Assembly: GCA_013298815.1 (NCBI GenBank)
Contig: JAAFJF010000003.1
Location: 1-64,000 of the forward strand
Reading direction: 5' to 3'
DNA from: Polaromonas sp.
Lineage (GTDB): Bacteria; Pseudomonadota; Gammaproteobacteria; Burkholderiales; Burkholderiaceae_C
DNA length: 64,000 nucleotides
The notes below the pieces were generated by a model that did not search any database, was not told the DNA's origin, and saw only the letters and a program-made list of their open reading frames with translations. Each line of letters begins with the position of its first letter. The stretch's first letter is position 1. Position numbers and translations under genes: made by a program. Shown here in pieces: positions 1 through 64,000 of this stretch.

Positions 1-276
1 CTGTCTTTGAGCTTCAACAACGACGGCCCGCTGGGCACTTTCTTCCGCTACATTGGCGACACCGCGACCTATTTGGCACGTTATGACGACTTGTTTACGG
101 GCAAAGACGAAAAAATCGACGTCAGCCAAGTGGCAGTCTCCATGAACGGCATCGAGCTGCAAGACCGCGAGTTTTTCGCCGCCATCAAAGAAGGCCGCGA
201 GCCGAACTCCAGCGTGGCACAGGTGGTCAATTGCTACAAAGTGTTGGATTCGCTGGAAAAGCAGCTGAATAGCTAA
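1..276 (+). CDS. Gfo/Idh/MocA-family oxidoreductase, C-terminal part
   Basis: The frame is open from the first base of the window, so this is the last 91 codons of a longer gene. The residues (for example VAVSMNGIELQDREFF and the end VVNCYKVLDSLEKQLNS) resemble the C-terminal part of Gfo/Idh/MocA-type NAD(P)-dependent dehydrogenases, which act on sugars and related polyols. The Rossmann fold and the catalytic motif would lie outside the window, so the substrate cannot be judged. It runs in the same direction as secB, 63 bases upstream of it. The assignment rests on general resemblance only; another oxidoreductase family is possible. Confidence 0.55.
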   Translation: MSLSFNNDGPLGTFFRYIGDTATYLARYDDLFTGKDEKIDVSQVAVSMNGIELQDREFFAAIKEGREPNSSVAQVVNCYKVLDSLEKQLNS

Positions 277-339
277 ACCAGAATGGGGTTGCGGGTCTGA
301 GATAATCATTCTTTTTCTCAAATACTTGAAAGCAACCCC

Positions 340-810
340 ATGGCAGACGCAGCGACCCCAGTTACCGAAACAAACGCAGAACCAGTTTTCCAAATCCAGC
401 GCGTTTACCTCAAAGAAGCGTCGTTAGAGCAGCCCAATTCACCGGCTATTTTGTTGGCGCAAGAGCAGCCAGAAGTGAATATTCAGCTCGGTGTGGATGC
501 CACACCAGTGGCTGACGGCGTGTTTGAAGTCACCGTCACCGCGACTGTGCACACCAAAATTGGCGAGAAAACTGTGTTTTTGGTGGAAGCCAAGCAAGCT
601 GGTATTTTCGAGATTCGCAATCTTGCTGCAGAACAAATGGGCCCCATCATGGGCATCACCTGCCCTGCGATTGTGTACCCGTACTTGCGCGGCAACGTGG
701 CAGACCTCGTCTCCCGCGCTGGCTTTCCGCCTGTGCATTTGGCTGAAATCAACTTCCAAGCCATGTACGAGCAGCAGCAAGCGGAACAAGCTGCAACGCC
801 GCTGCAATAA
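340..810 (+). CDS. secB: Protein-export chaperone SecB
   Basis: SecB is the cytoplasmic tetrameric chaperone that keeps precursor proteins unfolded and hands them to SecA at the Sec translocon. The 156-residue length is normal. The core shows the family pattern of alternating strands ([10 protein letters not shown], then [13 protein letters not shown]) followed by the conserved stretch around [23 protein letters not shown], which I recognise from proteobacterial SecB. The N-terminus is Ala/Thr-rich and the C-terminus Gln/Ala-rich, both expected to be disordered. The gene is followed by gpsA, a pairing common in proteobacteria. A dispersed repeat lies between the two genes. Confidence 0.95.
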
Positions 811-842
811 GCTATTTCCAGCGGAATATAGGCATAAATATG

Positions 843-888
843 ACTCTAGCCGGCGTATTTATTGCCTAAGCAGCTATTAAAAGTATAG
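843..888 (+). repeat. Dispersed ~45-bp repeat, copy 1
   Basis: This copy lies 32 bases after the secB stop. It has the core CTAGCCGGCGTATTTATTGC followed by CTAAGCAGCTATT and then AAAAGTATAG, whose ATAG can pair back to the CTAT. It is in the sense direction of the upstream gene, like the other intergenic copies. Confidence 0.85.
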
Positions 889-911
889 TGTAAATACTCT
901 CAAATTACCCC

Positions 912-1952
912 ATGAACATCATCGTTTTAGGCGCAGGCGCATGGGGTACGGCATTGGCGATCAGCGCGGCAAGCAACGCAAAAGCAAAGCATCACGTCAC
1001 TTTATGGTCGCGAGATGCGGCACAGGCTGTGGCCATGCAGTCGCAGCGCTGCAACACCAAGTATTTGCCGCAAGTGGTTTTTCCCGATTCTCTGCAAATC
1101 GCCAGTGGTGATTTCTCAGCCCTCATCAGAACGGCTGATGTGGTCATCATCGGCACGCCGATGTCGGGTTTGCTCGGTATGTTGTTGCAACTGGCAGATG
1201 TAACTTGCCCAGTGGCTTGGCTGTGCAAGGGTTTTGAAGCTGCTGAGAACAACAAAATTGACGGCAAAGTTGGCCTGCTTGGGCATGAAATCTACGCTCA
1301 AATTGCGACAAATCAGTCTAAAACGACGCAAAACATCCTAAAAACCGGAATCTTGAGCGGCCCCAGCTTCGCCCTAGAAGTCGCCAAAGGCCAGCCCACC
1401 GCTTTGGTCGCAGCCAGCGAGTTCCCCGAAGTGCGCGACGCTTTGATTGCCACCTTCCACAGCCCAAGTTTGCGGGTTTATGGCAATGACGATGTTGCTG
1501 GCGTGGAAGTAGGCGGCGCGGTGAAAAACGTCCTAGCCATCGCCACCGGCTTGTGTGACGGCCTGCAGCTAGGCCTAAACGCCCGCGCCGCCCTCATCAC
1601 CCGTGGTTTGGCGGAGGTGACGCGGCTTGGGCTGGTTTTGGGGGCGGATATCGAAACCTTCATGGGTTTGTCCGGCTTGGGCGACTTGGTGCTCACCGCC
1701 ACCGGCGATTTAAGCCGTAACCGCAAAGTTGGCTTGCTCTTAGCCCAAGGCAAAACCCTCTCAGAAGCCGTAGCGTCCCTAGGCCACGTAGCCGAAGGCG
1801 TCTACTGCGCCCGCACCGTAAGCCAACGTGCGCTGTCACTCGGGGTGGATATGCCGATCACGCAGTGTGTGGTGAAGGTGCTGGATGGCACTTTGAGTGC
1901 CAAGCAAGCGGTGGGGTTGTTGATGGGGCGGGATGCTACTGAGGAGCTTTAG
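912..1952 (+). CDS. gpsA: Glycerol-3-phosphate dehydrogenase [NAD(P)+]
   Basis: GpsA reduces dihydroxyacetone phosphate to sn-glycerol 3-phosphate, the backbone of membrane phospholipids, in the cytoplasm. The 346-residue product starts with the dinucleotide-binding motif [14 protein letters not shown] and contains [17 protein letters not shown], the catalytic-lysine segment [17 protein letters not shown], and the C-terminal [18 protein letters not shown] signature. These are hallmarks of the family. It follows secB in the same direction. Its stop codon overlaps the stop of the convergent small gene at 1949 by four bases. Confidence 0.96.
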
Positions 1953-2179
1953 TCTAAGAAATCCCAAGGTATTTCTTTTTTAAACTTAACGATAGCCTCT
2001 TCTAAAAGCGTTAAAGAAATATCATCCTTGTACAAAGTTACAGATTTAGTTTTCTTCGAATCATCTCGAAAAATTTCTAAGATAGTCGTATTGTTTAATA
2101 CCAATTCAAGACCAATGCCATCACGATCACTAGTAACTTCACTAGCTCTCACCCATTTTATTTCCTGAGGTTCGCTCAT
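1949..2179 (-). CDS. Hypothetical 76-residue protein
   Basis: I do not recognise this product. It is a small soluble protein with no signal peptide or membrane segment. The first half reads like a beta-strand protein ([20 protein letters not shown]) and the second half has an acidic helix ending PWDFLD. It is convergent with gpsA and shares four bases with its end; panC starts 34 bases downstream of nothing recognisable. Its lower GC content than gpsA hints at a different origin. It could be an immunity-like or regulatory protein, but nothing in the sequence shows this. The ATG at 2179 is the only good start. Confidence 0.5.
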
Positions 2180-2213
2180 AAGATACTTTTGAATTTGAAT
2201 CTATTTCGCAGCA

Positions 2214-3077
2214 TCAAAACTCCAAATTATCAATCAACCGCGTCTTCCCCAGTTTCGCCGCACCCAGCACCACCAGAGGGTCGCTGCTTTGGCCGCCCAT
2301 GGAGAAGCCTACTTGCGGGGGTTGCAGGTCGGCGCGGCGGCGGACGGTTAGGTAGTCGGGGTGCCAGCCTCTGGCGGTTAGCTGGGCGATGGCTTCAGCT
2401 TCTAGAGCGGCGACGTTGTTGGCGTTTAGGCGGTAGTTTTTGGCCAATTGCTTCAAAGCCAGCGACAACTGAACGGCCTCAATGCGCTCTTCAGCACTCA
2501 AATACCCATTGCGCGAACTCAAAGCCAAGCCGTCGTCTGCTCGCTGGGTTTCGCCGCCAACAATGTCAATCGGCAGCGCAAACTGCTGCACCATGCGCTT
2601 CAAAACCATGAGCTGCTGGTAATCTTTTTTGCCAAACAAAGCAGTGCGTTTGCCTTCAGCCTCTGAAAACACGCAGGTGAACAGCTTCATCACCACCGTG
2701 CTTACGCCGACGAAGAAACCGGGGCGGAAATGGCCTTCCAAGATGTCGGCCACCTCGGTAGGCGGCGAGATTTTGAAAGTTTGCGGCTCGGGGTAGAGCT
2801 CTTTTTCGGTGGGGGCGAAGAGCACGTCGCAGCCGGCCTCAGACAGCTTGTCGTAATCGGCCTGAAAGGTGCGCGGGTAGGTGTCGAAATCTTCATGCGG
2901 GGCAAACTGCAAGCGGTTCACAAAAATGCTGGACACTGTGACATCGCCCAGCGGCTTGGCCTGCTTGATCAGCGCCAAATGCCCCGCATGCAAATTGCCC
3001 ATAGTGGGCACAAACGCGGGGTGTTTGAACTGCGCGAGATGGGTGCGTAAATCTGCAGTGGTGTGGGCTATATACAT
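2214..3077 (-). CDS. panC: Pantothenate synthetase
   Basis: PanC joins D-pantoate and beta-alanine with ATP to make pantothenate, the last step of vitamin B5 synthesis. The 287-residue product has the nucleotidyl-transferase motif [14 protein letters not shown] near residue 25, with the HxGH signature, and later [20 protein letters not shown] and [14 protein letters not shown], the usual KMSKS-like region. Length is typical. Its partner panB lies upstream on the same strand but is separated from it by a toxin-antitoxin pair and two dispersed repeats; panD lies near 9.2 kb. The start at 3077 is an ATG. Confidence 0.95.
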
Positions 3078-3108
3078 GATATTGACATAATTTTTTAGTT
3101 GATTTTCA

Positions 3109-3151
3109 CTATAAATTTAATAGCTGCTCAGACAATGAATACGCCGACTAT
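3109..3151 (-). repeat. Dispersed ~45-bp repeat, copy 2
   Basis: This copy lies 23 bases beyond the stop of the toxin gene. On the minus strand it reads GTCGGCGTATTCATTGTCTG and then AGCAGCTATTAAATTTATAG. It has the same direction as copy 3 on the other side of the toxin-antitoxin pair. Confidence 0.8.
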
Positions 3152-3174
3152 ATACAGAATTTAAGGTCTAAAAT

Positions 3175-3492
3175 CTAGCGCATCAAACGCTGCATTAACA
3201 AGGTTTCTAAGTCGCGGCGCGTATCCACAACCATATAAATATACACGGCATCTGCCCGTGGCTCATAGATAACGCGGTTCATACCCGAGACGATTTGTCT
3301 GTACTGATTCAGGTTTAAGCTCTCCAGTTCAGGTGGCACAGCACCCAAGAGTGGAAATGTCGCCAAATTCCGAATGCTTTCTTTCAGTTTGCTGTACGTT
3401 TTCAGCCACGTAGTTTGCGAAAAGTTTTTAACAACATAACTGCGTAACTCCTTCAAATCCTGCTCAGCCGAGTCAAGAATGACAACCTTCAT
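3175..3492 (-). CDS. RelE/ParE-family toxin
   Basis: Members of this family are either ribosome-dependent mRNA endonucleases (RelE) or gyrase poisons (ParE). The 105-residue product has the family layout: an N-terminal strand (MKVVILDSAEQDLKELRSYV), two helices, a PLLG turn near residue 52, and the C-terminal strands RVIYEPRADAVYIYMVVDTR. Such proteins act in the cytoplasm and are neutralised by the antitoxin encoded just upstream. The start ATG overlaps the stop of that antitoxin (ATGA), the usual translational coupling. I cannot say from sequence whether the target is mRNA or gyrase. Confidence 0.85.
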   Translation of the reverse strand: MKVVILDSAEQDLKELRSYVVKNFSQTTWLKTYSKLKESIRNLATFPLLGAVPPELESLNLNQYRQIVSGMNRVIYEPRADAVYIYMVVDTRRDLETLLMQRLMR

Positions 3493-3782
3493 AGCTGCGT
3501 TTGGTGGTCAATGCTCGTATCTTCTTGCTCTAAACGCGCAAACACGTCTTCAGCGTCTTTGAACTTACCCAATTCAATCTCGCGTTTACCCAGTGCCAAA
3601 ATTTTGAGCAGAGCCAATGTGGCCTCGCGCTCTTCATAAGTTTTAACGTCAATCACCACCAACTTGGCTTCGCCGTTTTGTGTGATCAACAGTGGCTCAC
3701 GGCTTAGCGAAATGTCTTTCACAATCTGCGCTGTGTGGCTTTTCAGATAGCTGATGGGCTTGATGTGGGTGGAGAGTTGCAT
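3489..3782 (-). CDS. Phd/YefM-family antitoxin
   Basis: This is the antitoxin partner of the ParE/RelE-like toxin. The N-terminal half (THIKPISYLKSHTAQIVKDI, then LLITQNGEAKLVVIDVKTYE) matches the Phd/YefM DNA-binding fold. The C-terminal half is the acidic, flexible part that would wrap the toxin. I chose the ATG at 3782 (97 residues) because a GAGG ribosome-binding site lies just upstream; a TTG at 3800 would add six residues. Antitoxins of this family usually repress their own operon, and an inverted repeat lies at 3809-3837. The pair sits between panC and panB. Confidence 0.87.
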   Translation of the reverse strand: MQLSTHIKPISYLKSHTAQIVKDISLSREPLLITQNGEAKLVVIDVKTYEEREATLALLKILALGKREIELGKFKDAEDVFARLEQEDTSIDHQTQL

Positions 3783-3808
3783 GTTGGCCTCAAGTATCAA
3801 TTTGCGAT

Positions 3809-3837
3809 AAGACCAATTTTAGTCTTTATTTGGTCTT
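3809..3837. promoter_or_regulatory. Inverted repeat, candidate operator of the toxin-antitoxin operon
   Basis: AAGACCAA at 3809-3816 is the exact reverse complement of TTGGTCTT at 3830-3837. The half-sites are centred 21 bp apart, two helical turns, and lie 27-55 bases upstream of the antitoxin ATG. Autorepression by Phd/YefM antitoxins at such repeats is known; binding here is inferred. Confidence 0.5.
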
Positions 3838-3868
3838 GCTATGAAACAAATCAATGCAGCGATTTTTA

Positions 3869-3920
3869 CTATGAATTTAATAGCTGCTTAGGCAATAAAT
3901 ACGCTGGGTAGAGGCCTAAA
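3869..3920 (-). repeat. Dispersed ~45-bp repeat, copy 3
   Basis: This copy lies 20 bases beyond the stop of panB. On the minus strand it reads CCCAGCGTATTTATTGCC and then TAAGCAGCTATTAAATTCAT. With copy 2 it brackets the toxin-antitoxin pair as direct repeats. Confidence 0.85.
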
Positions 3921-3940
3921 TAACACCTAAAAAGCATGAA

Positions 3941-4816
3941 TTACCAAGCATGCACCGCATCATCCGGAAAACTGCCCTCTTTCACCGCTTTCACATAGGC
4001 CGCCATCGCCGCTTGCACCCCGCCAGCGCCTTCCATGAAGTTGCGCACAAACTTGGCGTTTTTGCCCAGATTGACGCCCAGCATGTCGTGCATCACCAGC
4101 ACTTGGCCGGCGGTGCCGCTACCTGCGCCTATGCCTATGGTGTGGCAGCGCGGCAGCTCTAAAGTTAACGCGGCAGACAGGGCGGCGGGCACCATTTCTA
4201 GCACCAGCATGGTCGCGCCTGCGTCTTGCAACTCGTGGGCGTGGCGTTTCATGGTGACGGCGGTTTCTTCGGTTTTGCCCTGCACGCGGTAGCCGCCCAA
4301 GGCATGCACGGTTTGCGGCGTTAAACCGAGGTGGGCGCAGACAGGAATGCCACGCTCGACTAAGAACTGCACAATTTCCGCCGTCCAGCCACCGCCTTCT
4401 AATTTGACCATGTGCGAGCCGGCTTGCATCAACTTAGTAGCGCTACGGATGGCTTGCTCTTTGCCTTCGTGGTAGCTGCCAAACGGCATATCGCCCAGCA
4501 CCCAAGCCGTGCCTTGTGCGCGGCGAAGGCCACGGGTGACGCTTTCGACGTGGTAACACATGGTCTCTAAACTCACGCCGACCGTGCTGCTCAGGCCCTG
4601 GCAAACCATGCCCAGCGAATCACCTACCAAAATCGTCTCCACCCCAGCAGCATCGGCCACGGCGGCAAAGGTGGCGTCATAGGCGGTCAGCATGGTGATT
4701 TTTTCGCCGCGTTCGCGCATTTCTTGCAAACGCGGCAGGCTGACGGGGCGGCGCGTGGGCATTTGCGCGGCTGGCGGCAAGGTGCCGTAAGGGGTAACTT
4801 GTGTCGTAATGCTCAT
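3941..4816 (-). CDS. panB: 3-methyl-2-oxobutanoate hydroxymethyltransferase
   Basis: PanB transfers a one-carbon unit from methylene-tetrahydrofolate to alpha-ketoisovalerate, the first committed step towards pantoate. The sequence has [20 protein letters not shown], the metal-site segment [27 protein letters not shown], and MVKLEGGGW, all characteristic of PanB. I chose the ATG at 4816 (291 residues) because GGGAG lies at the right distance; an upstream in-frame extension to 4858 looks non-native. It is transcribed away from nadC, with a 138-base divergent gap. The toxin-antitoxin pair separates it from panC. Confidence 0.95.
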
Positions 4817-4954
4817 AGTGCGCTCCCAGCAAAGTTTGATTTCAAAGCATTTCGCCAATTTAGCTGCGAAAATGCAGAGTCTATTTCATAATTTCGACAA
4901 AACAGACACCACTTGTCCAATATATTGCCTACTTATTGAGTACTAATAGCGAAT

Positions 4955-5821
4955 ATGACACTTTTGAACACAGAATTTACCGCCGAAGCGATCACGGCAC
5001 TCGCCAAAGCCGATGTTGCTCGCGCCTTGTTAGAGGACGTCAATACTGGCGACTTGACCGCCAGCTTGATCGACCCAGCCAAACGCACGACGGCTCGCAT
5101 CTTGGCGCGTGAATCAGCGGTGATTTGTGGCACAGCATGGGCAGAAGCGGCGATTTTGGGCTTAGACCCAACCGCCAAACTGACCTGGCGCGTCAAAGAG
5201 GGCGAGAGCTGCCAAGCCGACCAAACGGTGCTGGACATCGAAGGCTTTGCTGGCAAGCTGCTGACTGCCGAACGCACTGCCCTGAACTTCATGCAAATGA
5301 TGAGCGGCGTGGCGACCAAAACGGCGGTTTACGTGGACATCGTGAAAGGCACTAAGGCAAAAATAGTCGATACCCGCAAAACCTTGCCCGGCCTGCGCAT
5401 GGCGCAAAAATACGCTGTGCTGTGTGGCGGCGGGACGAATCACCGCATCGGGCTGTATGACGCGGTGCTGATCAAAGAAAACCACATCGCCGCAGCGGGC
5501 AGCATTCCTGCCGTGTTGGAACGTGCCGCAAAATTAGCACCTAATGCCAAGTTCATTGAAATTGAAGTGGAGCGTTTGGATCAGCTCACCGAAGCTTTGA
5601 ACACTGGCGCAAAAATGGTTTTGTTGGACAACATGAGCGTACCGAACTTGCATGAGGCAGTCAAGATTAACCAAGGCCGAGCTATCCTAGAAATCTCAGG
5701 CGGCGTGACGCTGAACGGCCTGCGCGAGCTTGCAGAAACAGGCGTTGACCGCATCTCAATAGGCACGCTGACCAAAGACGTAAAAGCGACCGATTTTTCG
5801 ATGCGGTTCGGGGCTTTGTAA
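4955..5821 (+). CDS. nadC: Nicotinate-nucleotide pyrophosphorylase (carboxylating)
   Basis: NadC (quinolinate phosphoribosyltransferase) converts quinolinate and PRPP to nicotinate mononucleotide in de novo NAD synthesis. The 288-residue product shows [20 protein letters not shown], the PRPP and quinolinate-binding segments [20 protein letters not shown] and [19 protein letters not shown], and the C-terminal barrel motif [13 protein letters not shown]. nadA follows 25 bases downstream in the same direction, so the two should be cotranscribed. nadB lies 10 kb away on the other strand. Confidence 0.96.
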
Positions 5822-5846
5822 GCGCACTTTTCAGAAAGTTATAAAC

Positions 5847-6965
5847 ATGACCACATCCGTTTTGAAACGCATCGACAAAGTCAATGTCGAGTATGACCAA
5901 CCCGCCTGCCCGACCCAAAGCGTCTGGGTGAAAGTGCCCGCCGAGCCGTTGCCGAACGAACGCATTGAGCTGAAAGCCCGCATCAAGCGCCTACTCAAAG
6001 AGCGCAACGCGGTGATGGTGTCGCATTACTACGTTCACCCCGATTTGCAGGATTTAGCCGAAGAAACGGGCGGCATCGTCAGCGATTCGCTTGAGATGGC
6101 GCGCTTTGGCCGTGACCACGCGGCGCAAACGTTGGTCGTCTCTGGTGTGCGCTTCATGGGTGAGACAGCGAAGATTTTGTCGCCTGAAAAGACGATTTTG
6201 ATGCCCGAACTAGAAGCCACCTGCTCGCTAGATTTGGGCTGCCCGATTGACGATTTCAGCGCCTTTTGCGACCAACACCCTGACCGCACCGTCGTCGTCT
6301 ACGCCAACACCAGCGCGGCGGTGAAGGCGCGTTCGGACTGGCTGGTGACGTCCAGCTGCGCTTTGGACATCGTTAAAGCCCTGAAAGACAAAGGCCAAAA
6401 AATCCTCTGGGCACCGGACAAACACTTGGGCGGCTACATCCAGCGCGAAACCGGCGCAGACATGGTGATGTGGAACGGCGCTTGCATCGTGCATGACGAG
6501 TTCAAAGCGGCAGAACTCGAGGCTTTGATGAAAGATCACCCAAAAGCCAAAGTCTTGGTACACCCCGAATCTCCCGCAGCCGTGGTTGCCTTGGCCGACG
6601 CTGTGGGCTCGACCTCCGCCATTTTGAAAGCCGCGCGCGAGATGGACGCCAAAGAATTCATCGTCGCGACCGACAACGGCATGATGCACAAGCTGCGCAC
6701 GCAAAACCCAGGCAAAATCTTCTTGGAAGCACCCACAGCTGGCAACAGCGCCACCTGCAAAAGCTGCGCCCACTGCCCATGGATGGCGATGAACGGCTTG
6801 GCCGCGTTGGCGCATGTGCTGGAAACCAACACGAATCAAATCCACATCGACCCCACCCTAGGCGTCCGCGCTCGTCTGCCGATTGACCGCATGCTCGCCT
6901 TTACCGCCGCGCTGCGCAATGGGCAGCCGACGAATCATTTGGTGCCGCATATTGGGGCGGCATAA
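5847..6965 (+). CDS. nadA: Quinolinate synthase
   Basis: NadA condenses iminoaspartate, made by NadB, with dihydroxyacetone phosphate to give quinolinate, using one [4Fe-4S] cluster. The 372-residue product has [39 protein letters not shown], and the cluster cysteines in [14 protein letters not shown], in [11 protein letters not shown], and in the C-terminal [14 protein letters not shown]. It forms an operon with nadC. queE begins 18 bases downstream in the same direction, so a NAD-queuosine transcript is possible. Confidence 0.95.
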
Positions 6966-6983
6966 CCGTGCTATCTTGAATAA

Positions 6984-7658
6984 ATGACATATTCAGTCAA
7001 AGAAATCTTTTACACCCTGCAAGGCGAAGGCGGCAATGCGGGGCGGCCTGCTGTGTTTTGCCGGTTTTCGGGGTGCAACCTGTGGAGTGGACGCGAGCAA
7101 GACCGTGCGAGTGCTGTTTGCCAGTTTTGTGATACCAAGTTTGTCGGAACGAATGGGACGCTGGGTGGAAAATACGCTACAGCAGAGAAACTGGCACTGA
7201 AAATTGCTTCACTTTGGCCGCAAGCCAACAACAATGACCGATTTGTTGTTCTCACCGGTGGAGAACCTTTGCTACAAGTCGATGAAATGCTCTTGGAAGC
7301 CTTGCACGCGCAGGGCTTCACCATCGCGGTGGAAAGCAACGGTACGGTCAAAGCGCCCAAAGGCATAGATTGGCTGTGCATTAGCCCCAAAGCGGGAGCG
7401 GCAGGTGTGGATTGGGTGCAAAAAAGCGGGCAAGAGCTGAAAGTCGTCTGGCCTCAAGTTGGGTTTACAAAAGCTGATTTAGATACTTTTGCAAATTCAG
7501 CTGAATTGCATTTTGATACTAAATATATATCGCCCTTAGACGATATTACTGGTAATCTTTTGCACAAAGATAATATCAAAGCCTGCATTCAAATGTGCCT
7601 AGATAATCCTGCGTGGAAACTCAGCCTGCAAACGCACAAAATAACTGGAATACGATGA
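6984..7658 (+). CDS. queE: 7-carboxy-7-deazaguanine synthase
   Basis: QueE is a radical-SAM enzyme that turns 6-carboxy-tetrahydropterin into 7-carboxy-7-deazaguanine on the way to queuosine in tRNA. The 224-residue product begins YSVKEIFYTLQGEGGNAGRP and has the proteobacterial form of the radical-SAM cysteines, CNLWSGREQDRASAVCQFC, in which the usual CxxxCxxC is widened by an insert. VLTGGEPLLQVDEML is the SAM-binding glycine motif. Its stop overlaps the start of queD (ATGA), so the two are translationally coupled. queC and queF are not in the window. Confidence 0.93.
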   Translation: MTYSVKEIFYTLQGEGGNAGRPAVFCRFSGCNLWSGREQDRASAVCQFCDTKFVGTNGTLGGKYATAEKLALKIASLWPQANNNDRFVVLTGGEPLLQVDEMLLEALHAQGFTIAVESNGTVKAPKGIDWLCISPKAGAAGVDWVQKSGQELKVVWPQVGFTKADLDTFANSAELHFDTKYISPLDDITGNLLHKDNIKACIQMCLDNPAWKLSLQTHKITGIR

Positions 7659-8041
7659 ATATCGCCCATAAACATTCCTTTGAAGTCAGTCAAAGCTTCT
7701 ATTTTGACGCAGCCCATAGGCTGAACCGTGAGATAGAAATTGAAGGCAGTCGTCGTATTCATGGCCATACCTATTTGGCAGAAGTGGCTGTGCGTAGTGC
7801 AGTAAATAACAATACCGGCATGGTGATGGATATTGGTTTGATACGAATAGAAGTCGCCAAAGTTCGCGAGTTACTAGATCACCATTATCTCGACGAAGTG
7901 CCAGATTTGGGGATTCCCACGCTAGAAAACCTGTGTATCTATATTGAAAAAGCCATGCGAGTTAATGGTTTACAACTGTCCCGCGTATCCGTTTGGCGCG
8001 AATCCTTGGGTGACAGGTGCGATATGGCTGTTGCTATTTAA
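7655..8041 (+). CDS. queD: 6-carboxy-tetrahydropterin synthase family protein (QueD-like)
   Basis: QueD makes 6-carboxy-tetrahydropterin from dihydroneopterin triphosphate, the substrate of QueE. The 128-residue product has the three zinc-binding histidines (FYFDAAHRL and RRIHGHTY) and the catalytic Asp-His region ELLDHHYLDEVPDL. The catalytic cysteine, normally four residues before HGH, is replaced by serine (EGSRRIHGH); the only cysteines are near residues 95 and 123. The start at 7655 is set by the ATGA overlap with queE. Pairing with queE argues for a role in the pathway, but activity is uncertain. It could be a divergent PTPS-family enzyme. Confidence 0.85.
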   Translation: MNIAHKHSFEVSQSFYFDAAHRLNREIEIEGSRRIHGHTYLAEVAVRSAVNNNTGMVMDIGLIRIEVAKVRELLDHHYLDEVPDLGIPTLENLCIYIEKAMRVNGLQLSRVSVWRESLGDRCDMAVAI

Positions 8042-8070
8042 TAAATAGCTATTTTTACCCTATAAATTCG

Positions 8071-8117
8071 ACTATAGCCAGTGTATTTATTGCCTAAGCA
8101 GCTATTAAATATATAGC
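8071..8117 (+). repeat. Dispersed ~45-bp repeat, copy 4
   Basis: This copy lies 29 bases after the queD stop. It reads TATAGCCAGTGTATTTATTG, then CCTAAGCAGCTATT and AAATATATAGC; GCTAT and ATAGC form a 5-bp stem. Copy 5 lies in the same direction beyond the next gene. Confidence 0.85.
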
Positions 8118-8146
8118 AAATTTAACGCTTTTTATATACTTTAAAT

Positions 8147-8485
8147 ATGACCGAACCCATCTTCGTCCCCCACCAAGAGTTCAAAACCGGCCTCCCCCGT
8201 GGCCGCTTTCACGTCATCGTCAACCCTGAGCGGGCGCAAAAGTATATCAAGCACAAGTTAATGGTTGTTGCACTCGCACTGCCCATGATAGGTATTGGCG
8301 CTGCATTGGCGATATCTGGCTACCCGTGGGTGGGTGCACCGCTGGTATTTATAGGCATATTGCTGCCACGTTATATTAAAAAGCAAGCGCCAAAAATATT
8401 ATTGCATTTAGCGCAGAACGATGCCAGAACTTACCAAGAGGCGATTGAATACGAGATATTAGAAGTGCGGATGGCAGAGGGTTAA
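8147..8485 (+). CDS. Small membrane protein of unknown function
   Basis: I do not recognise this 112-residue protein. The N-terminal 40 residues are soluble (EFKTGLPRGRFHVIVNPERA). Two hydrophobic segments follow, about 41-58 (VVALALPMIGIGAALAI) and 62-78 (WVGAPLVFIGILLP), ending in a basic KKQAPK stretch that suggests a cytoplasmic C-terminus. The tail is charged and helical. Start and stop are clear. Direct copies of the dispersed repeat lie on both sides, 29 bases before the start and 5 bases after the stop. It follows queED but has no evident link to it. Confidence 0.7.
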   Translation: MTEPIFVPHQEFKTGLPRGRFHVIVNPERAQKYIKHKLMVVALALPMIGIGAALAISGYPWVGAPLVFIGILLPRYIKKQAPKILLHLAQNDARTYQEAIEYEILEVRMAEG

Positions 8486-8490
8486 ATTCA

Positions 8491-8535
8491 TACCTAGCCA
8501 ACGTATTTATTGCCTAAGATGCTATTTTTTTAGAA
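8491..8535 (+). repeat. Dispersed ~45-bp repeat, copy 5
   Basis: This copy begins 5 bases after the stop of the upstream gene: ACCTAGCCAACGTATTTATT, then GCCTAAGATGCTATT. The second stem arm is replaced by a T-run followed by TAGAAG, a variant shared with copy 12. Its tail supplies the stop codon of the convergent gene on the minus strand (TAA at 8530-8532). Confidence 0.8.
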
Positions 8536-9018
8536 GCCATTTGTGGGCTTCAATCTTTTTCTACGCTTTTTTGCTACTCTATCACCAAAGATCGGTCCGG
8601 CCACAAAAAAGAATAAACACAATCCTAAAGTCGGGAGTAATATATACAGTTTCAATAAAAAATCTGGGCGTTCTGGCTCAGTAACCTCAACAGCATTATC
8701 TTCAGAATTAATCCAAATTTCAATCACTGAATTTTTTGTTACTCGGTTAAATAATATCGATCTTTCTTTAGAGTTGACATGGTAGATTTTATTGAATTTA
8801 TGTATTTGCAGGTTGCTACCATATTCAGGAACTGCTTCAAAATCTACTTGGTAGAAAACACCCTTCCTACTTTTCACTCGTTCGATCTTATTTATTTGCG
8901 CTTTAAATTCATGCCAGTGGCTAAAGTAATTTAGATTATAAATATGCAGCATTATTGCTATTACAAAGCACGGCACAACTGCAAAAACACTCATTTTCAA
9001 TAATACATTTTTGCGCAT
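8530..9018 (-). CDS. Membrane protein, DUF3592-like
   Basis: The 162-residue product has two membrane segments, near residues 8-28 (LKMSVFAVVPCFVIAIML) and 122-146 (LYILLPTLGLCLFFFVAGPI). Between them is a hydrophilic, mainly beta domain of about 90 residues carrying YQVDFEAVPEYGS. A basic tail (KKRRKRLK) ends it. The layout of two helices enclosing one extracytoplasmic domain resembles DUF3592 proteins, whose function is unknown. It is 39 bases downstream of panD on the same strand and may be read from that transcript. Codon use is more AT-rich than in panD. Confidence 0.6.
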   Translation of the reverse strand: MRKNVLLKMSVFAVVPCFVIAIMLHIYNLNYFSHWHEFKAQINKIERVKSRKGVFYQVDFEAVPEYGSNLQIHKFNKIYHVNSKERSILFNRVTKNSVIEIWINSEDNAVEVTEPERPDFLLKLYILLPTLGLCLFFFVAGPIFGDRVAKKRRKRLKPTNGF

Positions 9019-9057
9019 CAGCTAAAATTTTTATTATTTCAAATCAACTTATAACAA

Positions 9058-9438
9058 TCACTTCAACTGCAACGGCACATTCGACCTCAACGCAGTCTGC
9101 TGATTCTTCTCATTCACAAATACCAATTTCGGCTGATGCGTGGCGACATTGTCTTCATGGACTTGGGCGAAGGCGGCGATGATGATGAGGTCGCCGGCGC
9201 TGGCTCGGCGGGCGGCTGAGCCGTTGACGGAGATCATGCCGGTGCCGCGCTCGCCACGGATGGCGTAGGTGATGAAACGCTCGCCGTTGTTGATGTTCCA
9301 GATGTGGATTTGCTCGTTTTCGGCGATATTTGCCGCTTCCAGCAAGTTTTCATCAATCGCGCAGGAGCCTTCGTAGTGCAGCTCGCACTGGGTGACGGCA
9401 ACGCGGTGGATTTTGGATTTTAAGAGGGTACGAAACAT
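9058..9438 (-). CDS. panD: Aspartate 1-decarboxylase
   Basis: PanD makes beta-alanine from aspartate, feeding PanC. It is made as a proenzyme and cleaves itself before a serine to form a pyruvoyl group; that site is the Gly-Ser of [14 protein letters not shown] near residue 25. Other family features are [20 protein letters not shown] and the overall 126 residues. I chose the ATG at 9438 ([12 protein letters not shown]), the usual family start; a TTG at 9453 would overlap the upstream stop. It lies 11 bases downstream of thiDE, at the end of the thiamine gene string, apart from panB and panC. Confidence 0.95.
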
Positions 9439-9449
9439 GGTGAGAGCTG

Positions 9450-11006
9450 TCAATAAAGAGTAGATTTTGGCAGTTTTGGGGCGATGATACGCGTTTTTAC
9501 ATCATCAATCGCTTGTTTTAACGCCATGATAGCCGCTTCTGGCGACGCTGCGGCGGTGATGGCGCTGATAACGGCGACGCCGGCTGCGCCAGCCTGTCGC
9601 GCTTCTGAAGCCCGCTCCACGTTGATACCGCCAATCGCGACCAAGGGCAACGGCAACAAGGCGCTCCAATACGAAACGTTGTGCGCGCCCTGCGGCTGCC
9701 ACGGCATGTCTTTGGACTGCGTGGCGTACATGGGGCCGCAGGCGATATAGCTGGGTTGCAGCGCCCAGGCGCGGCAAACTTCCCAGTAGCAATGCGTGCT
9801 CAGCCCCAAACGCAGACCGGCTTGGGCGATGGCTTGCAAATCTGCCACATGCAAATCTTCTTGTCCTAAATGCACACCGTAAGCGCCTTCTTCAATCGCC
9901 AATTGCCAGTGGTCGTTAATGAAAAGCTGGGCATTGGCTGCTTTGGCATGTTGAATAGCCAATTGCACTTCACGCCTGATGTCTACCAGTTCAGGTGATT
10001 TGATGCGTAATTGCACAGTTTTAACGCCAGAAGCCAACACGCGTTGTACCCAAGCTGCGCTGTCTACCACAGCGTACAAGCCTTGGTCGGTATCGCTCAA
10101 AGCCGTGAAACGTAGAGACGATATTTGCGCGGAATCTCTGGGCAAGCTGAAAGTCGGCAGGTTTTCAATGTGCTGGGCAAAATCTGGCTGCGGACGCACC
10201 GGGCCTGCGCCCTGCCCCGCTGCGTAGGCGTGGCGCAAGGCGTGTGTGGTCGCCATCTTCGCGATAACCAGCGCTTCCATGCTGACAAAACCACGCGCCA
10301 TGGCGGCAGCGACGGTGGATGCAAACACGCAGCCTGTGCCGTGGTTATGCGCTGTCGCCACGCGCGGCAAGCGCAGCCAGCCCTGGGCATGTGGGCTGAG
10401 GCAATAGTCTTCGCTGTTCAAACCCTGAGCATCGCCACCGGTGATGATGACGGTTTTGCAGCCCAAAGCTTGCAGGGATTGCGAAGCTTGCTCGACGGCC
10501 AAAGCGTCACTCAAAGGGGCTTGCTTCAAGAGCAACGCAGCTTCAACACGGTTTGGGGTGATCACATCAGCTCGCGGCAATAATTCGTCGCGGTAGGCTT
10601 GAATCAAATCCGCTTGGGCGAAGCTGGCCCCCGTCGTCGCACCTAAAACAGTGTCAACGACAACGGTCAACTGTGGATTATTCTGTCGCAAACGGTCAAT
10701 CCATCGCACCAGCACCCGCAAGTTATCCACGCTGCCTATCATGCCGACTTTGATGGCGGCAGGCGGCATGTCGTCTGCCAGCGCGGCTAACTGCGCTTCA
10801 AAAACGGCTGCATCCACAGGCGCAATCAGCTGCACGCCCTTAGAATTTTGCGCGGTGATGGCGGCTACGACGGTGCAGCCATGCACGTCCATCGCCTCAA
10901 AAGCACGCAAATCGGCTTGCAAACCCGCGCCTGCGCCGGAGTCTGAGCCAGCGACCGACCACACGATGGGGGGATTAGAAGGAAAGTTTTTAATGGCGGT
11001 GCTCAT
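9450..11006 (-). CDS. thiDE: Bifunctional HMP-phosphate kinase / thiamine-phosphate synthase (ThiD-ThiE fusion)
   Basis: The 518-residue protein joins two thiamine enzymes. Residues about 12-270 are ThiD ([47 protein letters not shown]), which phosphorylates the pyrimidine HMP twice. Residues about 300-505 are ThiE ([48 protein letters not shown]), which joins pyrimidine and thiazole phosphates. ThiE motifs are slightly divergent (QLRIKSPE for the usual QLRxKD). Its start overlaps the thiG stop. Fused ThiD and ThiE domains are known in bacteria; here the fusion completes a compact set thiC-O-S-G-DE. Confidence 0.93.
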
Positions 11007-11824
11007 AAAACAAAGGGCTGCCCCGTCACGGGTGTGGTCGCAACGGCCATGTCTTGCTTGGCCATCACGCCCGCCTCGTAGCCGAGTCTGCCCGCCTCAA
11101 TCGCCAGCTTGAAGGCTCTAGCCATGACGACAGGATCGTGCGCCAGCGCCACTGCGGAATTGAGCAGCACGGCATCAAAACCTAGCTCCATCGCTTGGCT
11201 TGCGTCGGAGGGTGAACCGATGCCTGCATCAACGACCAAAGTCACATCAGGCAAGCGCGAACGCAAGGTACGCAAGGCATACGGGTTGATGAGCCCTTGC
11301 CCTGAGCCAATGGGTGACCCCCACGGCATGAGGATACGGCAGCCCACGTCTAGCAAGCGCTGGCAACTGACCAAATCGTCCGTGCAATACGGGAAAACTT
11401 CAAAACCGTCTTTGGTGAGTATCTCTGCCGCCGTGACGAGCTCGAACGGGTCGGGTTGCAGCGTGTACTCGTCACCCACCACTTCTAGCTTGATCCAGTT
11501 TGTACCAAACACCTCACGCGCCATCTGCGCCAAAGTGACGGCTTCGCGTGCCGTGCGGCAGCCAGCGGTGTTGGGTAAGAGGCGTGCGCCGCTGGCTTTG
11601 ATTTGCGAGTAAAAATCATTCGAAGCTGCGCCATCTGCACCTTGGGAGAGTTGGCGCTTCAAGCTAACCGTGACGACCTCTGCGCCAGATGCAGCAATCG
11701 CATCAGACAGCACTTGCGGCGAAGGATAGAGCGCTGTGCCGATGAAGAAGCGGCTGGTGAGCTCTACACCTGCTAGTTTTAGACCTACTGGTTTTAGTTT
11801 GGATTGATTCTTCATATTGGTCAT
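11003..11824 (-). CDS. thiG: Thiazole synthase
   Basis: ThiG forms the thiazole phosphate ring from deoxyxylulose 5-phosphate, the ThiS thiocarboxylate and dehydroglycine. The barrel shows [20 protein letters not shown], the Schiff-base lysine in [30 protein letters not shown], and the phosphate-binding [18 protein letters not shown] and [14 protein letters not shown] chose the ATG at 11824 (273 residues), 25 bases after thiS; the open frame runs upstream through thiS but that part is only a shadow of it. A second ATG three codons on is also possible. Confidence 0.95.
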
Positions 11825-11849
11825 ATCAGTCACCCGCTTAATCACTCGA

Positions 11850-12059
11850 TTAACCACCCGTGATAGGTTGAAAGGTCGTGATGGCGTCGCCGTGCACCAA
11901 GATGCGTGCAGCGCGTTCATCACGGGGAACAAAATGTTGATTGATCGCAGTCGCCAAGCTTTGCGGGGTAGCCCCGAGCGAGGCGATGAGCTCTGCAAGG
12001 CTTATTCCCACTGGCTCAGTACGGGCTTCGCCATTGAGCGTGATTGAGATTGTGCTCAT
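11850..12059 (-). CDS. thiS: Sulfur carrier protein ThiS
   Basis: ThiS is a ubiquitin-like carrier whose C-terminal Gly-Gly is converted to a thiocarboxylate that donates sulfur to the thiazole ring. The product is 69 residues, ends in FQPITGG as required, and has the beta-grasp pattern [12 protein letters not shown] near the start and [11 protein letters not shown] near the end. Its start overlaps the stop of thiO by four bases (ATGA). ThiF, the adenylating partner, is not in the window. Confidence 0.94.
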
Positions 12060-13096
12060 AGCGCCTCCAATGCCTGCGCCACTAGCGCTGGCGCAATGAG
12101 CCAGCCGTGGCGAAAGAGACCGTTGATACGCGTGATGCCGTCTTGCGACTCCAAGCGCGGCAAGTTATCCAACAGCGCAGGACGCAAATTCGTCTCGCTA
12201 TGGATGATGCGTGCTTCGGCCAGCTCGGGAATCACACTGTGCGCAGCAGCGAGTAGCTCGACCGTGCTGCGCAGCGAGATAGGTGAACGGTCTTCGCTCT
12301 CGATTTCGCTTGCGCCTACGACGATGCGATTACTGTCCCTTGGTACGAGGTACACGCGGTGGCGGGGATGAAGCAAGCGAATCGGGCGCTGAAGTTCTAC
12401 ATTTGGCGCGTGTAGCCAAAAGATTTCGCCGCGCACGCCACGCACTTGCAGATCAGGCTTCGCACCTGTGCCGCGCACATCGAAGACCCAATCGAATTGA
12501 AAGTCTTGCTTTGTAGTTTTGATAACACCTTGCGAAAGCGAAGTGACTGATTCATTCCAAAGCCAAGTCACCCCAAGCGTTGTTGCCGCCACCGTCATGG
12601 CCGTCATGGCTTGTACGGCGTCGATTTGCCCTTCATGCGGCAACAGCCATGCCGAGCCTGATGTGTGAATGGCTGGCTCGGCGCTGCGCAAAGCCTCACT
12701 GGACATGGCCTGCGGCGCATGTTCTGCGTAGTGGCTAGGGGTTTTGTGCGCCAGCAAATCAATCATGCGCTTGGCTGCGCCTTCGTCGCCTTTGTGTGCC
12801 AGCAGCAAGCTGCCCATCTGTTTGAACATCACGGGATGCGAGGGAGCAATATCTTGTAACTCTGAGACGATGCCTTGCCACAACGCGAGCGAACACACGC
12901 CTTGCTCGAACACCGAAAGGTTGGCTGTCTCTAGTTCTGCCATCGGCGAAAGCATGCCCGCTGCCGTCCAGCCCGCAGCTACTCTATGCTCTGGGCCATT
13001 GGCAGGATCAAAGACAGTGACTTTGTTCCCCGCGCGCGCAAGCTGAAGCGCCAGCAAGCGCCCCAGCAATCCAGCACCTGCAATGCCAATTTTCAT
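12056..13096 (-). CDS. thiO: FAD-dependent glycine oxidase
   Basis: ThiO oxidises glycine to the imine that ThiG needs, the aerobic alternative to ThiH. The 346-residue product starts with the FAD-binding motif IGIAGAGLLGRLLALQLARA and ends with TRINGLFRHGWLIAPALV, the C-terminal part of the FAD site in this oxidase family. It is the second gene of the string, 59 bases after thiC and overlapping thiS. Presence of ThiO suggests oxygen-dependent thiazole synthesis. Confidence 0.9.
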   Translation of the reverse strand: MKIGIAGAGLLGRLLALQLARAGNKVTVFDPANGPEHRVAAGWTAAGMLSPMAELETANLSVFEQGVCSLALWQGIVSELQDIAPSHPVMFKQMGSLLLAHKGDEGAAKRMIDLLAHKTPSHYAEHAPQAMSSEALRSAEPAIHTSGSAWLLPHEGQIDAVQAMTAMTVAATTLGVTWLWNESVTSLSQGVIKTTKQDFQFDWVFDVRGTGAKPDLQVRGVRGEIFWLHAPNVELQRPIRLLHPRHRVYLVPRDSNRIVVGASEIESEDRSPISLRSTVELLAAAHSVIPELAEARIIHSETNLRPALLDNLPRLESQDGITRINGLFRHGWLIAPALVAQALEAL

Positions 13097-13155
13097 GACT
13101 CCGACAAGCTCAGTCCGAACGGTTGGGCGCTCAAACAGTTCATTTTCAAACTGCG

Positions 13156-15250
<2,095 letters not shown>

Positions 15251-15254
15251 GAAG

Positions 15255-16847
15255 TTAGTGTAACTCTTTTTCTCTTGAATCCAGAATCGTGGGTTTAGCG
15301 ACAGGCAACATGTCGGGGTAATCGCGGCTGAAATGCAAGCCCCTGCTTTCTCGGCGACGCAATGCAGACTGAACAATCAGATCAGCCACTTCGACCAAGT
15401 TACGCAGCTCCAGCAAGTCGCGGGTAACGTGAAAGCGGGCGTAAAACTCTTGAATTTCAGCTTTCAACAGGTCAATGCGGTGTGCAGCGCGCTCTAGGCG
15501 CTTGTTGGTGCGGACAATGCCCACGTAGTCCCACATGAAGCGGCGCAGCTCAGCCCAGTTGTGCGAAACAACGACGAGCTCATCAGGGTCAGTAACTCGG
15601 CTGTCGTCCCACGCACGCAGTTGTCTTGGTGCGAGTTTTGTATCAGATTTTATAGCACCAGCGGCTGATTTAGCAAAAACCATGCACTCGACCAAGGAAT
15701 TGCTCGCCAAACGGTTTGCTCCATGCAAGCCGGTATAGGTGGTCTCGCCAATCGCGAACAGGCCAGCAACGTCTGTATGACCTTGCAAATCTGTCATCAC
15801 GCCGCCGCAGGTGTAATGCGCTGCGGGCACGACGGGAATGGGTTCTTTGGTAATGTCTATGCCCAACTCCAAGCATTTGGCTTTGATGTTAGGAAAATGC
15901 TCTTGCAAGAATTCAGGTGTTTTGTGCGAGATATCGAGGTAAACGCAATCGACGCCATGTTTTTTCATCTCAAAGTCAATCGCACGCGCGACCACATCGC
16001 GCGGGGCGAGTTCTAGACGCGGGTCGTGATCGGGCATAAAACGCTTGCCACCGGCTTCTTTGGGCAGAAGTAAGTGCCCACCCTCACCACGAACGGCTTC
16101 TGTGATCAAAAAACTTTTGGCATGCGGATGGTACAAACAGGTGGGGTGAAACTGGATGAACTCCATATTCGCCACGCGGCAGCCAGCGCGCCAGGCAGCT
16201 GCAATGCCGTCGCCGGTGGCGGTGTCTGGGTTGGTCGTGTACAAATACACTTTGCCTGCACCGCCAGTGGCCAAAATGGTGTGGGGGGCGGAAAAGCTGA
16301 CGACTTTGTCTTCTATTTGGTCCAAAACGTAAGCGCCCAGGCATCGTTTTTCAATAGCGTTTGTGGCACGGCTGGTAATCAAGTCAACCAGCATGTGTTG
16401 CTCAAACACGGTGATGTTGGGTGTTTCTTTCACGCGTTGCACCAGCACTTTTTGTACGGCTGCTCCAGTGGCATCTGTGACATGGACGATGCGACGCTCG
16501 CTATGACCACCTTCGCGGGTGAGATGGACGTGGCCATCTTCTTGGGTGAATTCCACCCCCAGTTGCTGCAGCCACTGCACAGCTTCGGGCGCGTGCTCGA
16601 CGGTGAACATCGTCGCGTCTAAATCACACAAACCCGCGCCAGCGACCAAGGTGTCTTCCACATGCGATTGGATGGTGTCGCCCTCGCCCAACACAGCGGC
16701 AATACCGCCCTGCGCCCATGCGCTGGAGCCATCGCCCAGCACGTTTTTGGTAATCACCGCGACACGATGTGTGGGGGCTAAATGCAACGCAGCGGACAAA
16801 CCCGCCAAGCCGCTGCCGATGATGATGACGTCGAATTGTTGGGTCAT
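15255..16847 (-). CDS. nadB: L-aspartate oxidase
   Basis: NadB oxidises L-aspartate to iminoaspartate, the substrate of NadA. The 530-residue flavoprotein has [18 protein letters not shown], the FAD segment [19 protein letters not shown], the active-site region [28 protein letters not shown] and [16 protein letters not shown], then a C-terminal helical domain. It lies upstream of thiC on the same strand and nothing that looks like a terminator separates them, so thiC may be partly read from here. A weak relative of the dispersed repeat encodes AAGAIKS near residue 395, just after the FAD domain. Confidence 0.95.
15641..15671 (-). repeat. Possible degenerate copy of the dispersed repeat inside nadB (copy 8)
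   Basis: On the minus strand GGTGCTATAAAATCTGATA resembles the 3' half of the repeat (GCAGCTATAAAATCAGTAGC in the metG copy) and is read in the same frame (GAIKS against AAIKS). The 5' half is not recognisable. This is a weak call. Confidence 0.3.
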
Positions 16848-16901
16848 AAAACGAGGTGATTTACGTTAAAAATTACGTTGGTGTCTGGATTAAGTAGGCG
16901 C

Positions 16902-17750
16902 TTATGCAGGCGTATAGGTCAGCGTCACATAAATCGGCGCATAGGATTCGGCCTGCACGAAGTTGATGAGGCCTTCTTTGGCCAGCTCCAACATCGCCAC
17001 AAAAGTGACAACGAGGACAGGAACGCCCTTGCTGCCATCAAACAAACGTTCAAACTCTAAGAATTTTTTGCCCTGCATGCGGCGCAAAATAATGCTCATG
17101 TACTCGCGCACCGACAGCTCTTCTTTTGAAATCGTGTGGTGTTGTATCAATTTAGCGCGTTTCAAAATATCTTGCCACGCACTTTGCAAATCGGCCATGT
17201 CCACATCGGGGAAACGCGGTTTCAACGATTGCTCGATATAAACCTGCGCTTTGAGCACATCGCGACCCATTTGAGGCAGGTTGTTGATTTTGATGGAAGC
17301 CAGCTTTATCTGCTCGTATTCCATCAAGCGGCGTACCAGCTCAGCGCGTGGGTCTTCAGGCTCCACGCCCTCAGCCGTGCGCTTGGGCGGCAATAGCATG
17401 CGCGATTTGATTTCAATCAGCATGGCGGCCATCAGCAGGTATTCGGCAGCTAATTCGAGGTTGTGTTTCTTGATTTCTTCGACATAACTCAAATACTGAC
17501 GCGTCAGCGGCGCCATGGGAATGTCGAGAATATTGAAATTCTGCTTGCGAATCAGGTACAGCAGCAAATCCAATGGACCTTCGAAGGCTTCTAAAAAGAC
17601 CTCCAAAGCATCGGGTGGGATGTACAAATCGTTCGGCAGATTAAACAGCGGCTCGCCGTATAAGCGTGCCAAAGCCACTTGGTCTACCACCTGCGGCATC
17701 ACTAATGGATTGGCCAGTGACTCGGACAAAGTATCTACGGATTCAGACAT
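16902..17750 (-). CDS. scpA: Segregation and condensation protein A
   Basis: ScpA is the kleisin of the bacterial SMC-ScpAB condensin, which organises and separates chromosomes. The 282-residue product has the family N-terminal signature FEGPLDLLLYLIRKQNFNIL, binding the SMC neck, then YLLMAAMLIEIKSRMLLPP, and a C-terminal winged helix (LVVTFVAMLELAKEGLINFVQ). scpB and smc are not in the window. It lies downstream of the DUF3460 gene on the same strand and upstream of nadB by 54 bases. Confidence 0.93.
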   Translation of the reverse strand: MSESVDTLSESLANPLVMPQVVDQVALARLYGEPLFNLPNDLYIPPDALEVFLEAFEGPLDLLLYLIRKQNFNILDIPMAPLTRQYLSYVEEIKKHNLELAAEYLLMAAMLIEIKSRMLLPPKRTAEGVEPEDPRAELVRRLMEYEQIKLASIKINNLPQMGRDVLKAQVYIEQSLKPRFPDVDMADLQSAWQDILKRAKLIQHHTISKEELSVREYMSIILRRMQGKKFLEFERLFDGSKGVPVLVVTFVAMLELAKEGLINFVQAESYAPIYVTLTYTPA

Positions 17751-17771
17751 ACCACATTAAGATCATTTCTA

Positions 17772-17820
17772 CTATGAATTTAATAGCTATTTAGGCAATA
17801 AATATGCTGGCTAGATGCAT
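17772..17820 (-). repeat. Dispersed ~45-bp repeat, copy 6
   Basis: This copy lies 41 bases after the DUF3460 stop on the minus strand, upstream of scpA. It reads TAGCCAGCATATTTATTGCC and then TAAATAGCTATTAAATTCAT. Confidence 0.85.
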
Positions 17821-17861
17821 TTTTAAGCATATTTAGCATGTATTTTTGGTATTTTTGAAAA

Positions 17862-18077
17862 TTACTTCTTCGTTTGATAAACGTAGGCCGATTGCGCCAC
17901 TTTGCCTTCGTTGATATCCGTTTGCGCGTTGCGATCTATGTTTTTGTCCCACAGCAAAGCGCGGCCAGCGCGTTGCTCGGCTTCCAGCGTTGGCTTAGCA
18001 GCTTTGAGCTGGGCTATGAACAAAGTGGTGTCTGACTCGTAGTCTGGGCGGCGAAAAATGGTGGTGGCTATGGACAT
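17862..18077 (-). CDS. DUF3460 family protein
   Basis: This 71-residue soluble protein matches the DUF3460 pattern as I know it from Burkholderiales: an N-terminal FRRPDYESDTTLFIAQLKAA, a central RAGRALLWDK, and a C-terminal AQSAYVYQTKK. The function is not known. In this group the gene commonly neighbours scpA, as it does here. It is divergent from the lipoprotein gene at 18142. Confidence 0.75.
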   Translation of the reverse strand: MSIATTIFRRPDYESDTTLFIAQLKAAKPTLEAEQRAGRALLWDKNIDRNAQTDINEGKVAQSAYVYQTKK

Positions 18078-18141
18078 AAATGACTTTCAGTTCAAATTCA
18101 CTAGAATTGCGAAATTGCAATCATTTTACGAGGTGTCTAGC

Positions 18142-18660
18142 GTGTTCACTTTTTTAAGGAAAATCAGCGTTTTAGCCATCGTAATCAGTCTGATTACGTT
18201 TTTATTTGGTTGTGACAACCAGCGCATTTCCCAATTAGAGGAAGGCGTAGCCTCTGAAGGCGATGTGAAAATGAAGTTTGGCGAACCTGAAAAGGTGTGG
18301 GATGGCGAAAACGGTGCGAAGATTTTTGAATACAGCCGCCAACCCGCAGGGACGCAAAACTACATGATCACCATTGGTGCAGACGGCAAAATGAGTGCCC
18401 TGCGCCAAGTGCTGACCCCTCAAAACTTTGCCAAAATCACCCCGGGCATGATGATGGAAGATGTGCGAAAAATGCTGGGCAAGCCTATGAAAATCACCCC
18501 CTATGAGCTGCAAATGAAGTGGCACTACGACTGGCGCTACATGGACGGCCCGAACGTCACTGACACCAAAATCTTCACCGTGGTGTTTAACCCTGATTTG
18601 AAAGTGATTTCAACAGGTTCTGTGGCGGATACTGCTGCTATTAAGGCATCTCAGCCTTAA
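18142..18660 (+). CDS. Lipoprotein with a BamE/SmpA-like domain
   Basis: I chose the GTG at 18142 because AGGTG lies just upstream and because it places a clean lipoprotein signal at the N-terminus: a basic FLRK, a hydrophobic stretch (VLAIVISLITFLF) and the lipobox FGC. The longer open frame from 18058 would bury this signal. The mature part has two similar modules (VKMKFGEPEKVW and VRKMLGKPMKIT), the (D/G)V..hlG.P pattern seen in BamE/SmpA-type domains. It is probably an outer-membrane lipoprotein of about 150 residues. A role in envelope assembly is only an inference. Confidence 0.72.
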   Translation: MFTFLRKISVLAIVISLITFLFGCDNQRISQLEEGVASEGDVKMKFGEPEKVWDGENGAKIFEYSRQPAGTQNYMITIGADGKMSALRQVLTPQNFAKITPGMMMEDVRKMLGKPMKITPYELQMKWHYDWRYMDGPNVTDTKIFTVVFNPDLKVISTGSVADTAAIKASQP

Positions 18661-18681
18661 CTTCAACATTTAGCTTGCCAT

Positions 18682-19428
18682 TTAACTTAGTCGTTTTTGG
18701 GCATCTGCCATGACAGGCGCAACAGCAGGCACGCTGACCATCAGCGCGAGTGCGAGCGTCATGGTGTAACCTAGGTATTTAAAGGCTAAAGCCCCGACAA
18801 CGCCACCAACCATAAAACTGCACAACATCCAGATCAAAGCGCGCAACTTGGGGCGGTTGGCCAAAACCTTGGTGGACATCGATGTGTCGTTGATATAGAC
18901 CAACTTTCCCAATTCGATGCCTAAATCGGTCACCACACCCGTCAAATGGGTGCTGCGAAACTCTGATTTGGAAATTTTGGTGATCAAGGCGTTTTGTAAG
19001 CCCATGATAAAACACAAAATCACGACGGTGACCGGGGTCAGCAAGATAGAAACCGCCTTGATAGACGCACCAAACACGCCAAAAACCAAGAGCATGAAGG
19101 CCTCTAGCAACAGCGGTAAGCAATAAGCGCTGTGAAGATTGATGCGCAAACCCCAGTTAATGAGCATCGCGGTCGTCATCGCCCCCAGTAAAAACGCAAT
19201 AACCGCGGTTACTGCGCCCAAAGTGAGCAAAATATTGCCCAAAATCAAGTTATCCGCAATAGACGAGAACAGCCCCGTGACGTGCGATGTGTACAGCCCC
19301 ACCGCTAAAAAACCACCCGCATTGGTTGCACCGGCCACAAAACTCAGCAAAACTCCCAACCGCAAATTGCTTTGACTGGTGCGTGACACACCCGCTTCTA
19401 CGTTCAAAAAGCTTAACCCGTTGAACAT
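18682..19428 (-). CDS. YoaK/DUF1275 family membrane protein
   Basis: The 248-residue product has about six hydrophobic segments. The start of the hydrophobic core, LLSFVAGATNAGGFLAVGLY followed by TSHVTGLFSS and ADNLILG, is the recognisable signature of the DUF1275 (YoaK) family. MGLQNALITKISKSEFRSTH, near residue 140, is a second conserved element of that family. The transported substrate, if any, is unknown. The gene is convergent with the lipoprotein gene, 21 bases away, and lies downstream of metG. Confidence 0.8.
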   Translation of the reverse strand: MFNGLSFLNVEAGVSRTSQSNLRLGVLLSFVAGATNAGGFLAVGLYTSHVTGLFSSIADNLILGNILLTLGAVTAVIAFLLGAMTTAMLINWGLRINLHSAYCLPLLLEAFMLLVFGVFGASIKAVSILLTPVTVVILCFIMGLQNALITKISKSEFRSTHLTGVVTDLGIELGKLVYINDTSMSTKVLANRPKLRALIWMLCSFMVGGVVGALAFKYLGYTMTLALALMVSVPAVAPVMADAQKRLS

Positions 19429-19475
19429 GTTGCGCGAGAAATAAGGGAAGTTAATTAATTGAAGTTAGTTTGTGC

Positions 19476-21683
19476 TTACTTCACCCGCATGCCCGGCAAA
19501 GCGCCAGCCATGGGCTCTAAAACATAAATCCCCGGCTGCGCTTTCTCGTCAGCCGCGCTGGCTGCCAAAACCATACCTTCTGACATGCCAAACTTCATCT
19601 TGCGCGGCGCAAGGTTGGCAACCATCACGGTGTGTTTACCAATCAAATCTACTGGCGCGTAGCTGCTGGCGATGCCGCTGAAGACATTGCGAGTTTTCGG
19701 TTGCCCTGCATCGTCCACCTCGCCCACGTCCAGCGTCAAACGCAGCAGCTTGGTGCTGCCTTCAACCGCTTCGCAGTTGACGATTTTGGCAATCCGCAGG
19801 TCGATTTTGGCGAAATCGTCGATGGTGATGATCTCTGATCGGGCGTCATCAACTGCTTTTGGCGTATTTTTTGCTACTGATTTTATAGCTGCTTGAGCAG
19901 TTAATGCGCTGGCTTCAGGCATATTTGGCACTTCAAATAGGGCATCCAATTGCTTTACATCAACGCGCTGCATCAAATGTACGTAATCGCCAATGACATG
20001 CCCCGCACCCAGCTGCGCTGCGGCATCTTGGATGGTGAACGGAGTGGTTTTTAAGAACTGTTCCACGCCAGCGGCAAGTTGCGGTAAGACGGGTTTGAGG
20101 TAGATCGTGAGCAACCTGAAAGCTTCGATGCACACCGTACAAACGTCATGCAAACGGGCTTCCATGCCTTCTTTTTTGGTCAATTCCCAGGGTTTGTTGG
20201 CATCTACGTACGCATTGACCACATCCGCCATTAGCATCGTCTCACGCATTGCTCTACCAAAATCACGATTTTCATACAGTAACTGCATGTTGTCTTTTTG
20301 CGAGCTAATGAGATTTATCACTGGTTGACCATCTTCTGAAATGACACCCAGCTTGTTGTCGAATTTTTTAGCTAAGAACCCAGCCGCTCTACTGGCGATG
20401 TTGACGAATTTTCCAATCAAATCACTGTTCACCCGTGCCATAAAGTCATCTGCATTGAAGTCAATATCTTCATTGCGTGCCGACAACTTGGCGGCTAGGT
20501 AGTAGCGCAACCACTCAGGATTCATGCCTAAACTCAAATATTTGAGCGGATCCAACCCCGTCCCACGGCTTTTACTCATTTTTTCACCGTTGTTGACCGT
20601 CAAAAAGCCGTGGACGAACACATTGGTTGGCGCTTTACGGCCGCTGAAGTGCAGCATGGCGGGCCAGAACAGCGTGTGGAAGGTGACGATGTCTTTGCCG
20701 ATGAAGTGGTATTGCTCGGTATCGGCAGCAGCCATGTACTCATCAAAACTGCGAGTATCGGGATTTATCTTCCGATTCTTGGGGCCGCCTTTGTCAAACC
20801 AATTTTTGAGCGATGCTAAATAGCCCACCGGTGCATCTAGCCAGACGTAGAAGTATTTGCCCGGTGCATCAGGAATTTCAATGCCAAAGTACGGCGCGTC
20901 GCGGGAAATGTCCCAATCGCCCAAACCTTCTGACGTTGTGCCATCAGGGTTGGTACGGACGGAGAACCATTCTTTGACCTTGTTGGCGACTTCGGGTTGT
21001 AAGCGCGGTTTGCCGTTTTCATCAACACCTTGTGTCCAATCTTCCAAATACTTAACGCAACGCGGGTCGGACAATTTGAAGAAGAAATGCTCAGAGTTTT
21101 TGAGTTCAGGCCGTGCACCTGAAAGGGTTGAAAACGGATTAATCAGATCGGTCGGAGCGTAAACAGCACCGCAGTTTTCACAGTTATCGCCATACTGGTC
21201 TTTGGTGTGGCACTTGGGGCACTCGCCTTTGATGTAGCGGTCGGGCAGGAACATGTTTTTCTCAGGGTCGAAAAACTGCTCAATGGTTTTGGTTTCTATC
21301 AGTGAACCACCTTTTTCAGCAGGCAAATCACGTAAATCTTTGTAGATTTGGCGTGCTAACTCGTGATTTTCTGGCGCATCGGTGCTGTGCCAGTTGTCGA
21401 AACTGATGTGAAAGCCGTCTAAATACTGCTTTCGACCCGCTGCAATGTCTGCCACAAACTGCTGCGGCGTTTTGCCTGCTTTTTCAGCGGCAATCATGAT
21501 AGGAGCACCGTGGGTGTCGTCCGCACCTACAAAATTGACCTCATTGCCCTGCATCCGCTGGAACCGCACCCAAATATCAGCCTGGATGTACTCCATGATG
21601 TGGCCGATGTGGAACTTGCCATTGGCGTATGGCAGTGCGGTGGTGACGAAAAGTTGGCGCGAAGCCATTTGGTTTGCAGTCAT
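19476..21683 (-). CDS. metG: Methionyl-tRNA synthetase
   Basis: MetG charges tRNA-Met and initiator tRNA. The 735-residue product has the HIGH motif ([14 protein letters not shown]), a zinc knuckle ([17 protein letters not shown]), and KMSKS ([11 protein letters not shown]). It also has the anticodon-binding helices and a C-terminal OB-fold tRNA-binding domain ([19 protein letters not shown]). The linker between anticodon and OB domains, about residues 587-603, is encoded by a copy of the dispersed repeat and reads [14 protein letters not shown]. apbC is divergent, 119 bases away. The first ATG at 21683 was kept; the ATG at 21668 is nearly as likely. Confidence 0.96.
19874..19922 (-). repeat. 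Dispersed ~45-bp repeat, copy 7, inside metG
   Basis: On the minus strand the segment reads GCCAGCGCATTAACTGCTCA and then AGCAGCTATAAAATCAGTAGC minus a few variable bases. It is in frame with metG and encodes an Ala-rich linker. Where nearly all intergenic copies have a stop codon (usually TAA), this copy has CAA. Confidence 0.75.
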
Positions 21684-21802
21684 GGGATTAAACGGAATTC
21701 TTTTAGGGCTAATCTTATATTTTATGGGTTGTCGTTACACTTCTAGCAATAATCATGCTTAAGCACGTATAAACAACTCTTTTTTGAACTGAAATTAACC
21801 AT

Positions 21803-22891
21803 ATGGCTACTCAAGAACAACTGCTGCAAGCCCTGCAAACCATCATTGACCCGAACACGGGACGCGATTTTGTGACCAGCAAAGCGCTCAAAAACCTGAC
21901 CGTGACAGACGGTGATGTCGCTTTTGACATCGAGCTGGGCTACCCCGCCAAAAGCCAGATCGCAGGATTCCGCAAAGCGCTGATTGCTGCTGCCAAGGGC
22001 GTAGCTGGCGTGCAAAACGTGTCGGTCAACATCACGACCAAAATCACCGCGCATGCGGTGCAGCGCGGTGTGGCGCTGCTGCCGAATGTGAAAAACATCG
22101 TTGCGGTTGCTTCTGGCAAGGGCGGCGTAGGCAAAAGCACAACGGCGGTGAACTTGGCTTTGGCACTGGCGGCTGAAGGTGCAACGGTCGGCTTGCTGGA
22201 TGCCGATATTTACGGCCCCAGCTTGCCGATGATGATGGGAATCACCGGTAAACCAGAAAGTTTAGACGGCACAAACATGGAGCCGCTGGAAAACTATGGT
22301 GTGCAGGTCATGTCTATCGGTTTTTTAGTCGCGCAAGACGAAGCGATGATTTGGCGCGGCCCGATGGCAACGCAAGCGCTGGAGCAGCTGCTGCGCCAGA
22401 CGAACTGGAAAGATTTGGATTATTTGATAGTAGACATGCCACCTGGCACGGGCGACATTCAACTCACCCTGTCGCAACGCGTGCCGATGACGGGCGCTGT
22501 GGTGGTGACGACGCCGCAAGACATTGCGCTGTTGGATGCTAAAAAGGGCATCAAAATGTTTGAAAAAGTCGGTGTGCCGATTTTGGGTATTGTGGAAAAC
22601 ATGGCGGTGCACGTTTGCACCAATTGCGGCCACACCGAGCATATTTTTGGCGCTGATGGTGGCAAAAAGATGGCTGCAGATTACAAAATGGCCTACTTGG
22701 GCGCATTGCCACTGAACATGCAGATTCGCCTACAAGCGGACAACGGCCGCCCGACCGTGGTGAGCGACCCTGATGGTGAAGTCGCAGGCATTTACAAAGC
22801 TGTGGCACGCCAAGTGGCGGTGTCGATTGCGGCTAAGAACAAGGATTTCAGCAGCAAGTTTCCGAGTATCAAGATTTCTAAAGATACGTAA
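21803..22891 (+). CDS. apbC: Iron-sulfur cluster carrier ATPase ApbC/Mrp
   Basis: ApbC/Mrp proteins carry Fe-S clusters to apoproteins and bind ATP. The 362-residue product has an N-terminal MIP18/DUF59 domain (about residues 5-80), a deviant Walker A loop VASGKGGVGKSTTAVNLALA, LLDADIYGPSLPMMMG, VDMPPGTGDIQLTLSQ, and the cluster-binding CTNCGHTE. It is divergent from metG, an arrangement common in betaproteobacteria. A cluster carrier suits the neighbourhood, which encodes many Fe-S proteins (NadA, QueE, ThiC, formate dehydrogenases), but that link is inferred. Confidence 0.94.
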   Translation: MATQEQLLQALQTIIDPNTGRDFVTSKALKNLTVTDGDVAFDIELGYPAKSQIAGFRKALIAAAKGVAGVQNVSVNITTKITAHAVQRGVALLPNVKNIVAVASGKGGVGKSTTAVNLALALAAEGATVGLLDADIYGPSLPMMMGITGKPESLDGTNMEPLENYGVQVMSIGFLVAQDEAMIWRGPMATQALEQLLRQTNWKDLDYLIVDMPPGTGDIQLTLSQRVPMTGAVVVTTPQDIALLDAKKGIKMFEKVGVPILGIVENMAVHVCTNCGHTEHIFGADGGKKMAADYKMAYLGALPLNMQIRLQADNGRPTVVSDPDGEVAGIYKAVARQVAVSIAAKNKDFSSKFPSIKISKDT

Positions 22892-22933
22892 TTAAATACT
22901 AAATACGTGATTCGAAATCATTAGAAATTTGCC

Positions 22934-23881
22934 ATGAACCTGCTCGCATCGCTGCGTTACTTGGTTGCCCTTGAAGAGCACAAGCATTTTGGGCGGGCGG
23001 CGTTGGCTTGTCACATCACCCAGCCGGCGCTATCAAACGCACTGCGGGCGCTTGAGCAGGAGTTTGGCACCACCATCATCAACCGTGGGCGTGTATATGT
23101 CGGCTTAACGCCAGAGGGCGAGCGCGTACTGGCCACCGCGCAGCGCATGATGCATGAGCGGGAACTGCTGGAGCAAGATTTGCGTGGTGTGGCGAATAAG
23201 CCGGTTGGGAATATCGTTATTGGCGCTGTGCCAACAGCCGTGCCGATTGCAGCTAGGTTTGCCGCGATGCTGCAAGCCAAGCACCCAGGCATCATGCCAA
23301 CGGTGCTGTCGATGACATCTGACGAGATTGAAAACGGCTTAGAGAAACTGTCTCTAGACCTTGGATTGGGCTATACGGACAGGTTGCAGACCAAAACTTC
23401 GCGGCTACGCAGCTTGGCGCAATACACCGAGCATTATTTTCTGGTGCAAAAATCTGCAGAACCAGATGCACGATCACGGCTCAAAATCGGTTCCAAAATA
23501 GCGTGGGAGCAGGCCAGCAAACTACCGCTGTGCTTGCTGACGCCTGATATGCACAACCGCAGTATTGTGGACAAAGCTTTTTTAGACGCTGGTGTGTCGG
23601 TCAAACCTATTTTGGAAACCAACTCGCTGCTGACGCTTGCGTTGTCCGTTGTGGCAGGCGAAGTTTGCAGTATCTTGCCCGGTGCCATGCTTGACACGGT
23701 GCGTGGCTATGCAGAGCTAGAAGCGCGACCGCTGGAGAACCCCGTTATCTCAACGCCAATTGGCTTCATGATGCCGCAAAGTCTGCGCACTTCACACACC
23801 CAACAAGCGGCTTTTGACTTAGCGCAAAACGAAGCTTGGCTCAAACACGCAGCAGAACACAGTGGTTTGCTGAATAGTTGA
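22934..23881 (+). CDS. LysR-family transcriptional regulator, likely of the formate dehydrogenase genes
   Basis: The 315-residue product has a LysR winged helix at residues 1-60 (LRYLVALEEHKHFGRAALAC, then ITQPALSNALRALEQEFG) and an effector domain from about 90 on. It lies 148 bases upstream of the fused fdsGB gene in the same direction. LysR-type FdsR controls the soluble formate dehydrogenase operon in Cupriavidus necator; by position this may be its counterpart. Unlike the usual LysR layout it is not divergent from its presumed target. A perfect palindrome in the gap may be its operator. Confidence 0.85.
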   Translation: MNLLASLRYLVALEEHKHFGRAALACHITQPALSNALRALEQEFGTTIINRGRVYVGLTPEGERVLATAQRMMHERELLEQDLRGVANKPVGNIVIGAVPTAVPIAARFAAMLQAKHPGIMPTVLSMTSDEIENGLEKLSLDLGLGYTDRLQTKTSRLRSLAQYTEHYFLVQKSAEPDARSRLKIGSKIAWEQASKLPLCLLTPDMHNRSIVDKAFLDAGVSVKPILETNSLLTLALSVVAGEVCSILPGAMLDTVRGYAELEARPLENPVISTPIGFMMPQSLRTSHTQQAAFDLAQNEAWLKHAAEHSGLLNS

Positions 23882-23912
23882 ATAGCTAAATAGTCGAGCT
23901 GTTAAGTAAATT

Positions 23913-23927
23913 AGCATTTCAAATGCT
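23913..23927. promoter_or_regulatory. Perfect 15-bp palindrome, candidate LysR-type operator
   Basis: AGCATTT-C-AAATGCT is an exact inverted repeat in the gap between the LysR gene and fdsGB, 103 bases before the fdsGB start. LysR regulators often bind interrupted dyads of about 15 bp with a T-N11-A core. Binding here is inferred. Confidence 0.4.
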
Positions 23928-24029
23928 GCGGTGCATCATTTATTTATTGAATGAAAGCATGTTTAGATTCAATTTGACCACAGCAACTTTGCACTCCACA
24001 CTAGAGCGAACTTGAAACAAACACATCTT

Positions 24030-25898
24030 ATGACTACAGCATCACCCATAAAACCCGTCGTTTTGGCCACGCCAGACCAACTGCGCGAGCGCATTCGCCA
24101 GAAAAGTAAGCTCAAAGGACGCCAAGCCGACGATGCTTCTCGCGCAGAAGTTGTAGCCTTGATCGGGGCACGTCCTGCTGAAGGTTATCGACGTGACTTG
24201 CTGATTGAAAACCTGCATTTACTAAACGACGCCTACCGCTGCCTGCATGAACGTCATTTGGTGGCATTGGCCAAGGAAATGAATATCCCGATGGCTGAAG
24301 TATATGAAGTCGCCACGTTTTATCACCACTTTGAGGTGGTCAAAGGCGTGAAGGATGGCGATCTAACCGTTGATGGCGCAGCGCCTGCGCTGACCATCCG
24401 AGTGTGCGATGGTTTGTCGTGCGAGCTAGCAGGTGCGCAAGATTTACTCAAGCGCTTACCTGCCATTTTGGGCAACCCCAATATGCGGGTGATTCCAGCC
24501 CCGTGCATCGGTCGTTGTGAACAAGCACCTGCCGTTGCCGTACACCAACACATTGTGCCTTACGCTACATTAGATAGTGTGAAAAAGGCAGCAAATACCG
24601 ATGTATCCTTCGTATTTACTGCCTCAGCAGCTATTAATTTTATAACAAGTGAATTGACCGAAAAGAGTATTTCACCGCACCAAACACACCCTTCAGCGGG
24701 GGGTGTGCCAGCTTATACCGATTACGCCACCTACATTGCGAACGGTGGTTACGCTTTAGCGGGCAATATTGCCAACGGCAGCTTGGAAATTGAGCCCATC
24801 ATCAAGGCGATGGAAGATTCGGGTTTGCGCGGTTTGGGCGGTGCGGGTTTCCCGTCGGGGCGCAAATGGCGCATTGTGCGTGAGCAACCAGCGCCCAAGC
24901 TGATGGCCGTGAACATTGACGAGGGCGAGCCGGGTACTTTTAAAGACCGCACGTATTTAGAGCGCGACCCGCACCGCTTTTTAGAGGGCTTGCTGGTGGC
25001 AGCGCAGGTGGTGGGCATTGATGCTTGCTATATCTATTTGCGCGATGAATACCACGATTGCAGGCGCTTGCTGACGGCTGAATTAGCCAAATTGCAAGCC
25101 AACCCACCTGCTGCTTTAGCCGGGAAATTACCGCTGATCGAGCTACGCCGTGGCGCTGGCGCTTACATCTGCGGTGAAGAGTCAGCCATGATTGAGAGCA
25201 TCGAAGGCAAACGTGGAGAGCCGCGCATGCGCCCGCCGTACATCGCGCAAGTCGGTTTGTTTGGCCGACCTACGCTTGAACACAATTTTGAAACCCTGTA
25301 CTGGGTGCGCGACATTGTGCAGCTCGGGCCACAGTGGTTCAGCGGTTTTGGTCGAAACGGCCGTAAAGGTTTGCGCAGCTTCAGCGTGAGTGGCCGTGTT
25401 AAACACCCAGGTGTGAAATTGGCACCGGCAGGAATCAACCTGCTGGAATTGATTGACGAATATTGCGGCGGCATGCTGGACGGACACGATCTTTACGCTT
25501 ACCTTCCAGGTGGTGCGTCAGGTGGCATTTTTCCAGCCAGCCATGCCAATATTCCCTTGGACTTTGACACGCTACAGCCGCATGGTGGTTTCATCGGCTC
25601 GGCTGCCGTCATCATTTTGAGCCAGCATGACACCGCCCGTGATGCGGCGTTGAACATGATGCGCTTCTTCGCCCACGAAAGTTGCGGTCAATGCACGCCA
25701 TGCCGTGTGGGTACAAGCAAGGCGGCTAAGTTGATGGAAGCGACTGTATGGGACAACCAAACTTTGGAAGATTTGAACATTGTGATGACGGATGCTTCGA
25801 TTTGCGGCCTCGGTCAAGCGGCGCCCAACCCCGTGCGCTGTGTTCAGAAATACTTCCCTCATGAAATTGGTCACGCTACATCAGGAGTCGCAGCATGA
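24030..25898 (+). CDS. fdsB: NAD-dependent formate dehydrogenase, fused gamma-beta subunit (FdsG-FdsB)
   Basis: This subunit passes electrons from the molybdenum subunit FdsA to NAD+. Residues about 20-175 are the NuoE-like FdsG part with a [2Fe-2S] site (CDGLSCELAGAQ and PCIGRCEQAP). Residues about 225-620 are the NuoF-like FdsB part with GLGGAGFPSGRKW and EGEPGTFKDR (FMN and NADH binding) and the [4Fe-4S] motif ESCGQCTPCRVGT. In well-known fds operons these are two genes; here they are one 622-residue protein. The junction (residues about 193-206) is encoded by a dispersed-repeat copy. The ATG at 24030 was preferred to a TTG at 24012. Its stop overlaps the fdsA start (ATGA). Confidence 0.93.
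   Translation: MTTASPIKPVVLATPDQLRERIRQKSKLKGRQADDASRAEVVALIGARPAEGYRRDLLIENLHLLNDAYRCLHERHLVALAKEMNIPMAEVYEVATFYHHFEVVKGVKDGDLTVDGAAPALTIRVCDGLSCELAGAQDLLKRLPAILGNPNMRVIPAPCIGRCEQAPAVAVHQHIVPYATLDSVKKAANTDVSFVFTASAAINFITSELTEKSISPHQTHPSAGGVPAYTDYATYIANGGYALAGNIANGSLEIEPIIKAMEDSGLRGLGGAGFPSGRKWRIVREQPAPKLMAVNIDEGEPGTFKDRTYLERDPHRFLEGLLVAAQVVGIDACYIYLRDEYHDCRRLLTAELAKLQANPPAALAGKLPLIELRRGAGAYICGEESAMIESIEGKRGEPRMRPPYIAQVGLFGRPTLEHNFETLYWVRDIVQLGPQWFSGFGRNGRKGLRSFSVSGRVKHPGVKLAPAGINLLELIDEYCGGMLDGHDLYAYLPGGASGGIFPASHANIPLDFDTLQPHGGFIGSAAVIILSQHDTARDAALNMMRFFAHESCGQCTPCRVGTSKAAKLMEATVWDNQTLEDLNIVMTDASICGLGQAAPNPVRCVQKYFPHEIGHATSGVAA
24606..24647 (+). repeat. Dispersed ~45-bp repeat, copy 9, at the FdsG-FdsB junction
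   Basis: The segment reads CCTTCGTATTTACTGCCTCA and then GCAGCTATTAATTTTATAAC. It is in frame and encodes SFVFTASAAINFIT. The stop codon typical of intergenic copies (TAA) is TCA here. It falls between the FdsG-like and FdsB-like halves of the protein. Confidence 0.8.
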
Positions 25899-28735
25899 AC
25901 GCGCCTACAAAATTGACAGAGTTAATGCCAGCCTTGGTTGAGTTCAAACTCGACGGCGTCGTGATGAAAGCCTTTGAAGGTGAAACCATCATTGACGCGG
26001 CCAAACGGCACGATGTCGATATCCCCCATCTTTGCTACAAAGAAGGCTACCGCGCCGATGGCAATTGCCGCGCTTGTGTGGTTGAAATCGACGGTGAGCG
26101 CACGCTGGCGCCCTCTTGCTGCCGCAGTGTGACTGCGGGTATGAATGTCAAAGCTTTCAGCGAACGCGCAGTGAAAAGCCAAAAAATGGTGCTGGAAATG
26201 TTGCTCAGCGACATGCCAGATAAGGGCTACAAATGGAATGAGAAAGATGAATCGCTACAGCACGGCGAACTGAGTGAATGGGCGGCGCGTATGGATGTGG
26301 CTGTGCGTCCAGAACTCAAAGCCCTGCGCCGCGAGCCGCCTAAATCAGACTACTCCCACCCCGCTATGGCCGTCAATTTGGATGCCTGCATCCAGTGCAA
26401 CCGCTGTGTGCGCGCCTGCCGTGAAGAGCAGGTCAACGATGTGATTGGCTACGCTATGCGCGGTTCGCACAGTGAAATTGTGTTTGACGTTGGCGACAAG
26501 ATGGGTGACAGCACCTGCGTGGCCTGCGGCGAATGCGTGCAAGCCTGCCCAACAGGGGCGTTGATGCCAAAAACACAAGTTGGCTCACAAATTGTCGATA
26601 AAAAAGTTGACTCAGTCTGCCCATTTTGTGGCGTGGGTTGCCTGCTGACTTATAACGTCAAAGACAACAAAATCGTCAGTGTCGATGGGCGCGATGGCCC
26701 AGCAAATCACAACCGACTCTGCGTCAAAGGTCGCTTTGGCTTTGACTACGCGCACCATGAACAGCGCTTGACCAAACCCTTGATTCGACTTGCTGGTGTA
26801 GCTAAAGACGAGCACATCACCCGAGATCCAGCCGATTGGCGCGAGGTTTTCCGAGAAGCAACTTGGGAAGAAGCTTTGGCTTATACATCAGGCAAACTGG
26901 TAGGTTTGCGCGACACTTATGGCAAAAAGTCTCTCGCTGGTTTTGGCTCAGCCAAAGGCAGCAACGAAGAAGCTTATTTGTTCCAAAAACTGGTGCGTAC
27001 TGGCTTTGGCAGCAACAACGTAGACCATTGCACACGGTTATGCCATGCCTCTAGCGTGGCAGCGCTGCTCGAAGGTGTGGGCTCTGGCGCGGTGAGTAAC
27101 CAAGTGAGCGATGTGGAGCACGCGGAGCTCATCATGGTGATTGGCTCTAACCCCACGGCCAATCACCCCGTTGCTGCAACGTGGATGAAAAATGCAGCCA
27201 AAAACGGTACGAAAATCGTTCTAGCAGACCCACGCCGTACAGACATCAGCAAGCACGCTTGGCGGACTATGCAGTTCAAGCCTGACACGGATGTGGCGAT
27301 GTTAAACGCCTTGATTCACACCGTGATTGAAGAAGGTTTGGCAGACGAAGCATTCATACGCGACCGCGCTAGCAACTTTGAAGCGCTGCGAGACAACGTC
27401 AAAGGCTACAGCCCTGAAGCTATGGCGCCTATTTGCGGCGTGCCAGCAGAAACTTTGCGTGAAGTGGCGCGTGAATTCGCCAAAGCCAAAGGTGCGATGA
27501 TTTTGTGGGGCATGGGTATCAGCCAACACATACACGGCACAGACAATGCACGTTGCCTGATTGCTTTGGTCACCGTGACTGGGCAAATTGGCAAACCTGG
27601 CTCTGGCTTGCACCCGCTGCGTGGGCAAAACAATGTGCAGGGCGCGAGTGATGCGGGTTTGATTCCGATGATGTTCCCCAACTACCAGCGCGTCACCATA
27701 CCGGCTGTGCATGCTTGGTTTGAGGACTTTTGGCAGACCAAACTGGATGACCAGCCCGGCTACACCGTGGTGGAGATCATGCACAAGGCGCTCGCTCCCG
27801 ATAGCGACCCGCACAAAGTGCGCGGCATGTACATCATGGGTGAAAACCCAGCGATGAGCGACCCTGATTTGAACCACGCCCGTCATGCCTTGGCATCGCT
27901 TGATCATTTGGTGGTGCAAGACATTTTTATGACCGAGACCGCTTGGTTGGCTGATGTGGTGCTGCCTGCGACCTCTTGGCCAGAGAAAACCGGCACCGTC
28001 AGCAACACCGACCGCATGGTGCAGATGGGCAAACAAGCCATCACCCCACCGGGAGATGCCAAGCCTGATTTGTGGATCATCCAACAAATCGCTAACCGCA
28101 TGGGCTTGCCGTGGGATTACAAAGGCGATCATTCGGGTGTGGCTGCCGTCTATGAAGAGATGCGGAAAGCCATGCACGCTGCCATCTCTGGCATCACTTG
28201 GGAGCGACTGGAACGCGAATCCAGTGTGACCTACCCTTGCCTGAGTGCGGAAGACCCTGGCCAACCCACTGTGTTCATCGACACCTTCCCCACAGCCAAT
28301 GGTCGTGTACAGCTCGTTCCAGCAGACATCATCCCCGCTGATGAGCGCCCAGATGCGCAATTCCCGTTTGTATTGATCACAGGTCGCCAGCTGGAACACT
28401 GGCATACCGGCAGCATGACGCGACGCGCCAGCGTGCTGGATGCACTGGAACCAATAGCAACTGCATCACTGTGTGGTGCAGACATGACTGCGATGGGTTT
28501 GAACGCGGGCGACGTGATTACCGTTAAATCACGCCGTGGTGAAGTGGCGATTCACATCCGCCGTGACGACGGCACGCCGCGCGGTGCGGTGTTTATTCCG
28601 TTTGCTTACTACGAAGCAGCAGCGAACATGATGACGAATGCGGCACTTGACCCTGTGGGCAAGATTCCAGAGTTCAAGTACTGCGCGGTTGCCATCACAA
28701 AAGGTGGCAAAGTAGCGCTGAAAACTGGTTATTGA
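25895..28735 (+). CDS. fdsA: NAD-dependent formate dehydrogenase, alpha (molybdenum) subunit
   Basis: FdsA oxidises formate to CO2 at a bis-MGD molybdenum centre in the cytoplasm. The 946-residue product has, in order: an N-terminal [2Fe-2S] domain (CYKEGYRADGNCRACVVE), a NuoG-type segment, a two-cluster ferredoxin domain (CIQCNRCVRACREEQ; CVACGECVQACPTGAL), the FDH [4Fe-4S] motif CPFCGVGCLLTYNV, and the catalytic domain with the Mo-ligand cysteine in HCTRLCHASSV (near residue 383, Cys-His pair). GQIGKPGSGLHPLRGQNNVQ is a bis-MGD signature. The gene is coupled to fdsB by an ATGA overlap. fdsC-like FdhD is encoded 10 kb downstream; no fdsD was seen. Confidence 0.95.
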   Translation: MNAPTKLTELMPALVEFKLDGVVMKAFEGETIIDAAKRHDVDIPHLCYKEGYRADGNCRACVVEIDGERTLAPSCCRSVTAGMNVKAFSERAVKSQKMVLEMLLSDMPDKGYKWNEKDESLQHGELSEWAARMDVAVRPELKALRREPPKSDYSHPAMAVNLDACIQCNRCVRACREEQVNDVIGYAMRGSHSEIVFDVGDKMGDSTCVACGECVQACPTGALMPKTQVGSQIVDKKVDSVCPFCGVGCLLTYNVKDNKIVSVDGRDGPANHNRLCVKGRFGFDYAHHEQRLTKPLIRLAGVAKDEHITRDPADWREVFREATWEEALAYTSGKLVGLRDTYGKKSLAGFGSAKGSNEEAYLFQKLVRTGFGSNNVDHCTRLCHASSVAALLEGVGSGAVSNQVSDVEHAELIMVIGSNPTANHPVAATWMKNAAKNGTKIVLADPRRTDISKHAWRTMQFKPDTDVAMLNALIHTVIEEGLADEAFIRDRASNFEALRDNVKGYSPEAMAPICGVPAETLREVAREFAKAKGAMILWGMGISQHIHGTDNARCLIALVTVTGQIGKPGSGLHPLRGQNNVQGASDAGLIPMMFPNYQRVTIPAVHAWFEDFWQTKLDDQPGYTVVEIMHKALAPDSDPHKVRGMYIMGENPAMSDPDLNHARHALASLDHLVVQDIFMTETAWLADVVLPATSWPEKTGTVSNTDRMVQMGKQAITPPGDAKPDLWIIQQIANRMGLPWDYKGDHSGVAAVYEEMRKAMHAAISGITWERLERESSVTYPCLSAEDPGQPTVFIDTFPTANGRVQLVPADIIPADERPDAQFPFVLITGRQLEHWHTGSMTRRASVLDALEPIATASLCGADMTAMGLNAGDVITVKSRRGEVAIHIRRDDGTPRGAVFIPFAYYEAAANMMTNAALDPVGKIPEFKYCAVAITKGGKVALKTGY

Positions 28736-28780
28736 TCCGCAAAGCAGACTGAAACGGTTTGGGCGATATGATTGCGACCT

Positions 28781-29380
28781 ATGTCTTTCATACGCCCAAC
28801 CCTCAATGTTTCCGTCATCATGCGCCGCGAGCCTATCGTCGGCGCGATGAGCCGTTGGCAATCGCACCGCTGGGTGCTCGAAAACGTGATTTTGGAAGAT
28901 GAAAGCTCGACACTTAGCATCGAAAAAATTGCTTTAAAAATATCCAAAAATGATAGCGCTGAGCGATGGAAACACGTTGGTTATAGAGCAGAATTGTACG
29001 CTGATGATGCCGAAGGCTACTACCTCAATGTAACCACTGATGCACCCTGCTGGTTTGTTTTGTGGCGCATGGAAGAAATTGCAGAAAATGGGACGGGTAT
29101 CACAAGTGAGCCCATCGCAAAACCCGAAATGGTGAGCTTGAGTTACCACGATGCAGGGCGCTGGTTGGATGCACAAGAAACCGTCGAGCAAGTGCCGCTG
29201 CCTCCTGAAGTTGTGGCATGGCTGCAAGCCTTTGTGGATGAACACCACGTGATTGAAACCAAAAAACGTAAACGACCCGAGAGCTTCAAACGTTTAGAGG
29301 ACAGGTTTGGCAATCCTGCGTCGATCACAACGGAAAAGAAAATGGGCGGCGGCTTCCAAGGTGGTAACAACCATGGCTGA
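28781..29380 (+). CDS. DUF3305 family protein of the formate dehydrogenase cluster
   Basis: The 199-residue product begins with IRPTLNVSVIMRREPIVGAM followed by SRWQSHRWVLENVI, the pattern I associate with DUF3305, a family found beside formate dehydrogenase genes in beta- and alphaproteobacteria. It is soluble and has no cysteine motif. The C-terminus is basic (KRKRPESFKRLEDRFG). The function is unknown; position suggests a part in FDH maturation. The ATG at 28781 was preferred to a TTG at 28772. The 3' end overlaps the DUF3306 gene by eight bases. Confidence 0.8.
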   Translation: MSFIRPTLNVSVIMRREPIVGAMSRWQSHRWVLENVILEDESSTLSIEKIALKISKNDSAERWKHVGYRAELYADDAEGYYLNVTTDAPCWFVLWRMEEIAENGTGITSEPIAKPEMVSLSYHDAGRWLDAQETVEQVPLPPEVVAWLQAFVDEHHVIETKKRKRPESFKRLEDRFGNPASITTEKKMGGGFQGGNNHG

Positions 29381-30047
29381 AAGCAAAAATGAAGGATTTT
29401 TAGGACGTTGGTCGCAGCGCAAGCAAGATATTCGCGCAGGAAAGCTCTTGACTGAGCCTGAAGTTACGACCAGGCCTGTTGCGTTAACTGACAAAACTTC
29501 AGAACCAACTTCAGTCCAAACTTCAGAAACAACGGTTATTACAGAAAAGCCTGAAGTCCCATTGCCGACAATGGCTGATGTGCATGAATTGACATCAGAA
29601 TCCGATTTTTCCCCCTTCGTCGCCAAAAACGTATCGCCTGAAGTGCGTAATTCAGCGATGAAAAAGCTGTTTACCGACCCGCATTACAACGTGATGGACA
29701 GGTTGGACATCTATATTGATGATTATTCCCAGCCAGACCCGATTCCCGAATCCATGTTGCGGCAGATGGTCAGCGCTAAGTTTTTGAATTTATTCAAAGC
29801 CGAAGAAGAAGAGGAAGAAGCGCAATCGGCTAAAAAAGCAGCTTTAGAAGCAAAAACGGGTAAAACATACCCGCTCGTAGGGGATGATGCCAATACCGTA
29901 AGCATGCAATCTGTGGCAAAGTTGAGCACAGAAAATTTATCTACACAGACGATTCCCCTTTCCGGACCTCACGATGACCACACTGATTTGCGATTGCAGC
30001 AAAACCATGCCGCTGGACCCCACAAGCTTGGGCGCGGCGCTGAATGA
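29373..30047 (+). CDS. DUF3306 family protein of the formate dehydrogenase cluster
   Basis: The 224-residue product opens with GFLGRWSQRKQDIRAG, the DUF3306 signature, then a long Thr/Pro/Glu-rich low-complexity region, the conserved FTDPHYNVMDRLDIYIDDYS near residue 100, and a Glu run (about residues 143-148). The function is unknown. I placed the start at 29373 because GGTGG lies upstream and the motif then sits at the N-terminus. Its 3' end overlaps the next gene by 74 bases in another frame, unusually long for this tight cluster. Confidence 0.8.
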   Translation: MAESKNEGFLGRWSQRKQDIRAGKLLTEPEVTTRPVALTDKTSEPTSVQTSETTVITEKPEVPLPTMADVHELTSESDFSPFVAKNVSPEVRNSAMKKLFTDPHYNVMDRLDIYIDDYSQPDPIPESMLRQMVSAKFLNLFKAEEEEEEAQSAKKAALEAKTGKTYPLVGDDANTVSMQSVAKLSTENLSTQTIPLSGPHDDHTDLRLQQNHAAGPHKLGRGAE

Positions 30048-32109
30048 AAATTTAACCCTACACACCACCCTGTGCCGCCGCGAAGCGGGTAGTTTCCAGC
30101 TGGCGATTCAATCTGGCGAGGACGTGGTTGTCGCCTGCACCCAAGAAAAGTGCTTGTTTACTGAGTTGGCTGAACAAACGGTGGGTGCAAGTTCGCCGAT
30201 TCGCTTTGTCAATATCCGTGAAATGGGCGGCTGGAGCAAAGACGCCAAACTAGCCAGCCCAAAAATTGCGGCGCTTTTAGCGGTGGCACAATTACCAGAA
30301 CCTGAGCCAGTCTCCACGGTCACCTACAAAAGCGCAGGTCGTGTCTTGATTATTGGCGATCTGACTGCCGCCGAGCATGCGGCAGACTTGTTGGGTAACG
30401 AGCTGGACATCACGATATTCACCTTGGGTGCAAAGAAATCTGCACCTTTCTCTTTACCTTTTTTAGCACCGCTACAAGAGCGCCGTTACCCCGTGCTGGG
30501 CGGAAAAATCGAATCGCTCACTGGCTGGCTGGGTGCTTTTGAATTCTCATGGCAGCGCAACAACCCCATCGACTTGGATGTCTGCACACGTTGCAACGCC
30601 TGCGTTACCGCGTGTCCCGAAGATGCCATTGGCTTAGATTACCAAGTGGATATGACGCTTTGCACATCCCACCGCAGCTGCGTGAAAGCATGCCAAGTGG
30701 CAGGGGCGATTGACTTCAGCCGTGAAGCAGAAAGCTCAGTGGCGACGTTTGATTTGATTTTGGACTTGCGCGCTGTTGGAGCAATGACGTCTGAAACGGG
30801 TTTTGTGCAACACGCCCTGCCGCAAGGCTATTTCCGCTGGAATGGTGTTGATATTGCGCCTTTGGTGGCCTTGCGCGGTTTGGTTGGCGAATTTGATAAA
30901 CCCAAGTTTTTCAACTACAAGCAAAAGCTCTGCGCGCACAGCCGCAATGAAAAAGTGGGCTGCAATGCCTGTATAGATGTATGTTCGGCCAAAGCCATTA
31001 GCAGTGAAAAAGGCCGGCAACAAATCAAAGTCAACCCCAATTTATGCGTGGGCTGCGGCTCTTGCACCACAGTGTGCCCAAGTGGTGCGCTGACATTTGC
31101 ATACCCACGGGCAAGTGAGCAAGGTGTGAAGCTCAAAACGATGCTGAGTACTTATGCCCGTAGCGGCGGCAAAAATGCAGCGATTTTGCTGCACAGCCAA
31201 GAGGCGGGTTCAAAATTATTGAATGCGTTGGGTCGATCCGCTCAAATCAACAAAGCGACGCAAGGCGTGCCAGCGCGTGTTTTGCCTGTTAGTTTGTGGC
31301 ATACCTCGTCCGTGGGGTTGGATGTGTGGCTGACAGCTATTACTTATGGCGCATCGCAGGTTTGGGTATTGATGACCGATGAAGAAGCGCCGCAATATCG
31401 GGCGGCTCTGGTGGCGCAAATGGCTGTCGCGCAGTCTATTCTGACGGGATTGGGGTACACCGGCGATCATTTCAGGCTGATTGAAGCCAAAGACGCTCAT
31501 GATTTGTTAACCTTGGATGCCGCTTTGCAAGCCCCCGCAGCCCAAGTCGTCAGTCGCAATGCGGGTTTCGCGATACAAGCTGACAAACGCGCTACCTTGG
31601 AGTTGGCGCTAGACCACTTGATTGAATTTGCACCAGCTAGTTTTGCAAAACCCGCAGTCATAGCGATGCCAGCCCAGGGGTCGCCACTGGGTGCCATCGT
31701 CATCAACAAAGATGCCTGCACCCTGTGCCTGAGCTGCGTGAACGCTTGTCCAGCCAGCGCACTGCAAGACAATGCAGACTCACCCCAGCTCAAATTGGTT
31801 GAGAAAAATTGTGTGCAATGCGGACTTTGTGCAAAAACCTGCCCTGAAAACGCCATCACTTTGGTGCCGCAGTTGAATTTAGCGCCATCACGCAAAGAGC
31901 CAGTGGTTATCAACGAGATGAAGCCATACTCATGCATTCGCTGCAACAAGCCGTTTGGCACACTCAAAGCCATTGAGGCGATGGTCGGCAAGCTATCTGG
32001 GCACAGCATGTTTCAAGGTGCTGCGGCTGAACGACTCAAAATGTGCAGCGACTGCAGGGTGATCGATATGTATTCGACCAGCAACGAATCTAAAATCACG
32101 GATCTCTGA
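29974..32109 (+). CDS. Multi-cluster 4Fe-4S ferredoxin-type protein
   Basis: The 711-residue protein carries several [4Fe-4S] motifs: CTRCNACVTACPEDAI (near residue 207), a variant LCTSHRSCVKACQ after it, GCNACIDVCSAKAI (near 330), CVGCGSCTTVCPSGAL (near 358), CTLCLSCVNACPASAL (near 585) and CVQCGLCAKTCPENAI (near 615). A final CIRCNKPFG and CSDCR may bind a metal. The N-terminus LICDCSKTMPLD holds two more cysteines. I know such proteins only as neighbours of FDH genes, next to DUF3305/DUF3306. A role as electron conduit or in FDH assembly is inferred. It has no signal peptide, so it should be cytoplasmic. Confidence 0.85.
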   Translation: MTTLICDCSKTMPLDPTSLGAALNENLTLHTTLCRREAGSFQLAIQSGEDVVVACTQEKCLFTELAEQTVGASSPIRFVNIREMGGWSKDAKLASPKIAALLAVAQLPEPEPVSTVTYKSAGRVLIIGDLTAAEHAADLLGNELDITIFTLGAKKSAPFSLPFLAPLQERRYPVLGGKIESLTGWLGAFEFSWQRNNPIDLDVCTRCNACVTACPEDAIGLDYQVDMTLCTSHRSCVKACQVAGAIDFSREAESSVATFDLILDLRAVGAMTSETGFVQHALPQGYFRWNGVDIAPLVALRGLVGEFDKPKFFNYKQKLCAHSRNEKVGCNACIDVCSAKAISSEKGRQQIKVNPNLCVGCGSCTTVCPSGALTFAYPRASEQGVKLKTMLSTYARSGGKNAAILLHSQEAGSKLLNALGRSAQINKATQGVPARVLPVSLWHTSSVGLDVWLTAITYGASQVWVLMTDEEAPQYRAALVAQMAVAQSILTGLGYTGDHFRLIEAKDAHDLLTLDAALQAPAAQVVSRNAGFAIQADKRATLELALDHLIEFAPASFAKPAVIAMPAQGSPLGAIVINKDACTLCLSCVNACPASALQDNADSPQLKLVEKNCVQCGLCAKTCPENAITLVPQLNLAPSRKEPVVINEMKPYSCIRCNKPFGTLKAIEAMVGKLSGHSMFQGAAAERLKMCSDCRVIDMYSTSNESKITDL

Positions 32110-32126
32110 ACAGGGCAGCAGTGAAC

Positions 32127-32762
32127 ATGGCAACAAAAAACGAATCCCTCCTCGCAGAGCAGCTCACCAGCACACTGGATGAAGAAACTGCCAGATCTGA
32201 AATATATGGACTACTAGCCGGCGTATTATATAAATCACCAGCTATTGAATTAATAGCTCAAATACGTGTAGCAGCGACAGACACACCGGCTGCAGGTGCA
32301 TTTTTAGAAGAGCCTTGGCGCAACTTCGTCGGCGTGACTCGGTCCATGTCAGACCAAGCCATCAAGAACGAGTATGAAGCACTTTTTGGCGGTGTCGGTA
32401 AGCCTGAAATTTACTTGTACGGCTCGCATTATTTGAGCGGTTTTTTGAACGAAAAACCCTTAGCAAGATTACGCACAGATTTGAACAGCCTGGGGCTAGA
32501 ACGTTCTGAAGTGATGTCAGACACGGAAGACCATTTTGCGTATCTATGCGAAGTGATGCGCTATTTGATTGCAGGTGACGATGTTGTTGTCGCTAACTTA
32601 ACGCGTCAACGTGAATTTTTCTCAACGCATATTCAGCCATGGGTAAATTTGATGTGTGACGACATTCAAAGCAATAACAAGGCAAACTTTTACGCTTCAT
32701 TAGCGGAGCTGATTCGTGCATTCATGGGTATAGAAGCACAGGGTTTTGACATGCTTGTGTAA
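32127..32762 (+). CDS. TorD/DmsD-family molecular chaperone
   Basis: Chaperones of this family bind Tat signals of molybdoenzymes and hold the apoenzyme until the cofactor is in place. The 211-residue product has an all-helical TorD pattern with EYEALFGGVGKPEIYLYGSH near residue 80 and MSDTEDHFAYLCEVMRYLI near residue 130, the conserved DHxxxxxxxM region. It precedes the Tat-dependent FdhA, its likely client. The ATG at 32127 and a GTG at 32121 are both possible starts. Residues about 30-44 (LAGVLYKSPAIELIA) are encoded by a copy of the dispersed repeat. Confidence 0.88.
   Translation: MATKNESLLAEQLTSTLDEETARSEIYGLLAGVLYKSPAIELIAQIRVAATDTPAAGAFLEEPWRNFVGVTRSMSDQAIKNEYEALFGGVGKPEIYLYGSHYLSGFLNEKPLARLRTDLNSLGLERSEVMSDTEDHFAYLCEVMRYLIAGDDVVVANLTRQREFFSTHIQPWVNLMCDDIQSNNKANFYASLAELIRAFMGIEAQGFDMLV
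32214..32258 (+). repeat. Dispersed ~45-bp repeat, copy 10, inside torD-like gene
   Basis: CTAGCCGGCGTATT (identical over 14 bases to copy 1) is followed by ATATAAATCACC and AGCTATTGAATTAATAGC. It is in the same frame as the metG and fdsGB copies, and TCA stands where intergenic copies usually have TAA. Length of the protein region is normal for the family, so the sequence has been fitted to it. Confidence 0.65.
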
Positions 32763-32763
32763 A

Positions 32764-32777
32764 TGACCTAGATCAAG
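32764..32777. promoter_or_regulatory. Candidate FNR/ANR-type site upstream of the fdhABC operon
   Basis: ATGAC-CTAG-ATCAA agrees with the FNR consensus TTGAT-N4-ATCAA at eight of ten positions. It lies just after the torD stop, 152 bases before the next start. A second dyad, AGGCAA-TTAT-TTGCCT, is at 32829-32844. Control by oxygen is plausible for a membrane formate dehydrogenase but is an inference. Confidence 0.35.
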
Positions 32778-32928
32778 TATTGTTAAATTTATTTATTCAA
32801 AATTTGAGGTCTTATGCGTGTTTTCCCTAGGCAATTATTTGCCTGTGTGGTTATTTTTCAGTTACATTAAGTAAGCATGTTTTCAAATATCTCTTTGAAA
32901 GATTGCGCGATGACCTTGGAGTAAAACC

Positions 32929-33132
32929 ATGCAGGAAACCACAAACAAAGCCTCTCGCCGAGGTTTTTTCTTAACAGCTAGTGCCGCGAGTGCTGCTGTC
33001 GCTGCAGTCAGCCTGATCAAATCGCCAGCACCTGCAGCCGTTGTAGAAGTGCTTAAGCCAGCGCCAGCTAATGGTGGCGGCTACGTGCTGAGTGAGCACG
33101 TCAAACAGTATTACAAGACGACACTCGTCTAA
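32929..33132 (+). CDS. Small twin-arginine-signal protein of formate dehydrogenase clusters
   Basis: The 67-residue product is mostly a Tat signal: ASRRGFFLTASAASAAVAAV, with the two arginines followed by GFF. A short Pro/Ala-rich tail ending VLSEHVKQYYKTTLV follows. Small proteins of this type stand before the large subunit in many FDH operons; their role is not known. AGGAAACC-like and GGAG sequences lie near the start, with GGAG at 32919 giving good spacing. fdhA follows 74 bases downstream. Confidence 0.8.
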   Translation: MQETTNKASRRGFFLTASAASAAVAAVSLIKSPAPAAVVEVLKPAPANGGGYVLSEHVKQYYKTTLV

Positions 33133-33206
33133 TTCATTAAGTAATTTCCCAGCCTGTCCTCTGTGATTCATGCTTGCTGTGAATCACTTAGTTTTTGGAG
33201 AGTTTC

Positions 33207-36170
33207 ATGTTGTTGACTAAAAAATCGAATTCCAACACGAGTGCTGATCGCTCGCCCTTTGTGCATAGTCTGCGCAGAGGTTTGTCTCAAGCCTTGCCAA
33301 CGATGGACCGACGCGCATTTTTGCGCCGCTCAGGTCTAGGCATTGGTGTGGGTATTGCGGCTACGCAACTCACTTTGGTTAAAAAAGCACAAGCCGCCGA
33401 GGGCGCTTCTGTTTTAGGTGCAGGCAAGATTGAAATCAAGCGCACCGTTTGCACGCACTGCTCAGTCGGTTGCGCGGTAGATGCGATTGTTGAAAACGGC
33501 GTATGGGTTCGCCAAGAACCTGTGTTTGATTCACCGATCAATTTGGGCTCTTACTGTGCCAAAGGCGCTGCGCTGCGCGAGCACGGCCACGGTGAGTTCC
33601 GCCTGCGTTACCCCATGAAATTGGTCAACGGCAAGTATGAACGCATTAGCTGGGACACGGCTTTGACCGAAATCAGCGCCAAAATGCTGGAGCTTAAAAA
33701 AGCCAGCGGCCCAGACAGCGTCTATTTCGTCGGCTCATCCAAGCACAACAACGAACAAGCTTATTTGTTGCGTAAATTCGTTAGCTTCTGGGGCAGCAAC
33801 AACTGCGACCACCAAGCGCGTATTTGTCATTCAACCACCGTTGCTGGCGTAGCCAACACTTGGGGCTATGGCGCTATGACCAACTCGTACAACGACATGC
33901 AAAACAGCAAGTGCGCGATGTACATTGGCTCTAACGCTGCTGAAGCGCACCCCGTCAGCATGTTGCACATGTTGCACGCCAAAGAAACTGGCACCAAAAT
34001 GATTGTGGTTGACCCGCGCTTCACGCGTACGGCTGCAAAAGCAGACGAGTTTGTGCGTTTACGTTCAGGCTCGGACATTCCGTTTTTGTTCGGTGTGCTG
34101 TACCACATCTTCAAAAATAACTGGGAAGATACCAAGTACATCAACGACCGCGTGCATGGCATGGAAAACGTCAAAGCCGAAGTCTTGGCAAAATGGACAC
34201 CTGACAAAGTTGAAGAAGCTTGCGGCGTGAAAGAAGCCCAAGTCTTAAAAGTTGCAACCCTGTTGAGCGAAAACCGCCCAAGCACGATAGTTTGGTGTAT
34301 GGGTCAAACCCAGCACACCACAGGCAATGCTGTGGTGCGTGCCTCATGTATTTTGCAACTCGCGCTTGGTAACGTCGGTAAATCTGGCGGTGGAACCAAC
34401 ATTTTCCGCGGCCATGACAATGTGCAAGGTGCGACCGACGTTGGACCAAACCCTGACTCACTGCCTGGCTACTACGGCCTTGTGGAAGGTTCATGGAAAC
34501 ACTTTGCAAAAGTCTGGGGCGTTGATTTTGAGTGGATCAAAAAACAGTTCGCCTCACCAGCCATGATGGGTAAGTCAGGCTTGACTGTATCGCGCTGGAT
34601 TGACGGTGTGCTTGAGAAAAATGAACTGATCGACCAAGACTCCAACCTACGCGGTGTCTTCATGTGGGGACACGCGCCAAACTCACAAACCCGTGGTTTG
34701 GAGATGAAACGCGCGATGGACAAGCTTGATTTGCTTGTTGTTGTCGATCCGTATCCATCTGCAACCGCTGCGATGGCCGCGATGCCAGGCAAAGCAGAAG
34801 ACGTCAATGCGAATCGCGCTGTCTACTTATTGCCAGCCGCCACACAGTTTGAAACCAGTGGTTCTGTCACGGCATCAAACCGCTCCATTCAATGGCGTGA
34901 AAAAGTCATCGAACCGTTGTGGGAGAGCCGTAGCGATCACATGATCATGCAGCAGTTTGCCAACAAACTTGGTTTTGGCAAAGAACTGTCCATCAACTAC
35001 AAAATGCAAAAAGTCGGCGGCATGGACGAACCCGTGCCTGAAGACATTTTGCGTGAAATCAACAAGAGTGTGTGGACCATTGGCTACACCGGCCAAAGCC
35101 CAGAGCGCTTGAAAGCCCACATGCGCAACATGCATGTGTTTGATGTCAAAACACTCAAAGCAAAAGGCAATGCCAAAGACAAAGAAACGGGATACGACTT
35201 CACAGGCGATTATTTCGGTTTGCCCTGGCCTTGCTACGGCAATGCGTCCATCAAGCACCCAGGTTCGCCCAACTTGTACGACACGTCTAAGCACGTGATG
35301 GAAGGCGGCGGTAACTTCCGCGCTAACTTTGGTGTTGAGCGCGAAGGTAAGAGCTTGTTGGCAGAAGATGGTTCACACTCTGTAGGTGCCGATATCACCA
35401 CTGGCTACCCAGAGTTTGACCACGTGCTGATGAAAAAACTCGGCTGGTGGGATGATTTGACTGATGCCGAAAAAGCCGGTGCTGAAGGCAAAAACTGGAA
35501 GACTGATTTGACTGGCGGTATCCAGCGCGTGGTCATGCAAGTACACGGTTGCCATCCGTTTGGTAACGCCAAAGCGCGCGCTGTGGTTTGGAACTTCCCA
35601 GACCCGATTCCGCAACATCGCGAGCCTTTGTATGGCACGCGCCCTGATTTGATGGCGAAGTACCCGACGCACGATGACAAGAAAGCCTTCTGGCGTATGC
35701 CTACGCTGTACAAAACGATTCAGCAAAAGAACATCGCAGACAAAACGCACGAAAAGTTCCCATTGATTCTGACTTCTGGTCGTTTGGTTGAGTATGAGGG
35801 TGGTGGAGAAGAAACACGCTCGAATCCGTGGCTGGCTGAATTGCAACAAGAAGCTTTTGTGGAGATCAATCCAAAAACAGCGAGTGAGCGCGGCATTCAA
35901 AACGGTGGTCGTGTGTGGCTGAGCAGCCCAACAGGTGCGCGCTTGAACGTACAGGCTTTGGTCACCGAGCGTGTGGACTCTGGCACCGTTTGGATGCCGT
36001 TCCACTTCTCAGGCCGTTGGCAAGGTGCGGATATGTTGGCGTACTACCCGAATGGTGCTGCACCCGTCGTGCGCGGCGAGGCTGTCAACACAGCCACGAC
36101 CTATGGTTACGACAGCGTGACCATGATGCAAGAAACCAAGACAACCGTCTGCAATATCGAAAAAGCTTAA
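33207..36170 (+). CDS. fdhA: Membrane-bound formate dehydrogenase, molybdenum (alpha) subunit
   Basis: This 987-residue subunit oxidises formate in the periplasm and feeds electrons through FdhB and FdhC to the quinone pool. It starts with a Tat signal (TMDRRAFLRRSGLGIGVGIA, residues about 33-52, cleavage near QAAEG). The [4Fe-4S] motif CTHCSVGCAVDAIVEN is followed by the Mo-ligand cysteine in ARICHSTTVAG (near residue 207). A cysteine codon is used, not UGA-selenocysteine as in E. coli FdnG. SGGGTNIFRGHDNVQGATD is a bis-MGD signature. GGAGAG before 33207 sets the start; the open frame from 33195 begins with TTG. Confidence 0.94.
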   Translation: MLLTKKSNSNTSADRSPFVHSLRRGLSQALPTMDRRAFLRRSGLGIGVGIAATQLTLVKKAQAAEGASVLGAGKIEIKRTVCTHCSVGCAVDAIVENGVWVRQEPVFDSPINLGSYCAKGAALREHGHGEFRLRYPMKLVNGKYERISWDTALTEISAKMLELKKASGPDSVYFVGSSKHNNEQAYLLRKFVSFWGSNNCDHQARICHSTTVAGVANTWGYGAMTNSYNDMQNSKCAMYIGSNAAEAHPVSMLHMLHAKETGTKMIVVDPRFTRTAAKADEFVRLRSGSDIPFLFGVLYHIFKNNWEDTKYINDRVHGMENVKAEVLAKWTPDKVEEACGVKEAQVLKVATLLSENRPSTIVWCMGQTQHTTGNAVVRASCILQLALGNVGKSGGGTNIFRGHDNVQGATDVGPNPDSLPGYYGLVEGSWKHFAKVWGVDFEWIKKQFASPAMMGKSGLTVSRWIDGVLEKNELIDQDSNLRGVFMWGHAPNSQTRGLEMKRAMDKLDLLVVVDPYPSATAAMAAMPGKAEDVNANRAVYLLPAATQFETSGSVTASNRSIQWREKVIEPLWESRSDHMIMQQFANKLGFGKELSINYKMQKVGGMDEPVPEDILREINKSVWTIGYTGQSPERLKAHMRNMHVFDVKTLKAKGNAKDKETGYDFTGDYFGLPWPCYGNASIKHPGSPNLYDTSKHVMEGGGNFRANFGVEREGKSLLAEDGSHSVGADITTGYPEFDHVLMKKLGWWDDLTDAEKAGAEGKNWKTDLTGGIQRVVMQVHGCHPFGNAKARAVVWNFPDPIPQHREPLYGTRPDLMAKYPTHDDKKAFWRMPTLYKTIQQKNIADKTHEKFPLILTSGRLVEYEGGGEETRSNPWLAELQQEAFVEINPKTASERGIQNGGRVWLSSPTGARLNVQALVTERVDSGTVWMPFHFSGRWQGADMLAYYPNGAAPVVRGEAVNTATTYGYDSVTMMQETKTTVCNIEKA

Positions 36171-36182
36171 GGAATCACAACC

Positions 36183-36803
36183 ATGGCACGTATGAAATTT
36201 GTCTGTGATGCAGAGCGCTGCATCGAATGCAACGGCTGTGTAACGGCTTGCAAAAACGAAAACGAAGTCCCTTGGGGCGTCAATCGCCGCCGCGTGGTTA
36301 CCTTGAATGATGGCATTCCAGGAGAAAAATCTATCTCTGTGGCGTGTATGCACTGCAGCGATGCACCTTGCATGGCCGTTTGCCCCGTCAACTGCTTTTA
36401 CCGCACTGACGAAGGCGTGGTTTTGCATGACAAAGACGTCTGCATTGGCTGCGGCTACTGCTCATACGCTTGCCCGTTTGGCGCGCCACAGTTCCCATCA
36501 CAGGGCACATTTGGTGTGCGCGGCAAAATGGACAAGTGCACCTTCTGTGCAGGCGGCCCTGAAGCCAATGGTAGCCAAGCAGAATTTGAAAAATATGGCC
36601 GCAACCGCTTGGCTGAAGGCAAATTGCCAGCATGCGCTGAGCAATGCTCCACCAAAGCACTTTTGGCAGGCGATGGCGACGTGATTGCAGATATCTTCCG
36701 CAACCGCGTGCTCAAGCGTGGCAAAGGCGCTGAAGTTTGGGGTTGGGGCACAGCTTATGGTTCAAAGCAAGCGGGTCAAGCACCAGCAGGAGCAAAGCCA
36801 TGA
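36183..36803 (+). CDS. fdhB: Formate dehydrogenase iron-sulfur (beta) subunit
   Basis: The 206-residue product has four [4Fe-4S] motifs: CIECNGCVTACKNE, CMHCSDAPCMAVCPVNC, CIGCGYCSYACPFG, and CTFCAGG with the later CAEQCSTKAL. It moves electrons from FdhA to the cytochrome subunit. It lacks the C-terminal membrane helix of E. coli FdnH, which is nearly 300 residues, and so resembles the shorter FdhB type. It has no signal of its own and probably travels with FdhA through Tat. Its stop overlaps the next start (ATGA). Confidence 0.93.
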   Translation: MARMKFVCDAERCIECNGCVTACKNENEVPWGVNRRRVVTLNDGIPGEKSISVACMHCSDAPCMAVCPVNCFYRTDEGVVLHDKDVCIGCGYCSYACPFGAPQFPSQGTFGVRGKMDKCTFCAGGPEANGSQAEFEKYGRNRLAEGKLPACAEQCSTKALLAGDGDVIADIFRNRVLKRGKGAEVWGWGTAYGSKQAGQAPAGAKP

Positions 36804-37045
36804 ACAAAACCATCAAAACTCTAGCATGGGTTGCGGTTACTGTATTCGCAAGTTCGACGCTCATCGCTTGCGGAGACAAGCTACAGACCGCAGAGACACC
36901 GTCGAAAGACGCTGCACCTTACTCAGGCACAGGCGTTGCATCATTCACAGCCCCTGGCTGGAAAGCTGGCGACAAAACGGCTTGGGAGCAGCAACTCAAA
37001 GCTCGTATGCAAAACAGCCAAAACGAGTACTCCAAAGTCAACTAA
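36800..37045 (+). CDS. Small lipoprotein inside the fdh operon
   Basis: The 81-residue product has a lipoprotein signal: MNKTIKT, a hydrophobic core (LAWVAVTVFASSTLI) and the lipobox LIAC. The short mature part (GTGVASFTAPGWKAGDKTAW) ends in a polar helix. Start is fixed by the ATGA overlap with fdhB and by GGAG upstream. fdhC follows 11 bases on. I do not recognise a family; being coupled to fdhB argues for a role in the enzyme complex or its assembly on the periplasmic face. Confidence 0.75.
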   Translation: MNKTIKTLAWVAVTVFASSTLIACGDKLQTAETPSKDAAPYSGTGVASFTAPGWKAGDKTAWEQQLKARMQNSQNEYSKVN

Positions 37046-37056
37046 GGAGCTACGAC

Positions 37057-38229
37057 ATGCTTCGCTCAACATTGACAGTATTTACCACGCTCGCTTTAGC
37101 TTTGACGCTTAGCACTGCTGCACATGCCCAAACTTCAGCTCCTGCCGCTGCGCCTGCAGCCATCCAAAGTGTCAACATTATGGATGTCAAGCCCGAAGCC
37201 AGCTTAGAGCCAGGCTACGCGCAACAAACCAATGGCGAACGAGCCAAAGTACAACCTGGCAACAACGCGCCCATGTGGCGTCAAGTTGGTTCTGGCGTTG
37301 AAGGCTTTAGCAGCTTACCCAAAAGTACCGCACCAGAAGCTGGCATTTTGATTCAGCCTTTCACGCAATACCCTGGCTCACGCCTGACTAACGCTGGCGA
37401 AGCATGGCGACAAGTGCGCAACAACTGGATCATCCCTTACGGTGGTTCTTTAGTTTTGATCGTTTTGGGCGGTTTGGGCGGTTTGGGCTTATATTACTGG
37501 CGCAAAGGCGCGGTCAAGTTGCCTGATGCGCCTACCGGTCGCAAAATTGAACGTTTCACACCGTTTGAGCGAGCAGCCCATTGGACTAACGCGATTGCGT
37601 TTTGTATATTGGCTATTTCAGGCTTGGTGATGGCGTTTGGCCAGTACGTTTTGATGCCAGTTATTGGTCAAACACTCTTTGGTTATTTGACTTACCTTTT
37701 GAAAAACGCACACAACTTTGCAGGTCCGCTCTTTGCAGTATCTCTCATCGTTGTTATGTTTACTTTTGTGCGCGACAACTTGCCAGCCAAAGGCGATTTG
37801 AACTGGTTGCTCAAAGGCGGCGGTTTGTTCTCAAAAGAGCACCCAAAAGCTGGCCGCTTCAATGCTGGCGAAAAAATGGTGTTTTGGGGCGGCGTATTTT
37901 TCTTGGGTTTGACCGTTGTCGCCTCTGGCTTGGTGATGGACAAGCTGGTACCAGGTTTGAGCTACGAACGCACCACCATGCAAATTGCCCACATGGTGCA
38001 TGCTGTGGCGACAATTTTGATGATGGCGATGTTTATGGGGCACATTTACTTGGGCTCCATTGGTACCGAAGGCACTTACCAAGGCATGAAAACCGGCTAC
38101 GTGGACGAAAACTGGGCGAAACATCACCATGAGCTGTGGTTAGACGATGTCAAATCTGGCAAAATTCCACGCGATCGTACGGCGGCTGCAGCTGATGCTG
38201 TGGCAGCTGTCCAAGCCAAATCAGTATAA
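37057..38229 (+). CDS. fdhC: Formate dehydrogenase cytochrome b (gamma) subunit
   Basis: This 390-residue membrane subunit takes electrons from FdhB to quinone through b-type haems. The start at 37057 has GGAG upstream and gives a signal peptide (STLTVFTTLALALTLSTAAHA). A periplasmic stretch of about 95 residues follows, then five membrane helices: about 125-147, 184-206, 217-240, 280-300 and 308-330. Candidate haem histidines lie in FERAAHWTNAIAF, LKNAHNFAGPLF and AHMVHAVATIL, and HIYLGSIGTEGTYQGM is a family motif. E. coli FdnI is much shorter (about 217 residues) and lacks the N-terminal extension. Confidence 0.92.
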   Translation: MLRSTLTVFTTLALALTLSTAAHAQTSAPAAAPAAIQSVNIMDVKPEASLEPGYAQQTNGERAKVQPGNNAPMWRQVGSGVEGFSSLPKSTAPEAGILIQPFTQYPGSRLTNAGEAWRQVRNNWIIPYGGSLVLIVLGGLGGLGLYYWRKGAVKLPDAPTGRKIERFTPFERAAHWTNAIAFCILAISGLVMAFGQYVLMPVIGQTLFGYLTYLLKNAHNFAGPLFAVSLIVVMFTFVRDNLPAKGDLNWLLKGGGLFSKEHPKAGRFNAGEKMVFWGGVFFLGLTVVASGLVMDKLVPGLSYERTTMQIAHMVHAVATILMMAMFMGHIYLGSIGTEGTYQGMKTGYVDENWAKHHHELWLDDVKSGKIPRDRTAAAADAVAAVQAKSV

Positions 38230-38245
38230 GTTTGAGGAATTGATG

Positions 38246-38647
38246 ATGAAAAAACTATCCTTTAAAGCAGCATCAAAAGCTGCAACATTAGCGACGGCCT
38301 CTCTCTTTTTTGCTTTTACGACAACGGCTGCCCTGGCCAAGCTACCAGCACTGTCTGACGAAGCCAAGGCCAAAGCTGCCGAAGCAGCCGCCAAAACAGC
38401 TTGGAATGGCAAGGTTGATGGCTTTTTGCTTTGCAAATCGCAAGACAAAGCCGCTGCCCACTACTACAAAACAGCAAAATCGACTAAACCCGCTGCAGCA
38501 ACTCCACCTTGTGCTGACCCTGGCCCGTTTGTTTACCCACTGCCAGTTGCAGCCGCCACTGCTGCACCAGCTACACCAGCGGTAGTGGCAGCTGCGGCTG
38601 TTCCGGCTAAACCAGCTGTTCCAGCTGTTTCGGCGAAGAAGCCCTGA
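38246..38647 (+). CDS. Exported Ala/Pro-rich protein after fdhC
   Basis: The 133-residue product has a Sec signal (MKKLSFKAASKAATLATASL, then a FFAFTTTAALA cleavage region). The mature part holds two cysteines (GFLLCKSQDKAAAHYYKT and TPPCADPGPFVYP), which could form a disulfide. The last 45 residues are Ala/Pro/Val low complexity ending VSAKKP. GAGGA lies seven bases before the ATG at 38246. I do not recognise a family. It lies 16 bases after fdhC and 17 before fdhD, so it belongs to the operon. Confidence 0.7.
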   Translation: MKKLSFKAASKAATLATASLFFAFTTTAALAKLPALSDEAKAKAAEAAAKTAWNGKVDGFLLCKSQDKAAAHYYKTAKSTKPAAATPPCADPGPFVYPLPVAAATAAPATPAVVAAAAVPAKPAVPAVSAKKP

Positions 38648-38664
38648 ACGCGCCCCTTCCCTAC

Positions 38665-39489
38665 TTGACCCAGTCCCACGCGCCCTTGGTGCGTGAGGTG
38701 ATAGCAGTTGACGAACACGGACAAAATCGCACCCTCTTCATTCCCGCCGAACGCGCGCTGACGGTTTACGTCGACAAACGCGAACTCGTCACGCTGATGA
38801 CGCTGGGCGCTCACCCCGAGTGGCTGGTTTTAGGCTATTTGCGCAACCAGCGCTTGGTAGATTCAATTGCCGAGATAGAATCCATCACCGTCGATTGGGA
38901 AGTAGGCGCTGCCGCCGTCAAAACCCGCCACGGCATCACCGACATTGAAAAACGCACCGAAAAACGCGTCGTCACCACCGGTTGCGGCCAAGGCAGCTTG
39001 TTTGGTGACTTGATGGGCGCGTTTGACAGCGTCACCCTGCCAGACTCCAAAGTCACCCAAGCGCAGCTAGAAACCATCACCAACGCCATTCGCCTGCAAG
39101 ACAGCGTGTACAAGCAAGCCGGTTCGGTACACGGCTGCGCCTTGTTTTCAGCACTGCCAGAATCACCCGAAACGGCAGAACAACTGATCTTTGTCGAAGA
39201 CGTGGGCCGCCACAACGCGATTGACACGATTGCAGGCTGGATGTGGCTGCAAGACCCAAAAAACGTTCAAGGCGCGAACAAAGTGTTTTACACCACGGGT
39301 CGTTTAACCAGCGAAATGGTCATGAAATCCGCCCAAATGGGCATCCCCGTTGTTGTTTCGCGCAGCGGCATGACCGAAATGGGTTTGGCCCTAGCTCAAA
39401 AACTCAACCTTTGCGCCATTGGCCGCGCCACGAACAAACGATTCTTGTGCTTTTCAGCGCCTGAACGGGTGTTTTGGCAGCAGATTTAA
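38665..39489 (+). CDS. fdhD: Formate dehydrogenase accessory sulfurtransferase FdhD
   Basis: FdhD passes sulfur from IscS to the molybdenum cofactor before it enters formate dehydrogenase. The 274-residue product has LVLGYLRNQRLVDSIAEI near residue 55, TTGCGQGSLFGDLM near residue 110 (normally a CxxC sulfur-transfer site in E. coli FdhD; here one cysteine is seen), SVHGCALFSA, VEDVGRHNAIDTIAGW and GRLTSEMVMKSAQMGIPVVV. No ATG is available; TTG at 38665 is assigned and GTG at 38692 is an alternative. As the only FdhD here it may serve both dehydrogenases. Confidence 0.92.
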   Translation: MTQSHAPLVREVIAVDEHGQNRTLFIPAERALTVYVDKRELVTLMTLGAHPEWLVLGYLRNQRLVDSIAEIESITVDWEVGAAAVKTRHGITDIEKRTEKRVVTTGCGQGSLFGDLMGAFDSVTLPDSKVTQAQLETITNAIRLQDSVYKQAGSVHGCALFSALPESPETAEQLIFVEDVGRHNAIDTIAGWMWLQDPKNVQGANKVFYTTGRLTSEMVMKSAQMGIPVVVSRSGMTEMGLALAQKLNLCAIGRATNKRFLCFSAPERVFWQQI

Positions 39490-39523
39490 TAGAAAGCAGT
39501 ATTTTTACAAGTTAAATACGCGT

Positions 39524-39566
39524 TTAGCCAGCGTATTTTCTGCCTAAACTGCTATTAAAAGCATAG
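39524..39566 (+). repeat. Dispersed ~45-bp repeat, copy 11
   Basis: This copy lies 34 bases after the fdhD stop: TTAGCCAGCGTATTTTCTGC, then CTAAACTGCTATT and AAAAGCATAG. Confidence 0.85.
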
Positions 39567-39620
39567 TAATTTTGCAAAGTCGACTTTGGCATAAACTACC
39601 TAAATTTAATATGTAAATTT

Positions 39621-39670
39621 GCCACTAGCCTCTGTATTTATTGCTTAGAGCGCTATCTTTTTTAGAAGAT
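39621..39670 (+). repeat. Dispersed ~45-bp repeat, copy 12
   Basis: The segment reads CACTAGCCTCTGTATTTATT and then GCTTAGAGCGCTAT followed by a T-run and TAGAAG. This tail variant matches copy 5. It is a direct repeat of copy 11, 54 bases downstream. Confidence 0.75.
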
Positions 39671-39796
39671 TTTTACATTCCTTGTCAGCCACTCTCATGG
39701 ATGCTCAACGCTGAATTTAGCTTGATTTATTACTTAGCAGCGCCATCTAAGTTTGTATTGCAAAAAAATCCGTTACTTGAGAGGTTAAGTACAGCC

Positions 39797-42391
39797 ATGA
39801 ACACCGCTTTTTACACATTGGGATGGCGCTCGCTTTGGCGGGATCTGCGGGCTGGGGAGTTGCGACTGCTGATTGTGGCTGTGTCGCTGGCAGTGGCGGC
39901 GTTGACGGCGGTGGGATTTTTTGCGGACAGGCTGAACGGTGGGCTTCAACGGGATGCGCGGCAGTTGCTGGGGGGCGATGCGGTGATTTCTAGCGACAAC
40001 CCGACGCCGCAGGTCTTGATGGACAAAGCCAAACAACTTGGGCTGCAGACGGCGCAAACGCTGGGGTTTCCGACCATGGCTAGAGCCGCATCGAACGCAA
40101 CATCGACAGATCAAGCCGCGAATTCAGGCGACCCGATGACCAAATTGGTCGCGCTGAAGGCGGTGAGCGAGGCTTACCCGCTGCGCGGGAGCTTGCAAAT
40201 CACATCAAAACAAGGCGCTGAACCGGCTAAAACCCGCGCCGTGCCGGCCGTGGGGGAAGCTTGGGTGGATGCTGCGCTGTTGGATGGTTTGGGGCTGCAA
40301 GTTGGCGATAAGCTACTGTTAGGCGACGCTGAGCTGCGGATTGGCCAAATCATCACGACCGAGCCTGACCGAGGCGCGGGTTTTGCCAATTTCGCGCCGC
40401 GCGTGATGGTCAACATGGCGGGGATGGCGGCAACGGGCTTGATTCAGCCGGCCAGCCGGGTGACTTATCGGTTTGCCGTGGCGGGGACGAGTGCTGGCGG
40501 GCCTGCACTGGACAAGGATGTGAAGGCGTTTGTGGATTTCGCCAAAACACAAACCATAGCTGGCGTGAGACTGGAATCGTTTGAAGGCGGACGCCCCGAA
40601 ATGAAGCAAACGCTGGACAGAGCTGAGAAGTTTTTGAGCTTGATTGCGTTGCTTGCCGCTCTGCTGAGCGCTGTGGCTGTGGCATTGGCTGCGCGAAGCT
40701 TTGCCGCCAAGCATTTGGACAACTGCGCCATGCTGCGTGTGCTGGGGCAGAGCCAGCGCAATATCGGGCTGAGTTACACCTTTGAATTTGCGCTGGTCGG
40801 CTTGTTTGCGAGTGGGCTGGGCATTGTGATGGGTTATGCGGTGCATTACGTCTTTGTGCTGCTGCTCGCGGGTTTGATTGAGTCGAGCTTGCCTGCCGCG
40901 TCCTTGTGGCCCGTCGTCTTTGGTTTGGGCATGGGGATGACACTGTTGCTAGCGTTTGGTCTGCCACCTGTGCTGCAACTGGCGCAAGTGCCGCCGCTGC
41001 GGGTGATTCGTCGCGATGTGGGCAGTTTGAAACCTGCTTCATTGGCCGTGCTGGGCTTGGGTTTGGCAGGGTTTGTGACGCTGCTGCTGGCTACTAGCAG
41101 CGATTTGAAGCTGGGTTTGATCACGGTGGGCGGTTTTGCAGCGGCTGTGGTGCTGTTTGCGGGCATCAGCTATTTGGCCATCAAACTGCTGCGCATGAGC
41201 GTGAACGACGCGACTGCGCCACGCTGGCTGGTATTGGCAACGCGGCAACTCACGGCACGGCCGGCGTTTGCGGTGGTGCAGATCAGCGCCTTGTCACTCG
41301 GGCTGCTGGCCTTGATTTTGTTGGTCTTGCTGCGAACGGACTTGATTGACAGTTGGCGAAAAGCGACACCGCCTGACGCGCCGAATCGCTTTGTCATCAA
41401 CGTGATGCCAGAGCAAAGCGAGAGTTTTCAGCAAACCTTGAAGCAAGCTGGTGTCAAAAATTACGACTGGTTTCCCATGATTCGTGGGCGATTGGTGGCG
41501 ATCAACAAAACGGAAGTGAAACTAGACAATTTTGCCGACGAACGTGCCAAGCGTATGCTGGACAGGGAATTCAATTTATCCAACAGCGCGGCGCTGCCCG
41601 CACACAACATCGTCACATCAGGCGCGTGGACCTCTGAGGAAACCGGCGGCGTGAGCGTGGAAGAAAGCGTGGCAAAAACCTTGAACTTGGCGCTGGGCGA
41701 TGCGCTTCGCTTTGACGTGGGTGGCATGCTGATTGACAGCAAAGTCAGCTCTGTGCGCAAGGTGGACTGGGGCTCTATGCGGGCCAACTTTTATGTGATG
41801 TTTCCGGTAGCGCAATTGACGGGTGTGCCGGTGACTTACATGGGTGCTTTCCGTGCACCAGTAGCAATGAATAGCAAAGACGGTAAAACCAGTGCGGCCA
41901 ATAATAGTTCAAATTTTGACAATGCGTTGGTTAAAAATTACCCCAACATCACCAGCGTGGACATGAGCGCCACGGTATCGCAAATCCAAAAAGTGCTGGA
42001 TCAAGTCATCCGCGCGGTTGAGTTTTTGTTTACATTCACCCTAGCTGCCGGCGTGGTTGTTTTGCTAACGGCCATCACAGCGACCAAAGATGAGCGCGCT
42101 AAAGAATTTGCAGTGATGCGTTCCTTGGGTGCCAGTGGCAAGCTGTTGCGTCAAGTCCAAGGCGCTGAGTTGGCCGGTGTGGGTTTGTTAGCGGGCTTCT
42201 TGGCCAGTATCATCGCTGTGGCGATTGGTTGGGCGATGGCGCGCTATGTGTTTGAGTTCAGCTGGAGCATCAAGCTATGGGTGCCACTTGCTGGTGCGAT
42301 GACAGGATCGTTGTTAGCCTTGGTTGCTGGAACCTATGTGCTACGCTCGGTATTGCGCAGACCGGTGATTGAAACGCTGCGGCAGCAATAA
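39797..42391 (+). CDS. FtsX-type ABC transporter permease (YbbP-like)
   Basis: The 864-residue product has an N-terminal helix (about 20-45), a large periplasmic domain, and two FtsX-like domains. The first spans about residues 270-410 (FLSLIALLAALLSAVAVALA, then MLRVLGQSQRNIGLSYTFEF). The second, at the C-terminus, has AKEFAVMRSLGASGKLLRQV. The layout of roughly ten helices fits YbbP, whose partner is the ATPase YbbA; no ATPase is encoded nearby. The substrate is unknown; some relatives move lipids or lipoproteins. The ATG at 39797 is the family-like start (MNTAFYTLGWRSLWRDL). Confidence 0.88.
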   Translation: MNTAFYTLGWRSLWRDLRAGELRLLIVAVSLAVAALTAVGFFADRLNGGLQRDARQLLGGDAVISSDNPTPQVLMDKAKQLGLQTAQTLGFPTMARAASNATSTDQAANSGDPMTKLVALKAVSEAYPLRGSLQITSKQGAEPAKTRAVPAVGEAWVDAALLDGLGLQVGDKLLLGDAELRIGQIITTEPDRGAGFANFAPRVMVNMAGMAATGLIQPASRVTYRFAVAGTSAGGPALDKDVKAFVDFAKTQTIAGVRLESFEGGRPEMKQTLDRAEKFLSLIALLAALLSAVAVALAARSFAAKHLDNCAMLRVLGQSQRNIGLSYTFEFALVGLFASGLGIVMGYAVHYVFVLLLAGLIESSLPAASLWPVVFGLGMGMTLLLAFGLPPVLQLAQVPPLRVIRRDVGSLKPASLAVLGLGLAGFVTLLLATSSDLKLGLITVGGFAAAVVLFAGISYLAIKLLRMSVNDATAPRWLVLATRQLTARPAFAVVQISALSLGLLALILLVLLRTDLIDSWRKATPPDAPNRFVINVMPEQSESFQQTLKQAGVKNYDWFPMIRGRLVAINKTEVKLDNFADERAKRMLDREFNLSNSAALPAHNIVTSGAWTSEETGGVSVEESVAKTLNLALGDALRFDVGGMLIDSKVSSVRKVDWGSMRANFYVMFPVAQLTGVPVTYMGAFRAPVAMNSKDGKTSAANNSSNFDNALVKNYPNITSVDMSATVSQIQKVLDQVIRAVEFLFTFTLAAGVVVLLTAITATKDERAKEFAVMRSLGASGKLLRQVQGAELAGVGLLAGFLASIIAVAIGWAMARYVFEFSWSIKLWVPLAGAMTGSLLALVAGTYVLRSVLRRPVIETLRQQ

Positions 42392-42431
42392 CATCAGACT
42401 ATTACACACATACCGCGGTCGTAGCGGACAT

Positions 42432-42468
42432 AAAAAAACCCTCAGAACCTAAATTCTGAGGGTTTTAT
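42432..42468 (-). terminator. Rho-independent terminator, probably bidirectional
   Basis: AAAACCCTCAGAA and TTCTGAGGGTTTT form a perfect 13-bp stem around a six-base loop. On the minus strand it is followed by a run of seven T and closes the tRNA gene and ribosomal operon; on the plus strand it could stop the permease transcript. Confidence 0.88.
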
Positions 42469-42470
42469 AT

Positions 42471-42547
<77 letters not shown>

Positions 42548-42558
42548 TTAAGAACTCT

Positions 42559-42564
42559 ATTATA
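42559..42564 (-). promoter_or_regulatory. Candidate -10 box of the initiator tRNA gene
   Basis: On the minus strand TATAAT lies 12 bases before the tRNA 5' end, placing transcription start a few bases upstream of the mature tRNA. No good -35 box was found at 17 bases, where the rplQ-side hairpin lies. Confidence 0.4.
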
Positions 42565-42602
42565 ACTTACTTATCTAACTCTGCGAGTTAGTTAGGTAAG
42601 TT
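42564..42602 (-). terminator. Hairpin after rplQ, likely terminator or processing site
   Basis: AACTTACTTATCTAACTC and GAGTTAGTTAGGTAAGTT pair over 18 positions with two mismatches around a TGC loop. On the minus strand it follows the rplQ stop by about 20 bases. There is no proper T-run, so read-through into the tRNA gene is possible. Confidence 0.55.
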
Positions 42603-42621
42603 AAATATATTTATCTATAAA

Positions 42622-43014
42622 TTATGATTTAACTTCAGCTGCTGGAGCAGTTGTGTCTGGGCGGTCAACCAATTCGACCAAAGCCATAGGTGCATTGTCA
42701 CCCACGCGGAAACCCATTTTCAAAATACGTGTGTAACCACCTGGACGTGCTGCGAAGCGTGGGCCCAGATCAGCAAACAATTTCACGACTGAATTGCGAT
42801 CGCGCAAACGGTCAAAAGCCATACGTTTGTTCGCCAAGCTTGGGTTTTTAGCCAAAGTGATCATTGGCTCCACAACGCGGCGGAGTTCTTTTGCTTTTGG
42901 CAAAGTTGTTTTGATGACTTCGTGCTCAATGAGCGAATTCATCATATTGCGAAGCATCGCTAAGCGGTGTTCGCTGGTTCTGTTTAGTTTACGTAGTCCG
43001 TGTCCGTGACGCAT
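42622..43014 (-). CDS. rplQ: 50S ribosomal protein L17
   Basis: L17 binds 23S rRNA near the exit tunnel. The 130-residue product has the family start [20 protein letters not shown] and [20 protein letters not shown]. Length is normal; the C-terminal tail [10 protein letters not shown] is a short extra. It is the last gene of the alpha operon, 98 bases after rpoA, the standard order. Confidence 0.97.
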
Positions 43015-43112
43015 GGTGTTTTCCTTTTATTAGTAGATAGCCGTATCAGGTACTATCCGATTTAAAACCACAACCTTGATTAGATCAATTTTGTGGTTTG
43101 GTTTTTTAATAT

Positions 43113-44108
43113 TTAACCTTGTTTATCCAAGCCAGCTGGTGGCCAACTTTCGAGCTTCATACCCAATGTCAAACCGCGAGAGGCCAAAACTTCTTTGATT
43201 TCATTGAGTGATTTACGACCCAAGTTTGGTGTTTTGAGCAACTCGTTTTCAGAGCGCTGGATCAGATCACCAATGTAGTAAATGTTTTCTGCTTTGAGAC
43301 AGTTGGCTGAGCGAACGGTGAGTTCTAACTCATCGACTGGACGCAACAACAATGGGTCAAACTGCTGCGCATTACGTGCAGAGCTTGGTGCATCGAAAGC
43401 AGCCAATTCGCTACCTTCTAATTGTGCAAATACAGCCAATTGTTCAACCAAAATTTTGGCAGATGAACGCACAGCATCTTCAGCATTGATGGCACCATTG
43501 GTTTCAATTTCGATCACCAATTTGTCCAAATCAGTACGCTGCTCAACGCGAGCATTTTCAACGGCATAGCTGACGCGTGAAACTGGAGAAAAAGAGGCAT
43601 CCAAAACGATACGACCAATAGACTTGTTAGGCTCATCGCCGAAACGACGCATTGTTCCTGGAACGTAGCCACGGCCTTTTTCAACCTTGATCTGCATGTC
43701 CAACTTGCCACCTTGTGACAAGTGCGCAATGATGTGATCAGGATTCACGATTTCTACATCGTGCGGCGTTTGAATATCAGCAGCAGTCACTGGACCTTCG
43801 CCGTCTTTACGCAAGCTCAAAGTGACTTCATCGCGGTTGTGCAATTTGAAAACCACACCTTTGAGGTTCAACAAAATGTTGACAACATCTTCTTGAACAC
43901 CGTCGATCGATGAATACTCGTGCAACACACCAGCAATAGTCACTTCAGTTGCGGCATAGCCAACCATAGAAGACAGCAAAACGCGGCGCAAGGCATTTCC
44001 TAGCGTGTGACCATAGCCACGCTCAAACGGCTCAAGCGTCACCTTAGCGCGGTTAGCACTAAGTTGCTCTACGTGGATAGCTTTTGGTTTTAATAGATTT
44101 GCTTGCAT
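43113..44108 (-). CDS. rpoA: RNA polymerase alpha subunit
   Basis: Two alpha subunits seed RNA polymerase assembly. The 331-residue product has the N-terminal dimerisation domain ([20 protein letters not shown] near residue 30) and the C-terminal DNA- and activator-binding domain. That second domain includes [20 protein letters not shown] and [20 protein letters not shown], joined by a linker near residues 235-250. It stands between rpsD and rplQ as expected. Confidence 0.98.
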
Positions 44109-44210
44109 ATTAATTTCCTCTCAATACCCCCAGCTCGTTACGCCGGTAAGGCTGGTGAAGCGCTCAAACTTGCAATGCGAAGCAAGTTTGAGAACCAATT
44201 AAAATGATTT

Positions 44211-44834
44211 TTAGCGAGAATACAACTCAACGATGAGTGATTCGTTGATGTCAGCACCGAATTCATCACGATCAGGCGACTTCTTGAAAGTACCAGTTGC
44301 TTTTTCGATGTTAACTTCAACCCAAGCTGGCATGCCAACTTGTTGAGCCAATTGCAAGGCTTCAGCAATACGTGTTTGTGCTTTAGACTTGTCACGCACA
44401 GCAACCACATCACCCGCCTTAACCATGTAAGACGGAATGTTGACAGATTGTCCATTGACAGTCATGGCTTTGTGTGAGACCAACTGGCGCGCTTCAGCAC
44501 GTGTTGAGCCAAAACCCATACGGTACACAACGTTGTCCAGACGTGACTCTAGCAATGACAACAAGTTTGCACCTGTATTGCCTTTGCGACGATCAGCTTC
44601 TGCAAAATAGCGGCGGAACTGACGCTCCAAGATGCCGTACATACGCTTTACTTTTTGTTTTTCACGCAATTGCAAACCGAAATCAGAAGTACGAGCACCG
44701 GAAGTGCGACCATGTTGACCTGGTTTTGAATCAAATTTTGCTTTATCGCTGATAGAACGACGTGCGCTCTTCAAGAATAAATCAGTGCCTTCACGACGGG
44801 AGAGCTTGGCCTTAGGGCCTAAATAACGTGCCAC
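44211..44834 (-). CDS. rpsD: 30S ribosomal protein S4
   Basis: S4 is a primary 16S rRNA binder that starts 30S assembly. The 207-residue product begins [20 protein letters not shown] and has the S4 RNA-binding domain at about residues 96-158 ([20 protein letters not shown], then [19 protein letters not shown]). It lacks the zinc cysteines found in some S4 proteins. S4 represses the alpha operon in E. coli; whether that holds here is not visible. Confidence 0.97.
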
Positions 44835-44968
44835 GGGAGTTTCCTTTTATTTCATCTGCCACAGGCTAGCTGTGGGAGCTATCGACAAATTGTCAATAGC
44901 GGTGGGCTTAGATTGATTGTCGAAAAACTTAAAAACTTTAGCAAGTTTAAAACTTGCCAAGTTAAAAA

Positions 44969-45373
44969 TTAAATACGACGACGTTTTTGTGGCCTGCAGC
45001 CGTTGTGTGGCACAGGCGTGACATCAGCAATGGAGTTGATACGAATGCCCAATGCGCCGAGTGCACGAACTGAAGATTCGCGACCTGGGCCGGGGCCTTT
45101 GATTTCAACATCAACGTTTTTGATGCCTTGCTCCATAGCTGCACGACCAGCAACTTCAGACGCAACTTGAGCAGCGTATGGTGTTGATTTACGTGAACCT
45201 TTGAAACCTTGACCACCTGATGACGCCCAAGCCAATGAATTGCCTTGACGATCGGTGATGGTAATGATGGTGTTGTTAAACGATGCATGCACGTGTGCAA
45301 TGCCATCCGCAACGTTCTTGCGGACTTTTTTACGTACGCGTTGAGCCGCGCTATTGGATGGTGCTTTTGCCAT
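44969..45373 (-). CDS. rpsK: 30S ribosomal protein S11
   Basis: S11 forms part of the 30S platform near the mRNA exit. The 134-residue product has [37 protein letters not shown] and the C-terminal [18 protein letters not shown], all conserved in the family. It lies 17 bases after rpsM. The 134-base gap to rpsD is the longest inside the alpha operon. Confidence 0.97.
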
Positions 45374-45390
45374 AATAGTGTTCTATCTGA

Positions 45391-45756
45391 TTATTTTTTC
45401 AACGATGCCGCCGCTTTGCGCGGACCTTTACGCGTACGTGCATTGGTACGCGTTCTTTGACCACGCATAGGCAGGCCACGACGATGACGGAATCCGCGGT
45501 AGCAACCAATATCCATCAAACGCTTGATGTTCATGGTTGTCTCACGGCGCAAATCACCTTCGATAGTAAAAACTGCGATTTGATCGCGAATTTTTTCTAA
45601 GTCACCGTCAGTGAGATCCTTAATTTTCTTTGAATAAGCAATATCACATGCTTCGCAAATTTTGCGAGCGCGTGTACGACCAATACCGAAAATTGCGGTC
45701 AATCCGATTTCAGCATGTTGATGCTGTGGAATATTAATACCTGCTATACGTGCCAT
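45391..45756 (-). CDS. rpsM: 30S ribosomal protein S13
   Basis: S13 sits in the 30S head and touches the 50S subunit and P-site tRNA. The 121-residue product has [20 protein letters not shown], the helix-two-turn-helix region, and a basic tail [20 protein letters not shown] that reaches the P site. Order rpmJ-rpsM-rpsK is standard. Confidence 0.97.
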
Positions 45757-45780
45757 ATGCGTCCTCTAAAACTTTCTAAA

Positions 45781-45894
45781 TTAACCTTGGCGCTGCTTGT
45801 GACGCGGATCTGTACAGATAACACGCACTACACCCTTACGACGGATGATTTTGCAGTTGCGGCAAATTTTCTTGACCGAAGCCGAAACTTTCAT
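45781..45894 (-). CDS. rpmJ: 50S ribosomal protein L36
   Basis: This very short gene encodes 37 residues, [20 protein letters not shown] followed by [17 protein letters not shown]. The pattern C11, C14, C27 and H32 is the zinc ribbon of the C+ type of L36. It lies between infA and rpsM, its usual place. Confidence 0.97.
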
Positions 45895-45953
45895 TTCATT
45901 CTCCCAAATATCTATAAAAAACCAAAGTACTAAATAAAACTAAATAATCTAAT

Positions 45954-46172
45954 TTATTTAGCACGAAACACTATTCTCGCCCGCGTCAAATCGTAGGGAG
46001 TTAACTCAACTGTCACTTTGTCACCAGGCAGTATACGAATGTAGTGCATCCGCATTTTTCCAGAAATATGACCCAGTACGATATGCCCATTTTCCAATTT
46101 AACCCGGAAAGTTGCATTGGGTAGGTTTTCAACAACCTCACCCGCCATTTGAATAACATCATCTTTAGACAT
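45954..46172 (-). CDS. infA: Translation initiation factor IF-1
   Basis: IF-1 blocks the A site during initiation. The 72-residue product is one OB-fold with [39 protein letters not shown] and [17 protein letters not shown]. It lies eight bases after secY. Many betaproteobacteria carry a second infA elsewhere; only this one is in the window. Confidence 0.97.
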
Positions 46173-46179
46173 AATTTAC

Positions 46180-47499
46180 TCAAGCACCTAAAGATGACTT
46201 AAAATTTGCCTTTTTGAGGAGCGAATCGTACTGCTGGGACATCATGTAGTTTTGCACTTGTGCCATGAAGTCCATAGTAACGATCACAATAATCAGGAGT
46301 GAAGTACCACCGAAGTAGAAGGGCACATTATATTTCAAAATTAAGAACTCTGGCAGCAGGCAAACAAAAGTAATGTAGATAGCACCAGCAAAGGTCAAGC
46401 GGAGCAAAATTTTGTCAATGTATTTTGCCGTTTGGTCACCAGGACGAATTCCCGGAACAAAAGCACCGCTCTTTTTCAAGTTATCAGCAGTTTCGCGGCT
46501 GTTAAAAACCAATGCCGTGTAGAAAAAACAAAAGAATACAATTGCTGCAGCATAGAACATGACGTAGATAGGTTGACCTGGGGTCAACATACCAGCAATG
46601 TCCTTGAGCCAGCGCATTGAATCACCTGTACTCAGCCAGCTAACCAAGGTAGCAGGAAGAAGAATAATCGATGATGCGAAGATCGGAGGAATCACACCTG
46701 CCATGTTTAATTTTAATGGCAAGTGTGATGATTGTCCGCCATACACTTTGTTGCCGACTTGTCTACGTGCATAGTTCACTAAAATCTTACGCTGGCCGCG
46801 CTCTACGAATACAACAAAGTATGTCACGCCAATGACGACTGCAACAATAATGATGGCAACCAGGATATTCATAGCACCAGTACGAACCAACTCAAGCAAT
46901 CCACCAACAGCATTTGGTAAACCAGCAGCAATACCAGCAAAAATCAAGATAGAAATACCATTACCCAAACCGCGTTCTGTAATTTGCTCGCCCAACCACA
47001 TCAAAAACATGGTACCAGCTGTCAAACTAATCACAGCGGTAGCTCTGAAACCAAAACCTGGCTCAATCACCATGCCTGGAGAGCTTTCCAAAGCCAAAGC
47101 GATACTGATAGTTTGAAACAAAGCAAGACCCAGTGTGCCATAGCGCGTATATTGCGTGATCTTACGGCGGCCAGATTCACCCTCTTTTTTCATCTGTTCA
47201 AACGCTGGAACGACATACGCCAGCAATTGCATAATGATGGAGGCCGAAATGTACGGCATGATGCCAAGGGCAAAAATAGTAAAACGTGACAAAGCTCCAC
47301 CAGAGAACATATTGATCAAATTCAATATACCGCCCTCTTGCCCTTTGAAGAACTGCTGCAATTGTGCTGGATCTATACCTGGTACAGGTATGTGCGCACC
47401 GATGCGATAGACCACCAAGGCTAGCAACAAAAACATCAAGCGACGACGCAAATCGCCGAACTTACCGTTTTTTGCTAATTGATTGGAACCAGTTGCCAC
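46180..47499 (-). CDS. secY: Protein translocase subunit SecY
   Basis: SecY is the channel of the Sec translocon in the inner membrane. The 439-residue product has ten hydrophobic segments. It also has the family signatures [20 protein letters not shown] (second helix region) and [17 protein letters not shown]-like [20 protein letters not shown], and the conserved [20 protein letters not shown] loop. It lies in the spc operon after rplO. secB, whose product delivers clients to SecA, is also in this window. Confidence 0.97.
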
Positions 47500-47538
47500 G
47501 CTTATGCCTTAAATATCTTGATGTTTACTGCAAAGCAA

Positions 47539-47970
47539 TTAAGCAATGCTGCCACCAGCGGCTTCAATAGCTGCTTTTGCACCAACAGTTGCACCAATGC
47601 CATTGAGCTTGACAGCACGTGTGATGGCGCCAGACTTGATGACTTTGACAACTTTAGCCAACTCACCAATCAAACCAGCTTGCTTTAATGACAAGATATC
47701 AACTTCTGGTGCACCGAGCAATTCGAGTGCAGACAAAGTAACTTCAGCATTGAACTTCAGCAAATGTGATTTAAAACCGCGCTTTGGCAAACGGCGCTGC
47801 ATAGGCATTTGACCGCCCTCAAAACCAACCTTGTGGTAACCGCCAGTACGAGACTTTTGACCTTTGTGACCACGGCCAGCGGTTTTACCGATACCAGAGC
47901 CAATACCACGACCAACGCGACGTTTGTAATGTTTTGCGCCATCAGCAGGCTTGATGTTATTTAATTCCAT
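47539..47970 (-). CDS. rplO: 50S ribosomal protein L15
   Basis: L15 is a late-assembling 50S protein. The 143-residue product starts [20 protein letters not shown] and has the Gly/Lys-rich region [20 protein letters not shown] and [21 protein letters not shown] start at the ATG 47970; a GTG three bases upstream is in frame but unlikely. It is eleven bases after rpmD. Confidence 0.97.
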
Positions 47971-47980
47971 CACTGGCCTC

Positions 47981-48163
47981 TTATAGTACTTTGATCAGGT
48001 AGCTGATCTTGTTAATCATGCCGCGGACTGCGGGAGAATCCACCAGTTCGCTGGTGCTATTAACTTTGCGCAAGCCCAAACCACGCACAGTTGCGCGGTG
48101 AGATTCTTTGCATCCAATAGGGCTACGAACCAATTGGAGTTTGACTGTTAGTTGTGTCGTCAT
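47981..48163 (-). CDS. rpmD: 50S ribosomal protein L30
   Basis: This 60-residue product has the L30 pattern [20 protein letters not shown], then [20 protein letters not shown] and the end [12 protein letters not shown]. It lies between rpsE and rplO as in most spc operons. Confidence 0.96.
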
Positions 48164-48178
48164 GTTGTTACTCTCAAT

Positions 48179-48703
48179 TTAAGCAAAAATGTCTTCAATG
48201 CTTTTGCCACGCTTGGCAGCCACATCAGAAGGTGTCGTTACTTTTTTCAGGGCGTCCAAAGTGGCGCGCACCATGTTGTAAGGGTTGCTAGAACCATGGC
48301 TTTTAGCCACGATGTCGGTGATACCAACCACTTCAAAAACTGCACGCATTGGGCCACCAGCAATAATGCCAGTACCTTTAGGCGCCGGAGCAACCATCAC
48401 GCTTGCAGCGCCGTGGTGACCCATCACTTTGTGGTGAATGGTGCCATTTTTCAATGACACTTTGACCAATTGGCGACGTGATTCTTCCATCGCTTTTTGC
48501 ACAGCTGCAGGCACTTCTTTTGATTTGCCTTTACCCATGCCAACGCGACCATCACCGTCACCAACAACTGTCAAAGCTGCGAAACCCAAAATCCGACCGC
48601 CTTTAACCACTTTGGTTACACGGTTGATCGCGATCATCTTTTCGCGCATGCCGTCTTCGGGACCTTCTGGTTTACCTTGCATTTTTGCTTGCATTTTTGC
48701 CAT
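48179..48703 (-). CDS. rpsE: 30S ribosomal protein S5
   Basis: S5 lines the mRNA entry and affects decoding accuracy. The 174-residue product has a Met/Gln/Lys N-terminal extension ([19 protein letters not shown]) that I associate with Comamonadaceae. After it come [40 protein letters not shown] and [19 protein letters not shown]. It is 30 bases after rplR. Confidence 0.97.
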
Positions 48704-48732
48704 AATATTTTCCTATCGCTTAATAGCGCAAT

Positions 48733-49098
48733 TTAGAACTGCAAGCCAGCTGCACGTGCAGCTTCAGCCAATGCTTTAACACGACCGTGGTAAGCAAAGC
48801 CTGCGCGATCAAACGCAACTTTTTCAACACCGGCAGCTTTTGCTTTTTCAGCAATCATGGTTCCAACTGCTTGCGCTGCTGCAACATTGCTACCTTTAAC
48901 TGATTCGCCCAACTTGGCACGAACATCAGCAGCAGCTGTTGAAACTGAAGCCAACACTTTGGTGCCGTCGCCAGAGATGACGCTTGCGTAAATGTGCAAA
49001 TTTGTACGATTGACAGTCAAACGTGCAACACCTTGAATGGCGATACGAATTCGAGTCTGACGTGAACGACGTAGTCGCTGCTGTTTTTTGGTCAACAT
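48733..49098 (-). CDS. rplR: 50S ribosomal protein L18
   Basis: L18 binds 5S rRNA. The 121-residue product has a basic N-terminus ([20 protein letters not shown]), [20 protein letters not shown], and the end [20 protein letters not shown]. It lies 12 bases after rplF. Confidence 0.97.
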
Positions 49099-49109
49099 GA
49101 TGCAGTTCC

Positions 49110-49643
49110 TTATTTCTTCTTAGTCTCTTTGATCGTGATCTTCTCATCCGAATAACGGATACCTTTGCCTTTGTAAGGCTCTGGCGGACGAATAGCACGA
49201 ATCTCGGCTGCAATTTGACCAACACGTTGGCGATCTGCACCTTTGATGATAATTTCTGTTGGCAAAGGTGTTGCCACCGTGATACCAGCTGGCATGTCTT
49301 TGTTAACTGGATGAGAGTAACCAACCGCCAGATTGAGCTTGTTACCAGAAGCAGCCGCCTTGTAACCCACACCAATCAAGGTTAGTTTTTTCTCGAAACC
49401 CTTGGTTACACCAACAACCATGTTGTTAACCAGTTGACGCATGGTGCCAGTCATGGCATTTGCTTCGCGTGACTCATTTGCCGGAGCAAAAGAAAGCGCA
49501 CCCGCATTGTTGACAACACTAACCAATGCATTTTGTGCGAGAGACAATGTGCCTCCCGTACCTTTGACATTGATGGTACCGTTATTAATCGCCACATCCA
49601 CACCCGCTGGGATGGATACTGGCATTTTTCCAATTCGTGACAT
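49110..49643 (-). CDS. rplF: 50S ribosomal protein L6
   Basis: L6 lies near the factor-binding site of the 50S subunit. The 177-residue product begins [18 protein letters not shown] and ends with the family signature [20 protein letters not shown]. It has the expected two repeated domains and is 36 bases after rpsH. Confidence 0.97.
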
Positions 49644-49678
49644 TTATTATTTCTCCTATGTGCCGTGCATTAATTAAA

Positions 49679-50074
49679 TTAAGCGACGTAGCACAACACT
49701 TCACCACCGATACCGGTAGCGCGTGCTTTGCGATCTGTCATAACGCCTTGTGGCGTAGTCACAATGGCAACACCCATTCCGTTTTGGACTTGAGGAATGT
49801 CATCACGGCCTTTGTAGACGCGTAGACCTGGGCGACTGACGCGCTCGATGCGCTCAATCACAGGACGACCAGCATAGTATTTCAAAGTAATTTGAAGTTC
49901 AGCTTTGCCGCCTTCTGTTTTCACTTCAAAACTATCGATATAACCTTCGTCTTTTAAGACTTGGGCGATAGCTACTTTTACTTTAGAAGAGGGCACCGCT
50001 ACTGCGGGCTTCGCCACCATCTGCGCATTACGAATGCGAGTTAGCAAGTCGGCGATTGGATCACTCATACTCAT
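49679..50074 (-). CDS. rpsH: 30S ribosomal protein S8
   Basis: S8 binds helix 21 of 16S rRNA, and in E. coli it represses the spc operon. The 131-residue product has [20 protein letters not shown] and near the end [20 protein letters not shown]. It lies 16 bases after rpsN. Confidence 0.97.
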
Positions 50075-50089
50075 GTTTAATCTCCTGAC

Positions 50090-50395
50090 TTACCAGCTGG
50101 CTTTGGTGATACCGGGAATATTCCCAGCGAAAGCCATCTCACGGATCTTGGCGCGAGCCAAGCCGAACTGACGGAACGTACCACGTGGACGACCTGTGAT
50201 CGCGCAACGGTTACGTTGACGAGTTGGGTTCGCGTTGCGTGGGAGTTTTTGCAAAACCAAGCGAGCGGCAGCACGCTGCTCTTCGGTTGCTTTTGCATCA
50301 TTTGCAATTGCCTTGTTGTCTGCGTGTACTTTTGCATACTTAGCAACCAACTTGTCGCGCTTGAGTTCGCGCTGGATTAATGCTTGTTTAGCCAC
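50090..50395 (-). CDS. rpsN: 30S ribosomal protein S14
   Basis: The 101-residue product is the long, zinc-free form of S14: the CxxC pairs of the short form are absent. [20 protein letters not shown] and [20 protein letters not shown] are the C-terminal signature. It is nine bases after rplE. Confidence 0.97.
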
Positions 50396-50403
50396 GTGTC
50401 ACC

Positions 50404-50943
50404 TCAGTTTTTGAACGGGAAACGGAAAGCTGTGAGCAGTGCTTTGCACTCTTCATCAGTTTTAGCCGTTGTGGTGATGCTGATATTGAGACCACGCAAA
50501 GCATCAACTTTGTCATACTCAATTTCAGGGAAAATGATCTGCTCTTTAACGCCGATGTTGTAGTTACCACGACCATCAAATGCGCGACCAGAGATACCAC
50601 GGAAGTCACGTACGCGAGGCAAAGCCACGGTCACGAAACGATCCAAGAATTCCCACATCTGTACGCCACGCAAAGTGACCATGCAACCAATGGCTTGACC
50701 TTCGCGGATTTTAAAACCTGCGATTGGCTTCTTCGCCACAGTCACCACAGGTTTTTGACCTGCGATTTTTGTGAGGTCAGCAACAGCGTTGTCCATGACT
50801 TTCTTATCAGAGACTGCTTCACTCACACCCATATTGAGGGTGATTTTCGTTAAACGCGGCACTTGCATAGCTGATGTGTAGCCAAACTTGGCAATCATCG
50901 CCGGGGCAACCGTGTTGCGGTATTGTTGTTGTAAACGTGCCAT
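50404..50943 (-). CDS. rplE: 50S ribosomal protein L5
   Basis: L5 holds 5S rRNA and touches P-site tRNA. The 179-residue product has [39 protein letters not shown] and [20 protein letters not shown]. It is three bases after rplX. Confidence 0.97.
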
Positions 50944-50945
50944 TG

Positions 50946-51278
50946 TTATGCCGCCTTGATTTCTAAGCCAGTTGACTTGTAGACGCGTGAGCGCACCACT
51001 TTGCCGTTAGCATCAGCAGTTAATTTAATACCAACGCGATCAGCTTTGCCGCTAGCAGCATTGAAGATAGCCACATTAGACTGGTGAATAGGCATAGTCT
51101 TCTCAACGATACCGCCAGTCACACCCTTCATCGGGTTTGGCTTGGCATGCTTTTTGACCAAATTGATGCCATCAACAATGACGTGCGTCTCACTATGGCG
51201 AACCGATACTTTACCGCGCTTACCCTTGTCACGCCCTGTGAGCACAACAACTTCGTCGCCTGTACGAATTTTGTTCAT
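50946..51278 (-). CDS. rplX: 50S ribosomal protein L24
   Basis: L24 starts 50S assembly near the tunnel exit. The 110-residue product has the KOW motif [20 protein letters not shown] and then [20 protein letters not shown]. It follows rplN by nine bases. Confidence 0.97.
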
Positions 51279-51287
51279 GATGCGTCC

Positions 51288-51656
51288 TTACAAAACTTCA
51301 GGAGCTAATGACACGATCTTCATGAACTTCTCAGTACGCAATTCGCGCGTCACTGGTCCAAAGATACGGGTGCCGATAGGCTCTAATTTGGCATTGAGCA
51401 AAACTGCTGCATTGCCGTCAAACTTGACCAATGATCCGTCAGCGCGACGAATACCTTTGGCCGTACGCACCACTACCGCGCTATAGATCTCGCCTTTTTT
51501 GACGCGACCGCGTGGAGCAGCCTCTTTAATACTTACCTTGATAACATCGCCTACGCTTGCGTAGCGACGCTTAGAACCACCGAGCACCTTAATGCACAGT
51601 ACGGACTTCGCGCCGGTGTTATCGGCAACATCTAATCGTGTTTCTGTTTGGATCAT
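51288..51656 (-). CDS. rplN: 50S ribosomal protein L14
   Basis: L14 lies at the subunit interface. The 122-residue product starts [20 protein letters not shown] and has [20 protein letters not shown]. The frame stays open to 51731 but the family start is the ATG at 51656. It is the first gene of the spc operon here; rpsQ and the rest of the S10 operon do not lie upstream, where rdgC stands instead. Confidence 0.97.
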
Positions 51657-51811
51657 TTCGTTTATTCCCAACTTTCCCAATTGCATCCACAATTGAATGC
51701 TATCGATCAGTCTTGGGCCTGTCGTCCACACTACGAACCACTCGCAGCACTTCCGTTAGGCAGATACCCGATCACTACTAGTCTTGCAACTTTGTATTAA
51801 CCGAGCCCTCG

Positions 51812-51840
51812 ATTATGGCATAGATTTAGTACTCGTTCAA
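51812..51840 (-). promoter_or_regulatory. Sigma-70 promoter of the spc operon
   Basis: On the minus strand TTGAAC (51840-51835) and CATAAT (51817-51812) are separated by exactly 17 bases. They are followed by a GC-rich discriminator CGAGGGC, as in ribosomal promoters under stringent control. Transcription would start near 51805, leaving a leader of about 150 bases before rplN. Confidence 0.7.
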
Positions 51841-51927
51841 CTTATTTATGACTTTTTTATGGCCATTCCCGACATTTCATGGTTTGAGCCGTCTAAATTT
51901 CTAAGTTTTCTGCATTCTTGCATCTAA

Positions 51928-52839
51928 TTAAGCGCCGGCAGGCTCGCCAATCGCCATTTCACCACCCAAAGCTGCGAGTAATTCAGGAATCAACTGCCGC
52001 AGCTCCCCCGTCGCAATCGCTGTATCCGCATCAAAACCATCTTCTTTTTCCTGGGAAGTGCCATCAAACACACCATCTAAGAACGCAATTTTCTTGATTT
52101 GCAGCGTATCCGTCAGCACAAACGACACCCTATCCATCCAAATCAACGCCAACTTCGTCGGCACTTTGCCACTGGTTATGTGAGCGCTCACTTCTTCAAT
52201 ATCCAACGCATGACGTGAATAGCGCACCACTGCTTTGCTTTCATCGGGTGATTTCAGCTCGCATTCGCGGTCAATCGTGAAGCCTGCAGGCGGTGCTTTC
52301 GTCGATAACCACTCACCCATCGCCACAGCGCTTGAGGTTTGGGTGTTCAGCGGCATCACCGAGATACCATCCAGACATTTCACCAAATACGTGATTACCT
52401 CGTCCGCTTTTGCTGTGCTGGAAGCGCCAATCGTCAGCAACTGCGCTTTGGCATCAATCCATACCAGCACGCTTGAGATCTTGGTAAACGCCAGCGGCAT
52501 TAATGACAGTTTGATGTCTTCTTTGATCTCTTTGGTTTCGCGTTTACCCGGTTTTCGCCCTGTTGCGGCCTCAATTTTCGACAATTCCTCCTTGGCCTTG
52601 CGGTTAACCACCGAGCTAGGCACGGCTTTCACCTCCACCATCAGCTTCAGCACGATTTGACCAGCTACAGACTCCGCCAGCAAGCCATTCTCATCACCTC
52701 TAGGCTCAGTCCAACCCACAGCCTTCTCTTGGCTAGCGCCGCACTCAACATAACGCGCAGCCTCTAAACCCGCTTCAATCAGCTCTAAATCAGCCATCCA
52801 AGTCGGCGCGATACGATAAATGAGGGCGTTTTTGAACAC
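51928..52839 (-). CDS. rdgC: Recombination-associated protein RdgC
   Basis: RdgC is a ring-shaped DNA-binding protein that restrains RecA filaments and recombination. The 303-residue product starts MFKNALIYRIAPTWMADLEL and has VGWTEPRGDENGLLAESVAG near residue 40 and DADTAIATGELRQLIPELLA near the C-terminus, matching the family. It stands upstream of the spc promoter on the same strand. Confidence 0.93.
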   Translation of the reverse strand: MFKNALIYRIAPTWMADLELIEAGLEAARYVECGASQEKAVGWTEPRGDENGLLAESVAGQIVLKLMVEVKAVPSSVVNRKAKEELSKIEAATGRKPGKRETKEIKEDIKLSLMPLAFTKISSVLVWIDAKAQLLTIGASSTAKADEVITYLVKCLDGISVMPLNTQTSSAVAMGEWLSTKAPPAGFTIDRECELKSPDESKAVVRYSRHALDIEEVSAHITSGKVPTKLALIWMDRVSFVLTDTLQIKKIAFLDGVFDGTSQEKEDGFDADTAIATGELRQLIPELLAALGGEMAIGEPAGA

Positions 52840-52921
52840 AGGTTGCCTTTAAAAATGAAAAATCTGGGGGAATCTAGGGGAAAAATGCCGAATTAAGCAA
52901 CATTTATTGCACATGAATTTG

Positions 52922-52970
52922 CTATAAATATAATAGCTACTAAGGCAATAAATACGCTGGCTAGTGTCAT
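52922..52970 (-). repeat. Dispersed ~45-bp repeat, copy 13
   Basis: On the minus strand it reads TAGCCAGCGTATTTATTGCC and then TTAGTAGCTATTATATTTAT. It lies between the phasin-like gene and rdgC, beyond the terminator of the phasin gene. TTA replaces the usual TAA. Confidence 0.85.
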
Positions 52971-53022
52971 ATTTAATGCCTATTTTAGACGATTTACACA
53001 GTTTCAACACCAAACGCGCATA

Positions 53023-53046
53023 AAAAAAGAGCGCCTCAGCGCCCTT
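53023..53046 (-). terminator. Rho-independent terminator of the phasin-like gene
   Basis: On the minus strand GGGCGC-TGAG-GCGCTC is followed by a run of seven T, about 40 bases after the stop of the phasin-like gene. One G-T pair is in the stem. Confidence 0.8.
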
Positions 53047-53085
53047 TTAGACTCTCGCCGAACCTAATCGGCTTATGTTGCAAAT

Positions 53086-53661
53086 TTACTTGCTAGCTGG
53101 CTTAGTCTTCACGGCTTTAACTGCCACTTTTTTAACAGCTACAGCTTTTTTCGCAACCGCTTTAACAGCAGCTTTTGGCGCTATAACAGGTTTGGCGACA
53201 GGTTTTGCAGCTGGTTTTTTCAACTGAGCACTCAATTCGTCAACGCGCTTAGCCAAAGCTTGCACTTCTTTGGCAGTCGGCATACCCATTTTGCTCAAAG
53301 CTTTAGCGACGCGCTCTTCAAAGATGTTTTCCAGCTTGTCCCACTGACCCGTTGCTTTGGCAGTGATATCTGTTGCCACGCCAGTCGCCTTAGCGGTGAT
53401 GCCGTTGGCCATAGTGGTCATTTTGCTGGTGGCTTCGGAGATTTTCTCTTCTGCAGCGGCCTGCGTCTTACGCTGCAAACCCATGCCGTCTTTCACCAAG
53501 GTTTCAAACACTTTGCCGCCTTCGGCTTGTGCTTTGGAGAAAGCGCCCAAACCAGCGAGCCAGATTTGCTGTGCTGAGTCTTTGACGCTGCTAGCCAACT
53601 GTGCGCCAGTAGCGGTGTGAGCTTGCGTCTGAGCCGTTGTTTTTTGTAATTTCTTGACCAT
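53086..53661 (-). CDS. Phasin-like polyhydroxyalkanoate granule-associated protein
   Basis: The 191-residue product has a helical core (DSAQQIWLAGLGAFSKAQAE, then KVFETLVKDGMGLQ) that matches the family of PHA granule-associated proteins. It then has ATSKMTTMANGITAKATG repeats, a short coiled-coil (EVQALAKRVDELSAQLKK) and a Lys/Ala/Pro-rich tail as in histone-like or DNA-binding phasins. AGGAGG just before 53661 sets the start. It could coat storage granules or link them to DNA. It is divergent from the fatty acyl-CoA reductase homologue. Confidence 0.8.
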   Translation of the reverse strand: MVKKLQKTTAQTQAHTATGAQLASSVKDSAQQIWLAGLGAFSKAQAEGGKVFETLVKDGMGLQRKTQAAAEEKISEATSKMTTMANGITAKATGVATDITAKATGQWDKLENIFEERVAKALSKMGMPTAKEVQALAKRVDELSAQLKKPAAKPVAKPVIAPKAAVKAVAKKAVAVKKVAVKAVKTKPASK

Positions 53662-53894
53662 AGGGCCTCCTAAGTTAAAAGTAAAGCAAAACTGATGGGA
53701 TGACAAACGCTTTTCGCGTGGTGTATGAGCTTACTTTAACCTTAGAAAGACTAAGTGTTTAGGTGCTGGATTCTAGAAATCTAGAGGGATTGAACTAGCA
53801 AGTAGGGGTGAAACTGCGGGTTTACGCTGAATACAGCATGAGCTAATTTGGGCAAAAATGATCGATTGATGTGGAGTTAACTGGAGTTATGACT

Positions 53895-55898
53895 ATGCAA
53901 TATTTCGTCACGGGCGCTACAGGTTTTATTGGTAAACGGCTGGTTAAAAAGCTGCTGGATCGCAAGGGTGCCGTCGTTCATTTCTTGATCCGCAAAGAAA
54001 GCGAAGGCAAAGTTGCTGGCTTGCGTGACTATTGGGCTGTGGACGCGAAACGCGCCATCCCTGTTTACGGCGATTTGACCAGCAAAAAACTAGGCGTTGC
54101 TGCAGATGCGGTGAAGGCACTCAAAGGCAAAATCGACCATTTTTACCACCTGGCAGCGGTGTATGACTTGAGCGCGGACGAAGCCAGCCAAATCGCCGTC
54201 AACATCGACGGCACGCGCAACACCATTGAGTTTGCCAAGGCCATCGACGTGGGGCATTTTCACCACGTCAGCAGCATTGCAGCGGCGGGCTTGTACGAAG
54301 GCGTGTTCCGCGAAGACATGTTTGACGAAGCCGAAAATTACGACCACCCCTACTTCAAAACCAAGCACGAAAGCGAAAAGATCGTTCGTAAGGAATACAA
54401 AAGCGCTTGGACGGTGTACCGCCCCGCTTTTGTCGTTGGCGACAGCGTCACTGGCGAGATGGACAAAGTTGACGGCCCATATTACTTCTTCAAGCTCATC
54501 CAACGCATGCGCCAAATCTTGCCACCGTGGATGCCGTCGGTTGGTATCGAGGGTGGGCGGTTGAACATCGTGCCGGTGGACTTTGTGGTCAACAGCATTG
54601 ACCACGTGAGCCATGCCAAGGACATTAAAACGATCAAAGGCAAAGCTTTCCACATCGTTGACCCCATGGGCTACCGCGTGGGCGATGTGCTGGATATTTT
54701 CAGCAAAGCTGCGCATGCACCGAAGATGAATATTTTTGTCAATGCGGCGTTGTTGGGTTTTATCCCCAAAAGCGTGAAAAAAGGCATGATGGCACTGGCC
54801 CCCGTGCGTCGGGTGCGTCACGCCATCATGAAAGACTTGGATTTGCCTGAAAGCATTTTTGAATTCATCAACTGGCCGACCCGCTACGACAGGCGCGACT
54901 TGGACGCAGCCCTCAAAGGCAGCGGCATTGAGTGCCCGAACCTGAAAGACTACGCATGGGTACTGTGGGACTATTGGGAACGTCATCTCGACCCTGCGCT
55001 GTTCATTGACCGCACGCTCAAAGGCACGGTAGGCGGCAAAGTGGTGTTGGTTACCGGTGGCTCGTCCGGCATTGGCTTGTCTGCCGCCTGCCGGTTTGCT
55101 GAAGCAGGTGCCACCACCATCATCTGCGCACGTGGCGAAGAGCAATTAGCTGAAGCCAAGAAAACCATCCTAGAAGCAGCCGGTAAAGACGCCAAAGTTT
55201 TCACCTATTCCGTCGATATCGTTGACGAAGTGCAATGCGCCGAATTCGTGCAAAAGCTGGAGAAAAACCACGGTGGTGTTGATTTCTTGATCAACAACGC
55301 CGGCCGCTCCATCCGCCGCGCGATTGAAGCCAGCTACGACCGCTTCCACGACTTTGAGCGGACCATGGCGCTCAACTACTTCGGCGCACTGCGCATCACC
55401 ATGGGCTTGTTACCCGGTATGGTGGCCAAGCGCAAAGGACACATCGTCAACATCAGCTCCATCAGTGTACTGGTCAACGCGCCGCGCTTTTCAGCCTACG
55501 TCGCCAGCAAAGCCGCTCTAGACGCCTGGACCAGCTGCGCCGCTTGCGAATATGCCGACCAGGGCGTCACCTTCACCACCATCAAAATGCCTTTGGTTCG
55601 CACCCCGATGACAGCACCAACCAAGATCTACGACAGCATGCCGCTGTTGATGCCAGAAGAAGCCGCAGACATGATCATCCGCGCCTGCGTCGAAAAACCC
55701 GTCGAAATCGCCACCCGTTTGGGCACCTCCGTCGGCCTGCTCCACGTCGCCGCCCCGCGCGTCGCGCAAATCTTGATGAACACCACCTTCCGTATGTTCC
55801 CAGACAGTGCGGCAGCCAAAGGCGACAAATCCGCGAAACCAACCCTGTCGCCAGAAGCGATAGCGATGGCGTCGATGATGCAGGGGATTCACTTTTAA
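53895..55898 (+). CDS. Bifunctional SDR protein, homologue of fatty acyl-CoA reductase
   Basis: The 667-residue product has two reductase domains. Residues about 1-370 are an extended SDR (MQYFVTGATGFIGKRLVKKL; HHVSSIAAAGLYEGVFREDM; catalytic YFKTKHESEK). Residues about 380-660 are a classical SDR (VVLVTGGSSGIGLSAACRFA; NISSISVLVNAPRFSAYVAS with the YxxxK site). From memory it is closely similar in layout and motifs, including MDKVDGPYYFFK and IEGGRLNIVPVDFVV, to the 661-residue fatty acyl-CoA reductase of Marinobacter, which makes fatty alcohols for wax esters. No wax ester synthase is seen. GGAG gives eight-base spacing to the ATG at 53895; 53889 is an alternative. Confidence 0.85.
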   Translation: MQYFVTGATGFIGKRLVKKLLDRKGAVVHFLIRKESEGKVAGLRDYWAVDAKRAIPVYGDLTSKKLGVAADAVKALKGKIDHFYHLAAVYDLSADEASQIAVNIDGTRNTIEFAKAIDVGHFHHVSSIAAAGLYEGVFREDMFDEAENYDHPYFKTKHESEKIVRKEYKSAWTVYRPAFVVGDSVTGEMDKVDGPYYFFKLIQRMRQILPPWMPSVGIEGGRLNIVPVDFVVNSIDHVSHAKDIKTIKGKAFHIVDPMGYRVGDVLDIFSKAAHAPKMNIFVNAALLGFIPKSVKKGMMALAPVRRVRHAIMKDLDLPESIFEFINWPTRYDRRDLDAALKGSGIECPNLKDYAWVLWDYWERHLDPALFIDRTLKGTVGGKVVLVTGGSSGIGLSAACRFAEAGATTIICARGEEQLAEAKKTILEAAGKDAKVFTYSVDIVDEVQCAEFVQKLEKNHGGVDFLINNAGRSIRRAIEASYDRFHDFERTMALNYFGALRITMGLLPGMVAKRKGHIVNISSISVLVNAPRFSAYVASKAALDAWTSCAACEYADQGVTFTTIKMPLVRTPMTAPTKIYDSMPLLMPEEAADMIIRACVEKPVEIATRLGTSVGLLHVAAPRVAQILMNTTFRMFPDSAAAKGDKSAKPTLSPEAIAMASMMQGIHF

Positions 55899-55918
55899 CC
55901 GAAATAATCCATTCGAAC

Positions 55919-55945
55919 CGTCATTCCCGCGAAGGCTGGAATCCA
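55919..55945. repeat. Single copy of a TCATTCCCGCGAAGG-type element
   Basis: CGTCATTCCCGCGAAGG-CTGGAATCCA resembles a short dispersed element that I know from several proteobacterial genomes, where CCCGC pairs with GCGGG. Here the second arm is altered (GCTGG). Only one copy was seen. Confidence 0.4.
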
Positions 55946-55946
55946 C

Positions 55947-55982
55947 AAGCGCCTCAAACAGTGATATGTGAGGCGCTTTTTA
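55947..55982 (+). terminator. Rho-independent terminator of the acyl-CoA reductase gene
   Basis: AAGCGCCTCA and TGAGGCGCTT form a perfect 10-bp stem around a 12-base loop, followed by a T-run, 49 bases after the stop codon. Confidence 0.88.
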
Positions 55983-55985
55983 ATT

Positions 55986-56035
55986 GCTATTTAATTTATA
56001 GCTCCTTAGGCAATAAATACGCCGGCTAAAGGCAT
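55986..56035 (-). repeat. Dispersed ~45-bp repeat, copy 14
   Basis: On the minus strand it reads TAGCCGGCGTATTTATTGCC and then TAAGGAGCTATAAATTAAAT. It lies nine bases beyond the stop of tag and is in the sense direction of that gene. Confidence 0.85.
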
Positions 56036-56044
56036 ATTTAAAGG

Positions 56045-56665
56045 TTATTTACTCAATACTTCTTTATGGCGATAACAACCCACCAAATGGTCGTTCACCA
56101 TGCCGCTTGCCTGCATAAAGGCGTAGCAAATGGTGGAGCCGACGAATTTAAAACCGTGGGCTAGAAGCATCTTGCTCATGGCATCGGATTCTGCGCTTTT
56201 TGCGGGTACTTCGGTAAACGATTTCCTTTTGTTCACGATGGGTTTGCCGTCCACGATTTGCCATAAAAAAGCATCAAAACTGCCGTACTTTTCTTGCACA
56301 GCCAAAAAGGCGCGGGCATTGCCGATGGTGCTGTGTATCTTCAGCTTGTTGCGCACAATGCCAGGGTCAGCCATGGCGGCGGCAATATCAGCCTCCGTAA
56401 ATTTAACAATCTTTTTAGCGTCAAAACTCTTAAAGATGCGCTTGTAACCCTCACGTTTGGCTAATACCGTGCTCCAGCTCAAGCCCGCCTGCGCGCCTTC
56501 GAGGGTCAGGAGCTCCAGCAAATCTCTGTCGTCATGCATGGGTACACCCCATTCGGTATCGTGGTAGTGCCGGTCTAGACTTTTGCTTTCGCACCACGGG
56601 CAGCGGATCAGGCCATCATGTATCACAGCTAGTGGTTTGCCATTTTTTGAAGAGTCGGTTGTCAT
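56045..56665 (-). CDS. tag: DNA-3-methyladenine glycosylase I
   Basis: Tag removes 3-methyladenine from alkylated DNA. The 206-residue product has IRCPWCESKSLDRHYHDTEW and GVPMHDDRDLLELLTLEGAQ, including the zinc-site cysteine and the conserved YHDxEWG. It also has AGLSWSTVLAKREGYKRIF and the C-terminal FVGSTICYAFMQASGMVNDH, with the second part of the zinc site (VGCYRH). It is convergent with the acyl-CoA reductase homologue. Confidence 0.94.
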   Translation of the reverse strand: MTTDSSKNGKPLAVIHDGLIRCPWCESKSLDRHYHDTEWGVPMHDDRDLLELLTLEGAQAGLSWSTVLAKREGYKRIFKSFDAKKIVKFTEADIAAAMADPGIVRNKLKIHSTIGNARAFLAVQEKYGSFDAFLWQIVDGKPIVNKRKSFTEVPAKSAESDAMSKMLLAHGFKFVGSTICYAFMQASGMVNDHLVGCYRHKEVLSK

Positions 56666-56801
56666 GGTTTTCGGGGCATTTACTATTTAATTTACGCATC
56701 ACAAAACAGCGATAATCCTAGCATTAACTAGTATTACCTAGCGGTATTGGCTATTTGTATTCTCATTAATAGCAGGTTCAACATCTTCTTAGGAGTTTGG
56801 C

Positions 56802-57860
56802 ATGATTTTGGTCACGGGCGGGGCGGGGTTTATTGGGGCTAACTTTGTGTTGGACTGGCTAGCGGCGCATGACGAGCCTGTGCTTAATTTGGACAAACTG
56901 ACTTACGCGGGGAATTTGGAGAATTTAGCGTCACTCGCAAACGACAAACGCCACGTTTTTGTGCAAGGTGATATTGGCGACCGGGCTTTGATGGACGCGC
57001 TTTTGACCAAACACCAGCCTCGTGCGGTGGTGAATTTTGCAGCGGAGTCTCATGTAGACCGCTCGATTCATGGGCCGGAAGACTTTATTCAGACCAATAT
57101 TGTGGGCACGTTTCATTTGCTGGAAGCGGTGCGCGGGTATTTTGGCAAGCTGGAAGGCGCTGCTAAGACTAACTTTAGATTTTTGCATGTGTCGACCGAC
57201 GAGGTATATGGTTCTCTTGCCCCCAATGAGCCGTGCTTCACCGAGAAGCACCAATACGAGCCGAACAGTCCTTATTCAGCCAGCAAAGCCGCCAGCGACC
57301 ACTTGGTGCGCGCCTACCACCACACCTACGGCCTGCCCGTGCTGACGACCAATTGCAGCAACAACTACGGCCCCTACCATTTCCCTGAAAAGCTGATTCC
57401 GCTGATGATTGTGAATGCCTTGGCGGGTAAAAACCTGCCGATTTACGGTGACGGCCAACAAATTCGCGATTGGCTCTATGTGAAAGACCACGCGAGTGCG
57501 ATTCGCCGTGTGCTGGAAGCTGGCAAACCAGGGGAAACCTACAACGTAGGTGGCTGGAACGAGAAACCGAACGTCGAGATTGTGAACACGATTTGCAAGT
57601 TGCTCAATGAGTTACAACCCCGCGCGGATGGCAAAAGCTACGCCGAACAAATTACTTATGTCACCGACCGCGCCGGCCATGACCGCCGCTACGCCATTGA
57701 CGCCAGCAAGATTGAAAAAGAATTGGGCTGGAAGCCGGCGGAAACTTTTGAATCTGGCATCCAAAAAACCGTAGCATGGTATCTAAGCCACGCGGATTGG
57801 GTAGCAAACGTGCAAAACGGCAGCTACCGCGAGTGGGTGAACAAGCAATATGCAAACTAA
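56802..57860 (+). CDS. rfbB: dTDP-glucose 4,6-dehydratase
   Basis: RmlB converts dTDP-glucose to dTDP-4-keto-6-deoxyglucose, the second step to dTDP-L-rhamnose. The 352-residue product has [40 protein letters not shown], the active-site segment [10 protein letters not shown], the catalytic [20 protein letters not shown] and [24 protein letters not shown] lies nine bases before the ATG. It opens the cluster rfbB-rfbD-rfbA-rfbC. Confidence 0.97.
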
Positions 57861-57865
57861 TTAGT

Positions 57866-58765
57866 ATGCAAGTTCAAAAAATACTTCTGTTCGGCAAAGG
57901 TGGCCAAGTCGGTTGGGAGTTGCAACGCAGCCTTGCGCCACTGGGCGAGGTGGTTGCGGTAGATTTTGACAGCACTGATTTTTGTGGTGATTTCACCAAC
58001 CTTGCCGGTTTGGCTGAAACGGTGCGCCAAGTCAAACCGACCATCATCGTCAACGCCGCTGCGCACACGGCTGTTGACAAGGCGGAATCCGAGCCAGACT
58101 TAGCCCGCACCATCAACGCCCTAGCGCCTAGCGTGATTGCTGCTGAAGCGCAAAAGCTCAGTGCTTGGCTGGTGCATTACTCGACCGACTATGTGTTTGA
58201 CGGCTCTGGCAGCCAAGCGTGGAAAGAATCCGACACACCAGCGCCGCTGAGTGTCTATGGACAAACCAAGCTTGAAGGAGAGCAAGCCGTAGAGGCAAAC
58301 TGCGCCAAACACCTGATTTTCAGAACCAGTTGGGTCTATGCAGCACGCGGTGGCAATTTTGCCAAAACCATGCTGCGATTAGCCAAAGAACGCGACAGTT
58401 TGAGCGTAATCGACGATCAAATCGGTGCGCCAACTGGGGCAGACTTGCTGGCAGATATCACTGCACTGGCTTTGCAGCGCGTTCAAACGCAGCCTGACTT
58501 GGCTGGTTTGTACCACCTGGTCGCCAGCGGCGCTACATCTTGGCACGGCTACGCGGCGCTGGTGATAGAACATGCGAGAAACGCAGGTGCTGACATCAAG
58601 ACAGCTCAAAATGCTATTCATAAAATAGCTACTCAGGCATATCCTACGCCGGCTAGACGGCCTTTGAACTCAAAACTAAACACTTTAAAGTTACAAACTG
58701 CATTTGGCTTGCATTTACCCGCATGGCAGCAAGGCGTGACGCGGATGTTGACGGAAATTTTATAA
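57866..58765 (+). CDS. rfbD: dTDP-4-dehydrorhamnose reductase
   Basis: RmlD makes dTDP-L-rhamnose, the last step. The product from the ATG at 57866 has 299 residues, with ILLFGKGGQVGWELQRSLAP, VNAAAHTAVDKAESEPDLAR, the catalytic STDYVFDGSGSQAWKE and VYGQTKLEGEQAVE, and FRTSWVYAARGGNFAKTMLR. The C-terminal part AIHKIATQAYPTPARRPLNS is encoded by what looks like a reversed copy of the dispersed repeat, yet YPTPARRP is conserved in RmlD generally. The gene begins five bases after rfbB. Confidence 0.95.
   Translation: MQVQKILLFGKGGQVGWELQRSLAPLGEVVAVDFDSTDFCGDFTNLAGLAETVRQVKPTIIVNAAAHTAVDKAESEPDLARTINALAPSVIAAEAQKLSAWLVHYSTDYVFDGSGSQAWKESDTPAPLSVYGQTKLEGEQAVEANCAKHLIFRTSWVYAARGGNFAKTMLRLAKERDSLSVIDDQIGAPTGADLLADITALALQRVQTQPDLAGLYHLVASGATSWHGYAALVIEHARNAGADIKTAQNAIHKIATQAYPTPARRPLNSKLNTLKLQTAFGLHLPAWQQGVTRMLTEIL
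58613..58662 (-). repeat. Dispersed ~45-bp repeat, copy 15, inside rfbD in reverse direction
   Basis: On the plus strand GCTATTCATAAAATAGCTAC is followed by TCAGGCATATCCTACGCC and GGCTAGACGGCC. This agrees with the reverse form of the repeat at about three quarters of 50 positions. CAG stands where that form has TAG. The overlap with a family-wide protein motif leaves real doubt. Confidence 0.45.
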
Positions 58766-58781
58766 ACTCCCATAAGTAGCT

Positions 58782-59693
58782 ATGACTTCACAAACTGCTA
58801 AATATCAAACCTCCCGCAAAGGCATCATCCTAGCTGGTGGCTCAGGCACGCGCTTGCACCCCGCTACGCTGGCGCTGAGCAAGCAATTGCTGCCGGTGTA
58901 TGACAAGCCGATGATTTACTACCCACTCAGCACGCTGATGTTGGCCGGTATCCGCGATGTGCTCATCATCAGCACGCCGCAAGACACGCCACGTTTTCAA
59001 CAGCTCTTGGGCGATGGCAGCCAATGGGGTATGAATTTGCAATATGCGGTGCAGCCTAGCCCCGATGGGCTGGCGCAAGCCTTCATCATTGGTGACACCT
59101 TTGTAGGCAATTCACCCAGTGCACTCGTTTTGGGTGACAACATTTTTTATGGTCACGACTTTGCGCATTTGCTGTCCGACGCTGACAACAATGCCGCCGG
59201 TGCAACCGTGTTTGCCTACCACGTGCAAGATCCAGAACGCTATGGGGTGGTGACTTTTGATGGCGAAGGACGCGCGACCAGCATCGAAGAAAAACCTGCT
59301 GTGCCCAAAAGCAGCTACGCCGTGACAGGTTTGTACTTTTATGACAACCAGGTCGTTGACATTGCCAAGTCCGTCAAACCCAGCGCCCGTGGCGAGCTGG
59401 AGATCACCACCGTCAACCAAACCTATTTGGAGCGTGGCCAGTTGAACGTTCAAATCATGCAACGTGGCTACGCTTGGTTGGATACGGGCACACATGACAG
59501 CCTGCTGGAAGCGAGTCAATTTATCTCGACTTTGGAGCATCGCCAAGGCTTGAAAATTGCTTGTCCGGAAGAAATTGCCTGGCGCAATGGTTTTATCAGT
59601 AGCGAGCAAGTTGAAAAACTGGCACAACCGCTGTCGAAAAATGGCTATGGGCAATATTTGTTGAGGATGCTCAGGGAAGGCCCGGTAATATGA
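58782..59693 (+). CDS. rfbA: Glucose-1-phosphate thymidylyltransferase
   Basis: RmlA makes dTDP-glucose from dTTP and glucose 1-phosphate, the first step of the rhamnose pathway. The 303-residue product has the nucleotide-binding [53 protein letters not shown] and [19 protein letters not shown]. It lies 16 bases after rfbD and overlaps rfbC by four bases. Confidence 0.97.
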
Positions 59694-60262
59694 GCGACAT
59701 GATTGCTGCCAATGGCTTGAAAGCCACTGCCACGGCCATTCCTGATGTTTTAGTCATCGAACCCAAAGTGTTTGGCGATCAACGCGGTTTTTTCTTTGAA
59801 AGTTTTAACGAAGATGCTTTCAACCAAGTCACTGGCATGACAGCAAAGTTTGTGCAAGACAACCATTCGCGATCTGGCAAAGGTGTGTTGCGCGGTTTGC
59901 ATTACCAGATTCAACAACCGCAAGGCAAGTTGGTGCGCGTGGTAAGCGGTGAGGTGTTGGATGTAGCGGTGGATATTCGTCGCTCGTCACCCACGTTTGG
60001 CAAAGCCGTCAGCGTCTTGCTCAGTGGAGAAAACCATAAACAGCTTTGGGTACCGCCCGGTTTTGCACATGGTTTTGTCGTGTTGTCAGAAACTGCTGAT
60101 TTTCTTTATAAAACGACGGACTACTACGCGCCCGCATTTGAGCGGTGTATTTTATGGAACGACCCCGCTATAGGTATTGATTGGCAACTTACAGATTTAC
60201 CTAAACTCTCTGGCAAAGATGCTGTCGGACTTTTACTTTCTCAGGCAGAAGTATTTGCTTAA
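59690..60262 (+). CDS. rfbC: dTDP-4-dehydrorhamnose 3,5-epimerase
   Basis: RmlC epimerises dTDP-4-keto-6-deoxyglucose at C3 and C5. The 190-residue cupin has [18 protein letters not shown], the catalytic-histidine segment [38 protein letters not shown] and [20 protein letters not shown]. The ATGA overlap with rfbA sets the start. The order B-D-A-C gives all four enzymes in one operon. Confidence 0.96.
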
Positions 60263-61436
60263 GTCTAATTCGTCGTCAAAACAGCTTCGCGTGTTGCAGT
60301 TTGGGCGCTTCAACAATGCTGAGCAAAATGGTGGTGTTGAGCGCCATATGAAGCTCTTGTGTTCGGGATTGGCGGACCTGGATGTGGACGTCACCTATTT
60401 GGTGGCCGGTGATTCCGGGCGCACCAAAGATTCACAAGTCTACACAGCGACAAATAGCTATCGCATGGTAGAAGCTGCCACTTTAGGCACCTTTTTCAGT
60501 ACTGCAATCTCGCCTATGCAGGTCATCAAAGCGATGCGCATGCATAGGCAGCAGCCATTTGATGTGGTTCATTTGCATTTTCCGAATCCTCTGGCGCATT
60601 TGGCTTCATTTTTATTGCCTGCCAATATCAAGCGCGTTATTACATGGCACAGTGACATCATCCGGCAAAAGCGTTTGTTGGCGATGTACTTGCCATTTTT
60701 AAGACGCATAGCCCTGCGTGCTGATGCACTGGTTGCAGCAACCCCCGCTCACTTCACATCATCCACTCAAATCCCCATCAGTTTGCCCCCGGCTAAACGA
60801 CATGTGATTCCGTATGGACGCGATTTCAGTGATTTGACGTTGACGACTGCAACAGCTGAGCTTTGTGCTTCCATCAAAACAAAGGCAAAATCCGTTTCAA
60901 CGTCAGGGCACATCATTTTTGCGCTGGGTCGGCATGTCTATTACAAAGGCTTTGACGTGCTGATAGCGGCGATGCAACATATTGATGCTCAGTTGATACT
61001 TGGTGGGGATGGCCCACTGAAAGCGGAACTTCAGCAACAAGCCGACCACCTGGGCGTCGCTCACAAAGTAATTTTTACGGGATCTATTCCAGAGGCAGAG
61101 TTGGCGGCTTACTTCAACGCGTGCGATGTGTTTTGCCTGCCCTCTGTCGAACAAAGTGAGGCTTTTGGACTTGTCCAGCTGGAAGCCATGGCTTGTGGCA
61201 AACCGGTAGTCTGTACACAGTTGAACAATGGTGTCAATGTGGTTAACCAAGCAGGTGTCACGGGTCTGGCAGTGCCAGTACGGGATGCGCCAGCTTTGGC
61301 GGAGGCACTGAACACGCTGCTCAATGACGATGCCTTGCGCTCAAAACTTGGGCAACAAGCCAAAACACATGCCATCAGCGGGTACTCACTGACAGCGATG
61401 TCAAACAGCCATATAGCCCTTTACGCTTCGCTTTAA
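60255..61436 (+). CDS. Glycosyltransferase family 4 protein
   Basis: The product is a GT-B retaining glycosyltransferase. The N-terminal domain begins RVLQFGRFNNAEQNGGVERH, with the GG(V/I)E turn of the family. The C-terminal domain has FALGRHVYYKGFDVLIAAM, ILGGDGPLKAEL and the donor-binding SEAFGLVQLEAMACGKPVVC (the EX7E motif). No ATG fits well: TTG at 60255 (393 residues) overlaps rfbC by eight bases, with AGGCAG upstream, while ATG at 60219 and GTG at 60291 are alternatives. It probably adds a mannose or rhamnose unit to the polysaccharide; the exact donor is unknown. Confidence 0.85.
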   Translation: MLKSNSSSKQLRVLQFGRFNNAEQNGGVERHMKLLCSGLADLDVDVTYLVAGDSGRTKDSQVYTATNSYRMVEAATLGTFFSTAISPMQVIKAMRMHRQQPFDVVHLHFPNPLAHLASFLLPANIKRVITWHSDIIRQKRLLAMYLPFLRRIALRADALVAATPAHFTSSTQIPISLPPAKRHVIPYGRDFSDLTLTTATAELCASIKTKAKSVSTSGHIIFALGRHVYYKGFDVLIAAMQHIDAQLILGGDGPLKAELQQQADHLGVAHKVIFTGSIPEAELAAYFNACDVFCLPSVEQSEAFGLVQLEAMACGKPVVCTQLNNGVNVVNQAGVTGLAVPVRDAPALAEALNTLLNDDALRSKLGQQAKTHAISGYSLTAMSNSHIALYASL

Positions 61437-61447
61437 CTTTTGCATGT

Positions 61448-62587
61448 TCACATGCTGTTTTCGACTTGACGGTAAATCCCCACCGTTTGGTCAACGCAGC
61501 TGCCCCAAGAGAACTCTGCACTTCTGGCCAAAGCTTTTTGTGCTGATGCGGCGCGAATATCAGGCGCGGTGATCATGGTTTCCATGGCTTTGGCGATATC
61601 GTCAATATCATGTGGATTGACCAACAGGCCTGAATCTCCCACCACCTCAGGGAGCGACGACACATTCGAGGCAATCACCGGCACGCCGCAGGTCATCGCT
61701 TCCAGGGGCGGCAAACCAAAGCCTTCGTAGATCGAGGGGTACACCAAAGTCAAAGCACCGGCGATGATGACCGCCAAGTCTTCACGCTCCAGGTAACCCA
61801 ATTGCCGAATTTCACCAGCGGCAACCAAAGGCGCCATCTGCTTTTCTAACGACGAGGTATGCCACCCCTTCATGCCGACCAGCACCAGCGGGTAATGCTT
61901 GCGAATATCTGCAGGCAACTGCATGAAAGCCAGTAAAGCCGCGCTTAAATTTTTTCTAGGCTCTAAGGTACCTACCGCCAAAATATATTTTTGATAACTC
62001 AAACCGTGCTGTTGCAATACTGGAGCAGACTCTTCTTCACTCAAAGGACAGAAAAGCTTTTCCACACCTAACGGAATACTTTTAATCCGAGTATCCGCAA
62101 CGCCAAACATATCCATGATTTCATGTTTGATGGCTTGTGAATCAGTGATGATCATCGAAGCACGCTCCATGCTTTTTTGAAAATGTTTGTTCATGTTGCG
62201 CACACGGTCTACAGGGTGCATTTCGGGGTAACGAATCCATGACAAGTCATGCACCGTCAACACCAACGGTCCTGAATAATTAAAGGCCAAGAAGTTAGGC
62301 TCGTGATAAATGCCTTTTACTTTCTCAAAAGACCGTTCGTTAAAGTATGACTGCTGAATAATGCGGCTGATCTCGTATGTCTTAGGAATGAATTTTTTCA
62401 GCAAAAGCTTGATATTTCGAATCTGCTTAATCGGCGTATCACGTACCTCGGTGCTCCAACCGTTGGCATAGAACATGTTCAACTCTAGGTCTTCAAACTT
62501 TTGCAAACCTTTGGCCAAGTGGTAGGTATATTGGCCTACACCCGTTAAAGGGGACAACAAAGCTGTCGCGTTTAATCCAACTTTCAT
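61448..62587 (-). CDS. Glycosyltransferase family 4 protein
   Basis: The 379-residue product starts [20 protein letters not shown] and has [38 protein letters not shown], and the donor motif [19 protein letters not shown], all of the GT4 family close to WbpY-type mannosyl- or rhamnosyltransferases. AGGAAA before 62587 sets the start. It lies 33 bases after rmd on the minus strand, convergent with the first glycosyltransferase. Neighbouring GDP-D-rhamnose genes make a D-rhamnosyltransferase a reasonable guess. Confidence 0.88.
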
Positions 62588-62619
62588 TTCATTTCCTGTT
62601 TTTCTGCAGTCTTTGCCGA

Positions 62620-63471
62620 TTAGGAAGATTCCAGCATCCAACGCAAAGTATTTTGCAAAGCAATCGGATCATGCGTGCCAATTGTTTTATGAAGTTTTGA
62701 GACATCACCACATAAGCGATGCAATTCATTGGCTCTGACAAAAGCTGGATTGACAACGACATTCATCTGGTGCCCAGTCAATTCAACCAATGCATCGATA
62801 ACCTGATGCAAGGTGTACGTCTTACCTGAACAAATGTTATAAATTTCACCTGCTGCGGCTTTGTCCAACAGTTTCAAGTACGCATCCGTCACCATGCGAA
62901 CGTCGTTGTACTCGCGTTCAACCGTCAAATTTCCAAGCTCTATCGTAGAAGCCCGACGTTTGAAATGCGAAACGATTTTCGGAATGACGAAAGATTCAAC
63001 TTGACCAGGACCCGTGTAGTTAAAGGGTCGCACGAAAAACAATGGCAAACGATCTGCGTACGTCATTGCCAAATGCTCCATCGCCAGTTTGCTCATGGCG
63101 TAATGGTTGAGTGGCGCTGGTGCTTGCATTTCTGAAATTGGAGACTGCTCACAATTACCGTACACATTGGCGCTACTCGCCAACAAAACGCGTTTTGGTG
63201 GTTTCGGTAATTTCAACAAGGCGTCTAGCAGATTCAGCGTACCAATCACGTTGACATCATAAAAAGCACTGGGCTTGTCATGCCCAACAAAGCTGATACC
63301 CGCCAAATGCACCACTACATCTGGCTGAGCTTCATTGACTTGATTTTGAACCGCAACAGGATTGGTCAAATCCGCATTGAATTCAAAAACTTCGTACCCA
63401 GCTTCGCGCGCTTGCTTAACGAAATGCACACCTGTAAAGCCGTCTGCACCCGTTACCAACATCCTCAACAT
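62620..63471 (-). CDS. rmd: GDP-6-deoxy-D-mannose reductase (Rmd-like NAD-dependent epimerase/dehydratase)
   Basis: Rmd reduces GDP-4-keto-6-deoxymannose, made by Gmd, to GDP-D-rhamnose. The 283-residue extended SDR has MLVTGADGFTGVHFVKQARE, VVVHLAGISFVGHDKPSAFY, ASSANVYGNCEQSPISE, the catalytic YAMSKLAMEHL and FFVRPFNYTGPGQVESFVIP. The end of gmd lies two bases before the ATG at 63471; TTG at 63477 is an alternative. A GDP-fucose synthase or another 4-ketoreductase cannot be fully excluded, but the motifs fit Rmd better. Confidence 0.82.
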   Translation of the reverse strand: MLRMLVTGADGFTGVHFVKQAREAGYEVFEFNADLTNPVAVQNQVNEAQPDVVVHLAGISFVGHDKPSAFYDVNVIGTLNLLDALLKLPKPPKRVLLASSANVYGNCEQSPISEMQAPAPLNHYAMSKLAMEHLAMTYADRLPLFFVRPFNYTGPGQVESFVIPKIVSHFKRRASTIELGNLTVEREYNDVRMVTDAYLKLLDKAAAGEIYNICSGKTYTLHQVIDALVELTGHQMNVVVNPAFVRANELHRLCGDVSKLHKTIGTHDPIALQNTLRWMLESS

Positions 63472-63473
63472 TT

Positions 63474-64000
63474 TCAAAACGAAAAACCTTGTCGATTTCG
63501 TCGAACATCCTCAGTCACCATCATCTGGCACAACTGCTCTAATGTTGTCGTAGGCTCCCAACCTAGAATATTTTTGGCTTTTTGAGGGTTGCCAATCAAC
63601 AATTCCACTTCAGCCGGTCTGTAAAATTTGGGGTTGACCCGCATGACAGTCTGACCAATTTTCAATGCTGCGCCAGAACCAGCAAACTCTTGCTCAAAAT
63701 GTGGTGCAAATGAGGCAATCACCGCTGTTTCGTTGACCTCACTGCCTTTGAATGCAACGTTGATGCCGACACCTTTGAAGGCCATCGCTACAAAGTCGCG
63801 TACGGTTTCAGTACGATTAGTCGCCAACACAAAGGTGTCAGGCTCTTTGGCTTGCAGCATGCGCCACATGCCTTCAACGTATTCTTTGGCAAAGCCCCAA
63901 TCACGTTTAGCATCAATATTGCCAAGTTCTAAGCAATCTAATTTTCCTAAACACATTTTGGCAACTGAATCGGTAATTTTACGAGTCACGAATTCGCGTC
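63474..64000 (-). CDS. gmd: GDP-mannose 4,6-dehydratase, C-terminal part
   Basis: The frame runs off the end of the window. The visible 174 residues (ending NRQGFSF) have [57 protein letters not shown] and the conserved [20 protein letters not shown], then [17 protein letters not shown], all typical of Gmd. It converts GDP-mannose to GDP-4-keto-6-deoxymannose for the next gene, rmd. Confidence 0.95.

What the first reader, a model, noticed from the sequence alone, without database searches (positions are those of the whole stretch)
3109..3920. Toxin-antitoxin cassette between panC and panB bracketed by direct repeats
panB and panC are usually neighbours. Here a ParE/Phd-like pair sits between them, with same-direction repeat copies at 3109-3151 and 3869-3920. 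Recombination between such copies could gain or lose the cassette. The position may also tie an essential vitamin pathway to the module.
Basis: partly seen in the sequence, partly recalled or inferred. Interest (0 to 1): 0.6.

Follow-up and report, generated by a model that had tools for sequence, protein, structure and literature searches.

The report
Toxin-antitoxin cassette at a repeat-marked site
A small toxin-antitoxin gene pair sits between two vitamin B5 genes in this bacterium; two close relatives have the same spot empty with one DNA repeat instead of two, and similar two-repeats-versus-one differences recur elsewhere in the genome, so a scattered repeat seems to mark where genes come and go.

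Summary
A ParE-type toxin (3175-3492, -) and a Phd/YefM antitoxin (3489-3782, -) lie between panB and panC, with direct repeats 760 bp apart. The repeats are not a private pair: they belong to a ~62-nt dispersed family (13 strong copies in the window; at least 150, the scoring cap, in each of four congeneric genomes). None of the three carries the toxin, and none of 98 other loci (96 distinct) showing both genes has the module. Beyond the finding: in ~358 kb aligned between this genome and congener G003, 8 of 29 length differences of 200 bp or more are bracketed by two direct copies with a same-direction copy at the shorter site (expected 2.4-3.2), none by inverted copies; in an added 127-kb region 5 of 12. 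The other 21 of 29 are not. Recombination at the repeats is inferred, not shown: L and R share at most 15 identical bases in a row. A tie to pantothenate synthesis has no support. The module is ordinary; the repeat-bounded gene turnover is the interesting part.

The parts
3103..3165 (+). L copy of the dispersed ~62-nt repeat, 13 nt past the toxin stop, on the panC side
   Evidence: model R1, 55.1 bits, E 3.5e-16; direct repeat 3101-3144; placement
3175..3492 (-). ParE-type toxin, 105 aa
   Evidence: Pfam ParE_toxin 3.4e-11; profile of 21 sequences matches solved ParE and PfiT toxins; NCBIfam none
3489..3782 (-). Phd/YefM antitoxin, 97 aa from ATG (ORF listed from a TTG at 3800); overlaps the toxin start by 4 bp
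   Evidence: Pfam PhdYeFM 3.3e-14; TIGR01552; PDB PfiA 6.2e-11; start codon
3808..3837 (-). operator-like site with inverted arms AAGACCAA/TTGGTCTT, 25 nt before the antitoxin ATG
   Evidence: 19-21 of 30 positions shared with the upstream region of 3 of 5 closest homologues (0-1 of 1000 shuffles reach this); 13 and 16 of 30 in the other two
3863..3924 (+). R copy of the dispersed repeat, 19 nt past the panB stop
   Evidence: model R1, 64.3 bits; its right flank matches that of the single copy in G003
2214..3077 (-). panC, pantoate-beta-alanine ligase
   Evidence: Pfam 3.9e-87
3941..4816 (-). panB, ketopantoate hydroxymethyltransferase (291 aa from ATG; ORF listed to 4858)
   Evidence: Pfam 1.9e-100; start codon

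Best explanation
A type II toxin-antitoxin module (ParE-type toxin, Phd/YefM antitoxin, operator-like site) entered the panB-panC junction in this lineage. The junction already held one copy of a dispersed genus repeat. The module now lies between two direct copies, like several other gene differences in this genus, so the repeat is best read as a preferred boundary for gain and loss of small gene cassettes, most simply by homologous or homology-assisted recombination. Shown: the protein families, the repeat family, the single-copy empty site in two congeners, toxin absence from three congeners, and an excess of direct bracketing. Inferred: gain rather than loss, the recombination mechanism, and that the pair is an active toxin and antitoxin.
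For: Families. Toxin in 1 of 4 genus genomes. Empty sites with one copy in G003 and G002. Insert equals one repeat spacing. Composition: module 46.7% G+C, panC 56.8%, panB 60.4%, whole window 51%. Over ~358 kb, 8 of 29 length differences are direct-bracketed with a same-direction copy at the short site and 0 of 29 inverted; expected direct 2.4-3.2, P 0.001-0.009. Permuting copies among intergenic gaps gives mean 0.52, maximum 3 in 1000 runs. Region D alone: 5 of 12, P 0.002-0.005. At one site G000 holds a glyoxalase-family gene and G003 a BrnA antitoxin with a RelE-like ORF (RelE match below cut-off) plus a further segment, between the same bounding copies.
Against: 21 of 29 length differences are not direct-bracketed. 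Empty sites alone are only weakly enriched for a copy (6 of 12 against 29% of intergenic gaps of 60 bp or more, P 0.10; against 17.5% of all gaps, P 0.01). L and R share at most 15 identical bases in a row. The single copies are not clean L/R chimeras: for the module the 5' half is nearer R (28/31 against 24/31) and the 3' half undecided (R 23/31, L 19/25); left flanks are nearer L in 5 of 8 events. 21 of 23 projectable copies are at the same place in G000 and G003, so most copies are static. The operator match fails in 2 of 5 homologues. The 29 other-genus toxin loci searched carry no copy. In one of the 8 bracketed events the short site holds a different gene (487 bp), and in another it has two copies against three.
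Confidence: 0.6

Rival explanations
1. Coincidence of placement: the repeat commonly follows gene ends, so panB and the toxin each have their own 3' copy; the module came by an unrelated route and the repeats took no part.
For: 24 of 31 intergenic copies face a gene's 3' end; 29% of intergenic gaps of 60 bp or more hold a copy.
Against: Direct bracketing exceeds a null built from random native gene segments, which have the same placement habit (8 against 2.4-3.2), and no bracketing is inverted at that window size (0 of 29; 1 of 29 with a 150-bp window).
Confidence: 0.25
2. Ancestral module lost in relatives by recombination between the copies.
For: Direct repeats plus a single-copy product is also what deletion gives.
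Against: All three congeners held lack the toxin and none of 98 other loci with both genes has the module, so loss needs several events; the module's lower G+C fits arrival from outside, though the window average is only 51%.
Confidence: 0.1
3. Site-specific, integron-like insertion of gene-plus-3'-repeat cassettes by a recombinase.
For: A gene followed by an element in fixed orientation is integron-like; in one event (region D, 106935) the single copy is nearer R in both halves while its left flank is nearer L, as if cassette plus new copy were added at the edge; G002 carries an integron integrase over cut-off.
Against: G000, G003 and G001 have no integron integrase over cut-off; no supported fold in the repeat (3 pairs); copies are dispersed.
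Confidence: 0.05
4. The module is selected at this spot because it couples to pantothenate synthesis (panC read-through or addiction).
For: All genes are co-directional, panB-antitoxin-toxin-panC.
Against: Absent from all 98 other loci with both genes; one congener has a nucleosidase gene there instead.
Confidence: 0.03

Closest known systems
Minimal mobile elements of Neisseria (Saunders and Snyder 2002, as defined in PMC3898611 and PMC3082526, passages read)
   Same: Different whole-gene cassettes, or none, between two conserved genes in related genomes
   Different: Here the cassette ends carry copies of one dispersed repeat; incorporation by homologous recombination was not shown
Neisseria dRS3 / NIME repeats (PMC3898611, passages read)
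   Same: Hundreds of copies; proposed as integration or deletion points (for example around pilC1)
   Different: dRS3 is 20 bp with ATTCCC inverted ends; the repeat here is ~62 nt without them and no dRS3-like site lies at L or R
PfiT/PfiA of Pseudomonas phage Pf4 (PMC13048266, passages read; PDB 9w3a)
   Same: ParE/RelE-superfamily toxin; the antitoxin here matches PfiA and the toxin profile matches PfiT
   Different: The near neighbours here are housekeeping genes (no prophage search made). PfiT has a C-terminal extension; the profile match stops at residue 107 of its 115, so the extension is probably lacking here, not tested by structure
BRE, beta-proteobacterial repeat element (PMC3110155, passages and section 14 read)
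   Same: Dispersed betaproteobacterial repeat, usually intergenic, some copies inside genes, reported in Polaromonas
   Different: BRE ~90 bp, 69% G+C in Bordetella, some in tandem; here ~62 nt, 35% G+C in the 67-nt alignment. Sequences were not compared

Membership tests
ParE/RelE toxin superfamily | Match to the family profile over the domain | tested here: met
   Pfam ParE_toxin 44 bits, cut-off 23, residues 4-94; profile match to PDB 3kxe and 9w3a. NCBIfam none; single-sequence PDB search none
ParE/RelE toxin superfamily | Gyrase inhibition or growth arrest | not testable with these tools
   needs expression
Phd/YefM antitoxins | Match to family profile | tested here: met
   Pfam PF02604 52.8 bits (cut-off 29.8); TIGR01552 23.4 bits (cut-off 20.8)
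classical parDE | ParD-family antitoxin | tested here: not met
   The only antitoxin family matched is Phd/YefM
type II toxin-antitoxin operon | Antitoxin upstream, genes overlapping, conserved pairing | tested here: met
   4-bp overlap; an antitoxin homologue lies beside the toxin in all 29 other-genus toxin loci fetched, the best-scoring ones
type II toxin-antitoxin operon | Autoregulatory operator | tested here: inconclusive
   Inverted-arm site similar in 3 of 5 homologues; binding not tested
minimal mobile element | Different whole-gene cassettes between two conserved genes | tested here: met
   panB-panC: module (G000), nucleosidase gene (G001), nothing but the repeat (G002, G003)
minimal mobile element | Incorporated solely by homologous recombination | not testable with these tools
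   No clean chimera seen
Neisseria dRS3 | ATTCCC-N8-GGGAAT | tested here: not met
   One 1-mismatch site in the window (expected 0.09), at 55923-55942, not at L or R; it lies about 40 bp before another repeat copy
integron cassette | Integron integrase in the genome | tested here: not met
   No match over cut-off in G000, G003 or G001; one in G002. Weaker matches ring in all 14 control genomes too
BRE repeat | ~90 bp and high G+C | tested here: not met
   ~62 nt, 35% G+C; BRE sequence not available for alignment

The most novel reading that the evidence does not exclude
A ~62-nt dispersed repeat, placed mostly at gene 3' ends and with relatives in other genera of its family, works as a genome-wide exchange site: gene-plus-repeat cassettes (toxin-antitoxin modules, metabolic genes) enter and leave beside existing copies, with no integron array and no known recombinase, and this accounts for a large share of recent gene turnover.
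Probability: 0.3. Interest if true: 0.75.

Novelty: new variant of a known kind. Interest (0 to 1): 0.5.

Why it matters
How small accessory modules such as toxin-antitoxin pairs move without transposases is an open question. If one short dispersed repeat marks the ends of about a quarter of gene-content changes between two species, gene flow in this group becomes partly predictable from sequence and testable with simple excision and exchange assays.

Tried and rejected
RNA structure in the repeat: 3 predicted pairs, covariation term near zero; no Rfam family in window 1-8000. Chimera test at eight events (seven of the eight bracketed ones plus one equal-length site): left flank nearer L in 5 of 8, right flank nearer R in 8 of 8 (weakly in two), repeat halves do not switch cleanly. 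Projection of the 30 G000 copies onto a G001 stretch found none; not used further. Promoter and terminator scans of 2900-5000: 2 and 2 sites against 2.0 and 3.2 in shuffles, so no weight given. Plasmid and phage origin: toxin homologues in 114 plasmid records and 1 phage record, all under 60% identity, so no close donor. First enrichment tests used regions A-C, of which B and C were picked because copies cluster there: 6 of 12 empty sites with a copy (P 0.01-0.10) and 4 of 24 differences bracketed (P 0.0003-0.06 depending on the null); region D was then added. The definition of an event was made after seeing region A. Structure prediction was not run.

Papers: the listings showed no account of this repeat or of repeat-bounded toxin-antitoxin cassettes in this group; the library holds open-licence papers only. 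Opened: PMC3110155 (passages and section 14), PMC13048266, PMC3898611 and PMC3082526 (passages).

Full report
What is there. The toxin (3175-3492, -) and antitoxin (3489-3782, -) pass Pfam cut-offs as ParE_toxin and PhdYeFM_antitox; the antitoxin also passes TIGR01552, while NCBIfam has no family for the toxin. The antitoxin's best solved relative is PfiA (E 6e-11); a profile of 21 toxin sequences matches ParE 3kxe and PfiT 9w3a, although the single toxin sequence matches nothing in the PDB at E 0.01. The antitoxin is not matched as ParD, so this is not classical parDE. An operator-like inverted site lies 25 nt before the antitoxin ATG and resembles the upstream region of 3 of 5 close homologues.

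The repeats. L and R are 44 nt at 89% identity, 48 of 68 over a longer stretch, longest identical run 15. They belong to a dispersed family: 9 core matches in the window against 0.10 expected, 45 exact 13-mers in the genome against 0 control, 13 model hits at E<1e-7 in 64 kb, and at least 150 hits (the scoring cap) in each of G000-G003. A shared core pattern is found in 17 of 60 genomes, G000 among them; three of the 17 have only 1-3 hits, near the control level, and congener G001 has none. Of 45 exact-core copies, 31 are intergenic and 14 lie in ORFs; 24 of the 31 have their 3' side facing a gene's 3' end (ORFs called by length only). L and R follow that habit.

Empty site. The toxin is in 1 of 4 genus genomes and in 50 of 399 family genomes, G000 included, at 57% identity or less outside G000. 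G003 and G002 have panB-panC 106 and 115 bp apart with one repeat copy; G001 has one copy beside panC and a 5'-methylthioadenosine/S-adenosylhomocysteine nucleosidase gene next to panB. L034 holds the same sequence as the G001 locus and is labelled an uncultured Polaromonas MAG. Of 111 loci outside G000 show both genes (96 distinct) and none has the module. G000 and G003 differ by 845 against 84 bp and the two alignments overlap by 46 bp within the repeat. The left flank of the G003 copy matches L's flank (42/58 against 20/59 for R) and the right flank R's (53/59 against 28/60 for L); within the repeat the 5' half is nearer R and the 3' half undecided.

Is it general? I aligned four stretches of G000 and G003, 358 kb of chained G000 sequence (A 119, B 48, C 64, D 127 kb). 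A contains the finding; B and C were chosen because copies cluster there; D was chosen around a single repeat locus. Of 29 length differences of at least 200 bp, 8 are bracketed by two direct copies in the longer genome with at least one copy of the same direction at the shorter site; none is bracketed by inverted copies. In six of the eight the shorter site is under 100 bp; in one it holds a different gene and in one it has two copies against three. Random native gene segments of like length predict 2.4-3.2 (P 0.001-0.009); D alone gives 5 of 12 against 0.96-1.29 (P 0.002-0.005); B, C and D without A give 6 of 23 (P 0.009-0.036). Permuting copies among intergenic gaps gives a mean of 0.52 and at most 3 in 1000 runs, and with a 150-bp window 9 direct and 1 inverted are seen against 0.64 each; this control is weaker because it breaks clustering and placement. 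The remaining 21 of 29 are not so bracketed. Eight events is a small number and the event definition was made after seeing region A.

Cargo. Bracketed cargo, besides the module, includes an enoyl-CoA hydratase-like gene with two small genes (one is DUF1801), a DUF4287 gene, a BrnA antitoxin with a RelE-like ORF (below the RelE cut-off), a malate/L-lactate dehydrogenase gene with a neighbour, and a 5.9-kb oxidoreductase-like block (names without a Pfam call are read from sequence). A further site, with segments of similar length and so outside the 29, holds a BrnA-type ORF with a weak BrnT part in G000 and a BrnT/CopG-type pair in G003.

How it works. Most likely a toxin-antitoxin module of different composition (46.7% G+C against 57-60% for panC and panB and 51% for the window) was acquired at a junction that already carried one repeat copy, and the second copy came with it or arose at insertion. 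Homologous recombination between donor and resident copies is the simplest route, but short identity and the absence of a clean chimera leave illegitimate or enzyme-driven insertion open. No integron integrase passes cut-off in G000 or G003. What the module does for the cell is unknown; addiction or phage response would be inference from the families.

Known or new. The module is a new member of a known kind. Variable cassettes between conserved genes are known as minimal mobile elements, and dispersed repeats as possible exchange points are known as dRS3/NIME in Neisseria (PMC3898611 passages). The repeat differs from dRS3 and, by size and composition, from BRE (PMC3110155 section 14). I found no description of it, within an open-licence library only. 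I file the whole as a new variant of a known kind.

Noticed in passing
L146, L159, L160, L162, L165, L170, L171, L173; window 19870-19930, 24587-24648, 32203-32260: Repeat copies inside genes keep one open frame: 9 of 10 same-strand exact-core copies read like LIAAQAVNTPA. In PepA and MetG they lie between annotated domains; in PepA the four congeners share the peptide, while 9 of 10 readable rows from other genera are four residues shorter there. Resembles the in-frame palindromic elements of Rickettsia (recalled).
   Followed up: partly
L006 774-1535 (G001): MTA/SAH nucleosidase gene directly after panB at the same junction in another congener.
   Followed up: partly
window 9442-15305: 5.9-kb block absent from G003, which has 127 bp and one repeat copy there; no copies near its ends in G000.
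   Followed up: no
window 1949-2179: 76-aa ORF between gpsA and panC, in a 255-bp stretch against 11 bp in G003; no Pfam or NCBIfam family.
   Followed up: no
L151 3262-3328: A second dispersed element, matching both strands at many places in the congeners, so probably palindromic.
   Followed up: no
L294 (G002:C32:2-772): Integron integrase over the family cut-off, starting at the contig end, in one congener only.
   Followed up: no
G000:C1 about 114.9-116.5 kb (region D 54934-56528): Both flanks of a 1.5-kb insert carry similar ~115-nt stretches (hairpin-like sequence plus repeat), slightly more alike (98/115) than either is to the congener's copy (92 and 91 of 115), as if the site was duplicated at insertion.
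   Followed up: partly
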